This document shows, one piece after another, positions 1 through 49,566 of a DNA stretch of 49,566 nucleotides (its first letter is position 1; each line of letters starts with the position of its first letter). The DNA is from an uncultured archaeon (GTDB lineage: Archaea; Halobacteriota; Methanosarcinia; Methanosarcinales; Methanoperedenaceae). The notes beneath the pieces are model-generated. The model made no database searches. It was not told where the DNA came from and saw only the letters and a program-made list of their open reading frames with translations. The translations under genes were made by a program, and so were the position numbers. The stretch is from positions 1-49,566 of the forward strand of contig CABMCA010000068.1 of NCBI GenBank assembly GCA_902384525.1, written 5' to 3'.

Positions 1-576
1 GCTAAGGTTCGAATGCATTTTTTCGGTGTATTCTACAAGCCGGATTTCGTAGTAATCAGACCCAATATAAGTGGTAGTATCCGCAACAGCAATGGGTATA
101 TATTGCCCGAGATTATTTGCGCCTGCGGGTCCCAGACCCGGCAGTGAATCGACGAATTTCTTGATACCGCCGGAGACGGCACCGGTGGCAGGATTGACCG
201 TCGGAAGAGGGCTATTGGCGTAGTTAGGGATCGTGCCGAAGTAGTCTGGTATCCCGCCCTGGTTGAGTACTGCTGGAGCGGCTATATTTATAGACTTAAT
301 CGTCATTGCTCTTTTAACCGCCGCCTTCTTTCTCTGTTCGTTCGTCGTGTTCCTGAGATGGGGTAAAGCTGCAATCCTTTCTTTCACGGTCTGGCTATGG
401 TTGGATTTATCAACAACAGCTTGGTTCTGGCCATTGCTTGCACTGGCAACGTTGCCATTTAGCGTTAATATTGTAAAAAATATTCCGGCAATTAGTAATA
501 ATCCCACAATTCCAATTGCAAGTTTTGTTCTCTTTCCTTTACGTTCATTTTTGGCTACTATAGACTTTAACTTCAT
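1..576 (-). CDS. Multicopper oxidase, N-terminal part (partial at window edge)
   Basis: An open frame on the minus strand begins at ATG 574-576 and runs 192 codons off the left edge. An AGAGGA ribosome site lies just upstream. Residues 1-20 are basic (Lys/Arg-rich), followed by a hydrophobic segment (about 21-40) that would act as signal peptide or anchor. The mature part carries GGIPDYFG, PNYANSPLP, KKFVDSLPGLGP and GANNLGQYIP, which I recognise as the conserved N-terminus of a bilirubin-oxidase/spore-coat-like multicopper oxidase family. Such enzymes oxidise phenols or metals such as Mn(II) or Fe(II) outside the membrane using four copper ions. The copper-binding His motifs would lie beyond the edge, so activity cannot be judged here. 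The family call rests on remembered motif similarity. Confidence 0.72.
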   Translation of the reverse strand, partial: MKLKSIVAKNERKGKRTKLAIGIVGLLLIAGIFFTILTLNGNVASASNGQNQAVVDKSNHSQTVKERIAALPHLRNTTNEQRKKAAVKRAMTIKSINIAAPAVLNQGGIPDYFGTIPNYANSPLPTVNPATGAVSGGIKKFVDSLPGLGPAGANNLGQYIPIAVADTTTYIGSDYYEIRLVEYTEKMHSNLS

Positions 577-863
577 GTCTTAGTCCTCTATTATTTTTTA
601 AAATTTTAAACAGTTTTGAGAAAATATCTTACTCTGTATATCGTCTTATTCGTTTCAATCCGAAATACTATGCAGAAAAGCATAATCCAGGATAAAAATA
701 CGTATTTTAAATTCCCTTGTCATAACCTGACATTTATATAACCTCCCATATCATTTACTCACAACCCTTCAGTGAGCAATATGCAATTTACTCTTAACTA
801 TTTAAATATATCTCTATCAAAAAATTGAAATAAGTATAGTAATTATCATCATCATTCATGGTA

Positions 864-920
864 TATGGCCGGTTGATTGTTGTGTATATTCATTAAATAT
901 GATTCAACCAATCGGCCATA
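864..920. repeat. Imperfect inverted repeat, possible operator
   Basis: Arms 864-879 (TATGGCCGGTTGATTG) and 905-920 (reverse complement TATGGCCGATTGGTTG) match at 14 of 16 positions around a 25-bp AT-rich spacer. It lies about 150 bp upstream of the XRE regulator gene. It could be a regulator-binding site or a transcript hairpin; there is no T-run after it, so a terminator is unlikely. Confidence 0.5.
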
Positions 921-953
921 AGATACAAATAATGTGACATATTAATCATGTTA

Positions 954-975
954 TTTTCTAAACACTGTTAGAAAA
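954..975. repeat. Perfect 8-bp inverted repeat upstream of the regulator
   Basis: TTTTCTAA (954-961) and TTAGAAAA (968-975) flank a 6-base spacer. The spacing suits a dimeric helix-turn-helix protein. It lies between the two AATGTGACAT copies and the regulator start at 1070. Confidence 0.4.
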
Positions 976-1069
976 GTATTAATATTATTGAATCAAAATA
1001 ACGACTTGAATTGAATGTGACATTTAAAGTAACATTTAAATAAACATCGATTCGGGAGAAATACCTCAA

Positions 1070-1525
1070 ATGACATCAAAACCCTTGCTGTATACCCCTG
1101 AATGGCTTATATCGTTTCAAAAAGAAATAGCAGGTGCATTATTCTTAATTCAGGATACCGGGGAAGTAATCTGTGAGTACAGGAAGAGATATGGCATGTC
1201 ACAAGAGGATTTCGGTGAGTTGATGGGACTCCGTCGTGAATCCATTTCGCGCATTGAAACCGGAAGTGTTACTCCCACATTTGATTTTGTGAAAAAATTC
1301 GTTAATGCCATGGCGCTGATCGAAGCAATCCGGGTGGAGAGGGCGCAGCATAAGGAAATCGATGTCTATTTCCTTGAAAATCTCGCAAAAGAACTGGGGT
1401 TTGACAGGGAGAAACTCGAATTCATGCTCAAAGTGGCTGTAGAAAGTTATGATAAAAAACTCATAAAAATTCAACAATCATTAAAGGAGAAAAAATATGA
1501 CAGAAAATTCGGTTGTTTGGCTTGA
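1070..1525 (+). CDS. XRE-family helix-turn-helix transcriptional regulator
   Basis: This is a 151-residue cytoplasmic DNA-binding protein. Residues about 28-75 form a classic XRE/Cro helix-turn-helix, with the pattern YGMSQEDFGELMGL-RRESISRIETG, in which Gln and the RRESISRIE recognition helix are typical. The C-terminal half is charged and probably helical, perhaps for dimerisation or ligand sensing. A weak GGGAG site precedes ATG 1070. Its last 29 bp overlap the start of PEP synthase in another frame, so the two genes are almost certainly co-transcribed and translationally coupled. The context suggests that it controls its own operon in response to carbon or energy state; that part is inference. 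Confidence 0.85.
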   Translation: MTSKPLLYTPEWLISFQKEIAGALFLIQDTGEVICEYRKRYGMSQEDFGELMGLRRESISRIETGSVTPTFDFVKKFVNAMALIEAIRVERAQHKEIDVYFLENLAKELGFDREKLEFMLKVAVESYDKKLIKIQQSLKEKKYDRKFGCLA

Positions 1526-3776
1526 AGAAGTTGGAAAAGAAGATATTGCGATCGTTGGCGGAAAAGGTGCAAGCCTCGGTGAGATGCTGCGGGCTGAACT
1601 GCCTGTCCCTACAGGTTTTGCTGTGACAGCGCAGGCTTTCCGGAGATTTATTGATGAAACCGGGATAAATGATGAGCTTTTCGGTTCCCTTGAAGTTGAT
1701 GTCGATAATGCAGATATCTTGAGGAATGCTGAGAAAAAAGCTAAAAAGATCATGATGGATGCTAAAATGCCACTGGATATAGAAAACAGCATCCGGTCAA
1801 AATATCGGGAAATGTGCAAGAAAGAAAACGAGGAGGTTTTTGTAGCAGTCCGCTCAAGCGCGACAGCCGAAGACCTTCCGGATGCAAGTTTTGCCGGACA
1901 GCAGGATACTTTTCTTAATATGAGGGGAGAACAAAACATTATTGATGCAGTAAAGAAATGCTGGGCATCTCTTTATGGGGCGCGTGCTATCTATTACCGT
2001 GTCAAGCAGGGTTTTGACCACCACAAGGTCAATCTTTGCGCAGTTGTCCAGATGATGGTGGATGCCGAAAAAGCAGGTGTGATGTTATCGTCGCATCCTT
2101 CATCCGGAGAGCCCCTGACCATCATTGAAGGCGCATGGGGACTGGGCGAGACTGTAGTATCAGGTTCGGTTTCCCCGGACTATTATATGATAGACAGGAA
2201 ATCAAAAACAGTAAAAGAACGAAGGGTCGCTACCAAGAACATCATGCATACAAAGGATCCCAAAACAGGGAAAACCATTGATATTCCTGTGCCATCCGAC
2301 AAGAAAAATGCAAAGGTTCTTGATGATGATGAAATTTTAAAACTTGTTGAATTCGGGGAATTGCTGGAAGACCTGTATGGGATACCCCAGGATATTGAAT
2401 GGGCAATAAAGAACAAAGAGATTTTTATTCTCCAATCAAGACCGATCACCACGATCAAGAAGAAAGAACCAAAAGAAAAAGTCGCAACCACTGCTATTCT
2501 TGAGGGTCTTGGCGCATCCCCTGGTATTGCATATGGCCAGGCAAAGCTGATCGTGGATTCAAGCGAACTTGGCAAAGTCAAGGACGGTGACATTCTTGTG
2601 GCCGTCATGACCACGCCGGACATGGTTCCTGCGATGAAGAGAGCAGCGGCTATAGTTACGGATGAAGGCGGTCTTACATGCCATGCAGCTATCGTATCAC
2701 GGGAACTGGGCTGCCCGGCTGTTGTAGGAACGAGAAAGGCAACTGAAATTTTAACAGATGGTATGAAAATAACGGTAGACGGGGAAAAGGGGCTCGTATT
2801 TGAAGGTAAGAAAGAAATTGCAGTCCCTGAAGCTGCACAAAAGGAAAAATCAGTTATGTCATTTGCAAAATCAAAACCAGTAACTGCAACTGAAGTGAAG
2901 GTTAATGTTTCAATCCCTGAAGCTACGGCGCGGGCAGTTGAGACCCAGGCAGATGGTGTTGGGCTTTTGCGGATCGAGCACATGATCCTTGGTCTTCCAA
3001 AACACCCCAAGCAGTACATAAAGGAAGGAAAGGCAGATGAGTATGTTGAGGAGCTTGTTTCGAGAATCCAGACAGTCGTTGATGCCTTCTATCCAAAACC
3101 GGTATGGGTAAGAACACTTGATGCGCCCACTGATGAGTTCAGGGCTATGGAGGGAGGCGAGGGTGAACCGGTTGAGCCAAATCCGATGCTTGGATACCGT
3201 GGTATCAGGCGTGACCTCATAGACACGGAACACTTTGAGCTTGAAGTAAGGGCATTCAAGGAATTGATCAAGCGCGGTTACAATAACATGGGTATAATGA
3301 TACCACTTGTCCAGCATCCTTCGGAACTGCGAAGAGCAAAAGAGTTCATGCGAAAGAACGGGCTTGATATTGATAAGATCGATATCGGTATAATGGTTGA
3401 GATCCCTGCAGCGGCGCTCATTATAGATCAGTTCCTCGCCGAGGGGCTGAATTTTGTGAGCTTTGGCACCAACGACCTGACACAGTATACGCTTGCGGTT
3501 GACAGGAATAACGAGCATGTGGCGCACTTATATAATGAGCTGCATCCTGCGATAATGAAGCTCATCGAACATGTAATCATCGAGTGCAATAAGGTCGGTG
3601 TGAAAACAAGCATCTGCGGGCAGGCGGGCAGCAACCCGAAGGTGGCAAAGAGGCTCGTGGAGCTTGGTATCACGAGCATTTCCGCGAATATCGATGCGGT
3701 TGAGGCTGTGCGGGATATGGTCGCAAGAACGGAGTTGCAGTTGTTATTGAAGGGGGCGAGGGAGAGGAAGGGATAA
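1497..3776 (+). CDS. ppsA: Phosphoenolpyruvate synthase (pyruvate, water dikinase)
   Basis: A 759-residue enzyme that converts pyruvate, ATP and water to PEP, AMP and phosphate (EC 2.7.9.2), the entry step of gluconeogenesis from acetyl-CoA-derived pyruvate. The domains are in normal order: an N-terminal ATP-grasp pyruvate kinase-like nucleotide-binding domain (about 1-320), the swivelling phosphohistidine domain with GGLTCHAAIVSRELG in which His396 is the phosphorylated residue, and a C-terminal PEP/pyruvate-binding barrel ending with SICGQAGSNP (Cys707 the expected catalytic cysteine). Length is close to the usual ~760-800. The start at ATG 1497 is set by a GGAG site inside the end of the upstream regulator gene. 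Confidence 0.96.
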   Translation: MTENSVVWLEEVGKEDIAIVGGKGASLGEMLRAELPVPTGFAVTAQAFRRFIDETGINDELFGSLEVDVDNADILRNAEKKAKKIMMDAKMPLDIENSIRSKYREMCKKENEEVFVAVRSSATAEDLPDASFAGQQDTFLNMRGEQNIIDAVKKCWASLYGARAIYYRVKQGFDHHKVNLCAVVQMMVDAEKAGVMLSSHPSSGEPLTIIEGAWGLGETVVSGSVSPDYYMIDRKSKTVKERRVATKNIMHTKDPKTGKTIDIPVPSDKKNAKVLDDDEILKLVEFGELLEDLYGIPQDIEWAIKNKEIFILQSRPITTIKKKEPKEKVATTAILEGLGASPGIAYGQAKLIVDSSELGKVKDGDILVAVMTTPDMVPAMKRAAAIVTDEGGLTCHAAIVSRELGCPAVVGTRKATEILTDGMKITVDGEKGLVFEGKKEIAVPEAAQKEKSVMSFAKSKPVTATEVKVNVSIPEATARAVETQADGVGLLRIEHMILGLPKHPKQYIKEGKADEYVEELVSRIQTVVDAFYPKPVWVRTLDAPTDEFRAMEGGEGEPVEPNPMLGYRGIRRDLIDTEHFELEVRAFKELIKRGYNNMGIMIPLVQHPSELRRAKEFMRKNGLDIDKIDIGIMVEIPAAALIIDQFLAEGLNFVSFGTNDLTQYTLAVDRNNEHVAHLYNELHPAIMKLIEHVIIECNKVGVKTSICGQAGSNPKVAKRLVELGITSISANIDAVEAVRDMVARTELQLLLKGARERKG

Positions 3777-3788
3777 AGGAAATATATT

Positions 3789-3937
3789 ATGACAAGCTGG
3801 AAACCAGAAGTATTTATCATTGAATCTTTGGGTTTGAAACTGAGAAAGACAACAGATTTGAGGGAAAGATTCTATCAGATATTTTATATTTAGGAGGTAA
3901 AGAGCCGATATATTATTACATAAGAACAAAGAAATAA
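3789..3937 (+). pseudogene. Frameshifted, truncated relic of an unknown gene
   Basis: A frame from ATG 3789 reads WKPEVFIIESLGLKL, then degenerates. Another frame over about 3855-3937 reads EGKILSDILYLGGKEP followed by IYYYIRTKK and a stop. Together these resemble the N-terminal part of one family of uncharacterised proteins (an IESL motif, then EG-IL-IL-L and a YYYIRTK motif). One indel near 3840-3855 would join them, and the rest of the gene appears deleted. I recognise the motif pattern from memory only; the function is unknown. Confidence 0.4.
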
Positions 3938-3991
3938 TTTTCAACCGAATAGTATATAAATTAGAATGCTCTTTCTCTATTTAAAATAAAC

Positions 3992-4012
3992 GTGGAGGTT
4001 AAAATCCTCCAC
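3992..4012. terminator. Short perfect hairpin, possible terminator
   Basis: GTGGAGG and CCTCCAC flank the loop TTAAAAT, followed by a pyrimidine-rich stretch (TTCTCTTATTT). It sits between the ppsA/relic region and the MNT gene. It could terminate upstream transcription or mark the junction of the toxin-antitoxin islet. Confidence 0.35.
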
Positions 4013-4051
4013 TTCTCTTATTTAGAAGTTAGATTCAGATAGCAGTGAAAT

Positions 4052-4381
4052 ATGACTCGAACGATCAAAGATATAAAAGAAATCCTTCAAAAAGCCAAAT
4101 CCGCCCTCCATAAAATCTACGGAAAAAGACTAAAAGGCATCATCTTATACGGCTCTTACGCTCGCGGAGATGCAGTTGAAGGTTCGGATATTGATCTTAT
4201 CGTTCTTTTGGAGAACATGCAAAACCCGATAGATGAATTAACAATGTGTTCTAAAGAAATTCACCAGCTGGACCTTGCTTATGATACTCTAATATCCATA
4301 ATTCCTTTCGATTTAAAGCAATTTAATAAAAGAAGATTGCCAATTATTCTTAATGCCAAAAAAGAAGGTATTTCAATTTGA
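4052..4381 (+). CDS. MNT-type nucleotidyltransferase, antitoxin candidate
   Basis: A 109-residue minimal nucleotidyltransferase of the Pol-beta superfamily. Residues about 32-55 carry GSYARGDAVEGSDIDLIVLL, the GSx(10)DxD active-site signature that binds Mg-ATP. In related type VII toxin-antitoxin systems, the MNT partner transfers AMP to the HEPN toxin and inactivates it. The next gene encodes a HEPN protein and overlaps it by four bases (TTGA), the normal arrangement for such pairs. Confidence 0.85.
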   Translation: MTRTIKDIKEILQKAKSALHKIYGKRLKGIILYGSYARGDAVEGSDIDLIVLLENMQNPIDELTMCSKEIHQLDLAYDTLISIIPFDLKQFNKRRLPIILNAKKEGISI

Positions 4382-4761
4382 AACCGGAAAATGATATACT
4401 TGAACTTCTTATAAAAGCAAAAGAGAGTATTAAGGCCGCTGAAATGCTATTTGATGGTGGATTTTATGATTTTTCAGCAAGCAGGTCTTACTATTCTATG
4501 TTTTATGCCACTGAAGCGGTATTACTGTCTAAAGATCTCTCTTTCTCAAAACACTCGGCAGTAATCGCTGCTTTTGGAAAAGAATTTATTAAAACACAAA
4601 TATTCCCTCAGAAAATGCGTGATTATCTGGTATCTGCTTTTGACTTGAGACAATTGGGTGATTATGGAAGTCCAAGCTCAATAAGTAGAGATAAAGCTCA
4701 TACTCTTATAGAACAGGCAAAGGAATTTATTGAATCTGTCGAGGAATATTCCAAGAAATGA
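4378..4761 (+). CDS. HEPN-domain protein, toxin candidate of the MNT/HEPN pair
   Basis: A 127-residue all-helical HEPN protein. The core is SASRSYYSMFYATEAVLL followed by SKHSAVIAAFGKEF and an AFDLRQLGDYG stretch, typical of the PF05168/COG1895-like branch. This branch lacks the tidy Rx4HxY ribonuclease motif of HepT, so RNase activity is less certain. Translation starts at TTG 4378, whose last two bases fall within the MNT stop codon (TTGA overlap), with GAAGG upstream as ribosome site. Confidence 0.82.
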   Translation: MKPENDILELLIKAKESIKAAEMLFDGGFYDFSASRSYYSMFYATEAVLLSKDLSFSKHSAVIAAFGKEFIKTQIFPQKMRDYLVSAFDLRQLGDYGSPSSISRDKAHTLIEQAKEFIESVEEYSKK

Positions 4762-4832
4762 TTACCGAAAGCGATAAAAAAATAATATTCAGTTAAGAAA
4801 GTTAATAACCTATTAACACATGATATTTATTA

Positions 4833-5255
4833 ATGTCATTAGATTATGAAAAAATAGTTAGTAATATATTGAAAAAAGAAGATTATATTATCCTCTCTTA
4901 TTTATTTGGATCATATGCAAGAGGGGATATGAATTCATTAAGTGATCTAGATGTGGGTGTTTTGTATGCTCCTGAAATAGATTCGCATCGAAAATATGAA
5001 CATAGATTAAAACTCACTGGAGAACTTGCAGCAGCCTGCAAAATTAATAAAATCGATATAATAGATATGGAAAAAAGTTCGGTTTTATTGAATTACAATA
5101 TTATCAAACATGGGAAAATCCTGAAATCTTTGAATGAAAATAAAAGAATAGAATTTGAGACTATGATTCTTTCCAGGTATCTGGATGAAAAATTCCATAT
5201 AGAGCGGCATAACACATTGGTTTTGAAATCTATCACTTCGAGGGGATTTGTATGA
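4833..5255 (+). CDS. mntA: MntA-like nucleotidyltransferase antitoxin
   Basis: A 140-residue MNT-fold protein. LFGSYARGDMNSLSDLDVGV gives the GSx(10)DxD catalytic signature at residues about 25-42. Unlike the first MNT in this islet, it has a longer C-terminal helical region, as in MntA of the type VII HepT/MntA system, where it AMPylates a tyrosine of HepT. It overlaps the downstream HEPN gene by four bases (ATGA). Confidence 0.85.
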   Translation: MSLDYEKIVSNILKKEDYIILSYLFGSYARGDMNSLSDLDVGVLYAPEIDSHRKYEHRLKLTGELAAACKINKIDIIDMEKSSVLLNYNIIKHGKILKSLNENKRIEFETMILSRYLDEKFHIERHNTLVLKSITSRGFV

Positions 5256-5677
5256 AGGATGAAATCGTATCAAAGCTTGAACTCTTGTCAGAATATGTCG
5301 AAAACCTTCGAAGTTATAAAAAATATAGTGTTGAAGAAATAAGAAATGATTTTACAATTCGCGGAGCACTGGAAAGATATCTTGAGCTGAGTCTGGAATG
5401 TTCTATTGATATCGCAGAGATGATAATATCTTATGAGAACCTGAAAAGACCTGACAGTTACAGGGAAGTCATACTTACACTGGGACGTGCCGGAATAATG
5501 CCTGATGATTTTGCACAAAAATTCTCGAATGCAGCAGGCCTTAGAAATGTTCTTGTCCACATGTATGCGAAAATCGATATTGATGAGATATATTACAACT
5601 TGACGGAAAATCTACAGGATTTTAATACCTTCGCAAGGCTTATTGCAATATATCTTGAGAAAAAAGGTGTTTCATAA
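5252..5677 (+). CDS. hepT: HepT-like (DUF86) ribonuclease toxin
   Basis: A 141-residue HEPN protein of the DUF86 family. The segment AAGLRNVLVHMYAKID contains RNVLVHMY, the Rx4HxY motif that is both the RNase active site and the target for AMPylation by MntA. The start ATG 5252 lies within the mntA stop (ATGA), so toxin and antitoxin are translationally coupled. Known HepT toxins cleave RNA when unmodified. The key residues look intact. Confidence 0.88.
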   Translation: MKDEIVSKLELLSEYVENLRSYKKYSVEEIRNDFTIRGALERYLELSLECSIDIAEMIISYENLKRPDSYREVILTLGRAGIMPDDFAQKFSNAAGLRNVLVHMYAKIDIDEIYYNLTENLQDFNTFARLIAIYLEKKGVS

Positions 5678-5681
5678 TCAA

Positions 5682-5831
5682 ATGACTGCAAATAATCACA
5701 TTCAGACAAATATTGGCATCAAAGAATATCTCGGAAGACATGAGAATGATTTACTGAGAGATTCATTGTTCAAAATGGTTGGTTCTTTTAAAACAGAGGA
5801 AGGAGACTTCAGCGAACGGGACGACTGGTGA
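5682..5831 (+). CDS. Short antitoxin-like open frame, possibly a remnant
   Basis: A 49-codon frame beginning four bases after hepT. The tail DSLFKMVGSFKTEEGDFSER resembles the C-terminal toxin-binding tail of VapB-like antitoxins, but no DNA-binding N-terminus or partner toxin is present. It may be a genuine small protein or a leftover from a third toxin-antitoxin pair. There is no strong ribosome site. Confidence 0.35.
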   Translation: MTANNHIQTNIGIKEYLGRHENDLLRDSLFKMVGSFKTEEGDFSERDDW

Positions 5832-5887
5832 CAATAGATGCTTGATAATGATTTCAGAAAAATGAAAAATTAAAAAAGGAATGATTT

Positions 5888-6388
5888 TTAGATCAATGCT
5901 GCGGTAATACCAAGAACACCTGACTGGATGATAATCGCAACTGTGATTATTACACCTGCCATTTCAAGGGCTACTGCAACATTTCCTTTTTTGAGTTCTG
6001 CAAATTCATCGATACCTTTGGTCAATTTATCGAGAATATTAAATGCAAGATATATTGCTACAATTGCAAGCACTATGCCAAGTATTAATTGAACAATGCT
6101 GACAACGATTATCGCTATGCCTACCGGGGAGAGCAGACCGGCTTTCATAGCCTGTGAAATTCCCAAAGAAATACCTGAAACTCCTGACTGGACGACTATT
6201 CCTATCGCAATAAATACCGATGCTACAAGGATTCCTACCGCAGTATTACCTTTGGCGATTTCCTTTTCTTCATCAATTCCTTTAGTTATCTTTCCTAATA
6301 CGGAAAAACCAATATACAATGCAACGACTGCAAGGATAATGGCAATAACTAATTGTATAATCCCTACGACTGCGTTTACTAGTTCCAT
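5888..6388 (-). CDS. DUF350-family membrane protein with internal duplication
   Basis: A 166-residue, very hydrophobic membrane protein. Two copies of a unit occur in tandem: LAVVALYIGFSVLGKITKGI followed by a glutamate/lysine-rich bend and GNTAVGILVASVFIAIG, then LAIVAIYLAFNILDKLTKGI, an ELKKGN bend and VAVALEMAGVIITVAI. Each unit should span the membrane about twice. This matches DUF350 (PF03994), whose function is not established. ATG 6388 is preceded by a clear GAGGTG ribosome site. Confidence 0.75.
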   Translation of the reverse strand: MELVNAVVGIIQLVIAIILAVVALYIGFSVLGKITKGIDEEKEIAKGNTAVGILVASVFIAIGIVVQSGVSGISLGISQAMKAGLLSPVGIAIIVVSIVQLILGIVLAIVAIYLAFNILDKLTKGIDEFAELKKGNVAVALEMAGVIITVAIIIQSGVLGITAALI

Positions 6389-6471
6389 ATATTCACCTCA
6401 CGCTTTTAGCGCAAGCTTATATTGGAAGTAGGGTAATATATAATTATTGTGATGCCTTTAATATATTCCAT

Positions 6472-6657
6472 TCAATCAAGATACACAAGTGCTTTATTCG
6501 GGCATATCTTAACGCATCGCATGCACAAATTGCATTTTTCATGATCCACACTGGCAATGCCATCTATACGCATCAAAGCCCCGGTCTCGCAAACCCCATC
6601 GCACTTCCCGCATTTCTTACATCCAAGAACAATAATAAAACCTGCGGTATTCATCAT
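6472..6657 (-). CDS. Small 2[4Fe-4S] ferredoxin
   Basis: A 61-residue protein with two complete CxxCxxCxxxC motifs: CKKCGKCDGVC near the N-terminus and CNLCMRCVKICP near the C-terminus. This is the pattern of a dicluster bacterial-type ferredoxin, a soluble low-potential electron carrier. It diverges from a winged-helix regulator gene across a 63-bp gap containing a palindrome, which suggests regulated expression. Two adjacent ATG codons (6655-6657 and 6652-6654) are possible starts. Confidence 0.82.
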   Translation of the reverse strand: MMNTAGFIIVLGCKKCGKCDGVCETGALMRIDGIASVDHEKCNLCMRCVKICPNKALVYLD

Positions 6658-6686
6658 AATCTATTTAAACTTAAAGGTATAGATAG

Positions 6687-6709
6687 GTTTTGTACAAATT
6701 GTGCAAAAC
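6687..6709. promoter_or_regulatory. 23-bp palindrome, probable operator between divergent genes
   Basis: GTTTTGTACAA-A-TTGTGCAAAAC reads as its own reverse complement except for one mismatched pair, centred on 6698. It lies 12 bp before the winged-helix regulator start (6721) and 30 bp before the ferredoxin start (6657). A TATTTAAA element at 6662-6669 puts the rightward start site on top of it. This is what an autoregulatory operator would look like. Confidence 0.65.
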
Positions 6710-6720
6710 GTAGGATTATT

Positions 6721-7092
6721 ATGCCAAGATCAATTCCGGAAATGATCCGGGGAAATTTCAAATGCGACGATATCGCAAAGTGTATCCTCGGTCTTAAAAC
6801 CATCGATATAGATGCCTACAAAGTACTTGTAGTAAAAGGCCCCATGACAGCAGAAAGCCTGGGTGAAATCCTTACACGTGAGCGAAGCACTGCTTACAGG
6901 TCTTTACAGAACCTGATGACAAGCGGTCTTGTTCACCGCGAGACAAAAACCATAACTGAAGGCGGGTATTACTATGAATATAAAGCGCTTGAACCTGCAA
7001 AGCTAAAAGAGATGGTAGAAGTAAACATCGATGACTGGTATAGTAAAATGAAGAAAATAGCAGATAATATTGATAAGGAAATAATGAAATAA
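6721..7092 (+). CDS. Winged-helix transcriptional regulator (TrmB/MarR-like)
   Basis: A 123-residue protein. The start is set at ATG 6721 because upstream codons would run through the palindrome and the divergent ferredoxin gene. Residues about 25-85 form a winged helix: AYKVLVVKGPMTAESLGEIL, then RERSTAYRSLQNLMTSGLV (recognition helix) and a wing with EGGYYYEYKAL. The C-terminal helix (DDWYSKMKKIADNI) probably dimerises. The N-terminal CDDIAKCILGL holds two cysteines that might sense redox state or metal. It probably represses itself and the ferredoxin through the 23-bp palindrome. Confidence 0.8.
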   Translation: MPRSIPEMIRGNFKCDDIAKCILGLKTIDIDAYKVLVVKGPMTAESLGEILTRERSTAYRSLQNLMTSGLVHRETKTITEGGYYYEYKALEPAKLKEMVEVNIDDWYSKMKKIADNIDKEIMK

Positions 7093-7126
7093 ATATTTAT
7101 ATATAATTATATATCATATTATAACT

Positions 7127-8152
7127 TCAAATCCCGAAAATACTATCGCATACTTCTTCTGTTTTTTCCCTGAATTCCTTCCGGGAAAAACCCATCATCG
7201 CTGCTGCTAACATTGCGCCGCCTGCGCCTACTCCTTCCTTCACATCCCCATCTTCATACATACGAAGCCCTTTTCTCCTTGACTTTCCAAAACCGGGATC
7301 AGCAGCAAAAGCTTCGTAGCCCAGGATTTCAGTCATTTCCCTGAAATTAGCGCTTTTATCGTCAGCAACATATCGCGTAGTTGCAATGGAAACATCACGT
7401 ACAAGGCCAAGATGTTTAATGACGCCAAGGACAGATACCATCTGGGTCCCGCCAGCAAGGACAGTCTTTTTATTGAGCCCGTCAACAAGTCCTGCCGCTG
7501 CTGCCATCATCGGGTCTCCAAGACTTTCAACTGCATTAAGCGGGCTGTTCCTTAAGCTTCCAAAAGATATTCCTGAATTTTTCATCGCTTCTTCTATCAC
7601 TTTATTCTTTATTTGCAGGGGGTTTTTCGGAAAGCTGGACGAAACCTTACCGTCATATCCAAGAGCCCTGAGCACACCCATTGCAGTAGTTGTCCCGCCG
7701 GGCACGCTCTCACCGATAATCACAAAATCCGAAAGTTGTCCGAGTTTTTCACCAAGTGCCTTTGATTTATTGAAAATGTCAAGCGCATCAACAACTGCAT
7801 GACCTTTTCGGATATCCCCACCAGGACGGGTATTCAGGTCTATGGTGGGAATCATGGGACGGACGCGAAGCCCGGAGTTAATAAAAATACAGGGAATCCC
7901 GGTAAGCAGCATTGAAGCTCTTGTCAAAACTGCGGGAGAGGGGGCGCCTGACGGCGTCATTGCCGGTTCATTGATGCTTATGGCATTTCCAGTCTCCACA
8001 AGTTCTGCATCCGCGGCAGGAGTAAAATCGGTGAGTTCCGGGGATTTTCCTGCTGCAGATATGTTGGGGATTTTAGCCGTTTCCGTATTTGCAAGTATGC
8101 AAAGGAACAGGGGCTTTTCAGGGCTAAAATCCGGGTTAGGCTTAACCCACAT
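7127..8152 (-). CDS. cobT: CobT-like nicotinate mononucleotide-dependent phosphoribosyltransferase (archaeal/UPF0284 family)
   Basis: A 341-residue archaeal relative of CobT, which joins the lower-ligand base to ribose phosphate in cobamide (B12-type) cofactor assembly. Family signatures include FTPAADAELVETG, PSGAPSPAVLTRAS, DLNTRPGGDIRKG and VIIGESVPGGTTTAMGVLRA. The cofactor matters in methanogen-like metabolism for methyltransferases. The gene starts six bases after dnaG ends, with an AGGAAAA ribosome site, so the two form an operon. Archaeal members are less well proven biochemically than bacterial CobT. Confidence 0.85.
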   Translation of the reverse strand: MWVKPNPDFSPEKPLFLCILANTETAKIPNISAAGKSPELTDFTPAADAELVETGNAISINEPAMTPSGAPSPAVLTRASMLLTGIPCIFINSGLRVRPMIPTIDLNTRPGGDIRKGHAVVDALDIFNKSKALGEKLGQLSDFVIIGESVPGGTTTAMGVLRALGYDGKVSSSFPKNPLQIKNKVIEEAMKNSGISFGSLRNSPLNAVESLGDPMMAAAAGLVDGLNKKTVLAGGTQMVSVLGVIKHLGLVRDVSIATTRYVADDKSANFREMTEILGYEAFAADPGFGKSRRKGLRMYEDGDVKEGVGAGGAMLAAAMMGFSRKEFREKTEEVCDSIFGI

Positions 8153-8158
8153 TTTTTC

Positions 8159-9538
8159 CTATAACTGGTTTGATGTTTCTATGTGGATCGAAGTCGGGCT
8201 TTTCACGATATTTCCCATTTTTGCACCAACCAGGTTCTCAATACCTTTCTCGGCTGCAATATCCACAATGCGCTGGGTTATAACACCATCAAACACTATA
8301 CTTTTGATGTTGCCATTTGCATCTTTCAATGCTGTTGCAAGATCACGGACTGGCACTTCATTGATCGTATTATTATTTTCATCTATGAAGCGCGCGCTAA
8401 GGGTGCCGCTCAAATCGGTTATATGTTCCTGGAAAGGACTTTCCTTTACTTCTTTTTCATATTTTGGTTCTTTCCTGGGTTCGAATCTGGATTCAACTCT
8501 GGGTTCATTTCTTGTTTCTGTCCTGGGTTCAAATCTATGTTCGATCCTTGGTTCCGCTTTTGTCCTTTGTCTTTCCTGTTCTGCAACCGGTTCAATTTCT
8601 GCAGGTCCTTCCCTGACAGGTTTTGTTTCCACTTCTTCCGGAAGTATAGGTTCGCCTTTTCCAGCTTTCTTCTTTGTTGCTGCAAGAATCGCTATTCTTC
8701 TCTTCTTGTTAACCTGGTAATAATCAAATGCCTGCTCAACAGGTATTTTCTGCCTTAATGATTTTACAACTTCTTTCTGGACAAGTTCCTCAACGCCTTT
8801 CCCGTCCGGGGCTCTGGCAATGAAATCCACATCCGCGACCTGGAGCAATTCCTTTATGATCAGTTCTCCGCCCCTGTCTCCATCAGTGAAGGCTGTAACA
8901 GTCTTCTTCTTGCAAAGATCCGCAACTGCCTGCGGCACATTCGTCCCGCCAACAGCTATTGCGTTCTTGATGCCGTAGCGAAGAAGGTTCAGGACATCTG
9001 CCCGCCCTTCAACAACTATAATGGCATCGGAATCAAGCACATTCGGGCCCATGGGGATGTTATCTTTCCCGTATGTGGTCATTTCCTCTATCCTTACGGA
9101 TTGCCTTACCTCATCAATGATCTCCTGGCTTTCCGGAAGCATTTCATCGAACATGGCTGTAAGGACCTGCTTTGCCCTGTCCACTATCTGTTTTCTTTTC
9201 GAACTCCTGACATCTTCAATTTTCACAATGCTGATATTGGAAATGCAAGGACCGATCCTGTCAATGGTTTCAAGGCTTGCTGCAAGAACTGCGGTCTCAA
9301 CTTTGTCAAGACTTGAGGGTATATCTATTGTTCCTGCCGATTTACCCATGTTTGATTTTATGTTGACCTCAAGCCTTCCGATCCTGCCGCTCTTTTGCAG
9401 TTCCCTCAGGTCAAGATCCGCGCCTATTAACCCTTCGGTTTGTCCGAATATTGCTCCGACAACATCCGGGCGTTCTATTACTCCGTCTGCTTTTATCGTA
9501 GCATGAATGATATATTTCGTTGTATCTGAATTTTGCAT
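8159..9538 (-). CDS. dnaG: DnaG-like primase / RNA-associated protein (archaeal DnaG)
   Basis: A 459-residue archaeal DnaG. The central TOPRIM domain (about 170-250) has [16 protein letters not shown] and [13 protein letters not shown], the acidic metal-binding residues of the fold. Archaeal DnaG is found with the exosome as a poly(A)-binding subunit and also has primase activity. Between TOPRIM and the conserved C-terminal domain lies a highly charged repetitive stretch (about 317-370) built of EPR/E-PR units, probably disordered. ATG 9538 follows a strong GGGAGGG site, and cobT follows in the same operon. Confidence 0.93.
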
Positions 9539-10008
9539 AATGTACCCTCCCTTTGAACCGTGTTAGAAAAAGATTTCATTAGTTTGAGCTTTTATTATTT
9601 TTGAAAGTACCTATCCTGAACTAAAGTACCTTATTAGTCCCGGACTCTTTGACTTTCTCTTATAACCCAAACCGTGAATGACAAGTAACATTGATCTATC
9701 AGGCCACAATTGGTATTTGTGACCCCTGTATAATTATGAAATATCTAATTCTAACTACTTTTCGCTGGATGATGTTCGCATGGATGCATGATTTTTCCAT
9801 CTATGCAAACCCGTGCTTAATAAGATATATCCCTTTAAAAACCTTGCGGTCTTATGGCTGAAATCTCATAACTTAGATTATAATCATAAATGGATTTGTT
9901 ATTTTTATTCATATATATCTAATAATATATCGCCAGTGTTCATCCTCTTTCCGAGTTAAGTTTATATACTATTAGAGCTATCGTCTGCTTCCCCAACGAG
10001 AGAAAAAA
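9539..10008. other. Intergenic region between divergent dnaG and hdrBC/glt operons
   Basis: This 470-bp gap has no convincing gene. It carries the dnaG ribosome site, a 9-bp stem with one G-U pair (9778-9786 with 9798-9806), and a TATA box for the rightward operon at 9961-9968. No tRNA or C/D-box RNA could be supported. Confidence 0.6.
9961..9968 (+). promoter_or_regulatory. TATA box for the hdrBC-glutamate synthase operon
   Basis: TTTATATA lies 41-48 bp before ATG 10009, giving an expected transcription start near 9990 and a short leader containing GAGAG. Confidence 0.6.
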
Positions 10009-11349
10009 ATGCCAGAATATACTTTGTTTTTAGGTTGTATCATCCCCGCACGTTTCCCTTTCATGGAAAAATCAACCAAGCTTGTATTATCACAGCTCGG
10101 TTGCATTCTTCACGATCTTGAAGGATTTACATGCTGCCCTACAAAAAGCATAATCAAGCCGGTCGGAGATCTGGCATGGTACGTAACAGCTGCAAGAAAT
10201 CTGGCCATTGCGCAAAAAGCAGGCCATAACCTTCTGGTTCCATGTAATGGTTGTTACAGCACATTGAAATCCGTGGAAGTCGAAATGCGTATAAATCCCG
10301 GAATGCGGGACGAAGTAAACGCAATCCTTGCTTTTGCCGGCCTGGAATATACAGGAACGGTCGAGGTAAAACATCTTGTTGAGGTGCTTCATGATGAGAT
10401 CGGTTTACCGAAGATCAAACAGCACCTCGTAAAATCATTCGACGGCATGAGAATAGCACCCCATTATGGCTGCCATATGCTTCGTCCCAGTTCATCAATA
10501 ACCTTTGATGACCCCAATAAACCAAAAAAATTCGATGCCTTAATAGAAGCGCTGGGCGCAAAAAGCATCGACTATGGAACAAAAATGCTATGCTGCGGCG
10601 GCAATCTCAATACTGCGGATGAACCGGAGGAGGCAACGGCCCTTGCACGTATGAAACTGATGGAAGTCACAAAAAAAGCGGATGCAATAGCACTTACCTG
10701 TCCATCATGCTTCATGCAATACGATTCACGCCAGTATATGATGCAAAAAACAGGGGAAAAATTGAACGTTCCAATTCTATTTTATCCAGAATTGCTTGGT
10801 CTTGCAATGGGTTTCTCACCGCAGGAACTTGGAATGGATATGCACAGGATCGATTCTGCAGAATTCCTGTCGAAGTGGGATTTAAAATATAAATACCTGA
10901 ATACTTTAAAAGAAGTGTTCGATCTCCCCGCCATCCGTAAATGTTACGAGTGCGCAGCCTGTGTTAATGATTGCCCTGTTGTAAAGGTAAACCCGGATTT
11001 CAATCCAAATGAAATAATTGGAAGATTACTTTCAGGTGAACTTGAGGAAGTAATAGGATCCCACAACATCTGGCAATGCGTTGACTGTTATACCTGTTAT
11101 GAACTCTGTCCGCAGAAAATGGGAATGAATAAGATTTTTGACAAACTAAAGCATATGGCTATTCAAAAAGGAAAGGGGCCAAAAGGCTTTGCTGCAAGTA
11201 TCGAGATGTTCAGGAAAGACGGAAGACTTGGTGAGCCAACAAGTGTGCGAAAGAAACTGAAACTGGCAGAGTCACCAAAGAGCGGGGGAGAAGAATTGAT
11301 TAAATTACTGGATCATATTAATAATAAAGGAGAAGAAAATGAAATCTGA
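10009..11349 (+). CDS. HdrB-HdrC fusion protein (heterodisulfide reductase-like iron-sulfur electron carrier)
   Basis: A 446-residue protein with HdrB and HdrC halves in one chain. Residues 1-290 hold two cysteine-rich CCG domains: C10, C42-C43, C79-xx-C82, and then GCHML, MLCCGGN and CPSC. These bind the noncubane [4Fe-4S] clusters that split disulfides in HdrB. Residues about 305-410 are HdrC-like, with two ferredoxin motifs, CYECAACVNDCP and CVDCYTCYELCP. Normally the subunits are separate. The gene overlaps the glutamate synthase amidotransferase gene by 11 bp, so it is probably an electron-supply or redox partner of that enzyme, or a cytoplasmic Hdr-type module. Its real substrate is unknown. 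Confidence 0.82.
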   Translation: MPEYTLFLGCIIPARFPFMEKSTKLVLSQLGCILHDLEGFTCCPTKSIIKPVGDLAWYVTAARNLAIAQKAGHNLLVPCNGCYSTLKSVEVEMRINPGMRDEVNAILAFAGLEYTGTVEVKHLVEVLHDEIGLPKIKQHLVKSFDGMRIAPHYGCHMLRPSSSITFDDPNKPKKFDALIEALGAKSIDYGTKMLCCGGNLNTADEPEEATALARMKLMEVTKKADAIALTCPSCFMQYDSRQYMMQKTGEKLNVPILFYPELLGLAMGFSPQELGMDMHRIDSAEFLSKWDLKYKYLNTLKEVFDLPAIRKCYECAACVNDCPVVKVNPDFNPNEIIGRLLSGELEEVIGSHNIWQCVDCYTCYELCPQKMGMNKIFDKLKHMAIQKGKGPKGFAASIEMFRKDGRLGEPTSVRKKLKLAESPKSGGEELIKLLDHINNKGEENEI

Positions 11350-12415
11350 TGGAATACCGTCCGGATGTGCGATATCAGGATTAATGAGCGAAGATGGAAG
11401 ACGCATTGGTGGCAAAGTGATTATCCAGTCCATTGCCTGCATGCACGACCGTTCGAACGGGCTTGGCGGAGGGTTTGCAGCCTATGGTATTTATCCAAAA
11501 CGAAAAGACATGTATGCTTTTCACATGATGTTTGATAATATGCAGGCAAAAGAGAACACTGAAGAATTCTTCAAGGATCACTTCAACGTTGATAAGGATG
11601 AAGCCATACCCACGCAAAGGCAAAATGGCGTATCGAATCCTCCAATTCTATGGAGATATTTTCTTGAGGTGCCTGAGAATAAACTTGAATTCCTTTCAGA
11701 GAGAGATTATGTCACAAAAACCGTAATGAAGATACACTCCGAGATAGATGGGGCTTTTGTAGCATCAAGCGGCATGAACATGGGTGCTTTCAAAGGTGTG
11801 GGCTATCCTGAAGACATAGGGAGTTTCTATAAACTGGAAGATTACAATGCATATATATGGACATCCCATGGCAGGTTTCCCACAAATACACCAGGCTGGT
11901 GGGGTGGCGCTCACCCGTTCACTCTTCTTGACTGGTCTGTGGTGCATAACGGTGAAATATCCTCTTACGGGATCAACAAGCGCTATCTTGAGATGTTCGG
12001 TTACAAGCTCGAATTAAGAACCGATACCGAAGTTATCGCTTATATGTTTGACCTGCTCGTTCGAAAGCATAAGCTACCAATTGAAAAGGCAGTTGAAGCG
12101 CTTGCAGCGCCATTCTGGAAAGATATTGACCGCATGGAACCGCAGAAAAAGAAAATGGCAATTGCCCTGAGGCATGTATATGGAAGTACTCTTTTAAATG
12201 GACCTTTTAGCATAATAATTGGACATAGCCGGGGCATGATCGGATTGAACGACAGGATCAAACTTCGCCCTATGACAGCCGCCCGAAAGGACGATATGCT
12301 TTACATGGCATCTGAGGAATCAGCGATCCGGGAAATCGCTCCGGATCTTGATGAAGTATGGAGCCCCAGGGCAGGAACACCTGTTTTTGGGATATTAAAG
12401 GCAGAGGTGGAATAA
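11339..12415 (+). CDS. gltB1: Glutamate synthase, glutamine amidotransferase subunit (archaeal split type)
   Basis: A 358-residue class II (Ntn-type) amidotransferase. It hydrolyses glutamine and delivers ammonia to the FMN subunit. Signatures are GCAISGLM at the N-terminus, SHGRFPTNTPGWWGGAHPF, WSVVHNGEISSYG and RTDTEVIAYMFD. The nucleophile should be Cys10 after removal of nine residues. In bacteria this domain is the N-terminus of the large GltB; here it is a separate gene. The AGGAGAAG site within the end of hdrBC fixes ATG 11339. Confidence 0.9.
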   Translation: MKSDGIPSGCAISGLMSEDGRRIGGKVIIQSIACMHDRSNGLGGGFAAYGIYPKRKDMYAFHMMFDNMQAKENTEEFFKDHFNVDKDEAIPTQRQNGVSNPPILWRYFLEVPENKLEFLSERDYVTKTVMKIHSEIDGAFVASSGMNMGAFKGVGYPEDIGSFYKLEDYNAYIWTSHGRFPTNTPGWWGGAHPFTLLDWSVVHNGEISSYGINKRYLEMFGYKLELRTDTEVIAYMFDLLVRKHKLPIEKAVEALAAPFWKDIDRMEPQKKKMAIALRHVYGSTLLNGPFSIIIGHSRGMIGLNDRIKLRPMTAARKDDMLYMASEESAIREIAPDLDEVWSPRAGTPVFGILKAEVE

Positions 12416-13923
12416 TGGAATCACAACTGCCTGCAGAATTCATTGTTAATATTGACCATGAACGATGCCGAAGATGCAAACGCTGTGTAATTAATTGCAG
12501 TTTCAGCGCTATTGAATTCAAGGATAAGGTCACGATAAACAACAGGCAGTGCGTGGCCTGTCACAGGTGCGCTACATTCTGTCCTGAAAGCGCTATAACG
12601 ATCACCCAAAATCCTCTTGATTACAAAGACGGTTACAACTGGTCGCCTGAGATCAGGAAAAATATTCTCAAACAGGCTGAAAGCGGCGGCATCATACTGA
12701 CGGGCATGGGCAATCCCAAACCGTATCCGATCTACTGGGATCACATGTTGATAGATGCATGCCAGGTGACAAATCCTTCGATCGATCCTCTCCGTGAGCC
12801 AATGGAACTTCGCACATATCTTGGAGCTAAACCTGAATCCCTTGAATTTGAGGGAGATATAAATAATATCAGCCTTAAGACGGAACTTGCGCCGCAGGTG
12901 AAACTGGATATACCCGTTGTTTTCGCGGCGATGTCCTATGGCGCCATAAGCCTGAATGCACACAAGGCGCTTGCAATGGCAGCAAAGCGCATGGGGACGC
13001 TCATGAATACAGGCGAAGGCGGTCTACACGAAGATCTTGCTGGTTATACTGACAGGATAATCGTCCAGGTTGCATCAGGGCGTTTCGGTGTAACAAGCAA
13101 ATACCTGAACAACAGCGCTCTTGTTGAGATCAAGATCGGGCAGGGCGCAAAACCAGGAATTGGCGGGCATCTGCCTGGCGAAAAAGTTGGAGAGGATATC
13201 TCAAAGACCCGTATGATACCTGTTGGCACAGATGCACTATCTCCTGCGCCGCATCATGATATTTATTCAATTGAAGACCTATCTCAATTGATCTATGCAA
13301 TAAAAGAGACCACAGATTATAAGAAACCCGTATCTGTAAAGATCGCGGCCGTTCATAACGTCGCTGCCATCGCCAGCGGCATCGTGCGGGCAGGCGCTGA
13401 TATAGTAATGATAGATGGCTTCAGGGGCGGAACAGGAGCTGCTCCCATGATAATCAGGGATCATGTAGGAATACCCATTGAGCTTGCCCTTGCCGCAGTT
13501 GATGACCGGTTGAGGCAGGAAGGTATCCGCAACCGCGCTTCTATCCTTGTTGGAGGAAGCATCAGGCAGAGCGCTGATGTCGTTAAGGCTATTGCGCTTG
13601 GGGCTGATGCATGTGTCATAGGCACGGCATCACTCATTGCAATGGGCTGCCGCGTGTGCCAGAAATGTTACACAGGCAACTGCGCATGGGGCATTGCGAC
13701 ACAAAAGCCTGAACTTGTGCGCAGGTTGAACCCGGAAGTAGGAGCAGACAGGTTGTGCAACCTGCTTACGGCATGGGGTCATGAGATCCAGGAAGTACTG
13801 GGTTCACTTGGCATAAATGCAATCGAATCTTTGCGCGGAAGCCGTGAGCGCTTGCGAGGGGTTGGATTAAGCCAGGAAACGCTGGATATACTCGGGATCA
13901 AACATGCAGGAATAGGACAGTGA
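12415..13923 (+). CDS. gltB2: Glutamate synthase, FMN-binding synthase subunit with ferredoxin domain
   Basis: A 502-residue central subunit. Residues about 10-70 hold two [4Fe-4S] motifs, CRRCKRCVINC and CVACHRCATFCP. The rest is the FMN beta/alpha barrel, with AMSYGAISLNAHKALAMAAKR, MNTGEGGLHEDL, GQGAKPGIGGHLPG, FRGGTGAAP and the cysteine region CRVCQKCYTGNCAWG that binds the [3Fe-4S] cluster. It reduces 2-iminoglutarate to glutamate. ATG 12415 is used because it follows GAGGTGG and overlaps the preceding stop by one base (TAATG). Confidence 0.93.
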   Translation: MESQLPAEFIVNIDHERCRRCKRCVINCSFSAIEFKDKVTINNRQCVACHRCATFCPESAITITQNPLDYKDGYNWSPEIRKNILKQAESGGIILTGMGNPKPYPIYWDHMLIDACQVTNPSIDPLREPMELRTYLGAKPESLEFEGDINNISLKTELAPQVKLDIPVVFAAMSYGAISLNAHKALAMAAKRMGTLMNTGEGGLHEDLAGYTDRIIVQVASGRFGVTSKYLNNSALVEIKIGQGAKPGIGGHLPGEKVGEDISKTRMIPVGTDALSPAPHHDIYSIEDLSQLIYAIKETTDYKKPVSVKIAAVHNVAAIASGIVRAGADIVMIDGFRGGTGAAPMIIRDHVGIPIELALAAVDDRLRQEGIRNRASILVGGSIRQSADVVKAIALGADACVIGTASLIAMGCRVCQKCYTGNCAWGIATQKPELVRRLNPEVGADRLCNLLTAWGHEIQEVLGSLGINAIESLRGSRERLRGVGLSQETLDILGIKHAGIGQ

Positions 13924-13960
13924 TTATTATGGATATTTTGTTGTTGAAAAATCATAAACC

Positions 13961-14118
13961 GCAGATGAACGCAGATGAACGCAGATTTGTTGATTTTAAT
14001 TTAATCTTTGCGGCCTTTGCGTTCTGGTATGAAAAAATTAACAACGAACTCGGACGAACTACATACGAACTCACGCTACCGGAGTTCGTTTCAGTTCGTA
14101 TCAGTTCGTTGTTTTTTT
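13961..14118. repeat. Repeat cluster with large ACGAACT hairpin and T-run inside the glutamate synthase operon
   Basis: GCAGATGAAC occurs twice in tandem at 13961-13980 and begins again at 13981. Then three ACGAACT copies (14040-14072) face three AGTTCGT copies (14081-14113) across an 8-base loop. The arms share AACAACGAACT ends, and eight T residues follow. This 74-base hairpin plus T-run resembles a mobile or REP-like element and could act as a terminator or attenuator before gltB3. A reading frame through it has no recognisable protein. Confidence 0.7.
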
Positions 14119-14194
14119 TATGTTCATTTATGAAACACGGGTTCATAGCCGACTTTGCCGTAAAAACATTTGTGTTTGATGGAAGTGATGCTTT

Positions 14195-14923
14195 ATGAGA
14201 ATAGACGCAAAAGGCATGCATTACAGGCCAATGAACAAGATGATCCGTGACGCAGTGGCATCAGGCCAGAAAGAGTTCGAGCTTGATAACATAGGCGGGC
14301 AGAGGTATATCGGCGCAGGGCTGAACGAAAATGTAAAAATCACCATTAACGGCACTCCCGGTAATGACCTCGGAGCTTTTATGAACGGCCCAAAGATCAT
14401 CGTAAACGCTAACGGGCAGGATGGTCTTGCGAACACCATGAATGCGGGTGAGATCATTGTCCACGGCAATGTGGGCGATATCATCGGTTACGGGATGCGC
14501 GGCGGGAAGCTGTACATCAAAGGCGATGTGGGCTACCGTGTGGGTATCCACATGAAAGAGTATAAGAAACAGGTACCAATTATCATAGCCGGGGGCACAG
14601 CCGGAGACTTTTTCGGCGAGTACATGGCAGGCGGAATAATGATCCTTCTTGGCATGAACGGAAAGAGCCCGCTTGTTGGCGATTATGTGGGGACTGGCAT
14701 GCACGGCGGTGTAATGTACATCCGCGGGAAAGTTGACCCGTACCATCTCGGAAAAGAAGTGAACTGCCTTGAATTGAGCGAGGAGGATACAAAGCTCATC
14801 AGCGGATATCTTAAGGAATACTGTGAGTATTTCGGATTTGACTTTAACGAGGTTATGAGTGGAAAGTTCACGAAACTTGTGCCGCTTTCGCTCAGGCCGT
14901 ACGGGAATATGTATGTGTATTGA
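14195..14923 (+). CDS. gltB3: Glutamate synthase, GXGXG (alpha C-terminal) subunit
   Basis: A 242-residue right-handed beta-helix protein equal to the C-terminal domain of bacterial GltB. The GxGxG repeats are visible as IGAGLNENVKITING, MNAGEIIVHGNVGDIIGYGM, RGGKLYIKGDVGYRVG, AGGTAGDFFGEYMAGG and VGTGMHGGVMYIRG. It has a structural role in holding the glutamate synthase subunits. It is separated from gltB2 by 271 bp of repeat-bearing DNA, whereas the earlier genes overlap, so its expression may be partly uncoupled. Confidence 0.92.
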   Translation: MRIDAKGMHYRPMNKMIRDAVASGQKEFELDNIGGQRYIGAGLNENVKITINGTPGNDLGAFMNGPKIIVNANGQDGLANTMNAGEIIVHGNVGDIIGYGMRGGKLYIKGDVGYRVGIHMKEYKKQVPIIIAGGTAGDFFGEYMAGGIMILLGMNGKSPLVGDYVGTGMHGGVMYIRGKVDPYHLGKEVNCLELSEEDTKLISGYLKEYCEYFGFDFNEVMSGKFTKLVPLSLRPYGNMYVY

Positions 14924-14978
14924 ATATATGCAGCTTCAAGCGTATAACCAGAAAGTTTGATGTTGCATCCGATATTTT

Positions 14979-15683
14979 TCAATTATTCTTATTACTTATT
15001 TCTTTATCAATAACCTGCTGGAAGGCGCTATATGGTTGTGCTCCTACTAATTTGATCCCGTTTATGAAAAAAGTGGGAGTTCCAGTGACGCCATATTTAG
15101 AACCATCCTCTATATCTTTTTGAACTTCTGCTGTCATCTTTCCTGAATCCAGGCAATCATTGAATGTTGTTTCATCCAGAGCGAGGTCCTTTGCATAATT
15201 TTTGAGACTTGTTATGTCCAGAGAGTTCTGGTTCTTGAATAATGTATCATGATATTCCCAGAATTTTCCCTGCTCGTCAGCACATTCTGCAGCTTCTGCT
15301 GATTTTTGTGCATATTGGTGAAATCCTAGCGGAAAGTCCCTGAAAACTAACCTGGCTTTTCCTGTATTTATATAGTTCTTTTCTATCAGGGGTAATGTCT
15401 GGGTGAAAAATTTTTCACAGAAAGGACATTGATACTCACTGAATTCAATGATCGTAACTGTGGCATCTTTTGAGCCTTTTATGGGATCATCATCTATGCT
15501 TGCATCAATTCTAGATGGATCTAATTTAGATGGTTGTTGTTTTGGTGTGGGCTGAACATCTTTTTGGGTACCAACATTTCCTTCATTAAATCTAGTACTA
15601 AGATTAAAGGTTAGTATTAAGTTAAATAGACTAATAACAAGCGTTATTACGACTAAAATTGTTAGTTTTTTTGTATTTTCCAT
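14979..15683 (-). CDS. DsbA/thioredoxin-like membrane-anchored disulfide oxidoreductase
   Basis: A 234-residue protein. One transmembrane segment (about 7-29) anchors it with the rest outside. After a Pro/Lys/Gln-rich linker comes a DsbA-like thioredoxin domain with active site C86-P-F-C89 (EFSEYQCPFCEKFF), the inserted helical domain and the cis-proline motif GVTGTPTFFINGIK. Such proteins form or rearrange disulfides in exported proteins. This would suit a cell making many exported CxxCH cytochromes, although it could also be a general factor. It is in the Thioredoxin_4 group. Confidence 0.88.
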   Translation of the reverse strand: MENTKKLTILVVITLVISLFNLILTFNLSTRFNEGNVGTQKDVQPTPKQQPSKLDPSRIDASIDDDPIKGSKDATVTIIEFSEYQCPFCEKFFTQTLPLIEKNYINTGKARLVFRDFPLGFHQYAQKSAEAAECADEQGKFWEYHDTLFKNQNSLDITSLKNYAKDLALDETTFNDCLDSGKMTAEVQKDIEDGSKYGVTGTPTFFINGIKLVGAQPYSAFQQVIDKEISNKNN

Positions 15684-15763
15684 AATAATTACTCATTAAA
15701 TTCGAATTTGTTTTACTAATGTAATAGTTCAATGATTTATAATAATATCTGATAAAATGATAA

Positions 15764-16489
15764 TTATGTTACTCTTACATCGGGTTTATCCTCAATATAA
15801 GAAGAGTCAACCGGCAACCTCTCACACAATTTTCTCATCGCCGGCGCTTCTGTTGCATAATGGGTCGCATCAAAAAGACATAACCCTTCAGCATATCGTA
15901 TAGCATCATGGCGCATTTCCCCTGAAACAAGGGCATCTACATCATTCTCTAATGCAATATCGATATATTCGCGCCTGAATCCGCTTCCACCGACCACCAT
16001 GACCTTCTTTATCTGGCCATCTCCTTTATACTGGACATGAGTGTCCAGCTTTTTTGCGATAAAAGCTGCAAATGCAGGCGCTTTCATTGGTTCTATCTCA
16101 CCGATCCTTCCCAGTGGAAGAGAAACGGTATTGTCCAATCCCAGTAATCCGGCAAGCACATCATTCACTCCTCCTTCTGCTTTGTCATAATTCGTATGCA
16201 TCGTGTAGATGGAAATCTCGTTATCGATCGCAATTTTCAGGGTATCTGACAATCGTTTCGAAATAAGATTTATCGGATCAAATATCAATGTATGGTGGGT
16301 TATGAGCAGGTCGGCGCCGATGCGCGCTGCTTCTTTAAGGACTGAGTCGGTCGGGTCAAGCGCGATTGCGATCTTTTTAATATCGTTGCTCCTGTCAAGC
16401 ACAAGTCCGATCCTGCCATTATCGAAATCTTCGGCAAGTGAGGGGAGAGCGATGGTTTCAAGCATCCGGATAATTTCTTTGAGAAGCAT
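15764..16489 (-). CDS. Nif3-like dinuclear metal-binding protein (DUF34)
   Basis: A 241-residue member of the NIF3/YbgI/DUF34 family, hexameric proteins with a two-metal centre. Signatures include DNGRIGLVLD near the N-terminus, IALDPTDSVLKEA, GADLLITHHTLIFDP, TMHTNYDKAEGGVNDVLA and DALVSGEMRHDAIRYA, in which the His/Glu residues bind metals. The biochemical role is not settled; GTP cyclohydrolase-like or metal-insertion roles have been discussed. No ribosome site is seen; an AAATAT element about 25 bases upstream suggests a leaderless transcript. Confidence 0.87.
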   Translation of the reverse strand: MLLKEIIRMLETIALPSLAEDFDNGRIGLVLDRSNDIKKIAIALDPTDSVLKEAARIGADLLITHHTLIFDPINLISKRLSDTLKIAIDNEISIYTMHTNYDKAEGGVNDVLAGLLGLDNTVSLPLGRIGEIEPMKAPAFAAFIAKKLDTHVQYKGDGQIKKVMVVGGSGFRREYIDIALENDVDALVSGEMRHDAIRYAEGLCLFDATHYATEAPAMRKLCERLPVDSSYIEDKPDVRVT

Positions 16490-16532
16490 GGTTGTTTGTT
16501 GGTTCGGGGGATATTTAAGGGTAATTCATAAA

Positions 16533-16572
16533 TAGTTGAATCTACATTATAATAATCGTGTTTCAACAATTT
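16533..16572. repeat. Flanking direct repeat, copy 1
   Basis: A 40-bp repeat that matches copy 2 (17977-18016) at 37 of 40 positions. Its internal ends are inverted (GTTGAA ... TTCAAC). The GTG start codon of the ATPase gene (16558) lies inside it. Confidence 0.85.
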
Positions 16573-17979
16573 GTCAACCGCAAGGAAGAACTCAAATTTC
16601 TCAATAACAGATATGTTTCCAAATATCCTGAATTCATAATCCTCTACGGTAGGCGGCGCGTGGGGAAAACCGAGCTTATCAAAGAGTTCATCAAAAATAA
16701 GCCTTCAGTTTATTTCATGGCTGACAGGCAGATCGAAAGGGAAAACATAAGGCTTATGCAGAAAAGTATGGCTTCCTATCTCAAGGATTCTCTTTTTGAA
16801 AAAGTGCAGTTCAGGGATTATTTCGAATTATTTTCAGAATTTACTAAAAGAACCAGTGAGAGAGTTGTTTTTGTAATAGATGAGTTCCAGTACCTTTTAG
16901 AATCAAATAATGCGATCCCATCAATTTACCAGAAGCTATGGGATGAGATAATTTCAAAAACAAACGTTTTCATGATATTATGCGGCTCATCCATTTCAAT
17001 GATGGAAACCCTCATGGGTTATAAGAATCCCCTGTATGGCAGAAGAACAGGCCAGTGGAAAGTCGAAATGATGAAATTCAGGGATGCTGTTGGATTTTTG
17101 CCAAATTTTAGCCTGGAACAACAGATAGAAGCTTTTTCCATACTCGATGGGATACCGCTGTACCTGAAACAATTTGATGACACAAAATCAATACTGGAAA
17201 ATATCCGGGAAAAAATAATTGAAAAAGGTAACATCCTGAATATTGAGCCTGAATTCCTTTTGAAAGAAGAATTACGTGAACCAAGGAATTATTTTCTCAT
17301 TTTGAAAGCTATAAGTTTTGGGAATGCCAGATTCACAGAAATTGTAAATTATACCCGGCTTGATAAGACCCTTGTGTCAAAATACCTTGATAACCTTGCC
17401 CAGCTTCATATTATTGAAAAGATCTACCCGGTTACTTCGGTCAAAGAAAGGGCGAGGGATACAAGATATAGATTAGGGGATAATTTCTTTTCATTCTGGT
17501 TCAGGTTTATTTATCCGAACAGGTCAGAAATTGAAAGAGGCGAGATAGATCAGGTGATAGCTCTTATTCAAAAAGATCTCAATTCTTTTATGGGAAGAAA
17601 ATTCAAGAAAATATGCATGGAAGCCCTGATCGAACTGAACAACCAGGGATATCTGCCTTTCAAATTTAAGACAATAGGCGGATGGTGGCATAAAGATCAT
17701 GAGATAGATATTATTTTCATGAATGAAGATACAAAAGAAATGTGCTTTTGTGAATGCAAATGGCAAACGCCAAAAGTGGGTCTGGATGTGTTGAAAGAAC
17801 TCCTGGAAAAAGCAACATTCGTAGATTGGTTAAATAAAACAAGACAGGACTGCTATATAGTAATTTCAAAATCGGGTTTTACATCGACTGCGCAGGAATA
17901 TGCACTAAGTAATGGGGTGCTGCTTTTTGATATTGGAGATTTGGGAAATATTTTTGGGAACAATTATAGTAAAGATTAG
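16558..17979 (+). CDS. Archaeal AAA-type ATPase with C-terminal DUF234 domain
   Basis: A 473-residue P-loop ATPase of the archaeal ATPase family. FVNRKEELKFL opens the protein, the Walker A is YGRRRVGKTELI (about 28-40), Walker B is VVFVIDEFQYLLE, and sensor ILCGSSISMME follows. A winged-helix segment (about 255-300) and a C-terminal DUF234 domain with a PD-(D/E)XK-like pattern (HEIDIIF ... FCECKW) complete it. These genes are scattered and multicopy in archaea, and their roles are unclear. The start is GTG 16558. The whole gene is bracketed by two nearly identical 40-bp repeats. Confidence 0.85.
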   Translation: MFQQFVNRKEELKFLNNRYVSKYPEFIILYGRRRVGKTELIKEFIKNKPSVYFMADRQIERENIRLMQKSMASYLKDSLFEKVQFRDYFELFSEFTKRTSERVVFVIDEFQYLLESNNAIPSIYQKLWDEIISKTNVFMILCGSSISMMETLMGYKNPLYGRRTGQWKVEMMKFRDAVGFLPNFSLEQQIEAFSILDGIPLYLKQFDDTKSILENIREKIIEKGNILNIEPEFLLKEELREPRNYFLILKAISFGNARFTEIVNYTRLDKTLVSKYLDNLAQLHIIEKIYPVTSVKERARDTRYRLGDNFFSFWFRFIYPNRSEIERGEIDQVIALIQKDLNSFMGRKFKKICMEALIELNNQGYLPFKFKTIGGWWHKDHEIDIIFMNEDTKEMCFCECKWQTPKVGLDVLKELLEKATFVDWLNKTRQDCYIVISKSGFTSTAQEYALSNGVLLFDIGDLGNIFGNNYSKD

Positions 17980-18016
17980 TTGAATCTTGATTATAATAAT
18001 CGTGTTTCAACTATTT
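17977..18016. repeat. Flanking direct repeat, copy 2
   Basis: The second copy of the 40-bp repeat, differing from copy 1 at three positions. The ATPase stop TAG is its first three bases. Its last bases overlap the stop codon (18011-18013) of the converging YchF-like gene. Confidence 0.85.
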
Positions 18017-19183
18017 CACAGACACTATCTTCACAATATCCCCATTTTTTAACTCGTGTTTCTCCCCAAGCCTCATTTTGGTGCGCGCATCTACTGCATG
18101 GAGGAAACTCTTTCCGATATCTGTATGTATCATGAATGCAAGGTCTTTTGGCGTGCTGCCTTTTTTCATAATGAATGCATCGGGAAGTATTGTGCCCTTC
18201 TTATCTGTGAACCTGTTCTCATCTTCAACCGGATAAACAACGATCAGTTCAAGAAGCTTAAAAACCGTTTCATTGATGCATTTCTGGATACCTGTGCCGC
18301 CATTCTTCTTCAAAAGCAGCCGGATTTTTGATAACGCTTCTTTCTGGGCGCTGGTTAGGTTTGGTGATTCAACAAAATCAGCATCTCCGGGAATGTATTT
18401 TATGGCGCCGCTCTTATCTGCAAGGCGCAGCACAACTTCTGTTGCCCCGCTTACCGGGATAGCTCCCTTTTTCAAAAGGCGCTCGATATTTTCCTGTGAA
18501 GCAATATCTATCTTATTGGCTGCAATTATAAATGGCTTACTTTCAGCCCGGAGCATGTCAGAAAGCTCGATTATCTGCTCTTCTGTCCAGACCTGGGGCT
18601 TATCGCGCGGCAGTCTCATTCTTGAAAGAATGGTTCTGACGTGTGCTTCTGTTATTCCTGCGCCTTCAAGCTGTGCTGCGATAGTCTCTTCGATCTTTAG
18701 TCCTTCTGCATTTACCTTTCTTGAAAGCCTCTCCCAGTTGCGCTTCAGGATTCCTGCCATCCACATGGTTATCTCATGCGGAAGGAATTCTATATCTCCA
18801 AGCGGGTCATGCGAACCAACTGTAACGGGATTACCTTCTATATCAGTGCCGCCAGATGCATCTATTACATGGATTATGGCCTTTGCCTGCCTGAGATTAT
18901 CAAGAAATTCATTGCCAAGTCCCCTTCCTTTATGGGCATCAGGCACAAGACCCGCCACATCGATCATTTCAACCGGCACGAACCTCGCGCCTTCCCGGCA
19001 ATTACCGCAATCAAGTTTCAATTCCCTGCATGGGCATACAGTCCTCACATATGCCACACCATGATTCGCATCGATAGTGGTAAAAGGATAATTTGCTATC
19101 TCAACATTCGCAAGGGTTGCAGCTTTAAAAAATGTTGATTTTCCTGAGTTTGGTTTCCCGGCAAGAGCTATTGAAATGGACAT
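18011..19183 (-). CDS. Obg/YchF-family GTPase with TGS domain (archaeal)
   Basis: A 390-residue P-loop NTPase. Motifs are G1 GKPNSGKSTFF, the switch region YPFTTIDANHGVAYV, G3 DVAGLVPDAHKGRGLGNEFL and G4 ANKID. A Cys-rich CPCRELKLDCGNC insert follows the switch. The C-terminus has a TGS domain (SFLHAVDARTKMRLGEKHEL). It belongs to the OBG/YchF group linked to ribosome or translation control; nucleotide preference is not decided by sequence. Its 3' end abuts the repeat-flanked ATPase gene. Confidence 0.9.
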   Translation of the reverse strand: MSISIALAGKPNSGKSTFFKAATLANVEIANYPFTTIDANHGVAYVRTVCPCRELKLDCGNCREGARFVPVEMIDVAGLVPDAHKGRGLGNEFLDNLRQAKAIIHVIDASGGTDIEGNPVTVGSHDPLGDIEFLPHEITMWMAGILKRNWERLSRKVNAEGLKIEETIAAQLEGAGITEAHVRTILSRMRLPRDKPQVWTEEQIIELSDMLRAESKPFIIAANKIDIASQENIERLLKKGAIPVSGATEVVLRLADKSGAIKYIPGDADFVESPNLTSAQKEALSKIRLLLKKNGGTGIQKCINETVFKLLELIVVYPVEDENRFTDKKGTILPDAFIMKKGSTPKDLAFMIHTDIGKSFLHAVDARTKMRLGEKHELKNGDIVKIVSVK

Positions 19184-19238
19184 GCTACTAATACATATCT
19201 TTTAAACTTAACTTTTTTCTATATTGAATCGACAATAA

Positions 19239-20438
19239 ATGAACCAAAAAATTATATATCATATCCCACAACATTCCGTTATGCCAAACAAAAGATCAAT
19301 TTTCAAAGACCTGTTCGAAAAACGTAGAAGTCTGGCGGTGAAGCTGGGTCTTATCGGAGTGATCCTTATACTGGTCTCATTGCTCGCAAAGGAAATGTAC
19401 CCCGAGGAGTCAATGGGAATATCGCTTGTTCTTAATGTATTGATCGACTTGTTCGGCAAAGTGGGTGAAGCCTTCATCCTCTCAGGATTTGTGGTTTTCG
19501 TTCTGGAAGAGCATCCTCTGGCACTGATGGTGAAAGATGTATCAAAATCCATAATTGATGAGATCATTGACAGGCATTTTACGAGGAACGAATTGATAGG
19601 ATTTATATTAAAAGGTATAAAGAATTTAAATAAATATGAACATATTGATGATGAAATATACACATTGTATGAAAAATATGGGTTGCTTGAATTGACAGAT
19701 GAGCCAAGAAGGTCCAATGTCTCAATTATATTCAAGAAGGAAGGAGAAGTGGAAGGTGAAAAGGATAAGATAATTCTAAGCAGGATTTATGATTACAGGG
19801 CAACAAATGAAGCACAAGAGATTGGAAATTCAAAACTCATAAACAGGGACGGCCTTGTTGCATTTTTCGATTCTTCCATACCTCAATTAATGAATGAGAC
19901 CGAAGATGAGATATTGAAGAATATTATCCATAAATACCTGGATATTTCTTTCAAATTTTCCACCTCATTTGAAATAAGTGGATATATCTGCAATAAGGGT
20001 CTTTTGCCGCTTGAACCTGTTTTCTTAGATCGGAAAGATTTTGATCTTGAGAATTGCAGGCCAATAAATTATGGCAATAGTAAAGAGTTTCAGCCAGAAT
20101 TATATGTTGTATATGAGATAATAAGCCAGAGCGATGGAAATCGCCTCCTGAAATTGAATGCATATTTCAATGTCAAGATCCCTCCGAAAGAGTATATCGA
20201 ATTGTTTTTTGAAGTAAAGGGAATTGTATCTGATTATGATCTATGGACATATGAGTTCATATCATATACTAAAGGCGTTACATTTGAATTACAGTTAGGA
20301 GATGATTTTGAAACTAAAATAGAAGAGGTCTTGATCGGTGTTCCAAACCCCCCCATTAAATCAAACTCCAAATTGAAATATAATGGATGGATCATGCCGT
20401 TTTCATCGATATCAGGAACCTGGAGAAGAAGGATTTGA
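19239..20438 (+). CDS. Membrane-anchored protein of unknown function
   Basis: A 399-residue protein that I do not recognise. Residues about 35-52 (LGLIGVILILVSLLAKE) and about 78-96 (GEAFILSGFVVFVLEEHPL) are two membrane segments near the N-terminus. The remaining ~300 residues are soluble, with charged helices then beta-rich sequence, ending in GWIMPFSSISGTWRRR. A small N-terminal membrane anchor plus a cytoplasmic domain resembles sensor or effector layouts, but no motif supports a function. ATG 19281 (residue 15) is an alternative start. It diverges from the YchF-like gene. Confidence 0.7.
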   Translation: MNQKIIYHIPQHSVMPNKRSIFKDLFEKRRSLAVKLGLIGVILILVSLLAKEMYPEESMGISLVLNVLIDLFGKVGEAFILSGFVVFVLEEHPLALMVKDVSKSIIDEIIDRHFTRNELIGFILKGIKNLNKYEHIDDEIYTLYEKYGLLELTDEPRRSNVSIIFKKEGEVEGEKDKIILSRIYDYRATNEAQEIGNSKLINRDGLVAFFDSSIPQLMNETEDEILKNIIHKYLDISFKFSTSFEISGYICNKGLLPLEPVFLDRKDFDLENCRPINYGNSKEFQPELYVVYEIISQSDGNRLLKLNAYFNVKIPPKEYIELFFEVKGIVSDYDLWTYEFISYTKGVTFELQLGDDFETKIEEVLIGVPNPPIKSNSKLKYNGWIMPFSSISGTWRRRI

Positions 20439-20454
20439 TTGCCAGGTCAATAAA

Positions 20455-20820
20455 TTAAAGTATATCCTTTATTATATCAGCTGTCTTTTTAATTTGCCTG
20501 ATAATGGGGTCAAGACTCGCATCCTGTTCGGCCATAACGGAAATCAATGCCTTTGAACCTGCATAAGTTGTAATCAGCTTTCCGCCGTTATAATCTACTA
20601 TCACACGATTAGGATTGACTTTTTCAAGCTTATTAGTGGCCGTTTCAGCAGCCCGCAGCATGTTTGCTGACATCAGGGTAAGCATTTCCGATCCTTCGGT
20701 TGCATGTTCACCGATAAGATAACCATCACGACCTGCTAGTGCGATCATTTTCACCCCATTCATCTTCTTCAGGTCTAACAGGACTTTATTGTAAACATCC
20801 GACATTTTTCCTTCGGTCAT
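20455..20820 (-). CDS. Roadblock/LC7-domain protein
   Basis: A 121-residue single-domain Roadblock/LC7 (MglB-like) protein: VKMIALAGRDGYLIGEH, SANMLRAAETATNKLEKV, ISVMAEQDASLDPIIRQI. Family members dimerise and act as scaffolds or activators for small Ras-like GTPases. No GTPase gene is adjacent, so the partner is unknown. ATG 20820 follows GGGGT; ATG 20805 (residue 6), preceded by AAGGA, is equally possible. Confidence 0.85.
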   Translation of the reverse strand: MTEGKMSDVYNKVLLDLKKMNGVKMIALAGRDGYLIGEHATEGSEMLTLMSANMLRAAETATNKLEKVNPNRVIVDYNGGKLITTYAGSKALISVMAEQDASLDPIIRQIKKTADIIKDIL

Positions 20821-20931
20821 ATTTTACCCCAATAAGTCATATACCTGGGATGTTATAACCCTTTCGGGTCTGTCTAAAATTATTTGCTCATTAAAGTTTA
20901 TTTTTTAAGATATAATATGTCACAAAAGTAA

Positions 20932-21957
20932 TCAGGTATGTACTTTGACTTCATCAAGGAGGAATGGCGGATAAAAAACCCCATTTTCTGTGATAACAGC
21001 AGTCACATTCTCCATAGGAGTTGCGTCAAAGGCCGGATTATAAACATTTACCCCAAGAGGAGCTATCTGGTGCTTCCCAAAATACTTCAGTTCTTCAGGT
21101 TTTCTTAATTCGATCTCGATTTCATCTTCAAACCGTTCAAAATCAAATGTTGAAACAGGAGCCGCTACATAGAAAGGCACTTCGTGCTCTTTTGCAATGA
21201 CCGAATGTGTATATGTCCCGATCTTATTGAACACGGCATCCTGGGTGATCCTGTCTGCGCCTACAATGACTTTATCAATCATTCCTTTTCTCATCACATG
21301 ACCTGACATGCTGTCTGTGATAAGCGTTACCGGGATTTTATCTTCCATTAATTCCCATGTTGTTAGTCTGCTTCCCTGGTTTAGAGGCCGTGTCTCACAG
21401 GAAATGACTTTTATGTCTTTTCCCTGGGCGCGGGCAGAACGGATAACCCCAAGGGCAGTTCCCCAGTCCACACAGGCAAGCCTTCCAGCGTTACAATGTG
21501 TCATGACAGTATCCCCATCTTCAAGGAGCATAGCGCCATGCTCCCCAAGCTGCATGTTCTTTTCCACATCCTCATCAGCCATTGCTTTTGCCTCATCAAG
21601 CGCGAACATCCTTACTTCTTTGATGGTCTTTGCATCCTCGAATGCTCCCAATACGCGTTTAACTCCCCATGTAAGGTTTACTGCTGTGGGTCTTGTGGCG
21701 ATTATCGTATTTGCGGCATTCTGGATATCATCCATTGATCGATCCAATGAGCTGGCACTGCTTCGAAATGCAGCAAGAGCAACACCAAAACCTCCGGCAG
21801 CCCCGAGTGCAGGAGCGCCGCGGACGCGAAGAGATTTTATGGCTTCGCATAGTGAATCTATTGTAGAGCATTCTATGACTTTATATTCCGCAGGCAGAAG
21901 GGTCTGGTCTATCATCGTAATATTGTTGTTATTGTTATTCCAGTCTATTGTTCTCAT
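20932..21957 (-). CDS. mtnA: Methylthioribose-1-phosphate isomerase (MtnA/eIF2B-like)
   Basis: A 341-residue aldose-ketose isomerase that converts 5-methylthioribose 1-phosphate to 5-methylthioribulose 1-phosphate in methionine salvage. Motifs are RTIDW, LRVRGAPALGAAGGFG, MTHCNAGRLACVDWG with catalytic Cys155, ETRPLNQG, and KVIVGADRIT with catalytic Asp235. The start at ATG 21957 fits homologues (MRTI-W) and lies about 25 bases after TTTATTTAAA, as for a leaderless transcript; ATG 21975 would add six residues. In archaea the product could also feed other sugar-phosphate routes. Confidence 0.9.
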   Translation of the reverse strand: MRTIDWNNNNNNITMIDQTLLPAEYKVIECSTIDSLCEAIKSLRVRGAPALGAAGGFGVALAAFRSSASSLDRSMDDIQNAANTIIATRPTAVNLTWGVKRVLGAFEDAKTIKEVRMFALDEAKAMADEDVEKNMQLGEHGAMLLEDGDTVMTHCNAGRLACVDWGTALGVIRSARAQGKDIKVISCETRPLNQGSRLTTWELMEDKIPVTLITDSMSGHVMRKGMIDKVIVGADRITQDAVFNKIGTYTHSVIAKEHEVPFYVAAPVSTFDFERFEDEIEIELRKPEELKYFGKHQIAPLGVNVYNPAFDATPMENVTAVITENGVFYPPFLLDEVKVHT

Positions 21958-21980
21958 TGAAATCGTATTTATCATCAGGG

Positions 21981-21990
21981 TTTAAATAAA
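21981..21990 (-). promoter_or_regulatory. TATA box for mtnA
   Basis: TTTATTTAAA on the minus strand lies 24 bases upstream of ATG 21957, so transcription would start about at the start codon. It supports the shorter mtnA reading frame. Confidence 0.5.
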
Positions 21991-22004
21991 TTGCTTTTAA
22001 AGTG

Positions 22005-23150
22005 CTAATAAGACTGTATCCGTTTCGATAACTCAAGAATAATATCTGCCGCTCTCTGTGATCCTTTCATTTCCCGTGCATTTTCAGAATATTGCATTGC
22101 TTTTTCCTTATATTTTTTGTCATTCAACAGAAGGTTGATCTTTTCACAGAGAATTTCGCCGTTAAAGGATTCATAATCCAGTGTTTCGCACATCCCAAGT
22201 TCTTTCATCCTTTTTGCATTATATTCCTGTTCGATCTGTCCTTTAATGGGAATAATGAGGGCAGGTTTTCCAAGTGTCAATATTTCCATGGCGGTGCTAT
22301 GGCCTGCCTGGGCAATAACAAGTTGCGCCTCTGCCATGTAAGGAGATGGATCCTCGCAAAACCCCACAACGGTTGTGTTTTTTGGGATATTGTCATTTTT
22401 GAATTTGGCAAATACCAGGAATTTTATTTCGGGAAAACTGTCCGCGATCTTTAATATTCCATTAAAGATGGGGAGGCTGAATGAATGCCCGCTGAGAATG
22501 GTTAAGACGAATGGACTTTTTATGCCTGCTGGTTCAGGTTGCGAAGTTTCGTATTTAGCAGATACTACAGGCCCGACAAATCGTTGTTTTTTCATTACAT
22601 GAGGGCTTTTACTTAACGTATTAAGACAAACAGTATGGGGTGGTGCAAAATCAGGGATCAGGACTTCTTCGGCAAGCGCCATCGTAGTTTTAAGGGTAAG
22701 ATCCACTGGCTTCCCGACAAGGTTCAACAGGAATTTGCTTTCTTTGAAAAAAGACTCAATGCTTGTCTGGTTAGATATTATAATGCAGGGCAATCCGAGT
22801 TTGAAAGCCGCAAAAACTGAGGCGCCCCTGCCATCTGCAACCACGCATGTTGCAGAAAAATCCTTCATTATCTTTTTTTCCTGGGATATTATTCCTGAAT
22901 AATGAAATACTGAATTCGTACTTTGCGAAATTGTAGCTTTGAGGTCAAAGGCTCCGTCTTTTGCCGTCATTTCGAATTCTTTTTCAATTTCAATACAATC
23001 AAAACTCTTTTTCAGGCGATCCAGAGCATAACCATAACTCCCCATGAGAACATTGGCCCCGGCGCTTTTAAGTTTCGCGGCTACTGCCATATCCCTGCTT
23101 GAATGACCATAGCCTTCCCCGCATATTGAAAAATAAATATTGTGAACCAT
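22005..23150 (-). CDS. Glycosyltransferase, GT28/UDP-glycosyltransferase-like (GT-B fold)
   Basis: A 381-residue GT-B protein. The N-terminal IYFSICGEGYGHSSRDMAVA has the glycine-rich loop and the GHSSR motif of MurG-like acceptor domains. The C-terminal half has QLVIAQAGHSTAMEILTLGKP, equal to the donor-binding AGxxT-EAL-LGKP signature. It probably transfers a sugar to a lipid or surface glycan; the substrates are unknown. ATG 23150 is preferred to TTG 23183 because it avoids overlapping the upstream small gene, from which it is separated by seven bases. Confidence 0.8.
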   Translation of the reverse strand: MVHNIYFSICGEGYGHSSRDMAVAAKLKSAGANVLMGSYGYALDRLKKSFDCIEIEKEFEMTAKDGAFDLKATISQSTNSVFHYSGIISQEKKIMKDFSATCVVADGRGASVFAAFKLGLPCIIISNQTSIESFFKESKFLLNLVGKPVDLTLKTTMALAEEVLIPDFAPPHTVCLNTLSKSPHVMKKQRFVGPVVSAKYETSQPEPAGIKSPFVLTILSGHSFSLPIFNGILKIADSFPEIKFLVFAKFKNDNIPKNTTVVGFCEDPSPYMAEAQLVIAQAGHSTAMEILTLGKPALIIPIKGQIEQEYNAKRMKELGMCETLDYESFNGEILCEKINLLLNDKKYKEKAMQYSENAREMKGSQRAADIILELSKRIQSY

Positions 23151-23157
23151 GACATTC

Positions 23158-23403
23158 TTAGATTCGTTCTTCAAGTGTTCCAAGGCCCTTGATAAGACCC
23201 CACCATTCGAAAAAATCCTGGGTATCCCCTATTTCCCCTTTATCGAACTTTTTCTGGAATTCAGAGGATATCCTATGATATTTATCTTCGAACTGCTTTA
23301 TTTCCATCTTTGTAATTTTGATCTTAGATTCCAGAAGTATAATTTCCCTGTTTAATGAGTCCTTAATCAGTGGAACAGCATCTTCAGAAATAACAATATC
23401 CAT
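23158..23403 (-). CDS. Small conserved coiled-coil protein
   Basis: An 81-residue charged protein with a long predicted helix or coiled coil (residues about 15-60: REIILLESKIKITKMEIKQF) and a tail with DFFEWWGLIKG. I recall similar short archaeal proteins that often sit near toxin-antitoxin or PIN genes, but the function is unknown. It ends seven bases before the glycosyltransferase start, which suggests one transcript. Confidence 0.6.
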   Translation of the reverse strand: MDIVISEDAVPLIKDSLNREIILLESKIKITKMEIKQFEDKYHRISSEFQKKFDKGEIGDTQDFFEWWGLIKGLGTLEERI

Positions 23404-23581
23404 GATTTCTTATAGCAAGCTAAATGTATTAAGGCTTTTGATTGAGATTTTGAGGAAAAAATACGATCGTGCGGGGTATGCGAAATGCTGTAAATTCGCA
23501 TAATAAGTAGGAATCATCGGCAAGCAAAAAATGATAACCTCCTGCGCCAAATATACATTGTTGTAAAGGAGTGACAATAAA

Positions 23582-24424
23582 ATGAACCGGAAAATTGAAA
23601 GCATATTAAAAGGCAAACCAACACTGGAAGGCGCGGGAGTTCACCTGAAAAGGGCATTCGGTTATAATGAAGTGCCTGAACTTGATCCTTTCCTGCTTCT
23701 TGATGATTTCCATTCTGATAACCCTGATGACTATATCGCCGGGTTTCCCTGGCATCCGCACAGGGGTATTGAAACAGTGACATATATGCTGGAAGGCAGG
23801 GTGGAACATGGTGACAGCATGGGAAATAAAGGTGTGATCCTGCCAGGCGATGTGCAATGGATGACTGCCGGAAGCGGGATAATCCACCAGGAAATGCCAA
23901 AAGGACATAATGGGCATATGTGGGGTTTCCAGTTATGGGTGAATCTTCCATCCACTCATAAAATGATGGAACCAAGGTACAGGGAAGTAAAAAAGTCACA
24001 GATACCAGAAGTCGCGATAGATAAAAACGTTAAGATCAGGATCATTTGCGGGGAATTCGGGAACACAAAAGGACCGGTACAGGATATAGTGGTCGATCCT
24101 GAGTATCTTGATATTACGATGGCTCCTGGCTCGGAATTTGAGCATGTTATCAAGAGAGGGTACAGGGCATTCGCTTATGTGATCAAAGGAAGCGGATTTT
24201 TTGATGCGGATAAGAAAAAATCAACAGGCATCGAACATCTGGTAATTTTCAAAGATGGGGATAATGTGAAAATCACAGCAGGTGAAAAGAGCCTGCGTTT
24301 CCTCCTTGTATCGGGCAAACCTCTTGGCGAGCCTGTAGCATGGGCCGGGCCTATTGTTATGAACACACAGGAGGAACTGTATATAGCTTTTGAGGAATAC
24401 CGCAATGGTACGTTTATCAAATAA
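23582..24424 (+). CDS. Pirin-family cupin protein
   Basis: A 280-residue bicupin. The N-terminal cupin has the metal ligands in WHPHRGIETVTYMLEGRVEH and SGIIHQEMP. Known prokaryotic pirins have quercetinase activity or bind other enzymes; the archaeal role is unknown. A strong GGAGTGA ribosome site precedes ATG 23582. Confidence 0.92.
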   Translation: MNRKIESILKGKPTLEGAGVHLKRAFGYNEVPELDPFLLLDDFHSDNPDDYIAGFPWHPHRGIETVTYMLEGRVEHGDSMGNKGVILPGDVQWMTAGSGIIHQEMPKGHNGHMWGFQLWVNLPSTHKMMEPRYREVKKSQIPEVAIDKNVKIRIICGEFGNTKGPVQDIVVDPEYLDITMAPGSEFEHVIKRGYRAFAYVIKGSGFFDADKKKSTGIEHLVIFKDGDNVKITAGEKSLRFLLVSGKPLGEPVAWAGPIVMNTQEELYIAFEEYRNGTFIK

Positions 24425-24428
24425 GTTC

Positions 24429-24455
24429 GTTTTTTTCTTAATCCTACCTTTTTTG
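24429..24455 (+). terminator. T-rich tract after pirin
   Basis: Two T-runs (TTTTTTT and TTTTTT) follow the pirin stop within 30 bases. Oligo-T tracts alone terminate transcription in archaea. Confidence 0.45.
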
Positions 24456-24480
24456 CTCGTTTCACTAAGGCCTTAACTTA

Positions 24481-24611
24481 GAACCTATCCGAAAAGTTGA
24501 AACCACAAAGAACACAGAGAGCGCAGAGATTTTTAAACATGTCTCTGTGTTCTCTGTGATCTCTGTGGTTCATTCGGAAATATAATATTGATTGATTTTT
24601 CGGATAGGCTC
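24481..24611. mobile_element. MITE-like element with 15-bp terminal inverted repeats
   Basis: GAACCTATCCGAAAA at 24481-24495 and its reverse complement at 24597-24611 match at 14 of 15 positions. Within lie hairpin arms 24501-24529 and 24542-24570 (25 of 29 paired, built of CACAGAGA-like units). There is no protein. The 131-bp size, terminal inverted repeats and internal palindrome fit a non-autonomous transposable or REP-like element between pirin and the surface protein gene. Confidence 0.6.
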
Positions 24612-24845
24612 TTAATAGCTTAATCTTCGTGAAGGCAATGGCAATCAAATTCCGTAACGCATTTTTTCTGCAGTTTTTCTTTAATACCCGATAAAATTCA
24701 AATTTGGTCACATTGTAAAATTTTTATGTTGCTGAAGAAACTATATATATCATCATAACCATGATAATCCAAATGTAAGTTTTGTGGGTAGGCCATGAAA
24801 TTTATAATTATGGTGTTATTTAAAAATACGGAGGAAATGGTATTA

Positions 24846-27800
24846 ATGAAACGAACTGAGGGTAATATGTTAGGTTTTTTAAGAATAGTTGTGATCACGC
24901 TGCTGTTTTTTGGATTAACAGCAGGAATGGCGAATGCGTTCTCTTTCAGTGGATATACTTTTAATGAAACGAATGCAACATTAAATAATACTAATGTAAG
25001 TATCGAGATTTACAACCCGATGGGGGGACCACAAGGGCAAGGGCCAGTATTGATAGGTACTAACTATACCTCAAGCAATGATGCCGGGTATTTTATTCTA
25101 AATATAAACGGCTCAGAGCCTGAACTACAAAATTATATGTATAAACCTGTATTGAAGCATTTTAAAAATAATGCCTCAACCGGAACTCTTGACTGGATAG
25201 GCCAGTCCCTTCCACAATTCCCGTATTTTATGATATCTACTATCACTGCGAGCGGCCCGATGGATTTTTACCTGAGGAAGGGGGGCACGATATACATGAA
25301 TGCAAGTGGATTAAATGAAACCGGTGTTGTAACACCTCGCGCATTCAAATATATGATTAAAGACACACAACTGGGCTATCCTATAACTCAAAACTTTAGT
25401 GAAGAACAACTGGATGTCGGCCCTATTCATGTTCCTTCAGAACGGAATTATTCTATCATGATATTTCCAAATCAAAGCATACCGGTAAGCTATGACCTTA
25501 ATAATCTTACTAATTACACTGACAGTAATGCAACTATACGTTTCAATACTTCTATCAGGCCATCATGGGTCTCTGGTTATGCAAATCTATCAGATGGTAC
25601 AAGCAACTTCTCTGAATTTGCAATAGTTGCTTATCAACTGGAACCAGGTAATATGATCGGCAAAGACCATCCAATGCCAAATAATATGAGCGCATTCCGT
25701 CCAGGAGGGCCATTCTCGGATACTTATAATGCAACAAATGGCTCTTATAATATTACTTTGCCAGGTTCGGCCCAGGACGATGGAGTAGATATACTGCTTT
25801 TCGCGACTGCGAAAAATGCGACAAATAATCAATATTATGGGGCATTTAAAAACATAACCATGAATTTTTCAGGAAACGATGTCCCAAACTTTAATTTCAC
25901 ACTGTATCCCCTGTTAGGGAATGTCGAAAACATCAGCGTGAACAATATGGGTCTTATGGGACTACCCCAGAACATTACTACTAAAATGCTTCCCTTCCAG
26001 TTGAGGAATGGCACAAACATAACCAGTTTTGCACATATCGAAATAAAGGTAAATTACTCTGCAAAGGGAAGTGCATCCTTTAAATGGATGCTGGATGTTT
26101 CGCAAGCCGCCAATGGTTCATTCTCTATACCCGCGCTCAGTGCGCCCATAAATAAGATCAATGTGTTCATGCAGGATTATGCACCATTAAAGACATCAAA
26201 GACAGCAGATCAATTGGCATCCTGGCCTGTCTTTATTAATGTATCATCTTTCAAGCCAGGGGCGATAAATCAAAGCGCACCGCCACCATCAATTAAGATA
26301 AAAATGCTGAAAAGCAATGAAATCTGCGATGTTCCACAGCCGGCACAGGGCTGCAATTTATTCCGTGACGCCACTGGCGAAAAGAATATGACTGATTTTA
26401 ACCCGTTCAAGATCGTTATGGGCGGAGGTAAAATCAGCCTGAGGATGAAGGATGCTAACACTAACATCACAGTCCATTACAAGAATGTGGATATGCTGGC
26501 TTCAGGACCGCCGGATGCAGTGTTTGATCCCAGTGCAAACCGTTCATCGCAAAACGGCACAGCGCTGGAGCAGGCGTGGAGATTCGGAAGCCTTGGCCCT
26601 GAGATTTATGACGAGGTTCTCATCGGGATTCCTCTTAACGCCAGTGTGCGTGCAGACAACATTGCAGTTAAGCTTGGGAAACTTTACGATGAAAACTGGA
26701 ATGAAACATGGAACATAAGCGACTTACCAGCAAATAGACCATCTGATTATGCTGCCTTCAATGATTCATGGTTCAACGCCACAACAGGCATGCCTTGCAG
26801 TACAACGGATATAAATGCAAAATGCTACTTTAATACGACAAACAGGATGATCTGGCTTAAAATACCCCATTTCTCCGGTCTCAGTGCTGATGTTTCATCA
26901 ACTGTAGGTAATTTTACAGCGAATCTTACCAACGGCACAGGCATCGGAGGGAAAAGCGTAGCCATGAATTTCACGATGAATGATACCGTGAATACTACTT
27001 CATGGTACAACATCACGTTCCCCAGCGGCTTTGATGCAAGTGCGGCTGTAGTTAATATAAGCATCAATGGCTCAGCAGACCCGACGGATTGGACAAGAAA
27101 CGCAGGCACACTCTTCGTGAATGTATCATCAGGCACTGCTTTGGCTAATCTCAGTGAGGTCCAATATATCAATATCAGCAACATATTGCTGGGATCGACA
27201 GGAATTAAAACAATCAACGTTACAACAAGTAACGGATTAATTGTTCCGTTGAATTATACGGTTGCAAATTACGGCGTTAACCTGTCAGTTTCAGGCAATA
27301 CAACAGGGACAACCAACGCAACGGTAAACAAGACATATACACTTCTCCTGCAAAATAACGGGACTGCTACAGATACATACAACCTGACCGTAGATTCAGC
27401 CGGTGCATCAACAGCAGCCCTGAATGTAAGCGGAAATATTACTTTAGGATCAATGCAGACCCAGGTATTACTTCTGAACGTGACAAATACCACAACAGGA
27501 ACTGCTTATGTCAATGTAACTGCACGGTCGTTAAATGATTCGACAAGAGCAGGTTATATCAATACAACCACGACAATTACTGTGGCACCCACAAGAAATG
27601 TCAGCCTCACAGTTAGTCCAGTATCCGCTTCAGCTTCAACCAGGCCTAACGTAAATGCGACCTATACTCTTAACCTGACAAATACAGGAAATATGGAAGA
27701 CACATATACGCTGGCATTAGATGGGGATACTACGGCATCAGTGAATGCTACAAGCGTTCCTTCAATCGATACGCTTGTAGCAGGAGCGTCAAGAATTTTC

Positions 27801-30521
27801 CTGCTCAATGTGACAAATACAACGCAGGGAGTATTCCACATAAATTTGACTGCGACCTCGAACGGTAACAATGGTAAGTTTGCTTCTGTCAATACCACAA
27901 CGTCTGTGACTCTAAATGCCCCTGATGTGGCAGCCTCTTACTGGGGTTATGTCGTCATTAATGGCGTTTTAAGCTCAGCTTATGTTAGTGTACATGGATC
28001 AAACGGTACCGAAGTTGCAAATACGACCAGCTTCTCTAATGGTACGTACCGGGTATCAGTACCGTGGGACGATATCTATACATCCGCTGATGAGGGTGTG
28101 GTTCCAGGAGAAACCATAACTTTCAATGTGAACAATATATCAGTGCTATCAAGAACCATAACTGTAGTCAATAGTGGAAATAATACCAGGCAGGACCTGG
28201 GACTGTACAATGGAACCATAATCGGCAGCGTTCTTAAAGCAACTACGGGCCTTGGAATAGACGGCGCTACAGTTACCATCACGAATGCCACACTTGGCCT
28301 GTCGGTAACTACGACAACCAACTCATTGGGGTCGTATTCAGCTCCGGTTTTCCCTGCAACATACAGGATAAATGTTACAAAGACAGGATACTTAAACAAT
28401 ACTACTACAACCGGTAAGATTGTTACTGCAAATACCAGCACACCAGTAGCTGCCATTTTGCTTTCCCCCAATACAGTCACAGTAACAGCAAACAGGACAG
28501 TGGGATCAGCAGATGCAGGACAGAATGTCGCTTTCAACCTGACAGTGGTTAATACAGGTGAAAATGCGACGTTCAGTGTAGTGACCTCTGTTACAAATAG
28601 TACGACAGCGACAAACACTACAACACCATCTCCGCTGCTGCTTAATACCACTACATCCGCAGGAAATGTAGTTATATTAGTGAACAACGGCAACCTTGGA
28701 GGCTGGCCTGTCACAGTAACTATCAGCAACGCTTCACAGTCAAAGACCGCGAGCATCACACTGAATGCGATCATGAGGAATTCAAGCGTAGCTAACACCA
28801 CAATCAACAGTACGGTCAACAATTCAAACGTCACAGGCGGTGCATACCTGGAAAATACAAGTGTTGATAATTCAACAGTCGCAAATGCAACATTGATATA
28901 TGCAATTGTACAGAACAATGCAACCATCTCAGGCAACTCGACGTTGATAATGAATTCAACCATAACAGGTCCGGGTACAATAATCACTGATGGCTCGGTT
29001 ATCAAAGGCACTTACAATGCTTCCTACATAGACAACTCCACAATTGGAAATGCATCTGTTGATAGTTCGAACATTACCAGTTCAACCATAAGTGGTAATG
29101 CATCGATCACAAATTCGACACTGACCGGCGCGACTGTTGCCAACTCCACACTTAACTATGTGATAGTGACAGGATATAACTCAATAACAATGACTGGAGG
29201 GAGCACGATAACGAATACAGTCGGTTTGAGCAATATCACACTGGGTGGTGTTGTTGTAACAGGCGACCCAGCTTATGATTATCAAGGCAAGATATCTGCC
29301 GGCAATGGTTGGGTGATTTACCAGAATATAAACTTCACAAAGATATACGAAGCTGTCCGCATATCACAGATGGTTATTGAGCAGAGTGGAGATATAATTA
29401 TTCCAGCAAACATATCTACTCGCATAAATGACACCACTCATGGCGTTTCCAGGAACATCAGTATGAATGTTACTGCCAGCAAGTGGATGGCCATAAACAT
29501 CTCAGAAACATTCATAAGCCCTGATGGTGTCGGATTAGGTTCAGGAAAAATCGGGAACTATCTGGTCATCCGGAGCAATGACACATCGAATGTCACGAAC
29601 CATACCCTGAGATTATACCTTGACACCAATCTGGCAAATTATTCAAGTATCAAGATATATTATTACAATACAACAGCACTTGCATGGCAAGCTTTGACAA
29701 CAACTGCAAGCGGTAATGAAAGCGGCAGATGGTATGTTGAAGCAGCACCCAACCACTTCAGCACCTTTGCTTTGCTTGGAACACCCACATCCACTACATC
29801 CCCAGGCGGCGACAGCAGTAGCGGCGGCGGAAATAGCGGCGGCGGCGGTGGAGGTGGCGGAGGAGGCAGATCAGGTGAGAACACATCCAACATCGAGTTG
29901 ATCGAGAAATATGATATGGAGATCTCAAAGGACACCCTGACATCCTACAGGTTCACACATGAAAAGAACCCCATAATGTACGTCAATATAACTGGCAATA
30001 CCAGCATTGGGGTTATTACGGCATCGGTAGAAGTATTGAAGAATACCTCGACCCTCGTGAACTTCCCTGCTGAAGGACTTGTGTATAAGAACGCCAATAT
30101 CTGGGTGGGAACTGCGGGCTTTGCAACACCAAAGAACATCAAGGATGCTCTCATCAAATTCAGGGTCGCAAATTCCTGGATGAGTGAGAACAGCGTTCAA
30201 AACAGCGCTCTGGTTCTTGAGAAATGGGATGGTAGCAACTGGATACAGCTTGAGACAAAGTTCTTGTCAAAGGATGATACCTACTCGTACTTTGAGGGCA
30301 GGACAAATTCCTTCTCGCCCTTTGCAATAGTTGCAACGTCAAGTGGACAGGCAACTCCCACAGCAACATCCACCCCGGCCGAAACACCCACACCCGGACC
30401 AACAGGAAAACCGGGTCCTGGAGAGGCGGGGGGTATCCCGTCATGGATCATCGGATTGATAATCCTTGTGATCATCGGGGCTGCAGCATACTATTTCCTG
30501 GTGGTGAAGAAGAATGAGTAA
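24846..30521 (+). CDS. Giant exported surface protein with PGF-pre-PGF domain and C-terminal membrane anchor
   Basis: An ~1891-residue secreted protein. ATG 24846 is chosen because GGAGG stands 11 bases upstream and a signal peptide follows (LGFLRIVVITLLFFGLTAGM, cleavage near ANAFS). The body is Asn/Thr/Ser-rich with very many N-x-S/T glycosylation sites. In order: unique N-terminal region; two beta-sandwich repeats (about 820-1020); an SYWGY domain (about 1026-1120); a carboxypeptidase-regulatory-like domain (about 1125-1215); a beta-helix-like Asn/Thr repeat region (about 1308-1475); a Gly-rich linker (about 1651-1675); a PGF-pre-PGF domain (about 1681-1831); a Thr/Pro stalk; and a terminal membrane helix (about 1863-1888). 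It is probably an envelope scaffold or adhesin. Confidence 0.85.
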   Translation: MKRTEGNMLGFLRIVVITLLFFGLTAGMANAFSFSGYTFNETNATLNNTNVSIEIYNPMGGPQGQGPVLIGTNYTSSNDAGYFILNINGSEPELQNYMYKPVLKHFKNNASTGTLDWIGQSLPQFPYFMISTITASGPMDFYLRKGGTIYMNASGLNETGVVTPRAFKYMIKDTQLGYPITQNFSEEQLDVGPIHVPSERNYSIMIFPNQSIPVSYDLNNLTNYTDSNATIRFNTSIRPSWVSGYANLSDGTSNFSEFAIVAYQLEPGNMIGKDHPMPNNMSAFRPGGPFSDTYNATNGSYNITLPGSAQDDGVDILLFATAKNATNNQYYGAFKNITMNFSGNDVPNFNFTLYPLLGNVENISVNNMGLMGLPQNITTKMLPFQLRNGTNITSFAHIEIKVNYSAKGSASFKWMLDVSQAANGSFSIPALSAPINKINVFMQDYAPLKTSKTADQLASWPVFINVSSFKPGAINQSAPPPSIKIKMLKSNEICDVPQPAQGCNLFRDATGEKNMTDFNPFKIVMGGGKISLRMKDANTNITVHYKNVDMLASGPPDAVFDPSANRSSQNGTALEQAWRFGSLGPEIYDEVLIGIPLNASVRADNIAVKLGKLYDENWNETWNISDLPANRPSDYAAFNDSWFNATTGMPCSTTDINAKCYFNTTNRMIWLKIPHFSGLSADVSSTVGNFTANLTNGTGIGGKSVAMNFTMNDTVNTTSWYNITFPSGFDASAAVVNISINGSADPTDWTRNAGTLFVNVSSGTALANLSEVQYINISNILLGSTGIKTINVTTSNGLIVPLNYTVANYGVNLSVSGNTTGTTNATVNKTYTLLLQNNGTATDTYNLTVDSAGASTAALNVSGNITLGSMQTQVLLLNVTNTTTGTAYVNVTARSLNDSTRAGYINTTTTITVAPTRNVSLTVSPVSASASTRPNVNATYTLNLTNTGNMEDTYTLALDGDTTASVNATSVPSIDTLVAGASRIFLLNVTNTTQGVFHINLTATSNGNNGKFASVNTTTSVTLNAPDVAASYWGYVVINGVLSSAYVSVHGSNGTEVANTTSFSNGTYRVSVPWDDIYTSADEGVVPGETITFNVNNISVLSRTITVVNSGNNTRQDLGLYNGTIIGSVLKATTGLGIDGATVTITNATLGLSVTTTTNSLGSYSAPVFPATYRINVTKTGYLNNTTTTGKIVTANTSTPVAAILLSPNTVTVTANRTVGSADAGQNVAFNLTVVNTGENATFSVVTSVTNSTTATNTTTPSPLLLNTTTSAGNVVILVNNGNLGGWPVTVTISNASQSKTASITLNAIMRNSSVANTTINSTVNNSNVTGGAYLENTSVDNSTVANATLIYAIVQNNATISGNSTLIMNSTITGPGTIITDGSVIKGTYNASYIDNSTIGNASVDSSNITSSTISGNASITNSTLTGATVANSTLNYVIVTGYNSITMTGGSTITNTVGLSNITLGGVVVTGDPAYDYQGKISAGNGWVIYQNINFTKIYEAVRISQMVIEQSGDIIIPANISTRINDTTHGVSRNISMNVTASKWMAINISETFISPDGVGLGSGKIGNYLVIRSNDTSNVTNHTLRLYLDTNLANYSSIKIYYYNTTALAWQALTTTASGNESGRWYVEAAPNHFSTFALLGTPTSTTSPGGDSSSGGGNSGGGGGGGGGGRSGENTSNIELIEKYDMEISKDTLTSYRFTHEKNPIMYVNITGNTSIGVITASVEVLKNTSTLVNFPAEGLVYKNANIWVGTAGFATPKNIKDALIKFRVANSWMSENSVQNSALVLEKWDGSNWIQLETKFLSKDDTYSYFEGRTNSFSPFAIVATSSGQATPTATSTPAETPTPGPTGKPGPGEAGGIPSWIIGLIILVIIGAAAYYFLVVKKNE

Positions 30522-30528
30522 GAATCCA

Positions 30529-30552
30529 GGGGCTTTATGCCCCCTATTTTAT
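30529..30552 (+). terminator. Hairpin after the giant surface protein
   Basis: GGGGC and GCCCC flank the loop TTTAT, followed by CTATTTTATT. It starts eight bases after the stop codon and may terminate or attenuate transcription before the cytochrome gene. Confidence 0.45.
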
Positions 30553-30587
30553 TGTCATGAAATCATGCTAACTAAAAAGGAGATTAA

Positions 30588-33287
30588 ATGAAAATGAAGG
30601 AGGATAAAATTATGAGAAAAGGAATATTAACAGGTATAGGAATTTTGATAATACTGCTGGCGCTGGCAGGAATTGGAAGCGCATATCCTAACGGAGGATT
30701 GGGGTGGGGCTGTACTACATGTCATTCATCCATAACGCCCTCGATGGCAACTTTTTACAATCAGACGCATCGTTACAATGATACTGTAATTAATCCATTA
30801 TACTGTGATACTTGCCATGTTGATGTCTCAAAGAAGGTCAGTCTGCCTAACCCCATGAATTTCTCTCTTAGAACAGGCACCCCAACATACCTGAACTCTT
30901 CAGTATGCGAAGACTGCCACAAGGTGAAGTACGATAACTGGAGAAACACAATGCACCGTGTCATGTTGACCAAGAACACTTCAGGTGCGTTGATGAACCT
31001 CAGTCTTCCAGACGGGTTGAACTGGTCTAATACGAATGTGTCTTATATGATAGTAGGTAAGTCCGGTTTTTATTACCTTAATGCGACAGGATATTTATTC
31101 AGGAAATATAACGTTGTAACAGGGGCATTTTCGCCTTATAACACAACCGCTCCAGAAACTAGACCCCAATACTCATGTGGCGGCTGTCATACCACAGGCT
31201 ATAATGCAACCAACGGGAACCAGAGCAATTTATCAGGAATAATAGGAACATGGGCCGAGGAAGGAATTACATGCGAGAACTGTCATGGACCTGGCGGCAA
31301 CGGCCATAATGTGACCGTTTACACCAAGGGCGAGGATTGTATGAGATGCCATTATGGCGCTGGCAGGCAGGGACTGGCAATGACTAACCGTCATGCAACC
31401 GCTCCTGCTGAAGAATCCACAAGCTCCAGCTGTACTTTCTGTCATTCGCCGTATGATAATTACAAAACTGGAAAAGTTTCATCACTTTCTGATGCTTCAA
31501 ATGTCACATGTTCAATTTGCCACAATCCCCATAATACAACAGATGATAAGTACGCAGGTCTTCTCGCGCCAAATGGTTTCAACAATATCAGCTATGCCAC
31601 TGTTGAAGATGTGAAATTAAGCTTCTTCAACGGAACCGCAAGTAATACCAGCAGGAATGCAGGTTCAAATGCTTCGCTGACAGCAGGCAACGATATTTAT
31701 GATATCCTTATGACGCCTGCATATCTGTATTCCGGGAGCGTTTCATCCAGAAAAGACTCCAACTACGGAAATGGATCTATAAACGTAACAGGTCCTGTAT
31801 CTGAAGTTCTCTGCTCCAAGTGCCACTACAGGCACGGCCTGGGTCACATAGCGAATGTGAATCTTACTCACGGCAGGAATAATGTAACTAACAGCAGCGA
31901 AACGGCAACATGCATTGACTGCCACATGTCCAATGCAGGCGGCAAGACGGAGCATACCTTCGATGCGCAGAATGCAACGAACTACCCGAAGTATACCTGT
32001 TCAAAGGGTACGAATTGCCATGTGACAAGCGCACAGAACCTGAGTTTGAGCAACGGCTCGATAGTTCCCCTGCAAACTGAATGGGATGTAAGCAGGCATA
32101 ACAAAACCCAATTTTACAAAAATGATTCGTATTTTGCAAACCAGACTGGCTTTAGCAGCAGCGGCAGCCCCGGCGAAAACAACAGCGATTGCATGAAATG
32201 CCATTCACCGTTTGAATGGAATCCGTTGTATACAATTAAAAATGTATCGGATTTCAGGGGTGTAACATGCGCGGTTTGTCATAATATTCATGATATGGGC
32301 GACTCGATCAACGCATCAGGTCTGAAATATAGCTGGTACAACAGGGATGCAGTGCCTGTCCTGAATAGCACAACTGGCGCTATAGAAAGATACAAAGCTA
32401 ACTACACACTGATGGCAAATACCACAGAACTGTGTGGCAACTGCCACTCGAATGATAATCCCAGAATATATAAGGCAGGACCTGGCTGGAATGGAACAGA
32501 CGCTACCAGTACTAGCGCTACAGTTTATCCGATTTCATCACACGGTCGGCCAGCGAAGGATCTTTTCCTTAGCTCTCCGAAGCAGTCAGGTCAGAACTTC
32601 GAATGTATTGATTGCCACATGTATACCAACAAGACCAATGCCACAGGACTCATGAGCGATACCGATAAGATAACAGGACATAGCTTCACAGTGAATAAAA
32701 CCGGTCTTCAGAATACTTCAAGATGCAGAGGCTGCCATGATGGATCATCATATGCTACAATTTCAGACAGGATTGCAACTGTACAAGCCGCTACCCAGGC
32801 GAAGTGGAATACCACTAACTCAACAGTTATGGGTGCACTGGCATATTATAAGTCCTATACAGGCGTGAAGAACCTGAGCGCGGATAAGATCGCCAGGGCA
32901 TACTGGAATCTCAAGCTGGTGTCATCAGACGACAGCTGGGGTGTACATAACCCGGATAAGGCGACTACACTGCTTGACGAAGCTGCAGCTTATGCGGCTG
33001 CTTCAAATGCCTCTCTCGGACATGCATTGGTATCCACAGTCAATCTGACCGCAGGATGGAACCTGAAGTCTCTCGAAAATGCATCAGCGGTTACATCGCC
33101 GGTCTCGATAATGTCTTCGGTGTCGAGCAATATAACCGTAGTCTGGGGTTACAATACCAGCAACCCGGCAGATCCATGGGAATTGTATGACCCTGCCATG
33201 CCATCATCTCTTAACGATCTGACGGAGATCGTTTCGGGAGAAGGGTACTGGATATATGCACTAAGAGATTGCGTGTGGACTGTATAA
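30588..33287 (+). CDS. Exported multiheme c-type cytochrome (15 CxxCH plus one CX5CH)
   Basis: An 899-residue cytochrome with a signal peptide (residues about 10-32, cut near GSAYPNG). I count 15 CxxCH haem sites plus CSKGTNCH at residue 471. The N-terminal part resembles the cytochrome c554 group: CEDCHKVKYDNWRNTMH, CGGCHTTGYNA and ITCENCHGPGGNGH. Two CIDCHM units are each followed by an HTF/HSF and another haem site. The last ~80 residues lack haem and end in GEGYWIYALRDC, like small modules found in other archaeal surface proteins. ATG 30588 follows GGAG; ATG 30612 follows GGAGG and is also possible. It probably carries electrons outside the membrane. Confidence 0.9.
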   Translation: MKMKEDKIMRKGILTGIGILIILLALAGIGSAYPNGGLGWGCTTCHSSITPSMATFYNQTHRYNDTVINPLYCDTCHVDVSKKVSLPNPMNFSLRTGTPTYLNSSVCEDCHKVKYDNWRNTMHRVMLTKNTSGALMNLSLPDGLNWSNTNVSYMIVGKSGFYYLNATGYLFRKYNVVTGAFSPYNTTAPETRPQYSCGGCHTTGYNATNGNQSNLSGIIGTWAEEGITCENCHGPGGNGHNVTVYTKGEDCMRCHYGAGRQGLAMTNRHATAPAEESTSSSCTFCHSPYDNYKTGKVSSLSDASNVTCSICHNPHNTTDDKYAGLLAPNGFNNISYATVEDVKLSFFNGTASNTSRNAGSNASLTAGNDIYDILMTPAYLYSGSVSSRKDSNYGNGSINVTGPVSEVLCSKCHYRHGLGHIANVNLTHGRNNVTNSSETATCIDCHMSNAGGKTEHTFDAQNATNYPKYTCSKGTNCHVTSAQNLSLSNGSIVPLQTEWDVSRHNKTQFYKNDSYFANQTGFSSSGSPGENNSDCMKCHSPFEWNPLYTIKNVSDFRGVTCAVCHNIHDMGDSINASGLKYSWYNRDAVPVLNSTTGAIERYKANYTLMANTTELCGNCHSNDNPRIYKAGPGWNGTDATSTSATVYPISSHGRPAKDLFLSSPKQSGQNFECIDCHMYTNKTNATGLMSDTDKITGHSFTVNKTGLQNTSRCRGCHDGSSYATISDRIATVQAATQAKWNTTNSTVMGALAYYKSYTGVKNLSADKIARAYWNLKLVSSDDSWGVHNPDKATTLLDEAAAYAAASNASLGHALVSTVNLTAGWNLKSLENASAVTSPVSIMSSVSSNITVVWGYNTSNPADPWELYDPAMPSSLNDLTEIVSGEGYWIYALRDCVWTV

Positions 33288-33307
33288 GTCCACACTTTTT
33301 ATTTTTT
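33273..33307 (+). terminator. Intrinsic-type terminator overlapping the cytochrome stop codon
   Basis: GTGTGGACT (33273-33281) and AGTCCACAC (33287-33295) form a perfect 9-bp stem with loop GTATA, followed by TTTTTATTTTTTT. The stop codon TAA (33285-33287) lies in the loop and stem, so the last codons of the cytochrome encode the terminator. Confidence 0.75.
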
Positions 33308-33319
33308 TGGAGTGACAGA

Positions 33320-34336
33320 ATGAAAAAAAATATATTATTAATAATACTATTGTTTTTGGTCCCCCTGGGCCAGGCAATCAGCGAACCGCTTGTGACTTCT
33401 TACTGGGGTTATGTGACCGTAGATGGCATCACAAAGCCAAATGCGTCGGTTACAGTGCTTGATTCATCATGCAATGTAGTTGCAAGCGCAACGAGCACGC
33501 AAGATTCTACGTACCTGGTAAAAGTACCCCTGGATCAAGGACTAGCTTCAGGCGAGACCCTGACTTTCAATGTAGATGACAAAACCGCAAAAACACTAAC
33601 AGTTGGCGGCAAAGGAACAAACAACAGGCTGGACCTGGCAGTATCAGGTTCTTCAACGAATACTTGTACTGTCGGAGGAGGTGGAAGCGTCAACGGCGGC
33701 TCCGGAGGCGGAGCCAGTATTTCTGCAGAATCCTCTGACAACATCATAAAGAAAGAAGTGAGGGAAGAAGTCTTATCCATAAATGTTCCCAGGTCATTTC
33801 GTTTCACGACCCCGGAACTGCCCGTTTCCGAGGTAGCGGTAACGAGCAATATCAATGCCGGTCTTATAAATGTCCAGGTCGAGCTTCTTAAGAGCAGGTC
33901 AACACTGGTGAAAGACGATGCACCCGGAGATGTTTATAAATACGTCAATATCTGGGTTGGCACATCAGGTTTTGCAGTGCCAAAGAACATAAAAGAAGCT
34001 GTTATCAAATTCAAACTTGAGAATTCCTGGCTGACATCAAAAGGTTTCAAAGAATCGGATATAGCAATGCTGAGATGGGACGGAACACAATGGATATCGC
34101 TTGCTACTGAGAAAAAGAACAGTGATGAGACGTTTACGTACTATGAGGCAAAGACCAACGCATTCTCACCGTTTGCCATCTCAGGCGTTAAAGGGACAGT
34201 GCCTGCGGCCGGGGCTGAAGTAACTAACCAGACGCAAACTCCTGCACCTGCGGCTACTAAAAAAGCGCCAGGGTTAGAGTTCGTTCTTGCCATAGCGGGT
34301 TTGATGGCTGTAGTTTTAAGAAAGAGAAGCAAGTAG
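33320..34336 (+). CDS. Exported PGF-pre-PGF domain protein with PGF-CTERM-like anchor
   Basis: A 338-residue secreted protein. ATG 33320 follows GGAGTGA and opens a signal peptide (ILLIILLFLVPLGQAIS). An SYWGY domain (about 25-110) and a PGF-pre-PGF domain (about 155-300, with YKYVNIWVGTSGFAVPKNIK) are both close relatives of domains in the 1891-residue protein upstream. The C-terminus KKAPGLEFVLAIAGLMAVVL followed by RKRSK has the form of a PGF-CTERM signal, which archaeosortase A processes and lipid-links. It is therefore probably anchored to the outer face of the membrane or S-layer. Confidence 0.87.
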   Translation: MKKNILLIILLFLVPLGQAISEPLVTSYWGYVTVDGITKPNASVTVLDSSCNVVASATSTQDSTYLVKVPLDQGLASGETLTFNVDDKTAKTLTVGGKGTNNRLDLAVSGSSTNTCTVGGGGSVNGGSGGGASISAESSDNIIKKEVREEVLSINVPRSFRFTTPELPVSEVAVTSNINAGLINVQVELLKSRSTLVKDDAPGDVYKYVNIWVGTSGFAVPKNIKEAVIKFKLENSWLTSKGFKESDIAMLRWDGTQWISLATEKKNSDETFTYYEAKTNAFSPFAISGVKGTVPAAGAEVTNQTQTPAPAATKKAPGLEFVLAIAGLMAVVLRKRSK

Positions 34337-34340
34337 CTAT

Positions 34341-34368
34341 CTCTTTTTACTTTTTTTTATTTTTTTAT
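34341..34368 (+). terminator. Oligo-T terminator after PGF protein
   Basis: Three T-runs (5, 8 and 7 T residues broken by AC or A) follow the stop, a typical archaeal termination signal. Confidence 0.6.
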
Positions 34369-34553
34369 GTTAGTCAGCTTTTGATCTTTAAAATAAAATT
34401 AAACTACATAAAATTAATATAGTACTAAAAAATGGCTGTCATAATTTAATAGGGCGGTCCTGCAATACTAAAGTTAATATATCATCAAATTCATATCATA
34501 ATAATAATAATGACAAGAAACCATTATCATATAAATTATATTGAGTATATTAT

Positions 34554-37500
34554 ATGAAAAAGATCCCTATCATACTGGCATTGTTGGCCTATCTTACATT
34601 CCTCAGCTCAGCAGGCAATGCGCTTGAATGCATGGTATGCCATAGCTCTGATGCGAACGAATTCCCTTTAATTAACCTATCTCTTTTCGGTGTTCACGCG
34701 GATGTCAATTCTACAGATGGGGCAGGAAATATTACAAGTGGGGACTGCATAGCATGCCATTATTCGGCCAATACATTGGTTTTCCATAGTTTTCCAATAT
34801 CCACATATAACTGCGAAGACTGCCATATCAACGGAACAGTTCCGGCTGCTCCCAGGGTTTCTAATCATAACCGGAGTGGAAATATTTCTGTAGCCGCTTT
34901 TTGCAGCGATTGCCATAACAAGACCTCAAATCTTTTCAGATACAGCGCCAATGCAAGTGCAGCACATTATGGAAGGAACGCAAGTTTCGGCCAGTCTCCA
35001 GGCGAGTCGTACTGTGCTTTTTGCCATCAGAATTCCTCATCTGTTTACCGGGATTTAATGCAAAACCAGGATAATAGCAGGAGAGGAAACCATACATCCG
35101 GCATAATCAATCTCAACCATCCCGCAGGGCGCCCCGATTGCACGACCTGCCACGGGACTGACAGGATACACGGCACAAACCTGACAAAGCCGGTTCCGAA
35201 TTCAGGATTCTGCAATAACTGTCATCAGAGCGACAGGCTGCAAAAGGACAGGCACGCAGGAAGTGTGGAATGCATACTGTGCCATGCAGATACGGACTCG
35301 GATATCCATAATATAAAATATTTACTTCCTGATGGAACATATCGCAGCGTGAACGCTACCGGCTGCGGAGATTGTCATGATTTCGGACTTCCAGCGCCTT
35401 ACTTCAGGCTCCAGTTCCAGGAAGCGAACTGCACTACCTGCCACCTGGGGAACGGCCTGATAAAATTTGCAGGCGCGCCGCGCTTTCCCTCGCCATTGAT
35501 GCACAGTTCTAATCCTGCTTCCGGGAGATTGTGGAACGGCACACAGGCCGCTTACTGGAACAGCCAGGTAAATGCCTGCTATTATTGCCATGGGTATAAG
35601 CTTCATGATACAAATCCACTTGGAAATGTCTCGAATATCACTGCGGGAAACGCCCTGAACCAGAGCATTACAAATAAAAGTTTCTGGTGCGCCAACTGCC
35701 ATTACAATGGCAGTGACCCGGCTGGAAATTATTCATATAAAGCAACATCCTATACTCCGGTACCACCTGAAATGCAGAACAAGTCCGGGCGTGTTCCCGC
35801 AACAGCAAGCGATGGGACTACTTTCTACAACCACTCGCTGGCTGAATATTCCGATCTTGCATGCAAGACATGCCATGCACCGAATTCTTCTGCAACAAGC
35901 GCTTTATTCATTCATAATGTTGCCGCAGGCGGAGGAGGTCCAAACTGCATCTCCTGCCATGATAGCAGAGGTGGAGGTGCGCCTGCCGATAAGAGAATAG
36001 ATATTGTTTCATTTAATTTGAGCGTGCATTATAACATGAACGGCGGCGGGAACGGTGCGTGCTGGGCATGTCACGGCGATGGGACTGCACCTCTGGGACA
36101 TCCAGCGGGATATAAATCGCCGAAGAAGTGCAGTAATGATGCGTGCCATTCCCTTGACCAGAAATTCCGCGCTCCCATGATATATTCACATTTCAGGAAT
36201 GCAAGCCTGATTGACAACCCGAATAATGTTGTCAATTACAATGTAACAACCAGCAATGACTGCCAGGGATGCCATGCAAACAGCGTAAATTCACAGGGCA
36301 GGAACATAAATTCAACCGTATCCCATTTTGCCTCAGGCGATCTCTTTGACAGTATCAATTGCATATACTGCCATCTTAATAAGGACAATTCCAGGATATG
36401 GGGGAATGCTACGTTGATATACGAGAACAGGACTGCACTTGTAGAACTCAACAGGGAAAATAACAAATTCAATTCCAGGGAGGGGGAATCTGTGGACTTT
36501 GGTTTCGGTTTCAGCTTCAAAGTGCTTGAAGTCTCATCAGTCAGGAGCAGCGTGCTGATGGAACTTATAAAAGAAAATGTAATTGTAGATAAGAGACTTG
36601 TAGGTATTGGAAATTATACATATGAGGAGTACCTCACTATAGACAATGGAAGTGAAAAAGTGCCTGTAATTGTAATTAATATCACAGGCATTTTTAAAGG
36701 AAATGATACTGGCTTTGTCCAGTTTGAAGGTTTCAGGCTCAAAAGAGTCCATCCTGAGAAAAAAATCACGTCATGTTATTCATGCCATATGAAAGCAATG
36801 CCAAAAGCAAAGTATAGAGTCATCGAAAGGGTCAGTGGTGAGAACAGTGAGAAAGATGAGATCTATTACACTAAAGAAACGGCCAATTTTACAGATAATA
36901 AAATATTCGATGAAAATGTTGTTCTTCAATTATTAGGAGTACTTACTGACAAAGACCTGCATGTGACCATACAGCCGGAAAAACACAGGTCACTGTATGA
37001 AGGAGAAGTCTGGAATATCTCGGAAGGAACAAGCCTTGTGGTAAGAGGCGTGGATACAAAAAGCGAAGTTGTTATTCTCCAGCTGCGTACCGGCGATTAT
37101 TTTTATGAGGATATCGTAAACAGGGGTGGTATATTTGAATTCACTCCGCAAATTAATTATCTTGGGAACCAGCCAAAAAATATCACGGTTTTCAGGGCAA
37201 GGGTGTCGGGAATAATCCAGGCAAGGCCGAAAAACATGGTAGTTATTGAGGATGTGGTTTCCCTGTCGCCTGATATCAGGAAAATAAATGCAAATCAGAC
37301 GCTTGCTGGTTATAATACAAGCTGGCTGTGGGAAAATTCAACCATTAACGTTGGAAAAATCCCTGATAATTTCCATTCTCCCCAGATATATGACGGCGGC
37401 AACGGTGGGGGAAACTGTCTTTCCTGCCACGGGGCGGAGGGTTTTTCACAGAAAAAAGTATTCTCACTCGGAAAGCATGATATTTTAAACGGCGGAGGGA

Positions 37501-38105
37501 ACAATGCCTGCCGCGCATGTCATGGCGGGACTGCGGATATACAGGCGCATCCGGCTGGTTACAAGAACCCCAGGAACTGCCTGAGCTGTCATGCAGCTAC
37601 AAATAATAATTATAACGCCGTGTACATAGGTGACGAGGAGCATAAGAACGAAAAGTGTGAAACCTGCCACGTATCAAATATCCATGTAATTACAGGGCTG
37701 CACATGACGCCCTCAGTCAAAAAAATAGTAATTACAAAAGAAAATAACATGACCATATTGAGAGCATCGGTATCTGCCGGATATAAAATGAAAGTAAGAG
37801 ATGCCAGGTATTACATTGATACACCGCTTAATAAATCCGGGATGTCCCCGGTAGACGGTGTTTTTGATTCACAGGCAGAGGATGTATCTGCCCGGATGGA
37901 TCTATCAAAATTATCGTCAGGCAAACATGTGGTGTATGTTGAAGCAATGGAGAGAAAAAACAATTGGGGGGTGCCATCTTCAGTTGAGTTCATAACAGAG
38001 GGCGGGAGTTTGAAAGTCCCGGAGACGAAAAACACAAGTATGCTCACATTGGCAGACACGTTAGCTATATTAATGATCGTTTTTGTTTTGAGACGTTTTA
38101 GATAA
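34554..38105 (+). CDS. Very large exported multiheme c-type cytochrome with S-layer-like beta region (22 CxxCH plus one CX4CH)
   Basis: An 1183-residue cytochrome. Residues 1-24 are a signal peptide (ILALLAYLTFLSSAGNA). I count 22 CxxCH sites plus CSNDACH at residue 526: 18 in the first ~610 residues, one near 740, and four near 960-1045. The long intervals about 620-735 and 760-930 are haem-free and beta-rich (FSFKVLEVSSVRSSVLMELI, YEGEVWNISEGTSLVVRGVD), resembling the duplicated domain of Methanosarcina S-layer proteins. The C-terminus ends in a hydrophobic helix and RRFR, a membrane anchor. Cytochrome plus S-layer-like fusions are known in ANME archaea and thought to carry electrons through the S-layer. 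Confidence 0.88.
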   Translation: MKKIPIILALLAYLTFLSSAGNALECMVCHSSDANEFPLINLSLFGVHADVNSTDGAGNITSGDCIACHYSANTLVFHSFPISTYNCEDCHINGTVPAAPRVSNHNRSGNISVAAFCSDCHNKTSNLFRYSANASAAHYGRNASFGQSPGESYCAFCHQNSSSVYRDLMQNQDNSRRGNHTSGIINLNHPAGRPDCTTCHGTDRIHGTNLTKPVPNSGFCNNCHQSDRLQKDRHAGSVECILCHADTDSDIHNIKYLLPDGTYRSVNATGCGDCHDFGLPAPYFRLQFQEANCTTCHLGNGLIKFAGAPRFPSPLMHSSNPASGRLWNGTQAAYWNSQVNACYYCHGYKLHDTNPLGNVSNITAGNALNQSITNKSFWCANCHYNGSDPAGNYSYKATSYTPVPPEMQNKSGRVPATASDGTTFYNHSLAEYSDLACKTCHAPNSSATSALFIHNVAAGGGGPNCISCHDSRGGGAPADKRIDIVSFNLSVHYNMNGGGNGACWACHGDGTAPLGHPAGYKSPKKCSNDACHSLDQKFRAPMIYSHFRNASLIDNPNNVVNYNVTTSNDCQGCHANSVNSQGRNINSTVSHFASGDLFDSINCIYCHLNKDNSRIWGNATLIYENRTALVELNRENNKFNSREGESVDFGFGFSFKVLEVSSVRSSVLMELIKENVIVDKRLVGIGNYTYEEYLTIDNGSEKVPVIVINITGIFKGNDTGFVQFEGFRLKRVHPEKKITSCYSCHMKAMPKAKYRVIERVSGENSEKDEIYYTKETANFTDNKIFDENVVLQLLGVLTDKDLHVTIQPEKHRSLYEGEVWNISEGTSLVVRGVDTKSEVVILQLRTGDYFYEDIVNRGGIFEFTPQINYLGNQPKNITVFRARVSGIIQARPKNMVVIEDVVSLSPDIRKINANQTLAGYNTSWLWENSTINVGKIPDNFHSPQIYDGGNGGGNCLSCHGAEGFSQKKVFSLGKHDILNGGGNNACRACHGGTADIQAHPAGYKNPRNCLSCHAATNNNYNAVYIGDEEHKNEKCETCHVSNIHVITGLHMTPSVKKIVITKENNMTILRASVSAGYKMKVRDARYYIDTPLNKSGMSPVDGVFDSQAEDVSARMDLSKLSSGKHVVYVEAMERKNNWGVPSSVEFITEGGSLKVPETKNTSMLTLADTLAILMIVFVLRRFR

Positions 38106-38250
38106 AATATTTGATATCTGAGGATTTGTTCAACGCAGAACTTCAATGGAAACATTTAAGGTTAATAGTGCCGTACAAGGGGCGCACGTCTACGAGGTTT
38201 TAAGAGAATTGCCATTTATTGAGGAATATTTTTCATCCGTGATTGGTAGC

Positions 38251-38259
38251 GTTTATTTA
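38251..38259 (+). promoter_or_regulatory. TATA box for tRNA-Lys
   Basis: TTTATTTAA is centred about 26 bases before the first base of the tRNA, the normal archaeal spacing. Confidence 0.6.
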
Positions 38260-38280
38260 AGATTCGTGGATGATACTGTT

Positions 38281-38369
38281 GGGCTCGTAGCTCAGTCAGG
38301 CAGAGCACCGGGCTTTTATTCAAATGAGAAGAAACCCGATGGTCGAGGGTTCAAATCCCTCCGAGCCCG
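38281..38369 (+). tRNA. tRNA-Lys (UUU) with 15-nt intron
   Basis: GGGCTCG and CGAGCCC form the acceptor stem. The D stem is GCTC/GAGC, the T arm GAGGG-TTCAAAT-CCCTC, and the discriminator base G. The anticodon loop has CT-TTT-A, anticodon TTT. A 15-nt intron (38319-38333) follows base 37. Pairing CTTT with GAAG between two 3-nt bulges gives the bulge-helix-bulge motif cut by archaeal splicing endonuclease. The anticodon stem CCGGG/CCCGA has one C-A mismatch at 27-43. CCA is not encoded. Confidence 0.93.
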
Positions 38370-38389
38370 TCTGCCCGGGAGGTAATTGT

Positions 38390-38647
38390 GTGAAAGAGAA
38401 AGAGAATACCGGCAGGGAGTTCAATCCCCTAAAACATAGAATGGTACCGAATCACGAAATATTAAGTGAAGATGAAGTTGAAAAAGTATTAACCGAATTC
38501 AAAGTAGAAAAAGAGCAATTGCCTAAAATCCGAGTAATAGATCCTACTGTAGTAGCAGCAAAAGCAAAAGTTGGAGATGTGATACGGATCACCCGGGAAA
38601 GCAAAACGGCAGGTATAGCTTATTATTATCGCATGGTAATCGCGTGA
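38390..38647 (+). CDS. rpoH: RNA polymerase subunit H (RpoH/Rpb5-like)
   Basis: An 85-residue small core subunit of RNA polymerase, homologous to the C-terminal part of eukaryotic Rpb5. VPNHEILSEDEVEKVL, LPKIRVIDP and GDVIRITRESKTAGIAYYYR are conserved. GTG 38390 is chosen because GGGAGGT lies six bases upstream and it keeps the residues before VPNHEIL that homologues have; ATG 38441 is a shorter alternative. It begins 20 bases after tRNA-Lys and may share its transcript. Confidence 0.92.
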   Translation: MKEKENTGREFNPLKHRMVPNHEILSEDEVEKVLTEFKVEKEQLPKIRVIDPTVVAAKAKVGDVIRITRESKTAGIAYYYRMVIA

Positions 38648-38665
38648 GCTGTAAATAGAGGTAAT

Positions 38666-40261
38666 ATGTTGGACAGAAGGGTACTATCAAAAGCGTATTT
38701 TACAAGTGAAAAAATTGTCAGGCATCATGTAGATTCTTTTAATGATTTCCTGGACCATGGTCTTCAGAAGGTCATTGAAGAGCAGAGAATAATTGAAACT
38801 GAAATTGAGGGAACATACGTCAAACTCAAAAAGATAAGGGTCGGTTTCCCTGTTGTGAGGGAGGCGGATGGTGCTGTTGATAAACTCCATCCCACTGAAG
38901 CACGGCTTCGAAATATTACTTACGCTGCGCCGCTTTTCCTGAGTATGGCGATTGTCACGCCTGAGGGAGAAAAGGAAGAAAAAGAAGCAGAGATCGGCTT
39001 ACTTCCGATAATGATCTGGTCAAAAGCGTGTAACCTTGTAGGATTGTCCCAGAAAGAGATGATCGAACTGGGAGAAGACCCGCAGGACCCTGGCGGATAT
39101 TTCATAGTGAACGGTACGGAACGCGTTATAACTACACTTGAAGATCTTGCCCCGAATAAGATCCTTGTGGAAATGGAAGAACGCTATGGTGAGAATATTG
39201 AAGTTGCCAAAGTATTCTCGCAGCGCAGGGGTTATCGCGCCCTTGTTGTTGTTGAGAGAAACAAAAAATCGATCCTTGAAGTCTCATTCCCATCCATATC
39301 TGGCAGGATCAATTTCGTCACTCTTATGAGGGCTCTTGGGATCGAGACAGATCAGGACATTGTCAATACCGTGTCTGATGATCCTGAGATCATCAAATTC
39401 ATGCTTGAGAACCTTGAAGAAGCTGAGGCTGCCAATAAGATCGAAGCAATGGAAAAAATCGGGTTAAGGGTGGCTTCAGGCCAATCCAGGGATTATCAGG
39501 TCAAAAGGGCGAATTATGTTATTGACCGGTATTTATTACCCCACCTGGGGAATGATGAAATTCACAGGATCGTAAAAGCACAGTTTATCGGCCGGATGGC
39601 TCAGGCATGTTTTGAACTGGCGCTTGGCAAAAGAGGCAGCGATGATAAAGACCATTATGCAAATAAGAGGCTAAAACTGTCTGGCGAATTGATCGAAGAC
39701 CTGTTCAGGGTATCTTTCAACAGGCTCACACGTGATATCAAATACCAGCTTGAAAGAGCAAGCATGAGGAACAGGGATCTGAATGTCACAACAATTGTCA
39801 GGTCAGATGTTTTAACCGAACGACTTGTACATGCCCTGGCTACAGGTAACTGGGTCGGGGGCAGAACAGGAGTGTCACAATTGCTTGACAGGACGGATTA
39901 TATTGCGACTTTGTCCCATTTAAGAAGGGTCATTTCACCTTTATCAAGAGCACAACCGCATTTTGAAGCAAGGGACTTGCATCCCACCCAGTGGGGAAGA
40001 ATATGCCCTTCAGAAACACCAGAAGGCCCCAACTGCGGACTTGTGAAAAACTTTGCGCAGCTGGTGGAGATATCAACAGCTGCCGGTAATGAAGTACAGC
40101 TTAAGAAAATGCTTCTGGACATGGGTACGGCGCCGATCATACCCCAGCTTCTTGGAATGGAGGAAGTTCCCACAACATATGCCACGGAATTAGAAGCGCT
40201 TGAAGAAGCTGAAGAAATTAAAATAAATATGCCGGAAGAGGAGGCTGAATCATTTGAGTAA
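38666..40261 (+). CDS. rpoB2: RNA polymerase subunit B'' (N-terminal half of beta/Rpb2)
   Basis: A 531-residue subunit covering the protrusion, lobe and fork of the Rpb2 homologue. [61 protein letters not shown] and [20 protein letters not shown] are diagnostic. The split into B'' and B' is normal in methanogens and their relatives. AGAGGT precedes ATG 38666. Confidence 0.97.
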
Positions 40262-42068
40262 GGCAAGAGTTTTTTTAAACGGTGAACTTATTGGTACTAT
40301 TGCAAATCCAAAAGAACTCGTCCATGATTTGAGAAAAAGACGAAGAATGGGTGAGATCAAGAAACAGGTGAATATCATATTCTATGAGGATACAAACGAG
40401 ATAATCATCAACTCGGATCAGGGTAGAGCAAGACGTCCGGCAATAATTGTTGAAAACGGCAAACCTCTTGTAACACCAGAACATATTGAACGCCTGAAGA
40501 AGAAGGAGGTTACTTTTGATAGTCTTGTGGAAGCAGGTTTAATCGAGTATCTGGATGCTGAAGAAGAAGAAAATGCGTTCATCGCGATCGATGAAAAGAA
40601 TTTGAACCCCAAGCATAGTCATCTTGAGATGGACCCGTCTTTGATCCTTGGAATATGTACAGGCATGGTTCCTTTCCCGGAACACAATGCATCGCCGAGG
40701 AACACAATGGGTGCCGGCATGGTCAAACAGTGTCTTGGTATGTCAACCCCAAATATGAAATTAAGACCTGATACAAGAGCCCACGTATTGCATTATCCCC
40801 AGAAAGCGCTTACTTCGACCCAGACCGCAGAAGCGATCGGTTTTGACACACGCCCCGCAGGCCAGAATTTCGTTGTTGCGGTATTATCTTACGAAGGATA
40901 TAATATTGAAGATGCCCTTGTTATAAACAAAGGTGCTATCGAACGCGGTCTTGGAAGAAGTCATTTCTTCAGGACGAACGAAGGAGAAGAAAGAAAATAC
41001 CCGGGAGGCCAGGAAGATAAATTCGAGATCCCTGATACGGAAGTAAGGGGTGCCAGAACTGCGGAAGTTTATAATCAACTGGATAGCGACGGTCTTGTTA
41101 ATCCTGAAATCCCGGTCGGGCCAAATGATGTCCTGATCGGAAAGACAAGCCCGCCAAGGTTCCTGGAAGAACCAACAGAATTAGGTTTGAGCCCTGTGCA
41201 GCGCAGGGAGAGTTCTGTAACGATGCGTTCAAATGAAAAAGGTATTGTAGATACCGTAATCCTTACAGAATCTGAAAATGGTTCAAGACTTGCAAAAGTA
41301 AGGACACGGGATTACAGGATACCTGAGATCGGGGATAAATTCGCCTCACGGCATGGCCAGAAAGGGGTAATTGGCCTTATAGTACCTTATGAGGACATGC
41401 CATTTACAGAGAATGGTATGGTTCCTGACCTTATAATTAACCCGCATGCTATCCCTTCAAGAATGACCGTAGGACACGTTCTTGAGATGATAGGTGGTAA
41501 AGTAGGAGGACTTGAAGGACGCAGGATCGACGGAACAGCTTTCTCAGGCGAATCCGAAGAGGATTTAACATCCTCACTGGCAAAATTTGGATTTTCAAAC
41601 ACCGGAAAAGAAGTTTTTTATGATGGAATAACCGGCAATAAGATCCAGGCTGATATCTTTGTTGGAGTTATCCTTTACCAGAAACTGTACCATATGGTTT
41701 CATCAAAAATGCATGCCAGGTCACGGGGACCTGTACAGGTATTGACCAGACAGCCAACTGAAGGCAGGGCAAGAGAAGGTGGCTTGAGGTTTGGAGAAAT
41801 GGAACGAGATGTTCTTATCGGACATGGTGCTGCAATGGCCCTTAAGGAAAGATTGCTTGACGAATCAGACAGGGTCATGGAATATGTATGTTCTAACTGC
41901 GGCATGATAGCAACCCTCGACAAAAGAAGGAATACTACTATTTGCCATGATTGTGGCGCAGAAACTGATATACACCCCGTAGAAATGAGCTATGCCTTTA
42001 AATTGCTCCTTGATGAAATAATCTCTCTTGGCGTAGCGCCAAGGCTTGAATTGGAAGATGCTGTGTAG
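40254..42068 (+). CDS. rpoB1: RNA polymerase subunit B' (C-terminal half of beta/Rpb2)
   Basis: A 604-residue subunit with the hybrid-binding and wall regions and the C-terminal clamp. Motifs are [53 protein letters not shown] and [19 protein letters not shown] zinc ribbon [23 protein letters not shown]-like segment lies near the end. Translation starts at TTG 40254, eight bases inside rpoB2, helped by GAGGAGG. Confidence 0.97.
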
Positions 42069-42077
42069 GTGAAGATT

Positions 42078-45850
<3,773 letters not shown>

Positions 45851-45862
45851 TGGAGAATAATT

Positions 45863-46153
45863 ATGGAAACTGATTTAAATAAAGTATTCAGAAGCGTTTT
45901 ATCAACAGGAAAAGTTGTTATAGGCACGCGGCAGACCATTGATGCTGTAAAAAATGGAAAGGCGCAGAGTGTTGTTTTATCATCGAATTGTCTTGAAAAA
46001 ACAAGAAATGAATTAAAAGGAGTACCTGCAATAAATTATCCCGGAAACGGGATTGATCTTGGGATTGCATGTGGAAAGCCGTTCTCAATTACAGCTTTTG
46101 CGGTTCTGGAGCCAGGTGATTCCGGAATACTCACTTTAAAGGAGAATGAATGA
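45863..46153 (+). CDS. rpl30e: Ribosomal protein L30e
   Basis: A 96-residue L7Ae/L30e-fold RNA-binding protein: GKVVIGTRQTIDAVKNGKAQ, VVLSSNCLEKTRNEL and LGIACGKPFSITAFAVLEPG. It lies in its conserved place between rpoA2 and nusA, with a GGAGA ribosome site, and overlaps nusA by four bases. Confidence 0.95.
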   Translation: METDLNKVFRSVLSTGKVVIGTRQTIDAVKNGKAQSVVLSSNCLEKTRNELKGVPAINYPGNGIDLGIACGKPFSITAFAVLEPGDSGILTLKENE

Positions 46154-46581
46154 GTGAAGTTAAGTTAAGCATGGATGGAATAAGGTACATCGCGTTATTT
46201 GAAAAAATCACCGGGGCGCAAGCAAGAGATTGCTATGAGGATATCGAGAACAACAGGCTTCTTTTTGTAGTCAGGAGTGGTGATATGGGGCTTGCTATAG
46301 GAAAAGGCGGGGAACATATCAACAATGTGAAAAAGACTATTGGTAAATCGGTAGAAATAATCGAGTATTCCGATGACCCTGTATTGTTCATTAAAAATGC
46401 ATTTCATCCAATAACTTTAAAAAATATTAATATTAAAATTAATGATGGCAAGCGTATAGCTTATGTAGAAGTTCCAACTAAAGAGAAGGGGCTTGCCATC
46501 GGGAGAGACGGCAAAAATATTGAAAAAGTAAAAAAGCTCTCCTTAAGGCATCATAATATAAACGACGTAATAATTCAGTGA
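46150..46581 (+). CDS. nusA: NusA-like KH-domain RNA-binding protein
   Basis: A 143-residue archaeal NusA with two KH domains: VRSGDMGLAIGKGGEHINNV and VEVPTKEKGLAIGRDGKNIE, each holding the GxxG loop. It lacks the N-terminal RNA polymerase-binding and S1 domains of bacterial NusA. The role in archaeal transcription is less clear, but gene order next to rpo and str genes is conserved. Confidence 0.94.
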   Translation: MSEVKLSMDGIRYIALFEKITGAQARDCYEDIENNRLLFVVRSGDMGLAIGKGGEHINNVKKTIGKSVEIIEYSDDPVLFIKNAFHPITLKNINIKINDGKRIAYVEVPTKEKGLAIGRDGKNIEKVKKLSLRHHNINDVIIQ

Positions 46582-46615
46582 TTAAAATTATATACATATT
46601 GGAGGAAAAAACTAC

Positions 46616-47044
46616 ATGGGAAAAGGATTATACGCGGCTCGTAAACTAGAGAGCGTCGACAAAAGTAACAGATGGAGCGATGGAGATTTCGCAAGACGAG
46701 CCCTTAATTTGGATGTAAAGGCTGACCCTCTCGGAGGCTCCCCGCAGGCAAGGGGTATTGCTCTTGAGAAAGTCGGTATCGAGGCAAAACAGCCAAACTC
46801 AGGGATCAGGAAATGCATCAGGCTTCAGCTTATCAAGAACGGTAAACAGATAACAGCTTTCTGTCCCCTGGATGGGGCTATTAATTTCATAGACGAACAT
46901 GATGAAGTGGTCGTTGAACGGATCGGCGGAAAAATGGGGGGCGCCATGGGAGATATTCCTGGAGTTCGCTGGAAAGTAATATCTGTAAATAATGTTGATC
47001 TAAGACAAATGGTGCTTGGCAAAAAGGCAAAACCGGTGAGATAA
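46616..47044 (+). CDS. rps12: Ribosomal protein S12 (uS12)
   Basis: A 142-residue decoding-centre protein of the small subunit. The [19 protein letters not shown] loop and [15 protein letters not shown] are archaeal/eukaryotic S12 (S23e) signatures. The GGAGG site lies ten bases before ATG 46616. Confidence 0.97.
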
Positions 47045-47045
47045 T

Positions 47046-47606
47046 ATGCAAAAATTATTCGGAAAATGGGATTTTACAGAAGTTGAGGTCAAAGACCCGA
47101 GTGTCAAGAGTTATATTAATCTTACACCTACAGTTGTTCCGCATTCGGGTGGTAAGAATTCAAAAAAGCAGTTCGCCAAGACGAACCTGAACATTGTGGA
47201 GAGGCTCATAAATAAAGTCATGCGTGAAGAGCATAATACGGGCGCCAAGATAACTGTTACCACGATAATGATGGAAGCATTTGAAACAGTCAATAAGAAA
47301 ACCGGTCAGAACCCGATACAGGTTCTTGCAAATGCTATTACAAATGCAGGCCCAAGGGAGGAAACAGTCAGGTTACAATACGGTGGTATTGCTGTTCCAA
47401 AATCTGTTGATACCGCTCCGCAGCGCCGCGTGGATACTGCGCTTCGCCTTATCGCTGAAGGGGCACAGCAGGCATCTTTCGGTACAAAGAAATCCCTTGC
47501 AAACGCACTTGCAGATGAGATCATCGCTGCAGCCAACCATGACGTAAAAGGATATGCCATGGGCAAGAAAGACAATATTGAACGGGTTGCGAAAGCGGCA
47601 AGATAA
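47046..47606 (+). CDS. rps7: Ribosomal protein S7 (uS7)
   Basis: A 186-residue small-subunit head protein that binds 16S rRNA. Signatures are [40 protein letters not shown]-like sequence and [20 protein letters not shown]. It begins one base after rps12 ends. Confidence 0.97.
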
Positions 47607-47650
47607 TCGCATAACTACGGTTGTGTGATTACTTTTTTTAGTTTTTTTAG
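47604..47650 (+). terminator. Hairpin and T-run after rps7
   Basis: TAATCGCATAA (47604-47614, starting at the stop codon) can pair with TTGTGTGATTA (47621-47631) at 9 of 11 positions, and CTTTTTTTAGTTTTTTT follows. It marks the end of the rpo-rps7 transcript and separates it from EF-2. Confidence 0.6.
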
Positions 47651-47787
47651 AGTAGCAGTTACTATGGGTGTTGTGTGCATCAATAGTGATATCTTAAGCA
47701 CATGGAAAAATACTCTTTAATTGAGCACGTATGAAAATTAACAGGATAATAAGTCCGGTTCAAAATTTGATATCGAGCCTTTTCGGT

Positions 47788-48030
47788 TTATGAGAACAAT
47801 TCCAAAAGCTGCGTCTTTATTTCCTTTATTTTTTCTTCTTTCAATTGTGCAACAATTTTTCTAATAATTTCTTTTTCGACTGCATATATGGTGACACTTA
47901 AAACGACAACATCAATGACGGTTTCATTATATTTCGAACTGCTGATAACCAGAGCAGGTCTATACTTAGTTTCTTTCAAGTTGCTATGGGAAAAATCTAC
48001 AAGTACTATACTTCCCTGTTTTACCGGCAT
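47788..48030 (-). pseudogene. MazF/PemK-like toxin gene with internal deletion
   Basis: An intact 80-codon frame, but MazF toxins are usually 105-130 residues. The N-terminal part KQGSIVLVDFSHSNLKETKY, then RPALVISSSKYNETVIDVVV, matches the first half of MazF, and IYAVEKEIIRKIVAQL matches the last part. The middle (~35-40 residues, normally between the VV-LT strand and the dimer-forming DQ/K-S helix) is missing. The gene is probably non-toxic. No antitoxin gene is next to it. It is oriented against the surrounding str operon. Confidence 0.6.
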
Positions 48031-48206
48031 TTATTGTTCTCTGGTGATTTTATTAACTGAGTACTTCTTCCACACCTTATCATCATTCTCCCAATCGATT
48101 TATATCAAAAAACGAATGGACTCCATGAATCTCATGCACCCAAATGATGCCTTGGCGCTGATACTCATGGATATGGTGTTCTCATCGGTTCGTTGATTTC
48201 AGTTTT

Positions 48207-48380
48207 TCAATCATTGTCATATTTTTCAACCACATCCCAACCCTGCCCGACAGAACTCTGATAACAGCCCGGTGACCAGAGAGAATCTTTGCACCATTCC
48301 CTGGGATGAGGGAACTCTTGTTTTAATATTCTGCTAGTTCGCATGCTTTCGAACCGTATCTGCTCATATTCCGGGCACCT
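48207..48380 (-). pseudogene. Relic of an IS200/IS605-type TnpA transposase (C-terminal part)
   Basis: The minus strand reads EQIRFESMRTSRILKQEFPH, then PREWCKDSLWSPGCYQSSVG and QGWDVVEKYDND before a stop. This follows the C-terminal pattern of Y1 TnpA transposases (R-SSR-L-EFP, LWSP-Y--SVG, V-KYI). No HUH motif, start codon or ends of the element remain. The call rests on pattern memory, not a search. Confidence 0.55.
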
Positions 48381-48430
48381 GTATCCGCATTTGTATATTT
48401 ACCATAAATGGTTTTTGGATTTTCAAAGTG

Positions 48431-48438
48431 TTTATATA
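48431..48438 (+). promoter_or_regulatory. TATA box for the EF-2 gene
   Basis: TTTATATA lies 50-57 bases upstream of ATG 48488, giving a leader of about 30 bases that carries AGAGGT. Confidence 0.6.
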
Positions 48439-48487
48439 GGATAGAATAATAGAGCAACAAAAATTTTAAATATAAGAGGTAAATCAA

Positions 48488-49566
48488 ATGGGCAGACGAA
48501 AGAAAATGGTTGAACATGTCACTGAACTGATGGATAAACCCGAGTTTATCCGAAACATCGGTACAGTTGCACATATAGACCATGGAAAAACAACATTTTC
48601 AGATAATCTACTTGCCGGTGCAGGCATGATCTCATCAGAACTGGCTGGCGAACAATTATTCATGGATTTTGATGAAGAAGAACAAAGACGTGGAATTACC
48701 ATTGATTCTGCAACAGTTTCTATGGTACATCAGTATGAGGGCAAAGAATATCTAATCAACCTTATCGACACACCCGGCCACGTTGACTTTGGCGGCGACG
48801 TAACTCGCGCCATGAGGGCTGTGGACGGGGCGGTCGTCCTGGTTGATGCTGTCGAAGGTCCGATGCCGCAGACTGAAACAGTGCTGCGTCAGGCGCTTCG
48901 TGAAAACGTAACACCTATTCTTTTCATAAACAAGGTTGACCGGCTGATTAATGAGATAAAGCTCACACCCGCTGATATGCAAATGCGGCTGGGGCTTGTT
49001 ATTGATAAAGTCAATAAGATCGTTAAAGGCCTGAAACCCAACGATTATGATACACTGAAGCTTGACCCCACAGTTGGCAAAGTTGCATTCGGATCAGCCT
49101 TAAATAACTGGGCGATAAGCATTCCCTTTATGAAAAAGACCGGCATCGGTTTTAAAGAAATTATCGAATTATGCCAGGCTGATAAGCAGAAAGAACTCGC
49201 TCTAAAATGTCCGCTTCATGTAGTCATGAATGATATGATCATCAAGTTCCTTCCAAGTCCTATCAAGGCACAGCAGGAACGAATTAAAGTCATCTGGCAT
49301 GGCGATAAGGAAAGCGAGATCGGAAAGTCCATGATTAACGTGGACAGGAGCGGCAAGATAGCTTTAATGATAACAGATATTACCACCGACCCGCATGCAG
49401 GTGAAGTAGCAAGCGGAAGGCTTTTCTCAGGTACTCTTGAAAGGGTCAATGCACTTTTCATATCAGGAATGCCAAATGCGAACAGGATTCACTCAGTATG
49501 TCTTTTCATCGGTCCTGAGAGAATTGAGTGTGAGAATATCCCTGCTGGAAATATCGTAGCAGAAAC
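48488..49566 (+). CDS. fusA: Translation elongation factor 2 (aEF-2), partial at window edge
   Basis: The first 359 codons of EF-2, which drives ribosomal translocation with GTP. G1 is AHIDHGKT (residues about 26-33), the switch I region is [14 protein letters not shown]3 is DTPGHVDF and G4 is NKVD. Domain II begins near residue 290 ([13 protein letters not shown]). ATG 48488 follows AGAGGT. The diphthamide histidine lies beyond the edge. Confidence 0.97.

Follow-up and report, generated by a model that had tools for sequence, protein, structure and literature searches.

How does a methane-oxidising archaeon hold a large secreted cytochrome at its surface when the cytochrome carries no anchor of its own? 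The question is raised by a locus in a 49,566-nucleotide stretch of DNA (the window), which is contig C68 of a 2.9 Mb genome (G000; other genomes compared here are numbered likewise).

Locus and host

The source genome is that of a Candidatus Methanoperedens near strain BLZ2. The named records closest to its g4 all belong to Ca. Methanoperedens: BLZ2 (92% identity), METP1 (80%), FeB_1 and RBG 1 (both 72%), and strain ANME-2D (58%). The four consecutive plus-strand genes of the preliminary description (g1, g2, g3, and g4) were confirmed in position, as was its total of 39 haem motifs, 16 in g2 and 23 in g4; motif counting finds none in g1 or g3. All four products begin with a hydrophobic signal-like stretch, in keeping with the signal peptides described earlier (judged by hydropathy only, rather than by SignalP). 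By the same measure, g1, g3, and g4 end in a hydrophobic helix and g2 does not. Pfam and NCBIfam searches matched g2 and g4 to the cytochrome c7, c3, and c554 families; these matches, together with the PGF-pre-PGF domain in g1 and g3 and the S-layer domain in g4, indicate that the gene calls and haem motifs are not due to chance. The earlier view that this locus serves electron transfer at the surface of an ANME archaeon is supported. The locus ends at an intron-containing tRNA (38281..38369, plus strand) that stands between g4 and the downstream RNA polymerase genes, rpoH and the rpo genes. This tRNA, the S-layer domains of g4, and the C-terminal domain of g2 were absent from the preliminary description.

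The S-layer cytochrome g4

The gene g4 (34554..38105, plus strand) encodes a 1183-residue cytochrome with 22 CxxCH motifs and one CX4CH motif, as counted before, and all 23, including the CX4CH, are kept in 12 of 12 orthologues (51-92% identity). Two stretches match PF07752 (2.8e-15, Pfam), and the NCBIfam family S_layer_rel_Mac is matched at 1.7e-13, under that family's own cut-off. Tandem S-layer subdomains occupy residues 632-726 and 804-915 (36447..37298, plus strand), and the linker between them bears a haem motif, CYSCH, at residue 741 that is also kept in every one of the 12 orthologues. The protein thus runs from a haem-rich N-terminal part, through an S-layer/haem/S-layer region and a last haem cluster, to a hydrophobic C-terminal transmembrane helix (residues 1161-1179). 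Pfam and NCBIfam searches found neither a peptidase M6-like region (type B) nor a pectin-lyase region (type C) in it, and a PDB sequence search returned no match.

S-layer fusions of ANME cytochromes were reportedly first described by McGlynn et al. in 2015. In the protein class termed ANME MHC type A, a single haem motif lies in the linker between two S-layer subdomains (Chadwick et al. 2022, PMC9012536). Independent reports describe a 23-haem S-layer MHC upregulated on electrodes (PMC10874420), a 22-haem S-layer cytochrome that belongs to the set with high expression under Mn-dependent growth (PMC7082337), and a pair of S-layer cytochromes in METP1, of which the larger has 23 motifs, METP1_00516 being given as an S-layer protein with 23 CXXCH (PMC9039326). 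METP1_00516 is probably the METP1 orthologue of g4, in which we count 22 CxxCH and one CX4CH. Because its feature order fits ANME MHC type A, and S-layer cytochromes have been reported independently, g4 is by its sequence features a type A protein, a kind already known. It shares with that class the S-layer domain with one linker haem motif, the 23 haem motifs, the C-terminal helix, and an ANME-2d host. It differs in its setting: in the window and some relatives it adjoins a g1-g2-g3 cassette, an arrangement absent from the papers searched.

A multihaem cytochrome without its own anchor

The gene g2 (30588..33287, plus strand) encodes an 899-residue cytochrome with a signal peptide and no C-terminal membrane anchor. 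Its 15 CxxCH motifs and one CX5CH motif agree with the earlier count; orthologues mostly have 16 CxxCH and one CX5CH, and by this comparison the window's g2 has lost one N-terminal CxxCH repeat. A longer g2 paralogue, of about 920-1510 residues, occurs in 10 genomes. The neighbours examined included no porin partner, and viral contigs contained no g2 relative. An AlphaFold model of g2 from 5 sequences was unusable (pLDDT 31).

A g2 profile matches, in the PDB, an uncharacterised cytochrome (6i5b, 5e-22), the octahaem sulfite reductase MccA (2.5e-8), and NrfA (2.6e-6), and the C-terminal helices of g2 match cytochrome c552 (PF02335). Such matches would suit a redox enzyme akin to octahaem/NrfA/MccA, displayed at the surface by g3, rather than an electron wire. 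We regard this as quite unlikely to be the main role of g2, since its strongest Pfam match is to MtrC/MtrF-type domains, its 15-16 haems are about twice the octahaem size, and the catalytic CxxCK motif is absent, every CxxC being followed by His. While segments of g2 are similar in sequence to MtrC/OmcA and to the octahaem MccA and NrfA cytochromes, its haem number, lack of CxxCK, CX5CH site, and GWNL domain (below) set it apart from all of these.

Published expression data may bear on g2. The 16-heme gene Methanoperedens_00214 was 38-fold up with iron (PMC10542353). Strain ANME-2D has a single 16-CxxCH protein within 410 kb, the g2 orthologue, and some 179 called ORFs away from it are two 5-haem cytochromes with two ORFs between them. 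This spacing fits that of Methanoperedens_00214, 00388, and 00391 in the same study, which makes the g2 orthologue a candidate for 00214; a search for the 8-heme gene 00559, which this numbering also predicts in strain ANME-2D, did not recover it.

Anchored partner proteins on either side of g2

The genes flanking g2 encode the non-haem pair that was earlier said to share domains, and both products do carry a YWGY Ig-like domain and a PGF-pre-PGF domain (TIGR04213; NCBIfam 3e-50 in g1 and 3e-45 in g3). Upstream, g1 (24846..30521, plus strand) encodes a secreted protein of 1891 residues from the ATG at 24846 (the longest ORF begins at 24795), with 132 N-glycosylation sequons (6.9 per 100 residues), in line with its description as glycosylation-rich. 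Its YWGY Ig-like domain is internal (residues 1031-1120; 27936..28205, plus strand), and its PGF-pre-PGF domain (residues 1678-1830; 29877..30335, plus strand) is followed by a transmembrane helix at 30447-30503. Comparison with relatives identifies g1 as an enlarged form of an upstream membrane-anchored partner of g2. Its great size is dispensable: a version of 352-375 residues occupies the same upstream position in METP1, G015, and G024.

Downstream, g3 (33320..34336, plus strand) encodes a 338-residue protein made up of an N-terminal YWGY Ig-like domain (residues 26-109; 33395..33646, plus strand), the proposed receptor of the g2 tail, then a Gly/Ser linker, the PGF-pre-PGF domain, and a PGF-CTERM-like archaeosortase signal, KAPGLEFVLAIAGLMAVVLRKRSK (34262..34333, plus strand). 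With its PG[FL] signature, transmembrane helix, and basic tail, this last segment bears out the PGF-CTERM-like label given earlier, and the METP1 orthologue has APGFG at the signature. Curated PGF-CTERM models leave the window's g3 unmatched, and a short partner in G019 scores 18.2 against a cut-off of 18.8 (PF18204). Upstream partners, at 352-1891 residues, have a different helix and an end like YFLVVKK. Two archaeosortase A genes (TIGR04125) score above cut-off in G000. The tail, the PGF-pre-PGF domain, and these ArtA genes liken g3 to known PGF-CTERM/archaeosortase A anchoring, the difference being that the anchor is on a partner gene and not on the cytochrome.

An AlphaFold model of g3 (pLDDT 63) gave no PDB match at E 0.001, and a PDB sequence search with g3 returned low-complexity noise only. 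Its PGF-pre-PGF part repeatedly gave sub-threshold matches to GAIN domains, which we record as a lead only. A role for g3 as a cytochrome maturation factor was considered and rejected, as it has no such domain.

Conservation of the g2-partner unit

Fourteen genomes contain g2, and its neighbours are visible in 13, G031 stopping at a contig end. In 13 of these 13 a membrane-anchored partner (g3, g1, or both) lies directly beside g2, so the partners flanking it are kept in relatives, and the loss of the neighbourhood that would have told against the preliminary description is not seen; G015 and G024 have the upstream partner only. The gap between g2 and its partner is usually 30-33 bp, and 40 bp in G002. 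This adjacency belongs to g2 copies with a single GWNL tail, the longer paralogue showing it in 0 of 10 copies. One of the 13 genomes, G067 (L151), belongs to another family. G019 has two copies of the pair, which has been duplicated as a unit, and the partners there are reduced to 208-209 residues comprising the Ig-like domain and a PGF-CTERM anchor, without PGF-pre-PGF. The Ig domain and PGF-CTERM therefore seem to be the essential parts. We consider the pairing of g2 with a partner gene well supported.

Linkage to g4 is looser. The full g1-g2-g3-g4 order is present in three of the 14 genomes: the window, BLZ2 (G018), and G021. METP1 (G003) and Fe_173 (G014) have g2-g3-g4 on the same strand, and in G013, G024, and G031 g2 and g4 face each other, so that g4 is linked to g2 in eight genomes, in opposite orientation in three. 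FeB_1 (G020) and RBG 1 (G004) have g1-g2-g3 without g4, as probably does G002, whose contig ends inside a g1-like gene. In G020, G004, G015, and G019, g4 is on another contig. The order first noted in the window is thus found again in BLZ2 and G021, and elsewhere it is the smaller g2-partner unit that is kept; a single invariant operon is rejected, since g4 is unlinked or inverted in several genomes.

The preliminary description held that the four genes act as one unit, with the two non-haem proteins positioning both cytochromes. A dedicated four-gene complex of this kind, scaffolded by g1 and g3, would account for the genomes that keep the full order or g2-g3-g4. It is very unlikely, however, given the genomes in which g4 lies elsewhere or is inverted, and given the 217 bp, very AT-rich gap between g3 and g4. 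Moreover, g4 brings an S-layer domain and a membrane helix of its own, so g1 and g3 are unlikely to position it. The two non-haem proteins belong with g2 alone.

Recurrence of the GWNL tail and a cohesin/dockerin precedent

The C-terminus of g2 is formed by a domain of about 80-84 residues with the pattern L..GWNL...G.GYW (residues 816-899; 33033..33284, plus strand), which we term GWNL and propose to be a docking tail. No Pfam or NCBIfam family matches it even at E<=10. Single or tandem GWNL tails also end other secreted proteins that are unrelated to g2, many of which are followed by a g3-like PGF-pre-PGF gene. Those so followed include a 1542-residue protein in BLZ2 (G018:C50) with glucose/sorbosone dehydrogenase (quinoprotein) and cupredoxin domains and two CxxCH, a 1315-residue laminin-G protein in METP1, and proteins of 461-472 residues in G015 and G024. 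A 28-29 haem cytochrome that has a GWNL-like tail occurs in G005 and G009, with a g3-like gene after it and a g4-like S-layer cytochrome after that; at ~22% identity to g2, the 28-29 haem protein is non-orthologous.

Of 18 GWNL genes in nine genomes, 11 have a PGF-pre-PGF domain no more than 1.5 kb away, where 0.15 would be expected (P about 5e-19); this count is biased upward as the GWNL profile was built partly from copies beside g3-like genes. Collapsed to cargo families, the adjacency holds in 4 of 7 (P about 2e-7), and with upstream partners included 13 of the 18 genes have a PGF-pre-PGF neighbour. Outside the family, such a neighbour was present at 4 of 20 sampled GWNL loci (the GWNL match of one, L164, was not reproduced in a repeat search) and absent from 16.

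The window's own genome offers a precedent for docking. In G000 (contig C123), G018, and G021 (two copies), a secreted dockerin-tailed protein with cohesin domains is followed by a protein comprising an N-terminal cohesin, PGF-pre-PGF, and a transmembrane helix; the two genes overlap by 4 bases in G000. Here the two-gene layout recurs with docking domains that are well known, which suggests that short PGF-pre-PGF proteins serve as stalks in the membrane and that their N-terminal domain takes up the C-terminal one of the neighbouring product. The g2/g3 pair resembles cohesin/dockerin scaffoldins in that a secreted protein with a C-terminal docking domain would meet a separate anchored protein with an N-terminal receptor, and here the same PGF-pre-PGF stalk bears a real cohesin. 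It differs in that neither Dockerin_1 nor Cohesin matches g2 or g3, and the proposed pair, GWNL and the YWGY Ig-like domain, is not in Pfam or NCBIfam as a docking pair.

The GWNL tail might instead be a common adhesion domain that attaches unaided to glycan at the surface or to sugars of the S-layer, with g3 and g1 as co-regulated neighbours and not a receptor. Surface proteins of Methanosarcinales commonly carry GWNL, in many cases as tandem copies and with no PGF-pre-PGF gene close by, and the envelope proteins here are rich in glycosylation sites. Because many copies lack that neighbour, the domain may have another role such as sugar binding. For g2 we think it rather unlikely, in view of the constant partner linkage with its near-constant gap, the duplication of the pair as a unit with the partner trimmed to its Ig domain in G019, and the layout shared with a true cohesin/dockerin pair.

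Proposed surface assembly

Published accounts of ANME include cytochromes fused to S-layer domains or bearing a PGF-CTERM anchor themselves, as well as dockerin/cohesin proteins (PMC9012536, PMC5244752). Searches of the open-licence literature brought up general surveys only, and nothing on a cytochrome whose anchor is encoded by a gene apart. We propose that g2 and its partner form a split-anchor docking pair, in which the Ig-like domain of g3 receives the GWNL tail and so keeps g2 on the surface near the S-layer conduit g4, giving a two-stage electron path. We lean towards this arrangement as a whole, with modest confidence. It is favoured because g2 has no C-terminal helix while its partners do, and because of the partner adjacency in all testable genomes, duplication as a unit, reuse of the tail, the cohesin/dockerin layout, the presence of archaeosortase A, and the match of g4 to the published S-layer conduit type, a 23-haem S-layer MHC being upregulated on electrodes (PMC10874420).

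The S-layer-integrated g4 would carry electrons through the cell wall. Secreted but unable to anchor itself, g2 would bind through its GWNL tail, in the place of a dockerin, to the YWGY Ig-like domain that in g3, and perhaps in g1 too, stands in for a cohesin. The PGF-pre-PGF stalk and hydrophobic tail of g3 or g1 would be fixed in the membrane, in the case of g3 via the archaeosortase signal. Docked g2 would then sit on the outer face, near g4 where both are made, and pass electrons to or from g4 or other surface cytochromes and outside acceptors; we infer the direction of flow. Physical docking of g2 on its partner has somewhat better than even prospects of being correct, and an electron relay between g2 and g4 is evenly poised. 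A dedicated relay is not universal, as several genomes have g4 away from g2.

More tentatively, and at slightly under even chances, GWNL and the YWGY Ig-like domain may constitute a second docking system in Methanosarcinales, other than cohesin/dockerin, that mounts interchangeable redox proteins (multihaem cytochromes, a quinoprotein/cupredoxin protein) on archaeosortase-anchored surface stalks. Published ANME models provide for S-layer fusions and for cytochromes with their own anchor; a conserved gene pair of cytochrome and anchor offers a concrete, testable answer for the anchorless ones. As the tail is recognisable in sequence, it would also allow surface-held secreted redox proteins to be predicted in methane-oxidising archaea.

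Most orthologues of g2, the multihaem cytochrome with a C-terminal GWNL domain, carry 16 CxxCH motifs, whereas the window copy (30588-33287) has 15, lacking one N-terminal haem repeat. In genome G019 (contig C104), g2 and its membrane-anchored partner form a tandemly duplicated pair (L176:1993-8974), the partners being pared down to the Ig-like domain and PGF-CTERM. A layout parallel to the window locus is found at L094 (3875-12204) and L095 (2662-10986), where a cytochrome of 28-29 haems, ending in a GWNL-like tail, is followed by a g3-like stalk and then an S-layer cytochrome; the first cytochrome of these rows is non-orthologous to that of the window locus. In BLZ2 (contig C50), a tandem GWNL tail is borne by a 1542-aa surface protein (L101:9217-13845) containing cupredoxin, glucose/sorbosone dehydrogenase and CHRD domains, along with two CxxCH motifs.

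In Foldseek, the modelled PGF-pre-PGF domain of g3 repeatedly matched GAIN domains of adhesion GPCRs, all below threshold (best E 1.4e-3). A GPS-like motif stands at the domain end, AFSPFAI in g3 and SFSPFAI in g1 (24846-30521), and g1 contains an additional motif, HFSTFAL, resembling a self-cleavage site. The positions concerned are residues 1637-1643 of g1 and residue 281 of g3.

Immediately 5' of rpoH, Rfam and intron-permitting ARAGORN both detect an intron-containing tRNA (38281-38369), missed by default ARAGORN, that overlaps a called ORF (38324-38647). ARAGORN identifies it as Leu(aag), although on visual inspection its anticodon arm is closer in appearance to Lys(UUU).

Elsewhere in the window (10009-13923), HdrB and HdrC of heterodisulfide reductase are fused into a single 446-aa protein, followed by two genes that resemble portions of glutamate synthase; the latter of these begins with a ferredoxin-like region at its N-terminus. 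An enzyme akin to glutamate synthase may thus receive its electrons through an Hdr-linked route.

On contig C123 of the window genome, a cohesin protein with a dockerin tail is followed by a cohesin protein with PGF-pre-PGF and transmembrane segments (L197:820-3878), as also at loci L198, L194 and L200. Together they make up a compact pair of anchoring scaffoldins in the archaeon Methanoperedens.

Follow-up and report, generated by a model that had tools for sequence, protein, structure and literature searches.

A multihaem cytochrome of a Ca. Methanoperedens-type archaeon with an inner S-layer sub-domain used twice around a conserved haem, and a possible two-piece variant in relatives

The window, meaning the whole stretch of 49,566 nucleotides that was analysed, encodes an 1183-aa multihaem cytochrome (MHC) whose mid-chain beta-rich module is one inner S-layer sub-domain used twice and not two different sub-domains. 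We propose that this protein is probably an S-layer-inserted electron conduit of the ANME MHC-A class, in a Ca. Methanoperedens-type methanotrophic archaeon whose genome falls in that genus. More tentatively, the two copies of the sub-domain around an invariant, probably bis-histidine haem may form a conduit tile, which in MHC-B-like relatives would become a two-piece plug with its last strand supplied in trans, by donor-strand complementation.

A motif count of the gene product gave 23 haem motifs (22 CxxCH and one CxxxxCH). These account for all 46 cysteines (2 x 23) with none left over, and 27 histidines outside the motifs are available for the 23 haems. The gene and its parts are as follows.

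34554..38105, + strand: S-layer-fused multihaem cytochrome, 1183 aa, 23 haem motifs
34554..34625, + strand: N-terminal signal peptide, about residues 1-24, by reading (hydrophobic run to ..SSAGNA); model helix 4-15
34629..36374, + strand: N-terminal array of 18 haem motifs, residues 26-607 (motif count; PF14522/PF14537 matches)
36447..36731, + strand: first S-layer sub-domain, residues 632-726 (PF07752, 35.1 bits alone; 3U2G, E 3.6e-11 by profile)
36750..36752, + strand: His733, invariant (64/64 in alignment A3), proposed second axial ligand of the linker haem
36774..36788, + strand: linker haem motif CYSCH, residues 741-745 (motif count, alignment)
36801..37298, + strand: second S-layer sub-domain, residues 750-915 (PF07752, 32.3 bits alone; VIA Z 12.2; 3U2G, E 3e-11 by profile)
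37416..37670, + strand: C-terminal cluster of four haem motifs, residues 955-1039 (motif count)
37701..38006, + strand: Ig/FnIII-like beta domain, residues ~1050-1151 (AF2 pLDDT 80-92; VIA Z 8-10.6)
38040..38099, + strand: predicted C-terminal membrane helix, residues 1163-1182 (model helix; hydrophobic run then RRFR, by reading)

The first-pass annotation had described two haem-free, beta-rich stretches carrying characteristic strings, separated by one haem and followed by four. Both strings were recovered exactly, FSFKVLEVSSVRSSV in stretch 1 (residues 653-667, window 36510-36554) and YEGEVWNISEGTSLVV in stretch 2 (residues 815-830, window 36996-37043), and AlphaFold gave two beta-sandwiches. 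Alignment of the stretches with hhalign paired FSFKVLEVSSVRSSV with YEGEVWNISEGTSLVV as corresponding parts of a duplicated unit. The haem layout was as described: 18 motifs precede stretch 1, a single one starts at residue 741 in the linker, and four (955, 986, 1009 and 1035) follow stretch 2.

The stretches had also been likened, by residue pattern, to the duplicated S-layer domain of Methanosarcina. A profile search with this S-layer duplication family (PF07752, Pfam) bore the likeness out, as the whole protein scored 56.5 bits (E 2.8e-15) over two stretches, and each stretch alone exceeded the curated Pfam cut-off of 30 bits (35.1 bits for stretch 1, 32.3 bits for stretch 2). The match covers profile positions ~96-217 of 259 only, twice over, so the whole domain is not represented; TIGR01567 (S_layer_rel_Mac) reached 50.5 bits, below its curated cut-off of 121.9, as expected for partial domains. 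Two whole S-layer domains were considered and rejected. Half 1 starts (632, by Pfam) only ~24 residues after the end of haem 18 (607), and it ends (726) only ~14 residues short of haem 19 (741). The rest of the ~259-position domain does not fit around half 1 in so little space. The S-layer identity thus held by profile, profile-profile comparison, solved structure and fold, but for the middle of the domain only.

Profile-profile alignment (hhalign) of half 1 against half 2, each represented by 23 rows (the window and 22 of the 63 loci past the spacing filter given below), returned a probability of 99.2% and an E of 3.6e-19. Against four S-layer domains of the organism's own genome the probabilities were 97.1 for half 1 and 94.7 for half 2. 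The best PDB chain match of both halves by profile was 3U2G/3U2H, the S-layer protein of Methanosarcina acetivorans, over chain positions 94-203 for half 1 (E 3.6e-11) and 99-218 for half 2 (E 3e-11). A single-sequence search was weak: phmmer placed 3U2G at E 0.0046, behind an alphaRep chain at 0.0019. A small profile built from only 4 S-layer sequences of this genome reported stretch 1 (16.2 bits) and left stretch 2 unreported. Shuffled stretches were reported in 0/2000 cases with each of three local profiles. The S-layer matches are not due to chance.

The fold of the module was assessed with AlphaFold on residues 588-966, using a 64-row alignment. This model had a mean pLDDT of 76.0 and a pTM of 0.57, the sandwiches lying mostly at 80-97 and the haem ends below 50. 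In Foldseek only 3U2G and 3U2H reached an E below 0.001, with low whole-model TM-scores to 3U2G (0.28/0.37) and an rmsd of 21.7 over the 332-column alignment. VIA matched 3U2G with Z 12.2 (rmsd 3.1, 126 aligned, residues 750-915 on 376-510), followed by 3U2H (Z 9.1) and CcsBA (7.7). The comparison with the Methanosarcina S-layer domain that had been called for therefore came out in favor of the S-layer reading for the second half; this single-domain alignment covers half 2 only, and the identity of half 1 rests on profiles. The full-length model was poor (mean pLDDT 51.4) and its cytochrome parts are unreliable, with residues 750-915 still matching 3U2G at Z 12.4. Residues 1050-1151 matched FnIII, PKD and sulfite dehydrogenase Ig-like domains in VIA (Z 8-10.6). 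The first sandwich, residues 629-731 (36438-36746), gave middling VIA matches to CcsBA (Z 7.7 and 6.7) and to flavivirus E proteins (~6), and neither is evidence of kinship.

S-layer proteins encoded by this genome match two separate regions of 3U2G, chain positions 19-89 and 98-253 (profiles). Both halves of the cytochrome match within the second of these only, at ~94-218 of 286; because both match only there, and match each other, the halves are the same sub-domain. The published description is of an S-layer domain in which a flexible, haem-carrying linker connects two sub-domains (PMC9012536), and no prior description of an anatomy with one sub-domain used twice was found in the open-licence literature. 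PF07752 had 10 matches in the organism's own genome, two of them in the 1183-aa cytochrome. The ORFs behind 6 of the other 8 matches, those outside the contig-end fragments C123 and C36, contained no haem motifs. The 1183-aa protein is the only S-layer cytochrome found in this genome, whose assembly is 97% complete. The same genome also encodes a 175-aa haem-free protein (G000:C90, L115 5344-5868, minus strand) in which a single S-layer sub-domain (PF07752 at 32.9 bits over profile positions 110-207) is combined with a signal-peptide-like start and a hydrophobic C-terminal segment.

Matches to the cytochrome were found in 55/60 relatives by genome search. In each of the 30 loci that were read, which take in the window's own, one haem lies between haem-free gaps of 137-142 and 198-218 residues and is followed by four haems; in 12 of the 30 the ORF is 1174-1226 aa long and carries 23 haems. 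A scan of named genomes kept 75 loci, of which 63 passed a spacing filter, the other 12 being fragments at contig ends, split genes, or genes that do not have both halves. A further test did not require a haem in the linker. Among the 2226 ORFs of L009-L113, 98 cytochrome ORFs have two half-domain hits, and all 98 carry exactly one haem in between; they amount to 72 distinct segments (many genomes come from two sources), and the half-domain profiles used were built from the spacing-filtered set itself. Residues 733, 741, 744, 745 and 941 were invariant in 64/64 rows of alignment A3, also made from the spacing-filtered set. The number of haems after the linker haem in relatives is 4, 16, 17 or 19. 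Viral contigs searched for relatives gave 17 pattern matches, none of which was confirmed. Open frames of 5615 and 5442 aa with related multihaem sequence were seen at G008:C49 and G008:C86.

ANME MHC-A, B and C have been defined, and electron transfer through the S-layer proposed, by Chadwick et al. (2022, PLoS Biol, PMC9012536). An S-layer-fused ANME MHC-A with one linker haem is already described there, and the 1183-aa protein is a new sequence of this published class. The assignment rests on published features, likened by description: at least 20 haem motifs (23 here), an S-layer domain (PF07752 at 56.5 bits, each half alone above 30), a single linker haem motif (residues 741-745), a C-terminal transmembrane helix (predicted at 1163-1182, hydrophobic by reading), and no N-terminal M6-like domain by Pfam. 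The point of difference is that the published form has two sub-domains and a flexible linker, whereas here both halves are the same sub-domain. Assignment to ANME MHC-B was rejected, as there was no M6 match (Pfam), the first haem is at residue 26, and no CcmF/CcmF2 gene is adjacent; the neighboring genes encode instead a PGF-pre-PGF protein and RNA polymerase subunits.

One 23-haem S-layer MHC of Ca. Methanoperedens was upregulated on an electrode during electrogenic growth (Nat Commun 2024, PMC10874420). It is from the same organism group and shares the haem number and the S-layer domain, and going by this description it is probably the orthologue of the 1183-aa protein. The Methanosarcina tile protein MA0829 (3U2G/3U2H, PF07752/DUF1608) shares the inner beta-sandwich, a signal peptide and a C-terminal membrane helix, but has two whole domains and no haem, the cytochrome having two inner sub-domains only. 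The tile protein of M. acetivorans is described as having a signal peptide, tandem DUF1608, a tether and a C-terminal helix (PMC12369344). The cytochrome lacks the two whole DUF1608 domains that mark SlmA1/MSTP. MtrCAB porin-cytochrome conduits are proposed to be alike in forming a haem wire across the outermost cell layer (an analogy drawn in PMC9012536), but the 1183-aa cytochrome is a single polypeptide without a porin and is not homologous as a system.

Upstream of the S-layer cytochrome, at 24795-34336, two PGF-pre-PGF surface proteins of 1908 and 355 aa are encoded on either side of an 899-aa cytochrome with 15 haems; the genes downstream are those for RNA polymerase subunits. The upstream group is kept beside the S-layer cytochrome in several Methanoperedens. 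The order is identical throughout in Ca. Methanoperedens BLZ2, where the PGF-pre-PGF, 15-haem and S-layer cytochrome proteins are 75-92% identical to those of the window (the S-layer cytochrome itself 92%) and the adjacent RNA polymerase subunits 98-100%. The 15-haem gene is near the S-layer cytochrome in 6/11 MHC-A-like loci (L039, L040, L042, L043, L064 and L069) and is not near it at L041, L044, L046, L047 and L045, the last of these being a cut locus.

In the conduit that we favor, the cytochrome would be exported, have haem attached at 23 sites and be anchored through its C-terminal helix to the cytoplasmic membrane. Mid-chain, its two beta-sandwiches, copies of the tile protein's inner sub-domain, would be set in the S-layer, with haem 19 as a relay across it, ligated by H745 and probably H733. 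Haems 20-23 on the membrane side would receive electrons from membrane or pseudoperiplasmic cytochromes, and the 18-haem N-terminal array outside would hand them over to extracellular cytochromes or to a metal oxide, electrode or partner; this direction of flow is presumed. The earlier suggestion was of an S-layer plane with haem clusters to either side. The chain layout fits, and the arrangement is the published model for the class; the position in the lattice is one that we infer. Because the cytochrome has no outer part of the S-layer domain, it cannot be taken for granted that it docks in the lattice.

That absence also favors an alternative, in which the sandwiches are spacers or glycoprotein-like stalks of a borrowed S-layer fold and the membrane-anchored cytochrome passes through or beside the lattice, replacing none of its units. 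An unrelated Ig/FnIII-like stalk domain follows the module, and the 175-aa haem-free protein indicates that the sub-domain is used outside tile proteins. A mere spacer would need neither the tight spacing (137-142 and 198-218 residues in 30/30 loci) nor the invariant linker haem, and we regard this explanation as unlikely. More improbable still, in our view, is a surface terminal reductase that its sub-domains hold on one face of the S-layer, outer or inner, while other, smaller cytochromes carry electrons across. Other carriers are at hand, in that the 15-haem secreted cytochrome and two PGF-pre-PGF proteins lie directly upstream, in the same order in BLZ2, and some Methanoperedenaceae are reported without any S-layer cytochrome (PMC7327174). 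Against docking on one face, haems flank the module on both sides in the chain and a conserved haem lies within it.

Published expression of S-layer MHCs varies with growth mode. They were highly expressed in Mn(IV) reduction, with 12-, 22-, 113-, 52- and 19-haem examples (PMC7082337). In the Fe(III)-reducing Ca. M. ferrireducens expression was low (PMC7327174), and PMC10874420 describes S-layer MHCs as lacking expression when growth was syntrophic or on iron minerals. Since five Methanoperedenaceae MAGs are listed in PMC7327174 as having no S-layer MHC, the protein is not required in all members of the family.

In some relatives the module is divided between two genes, as follows.

L088, L090, L091, L093, L121-L127, L131, L135: split pairs, Methanoperedens
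L107, L109: split pairs, another Methanosarcinales lineage

These reduce to 11 distinct split loci, nine of Methanoperedens and two of the other lineage, and in all 11 the genes are complementary: gene 1 runs to position 122-127 of the 179-position half-2 profile, and gene 2 covers it from 117-129 to the end. By the model, the split point falls between strands equal to window residues 880-888 and 895-912, before the last strand of the second sandwich. Gene 2 encodes a signal-peptide-like start, the last strand of the second sub-domain and a membrane-anchored 16-haem cytochrome. A CcmF-like gene lies 3' of gene 2 (by Pfam for L093, by reading in the other loci inspected for it), which marks the split pairs as MHC-B-like. 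Stand-alone 16-haem genes of 730-755 aa were found nine times, in 7/31 genomes of the genus, and the fused form in three of the 31, one of which also has a 267-aa fragment. No split pair was found in the window's genome. In METP1 (L111 7859-9414) gene 1 of one of the 11 split pairs is interrupted, with a transposase-like gene upstream by reading.

Read-through of a stop in the split relatives was considered and is unlikely, as the two genes are in different frames at L127, L107 and L109 and gene 2 has its own signal-peptide-like start. Donor-strand completion, suggested by the complementary sequences, would have the trans strand come from the N-terminus of the separately exported, membrane-anchored 16-haem cytochrome, so that the wire would consist of two polypeptides. 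No prior description of the two-gene variant was found in the open-licence literature, and the term 'donor strand' together with S-layer, cytochrome and Methanoperedens was not found among the open-licence matches listed.

How electrons pass the proteinaceous S-layer of ANME archaea is an open question of anaerobic methane oxidation. The anatomy described here sharpens the published model on three testable points: the piece of the S-layer protein that is used, its presence in two copies, and the histidine that probably serves as the second ligand of the linker haem. The two-gene variant would offer a natural cut site and a route to reconstitute the module from two parts.
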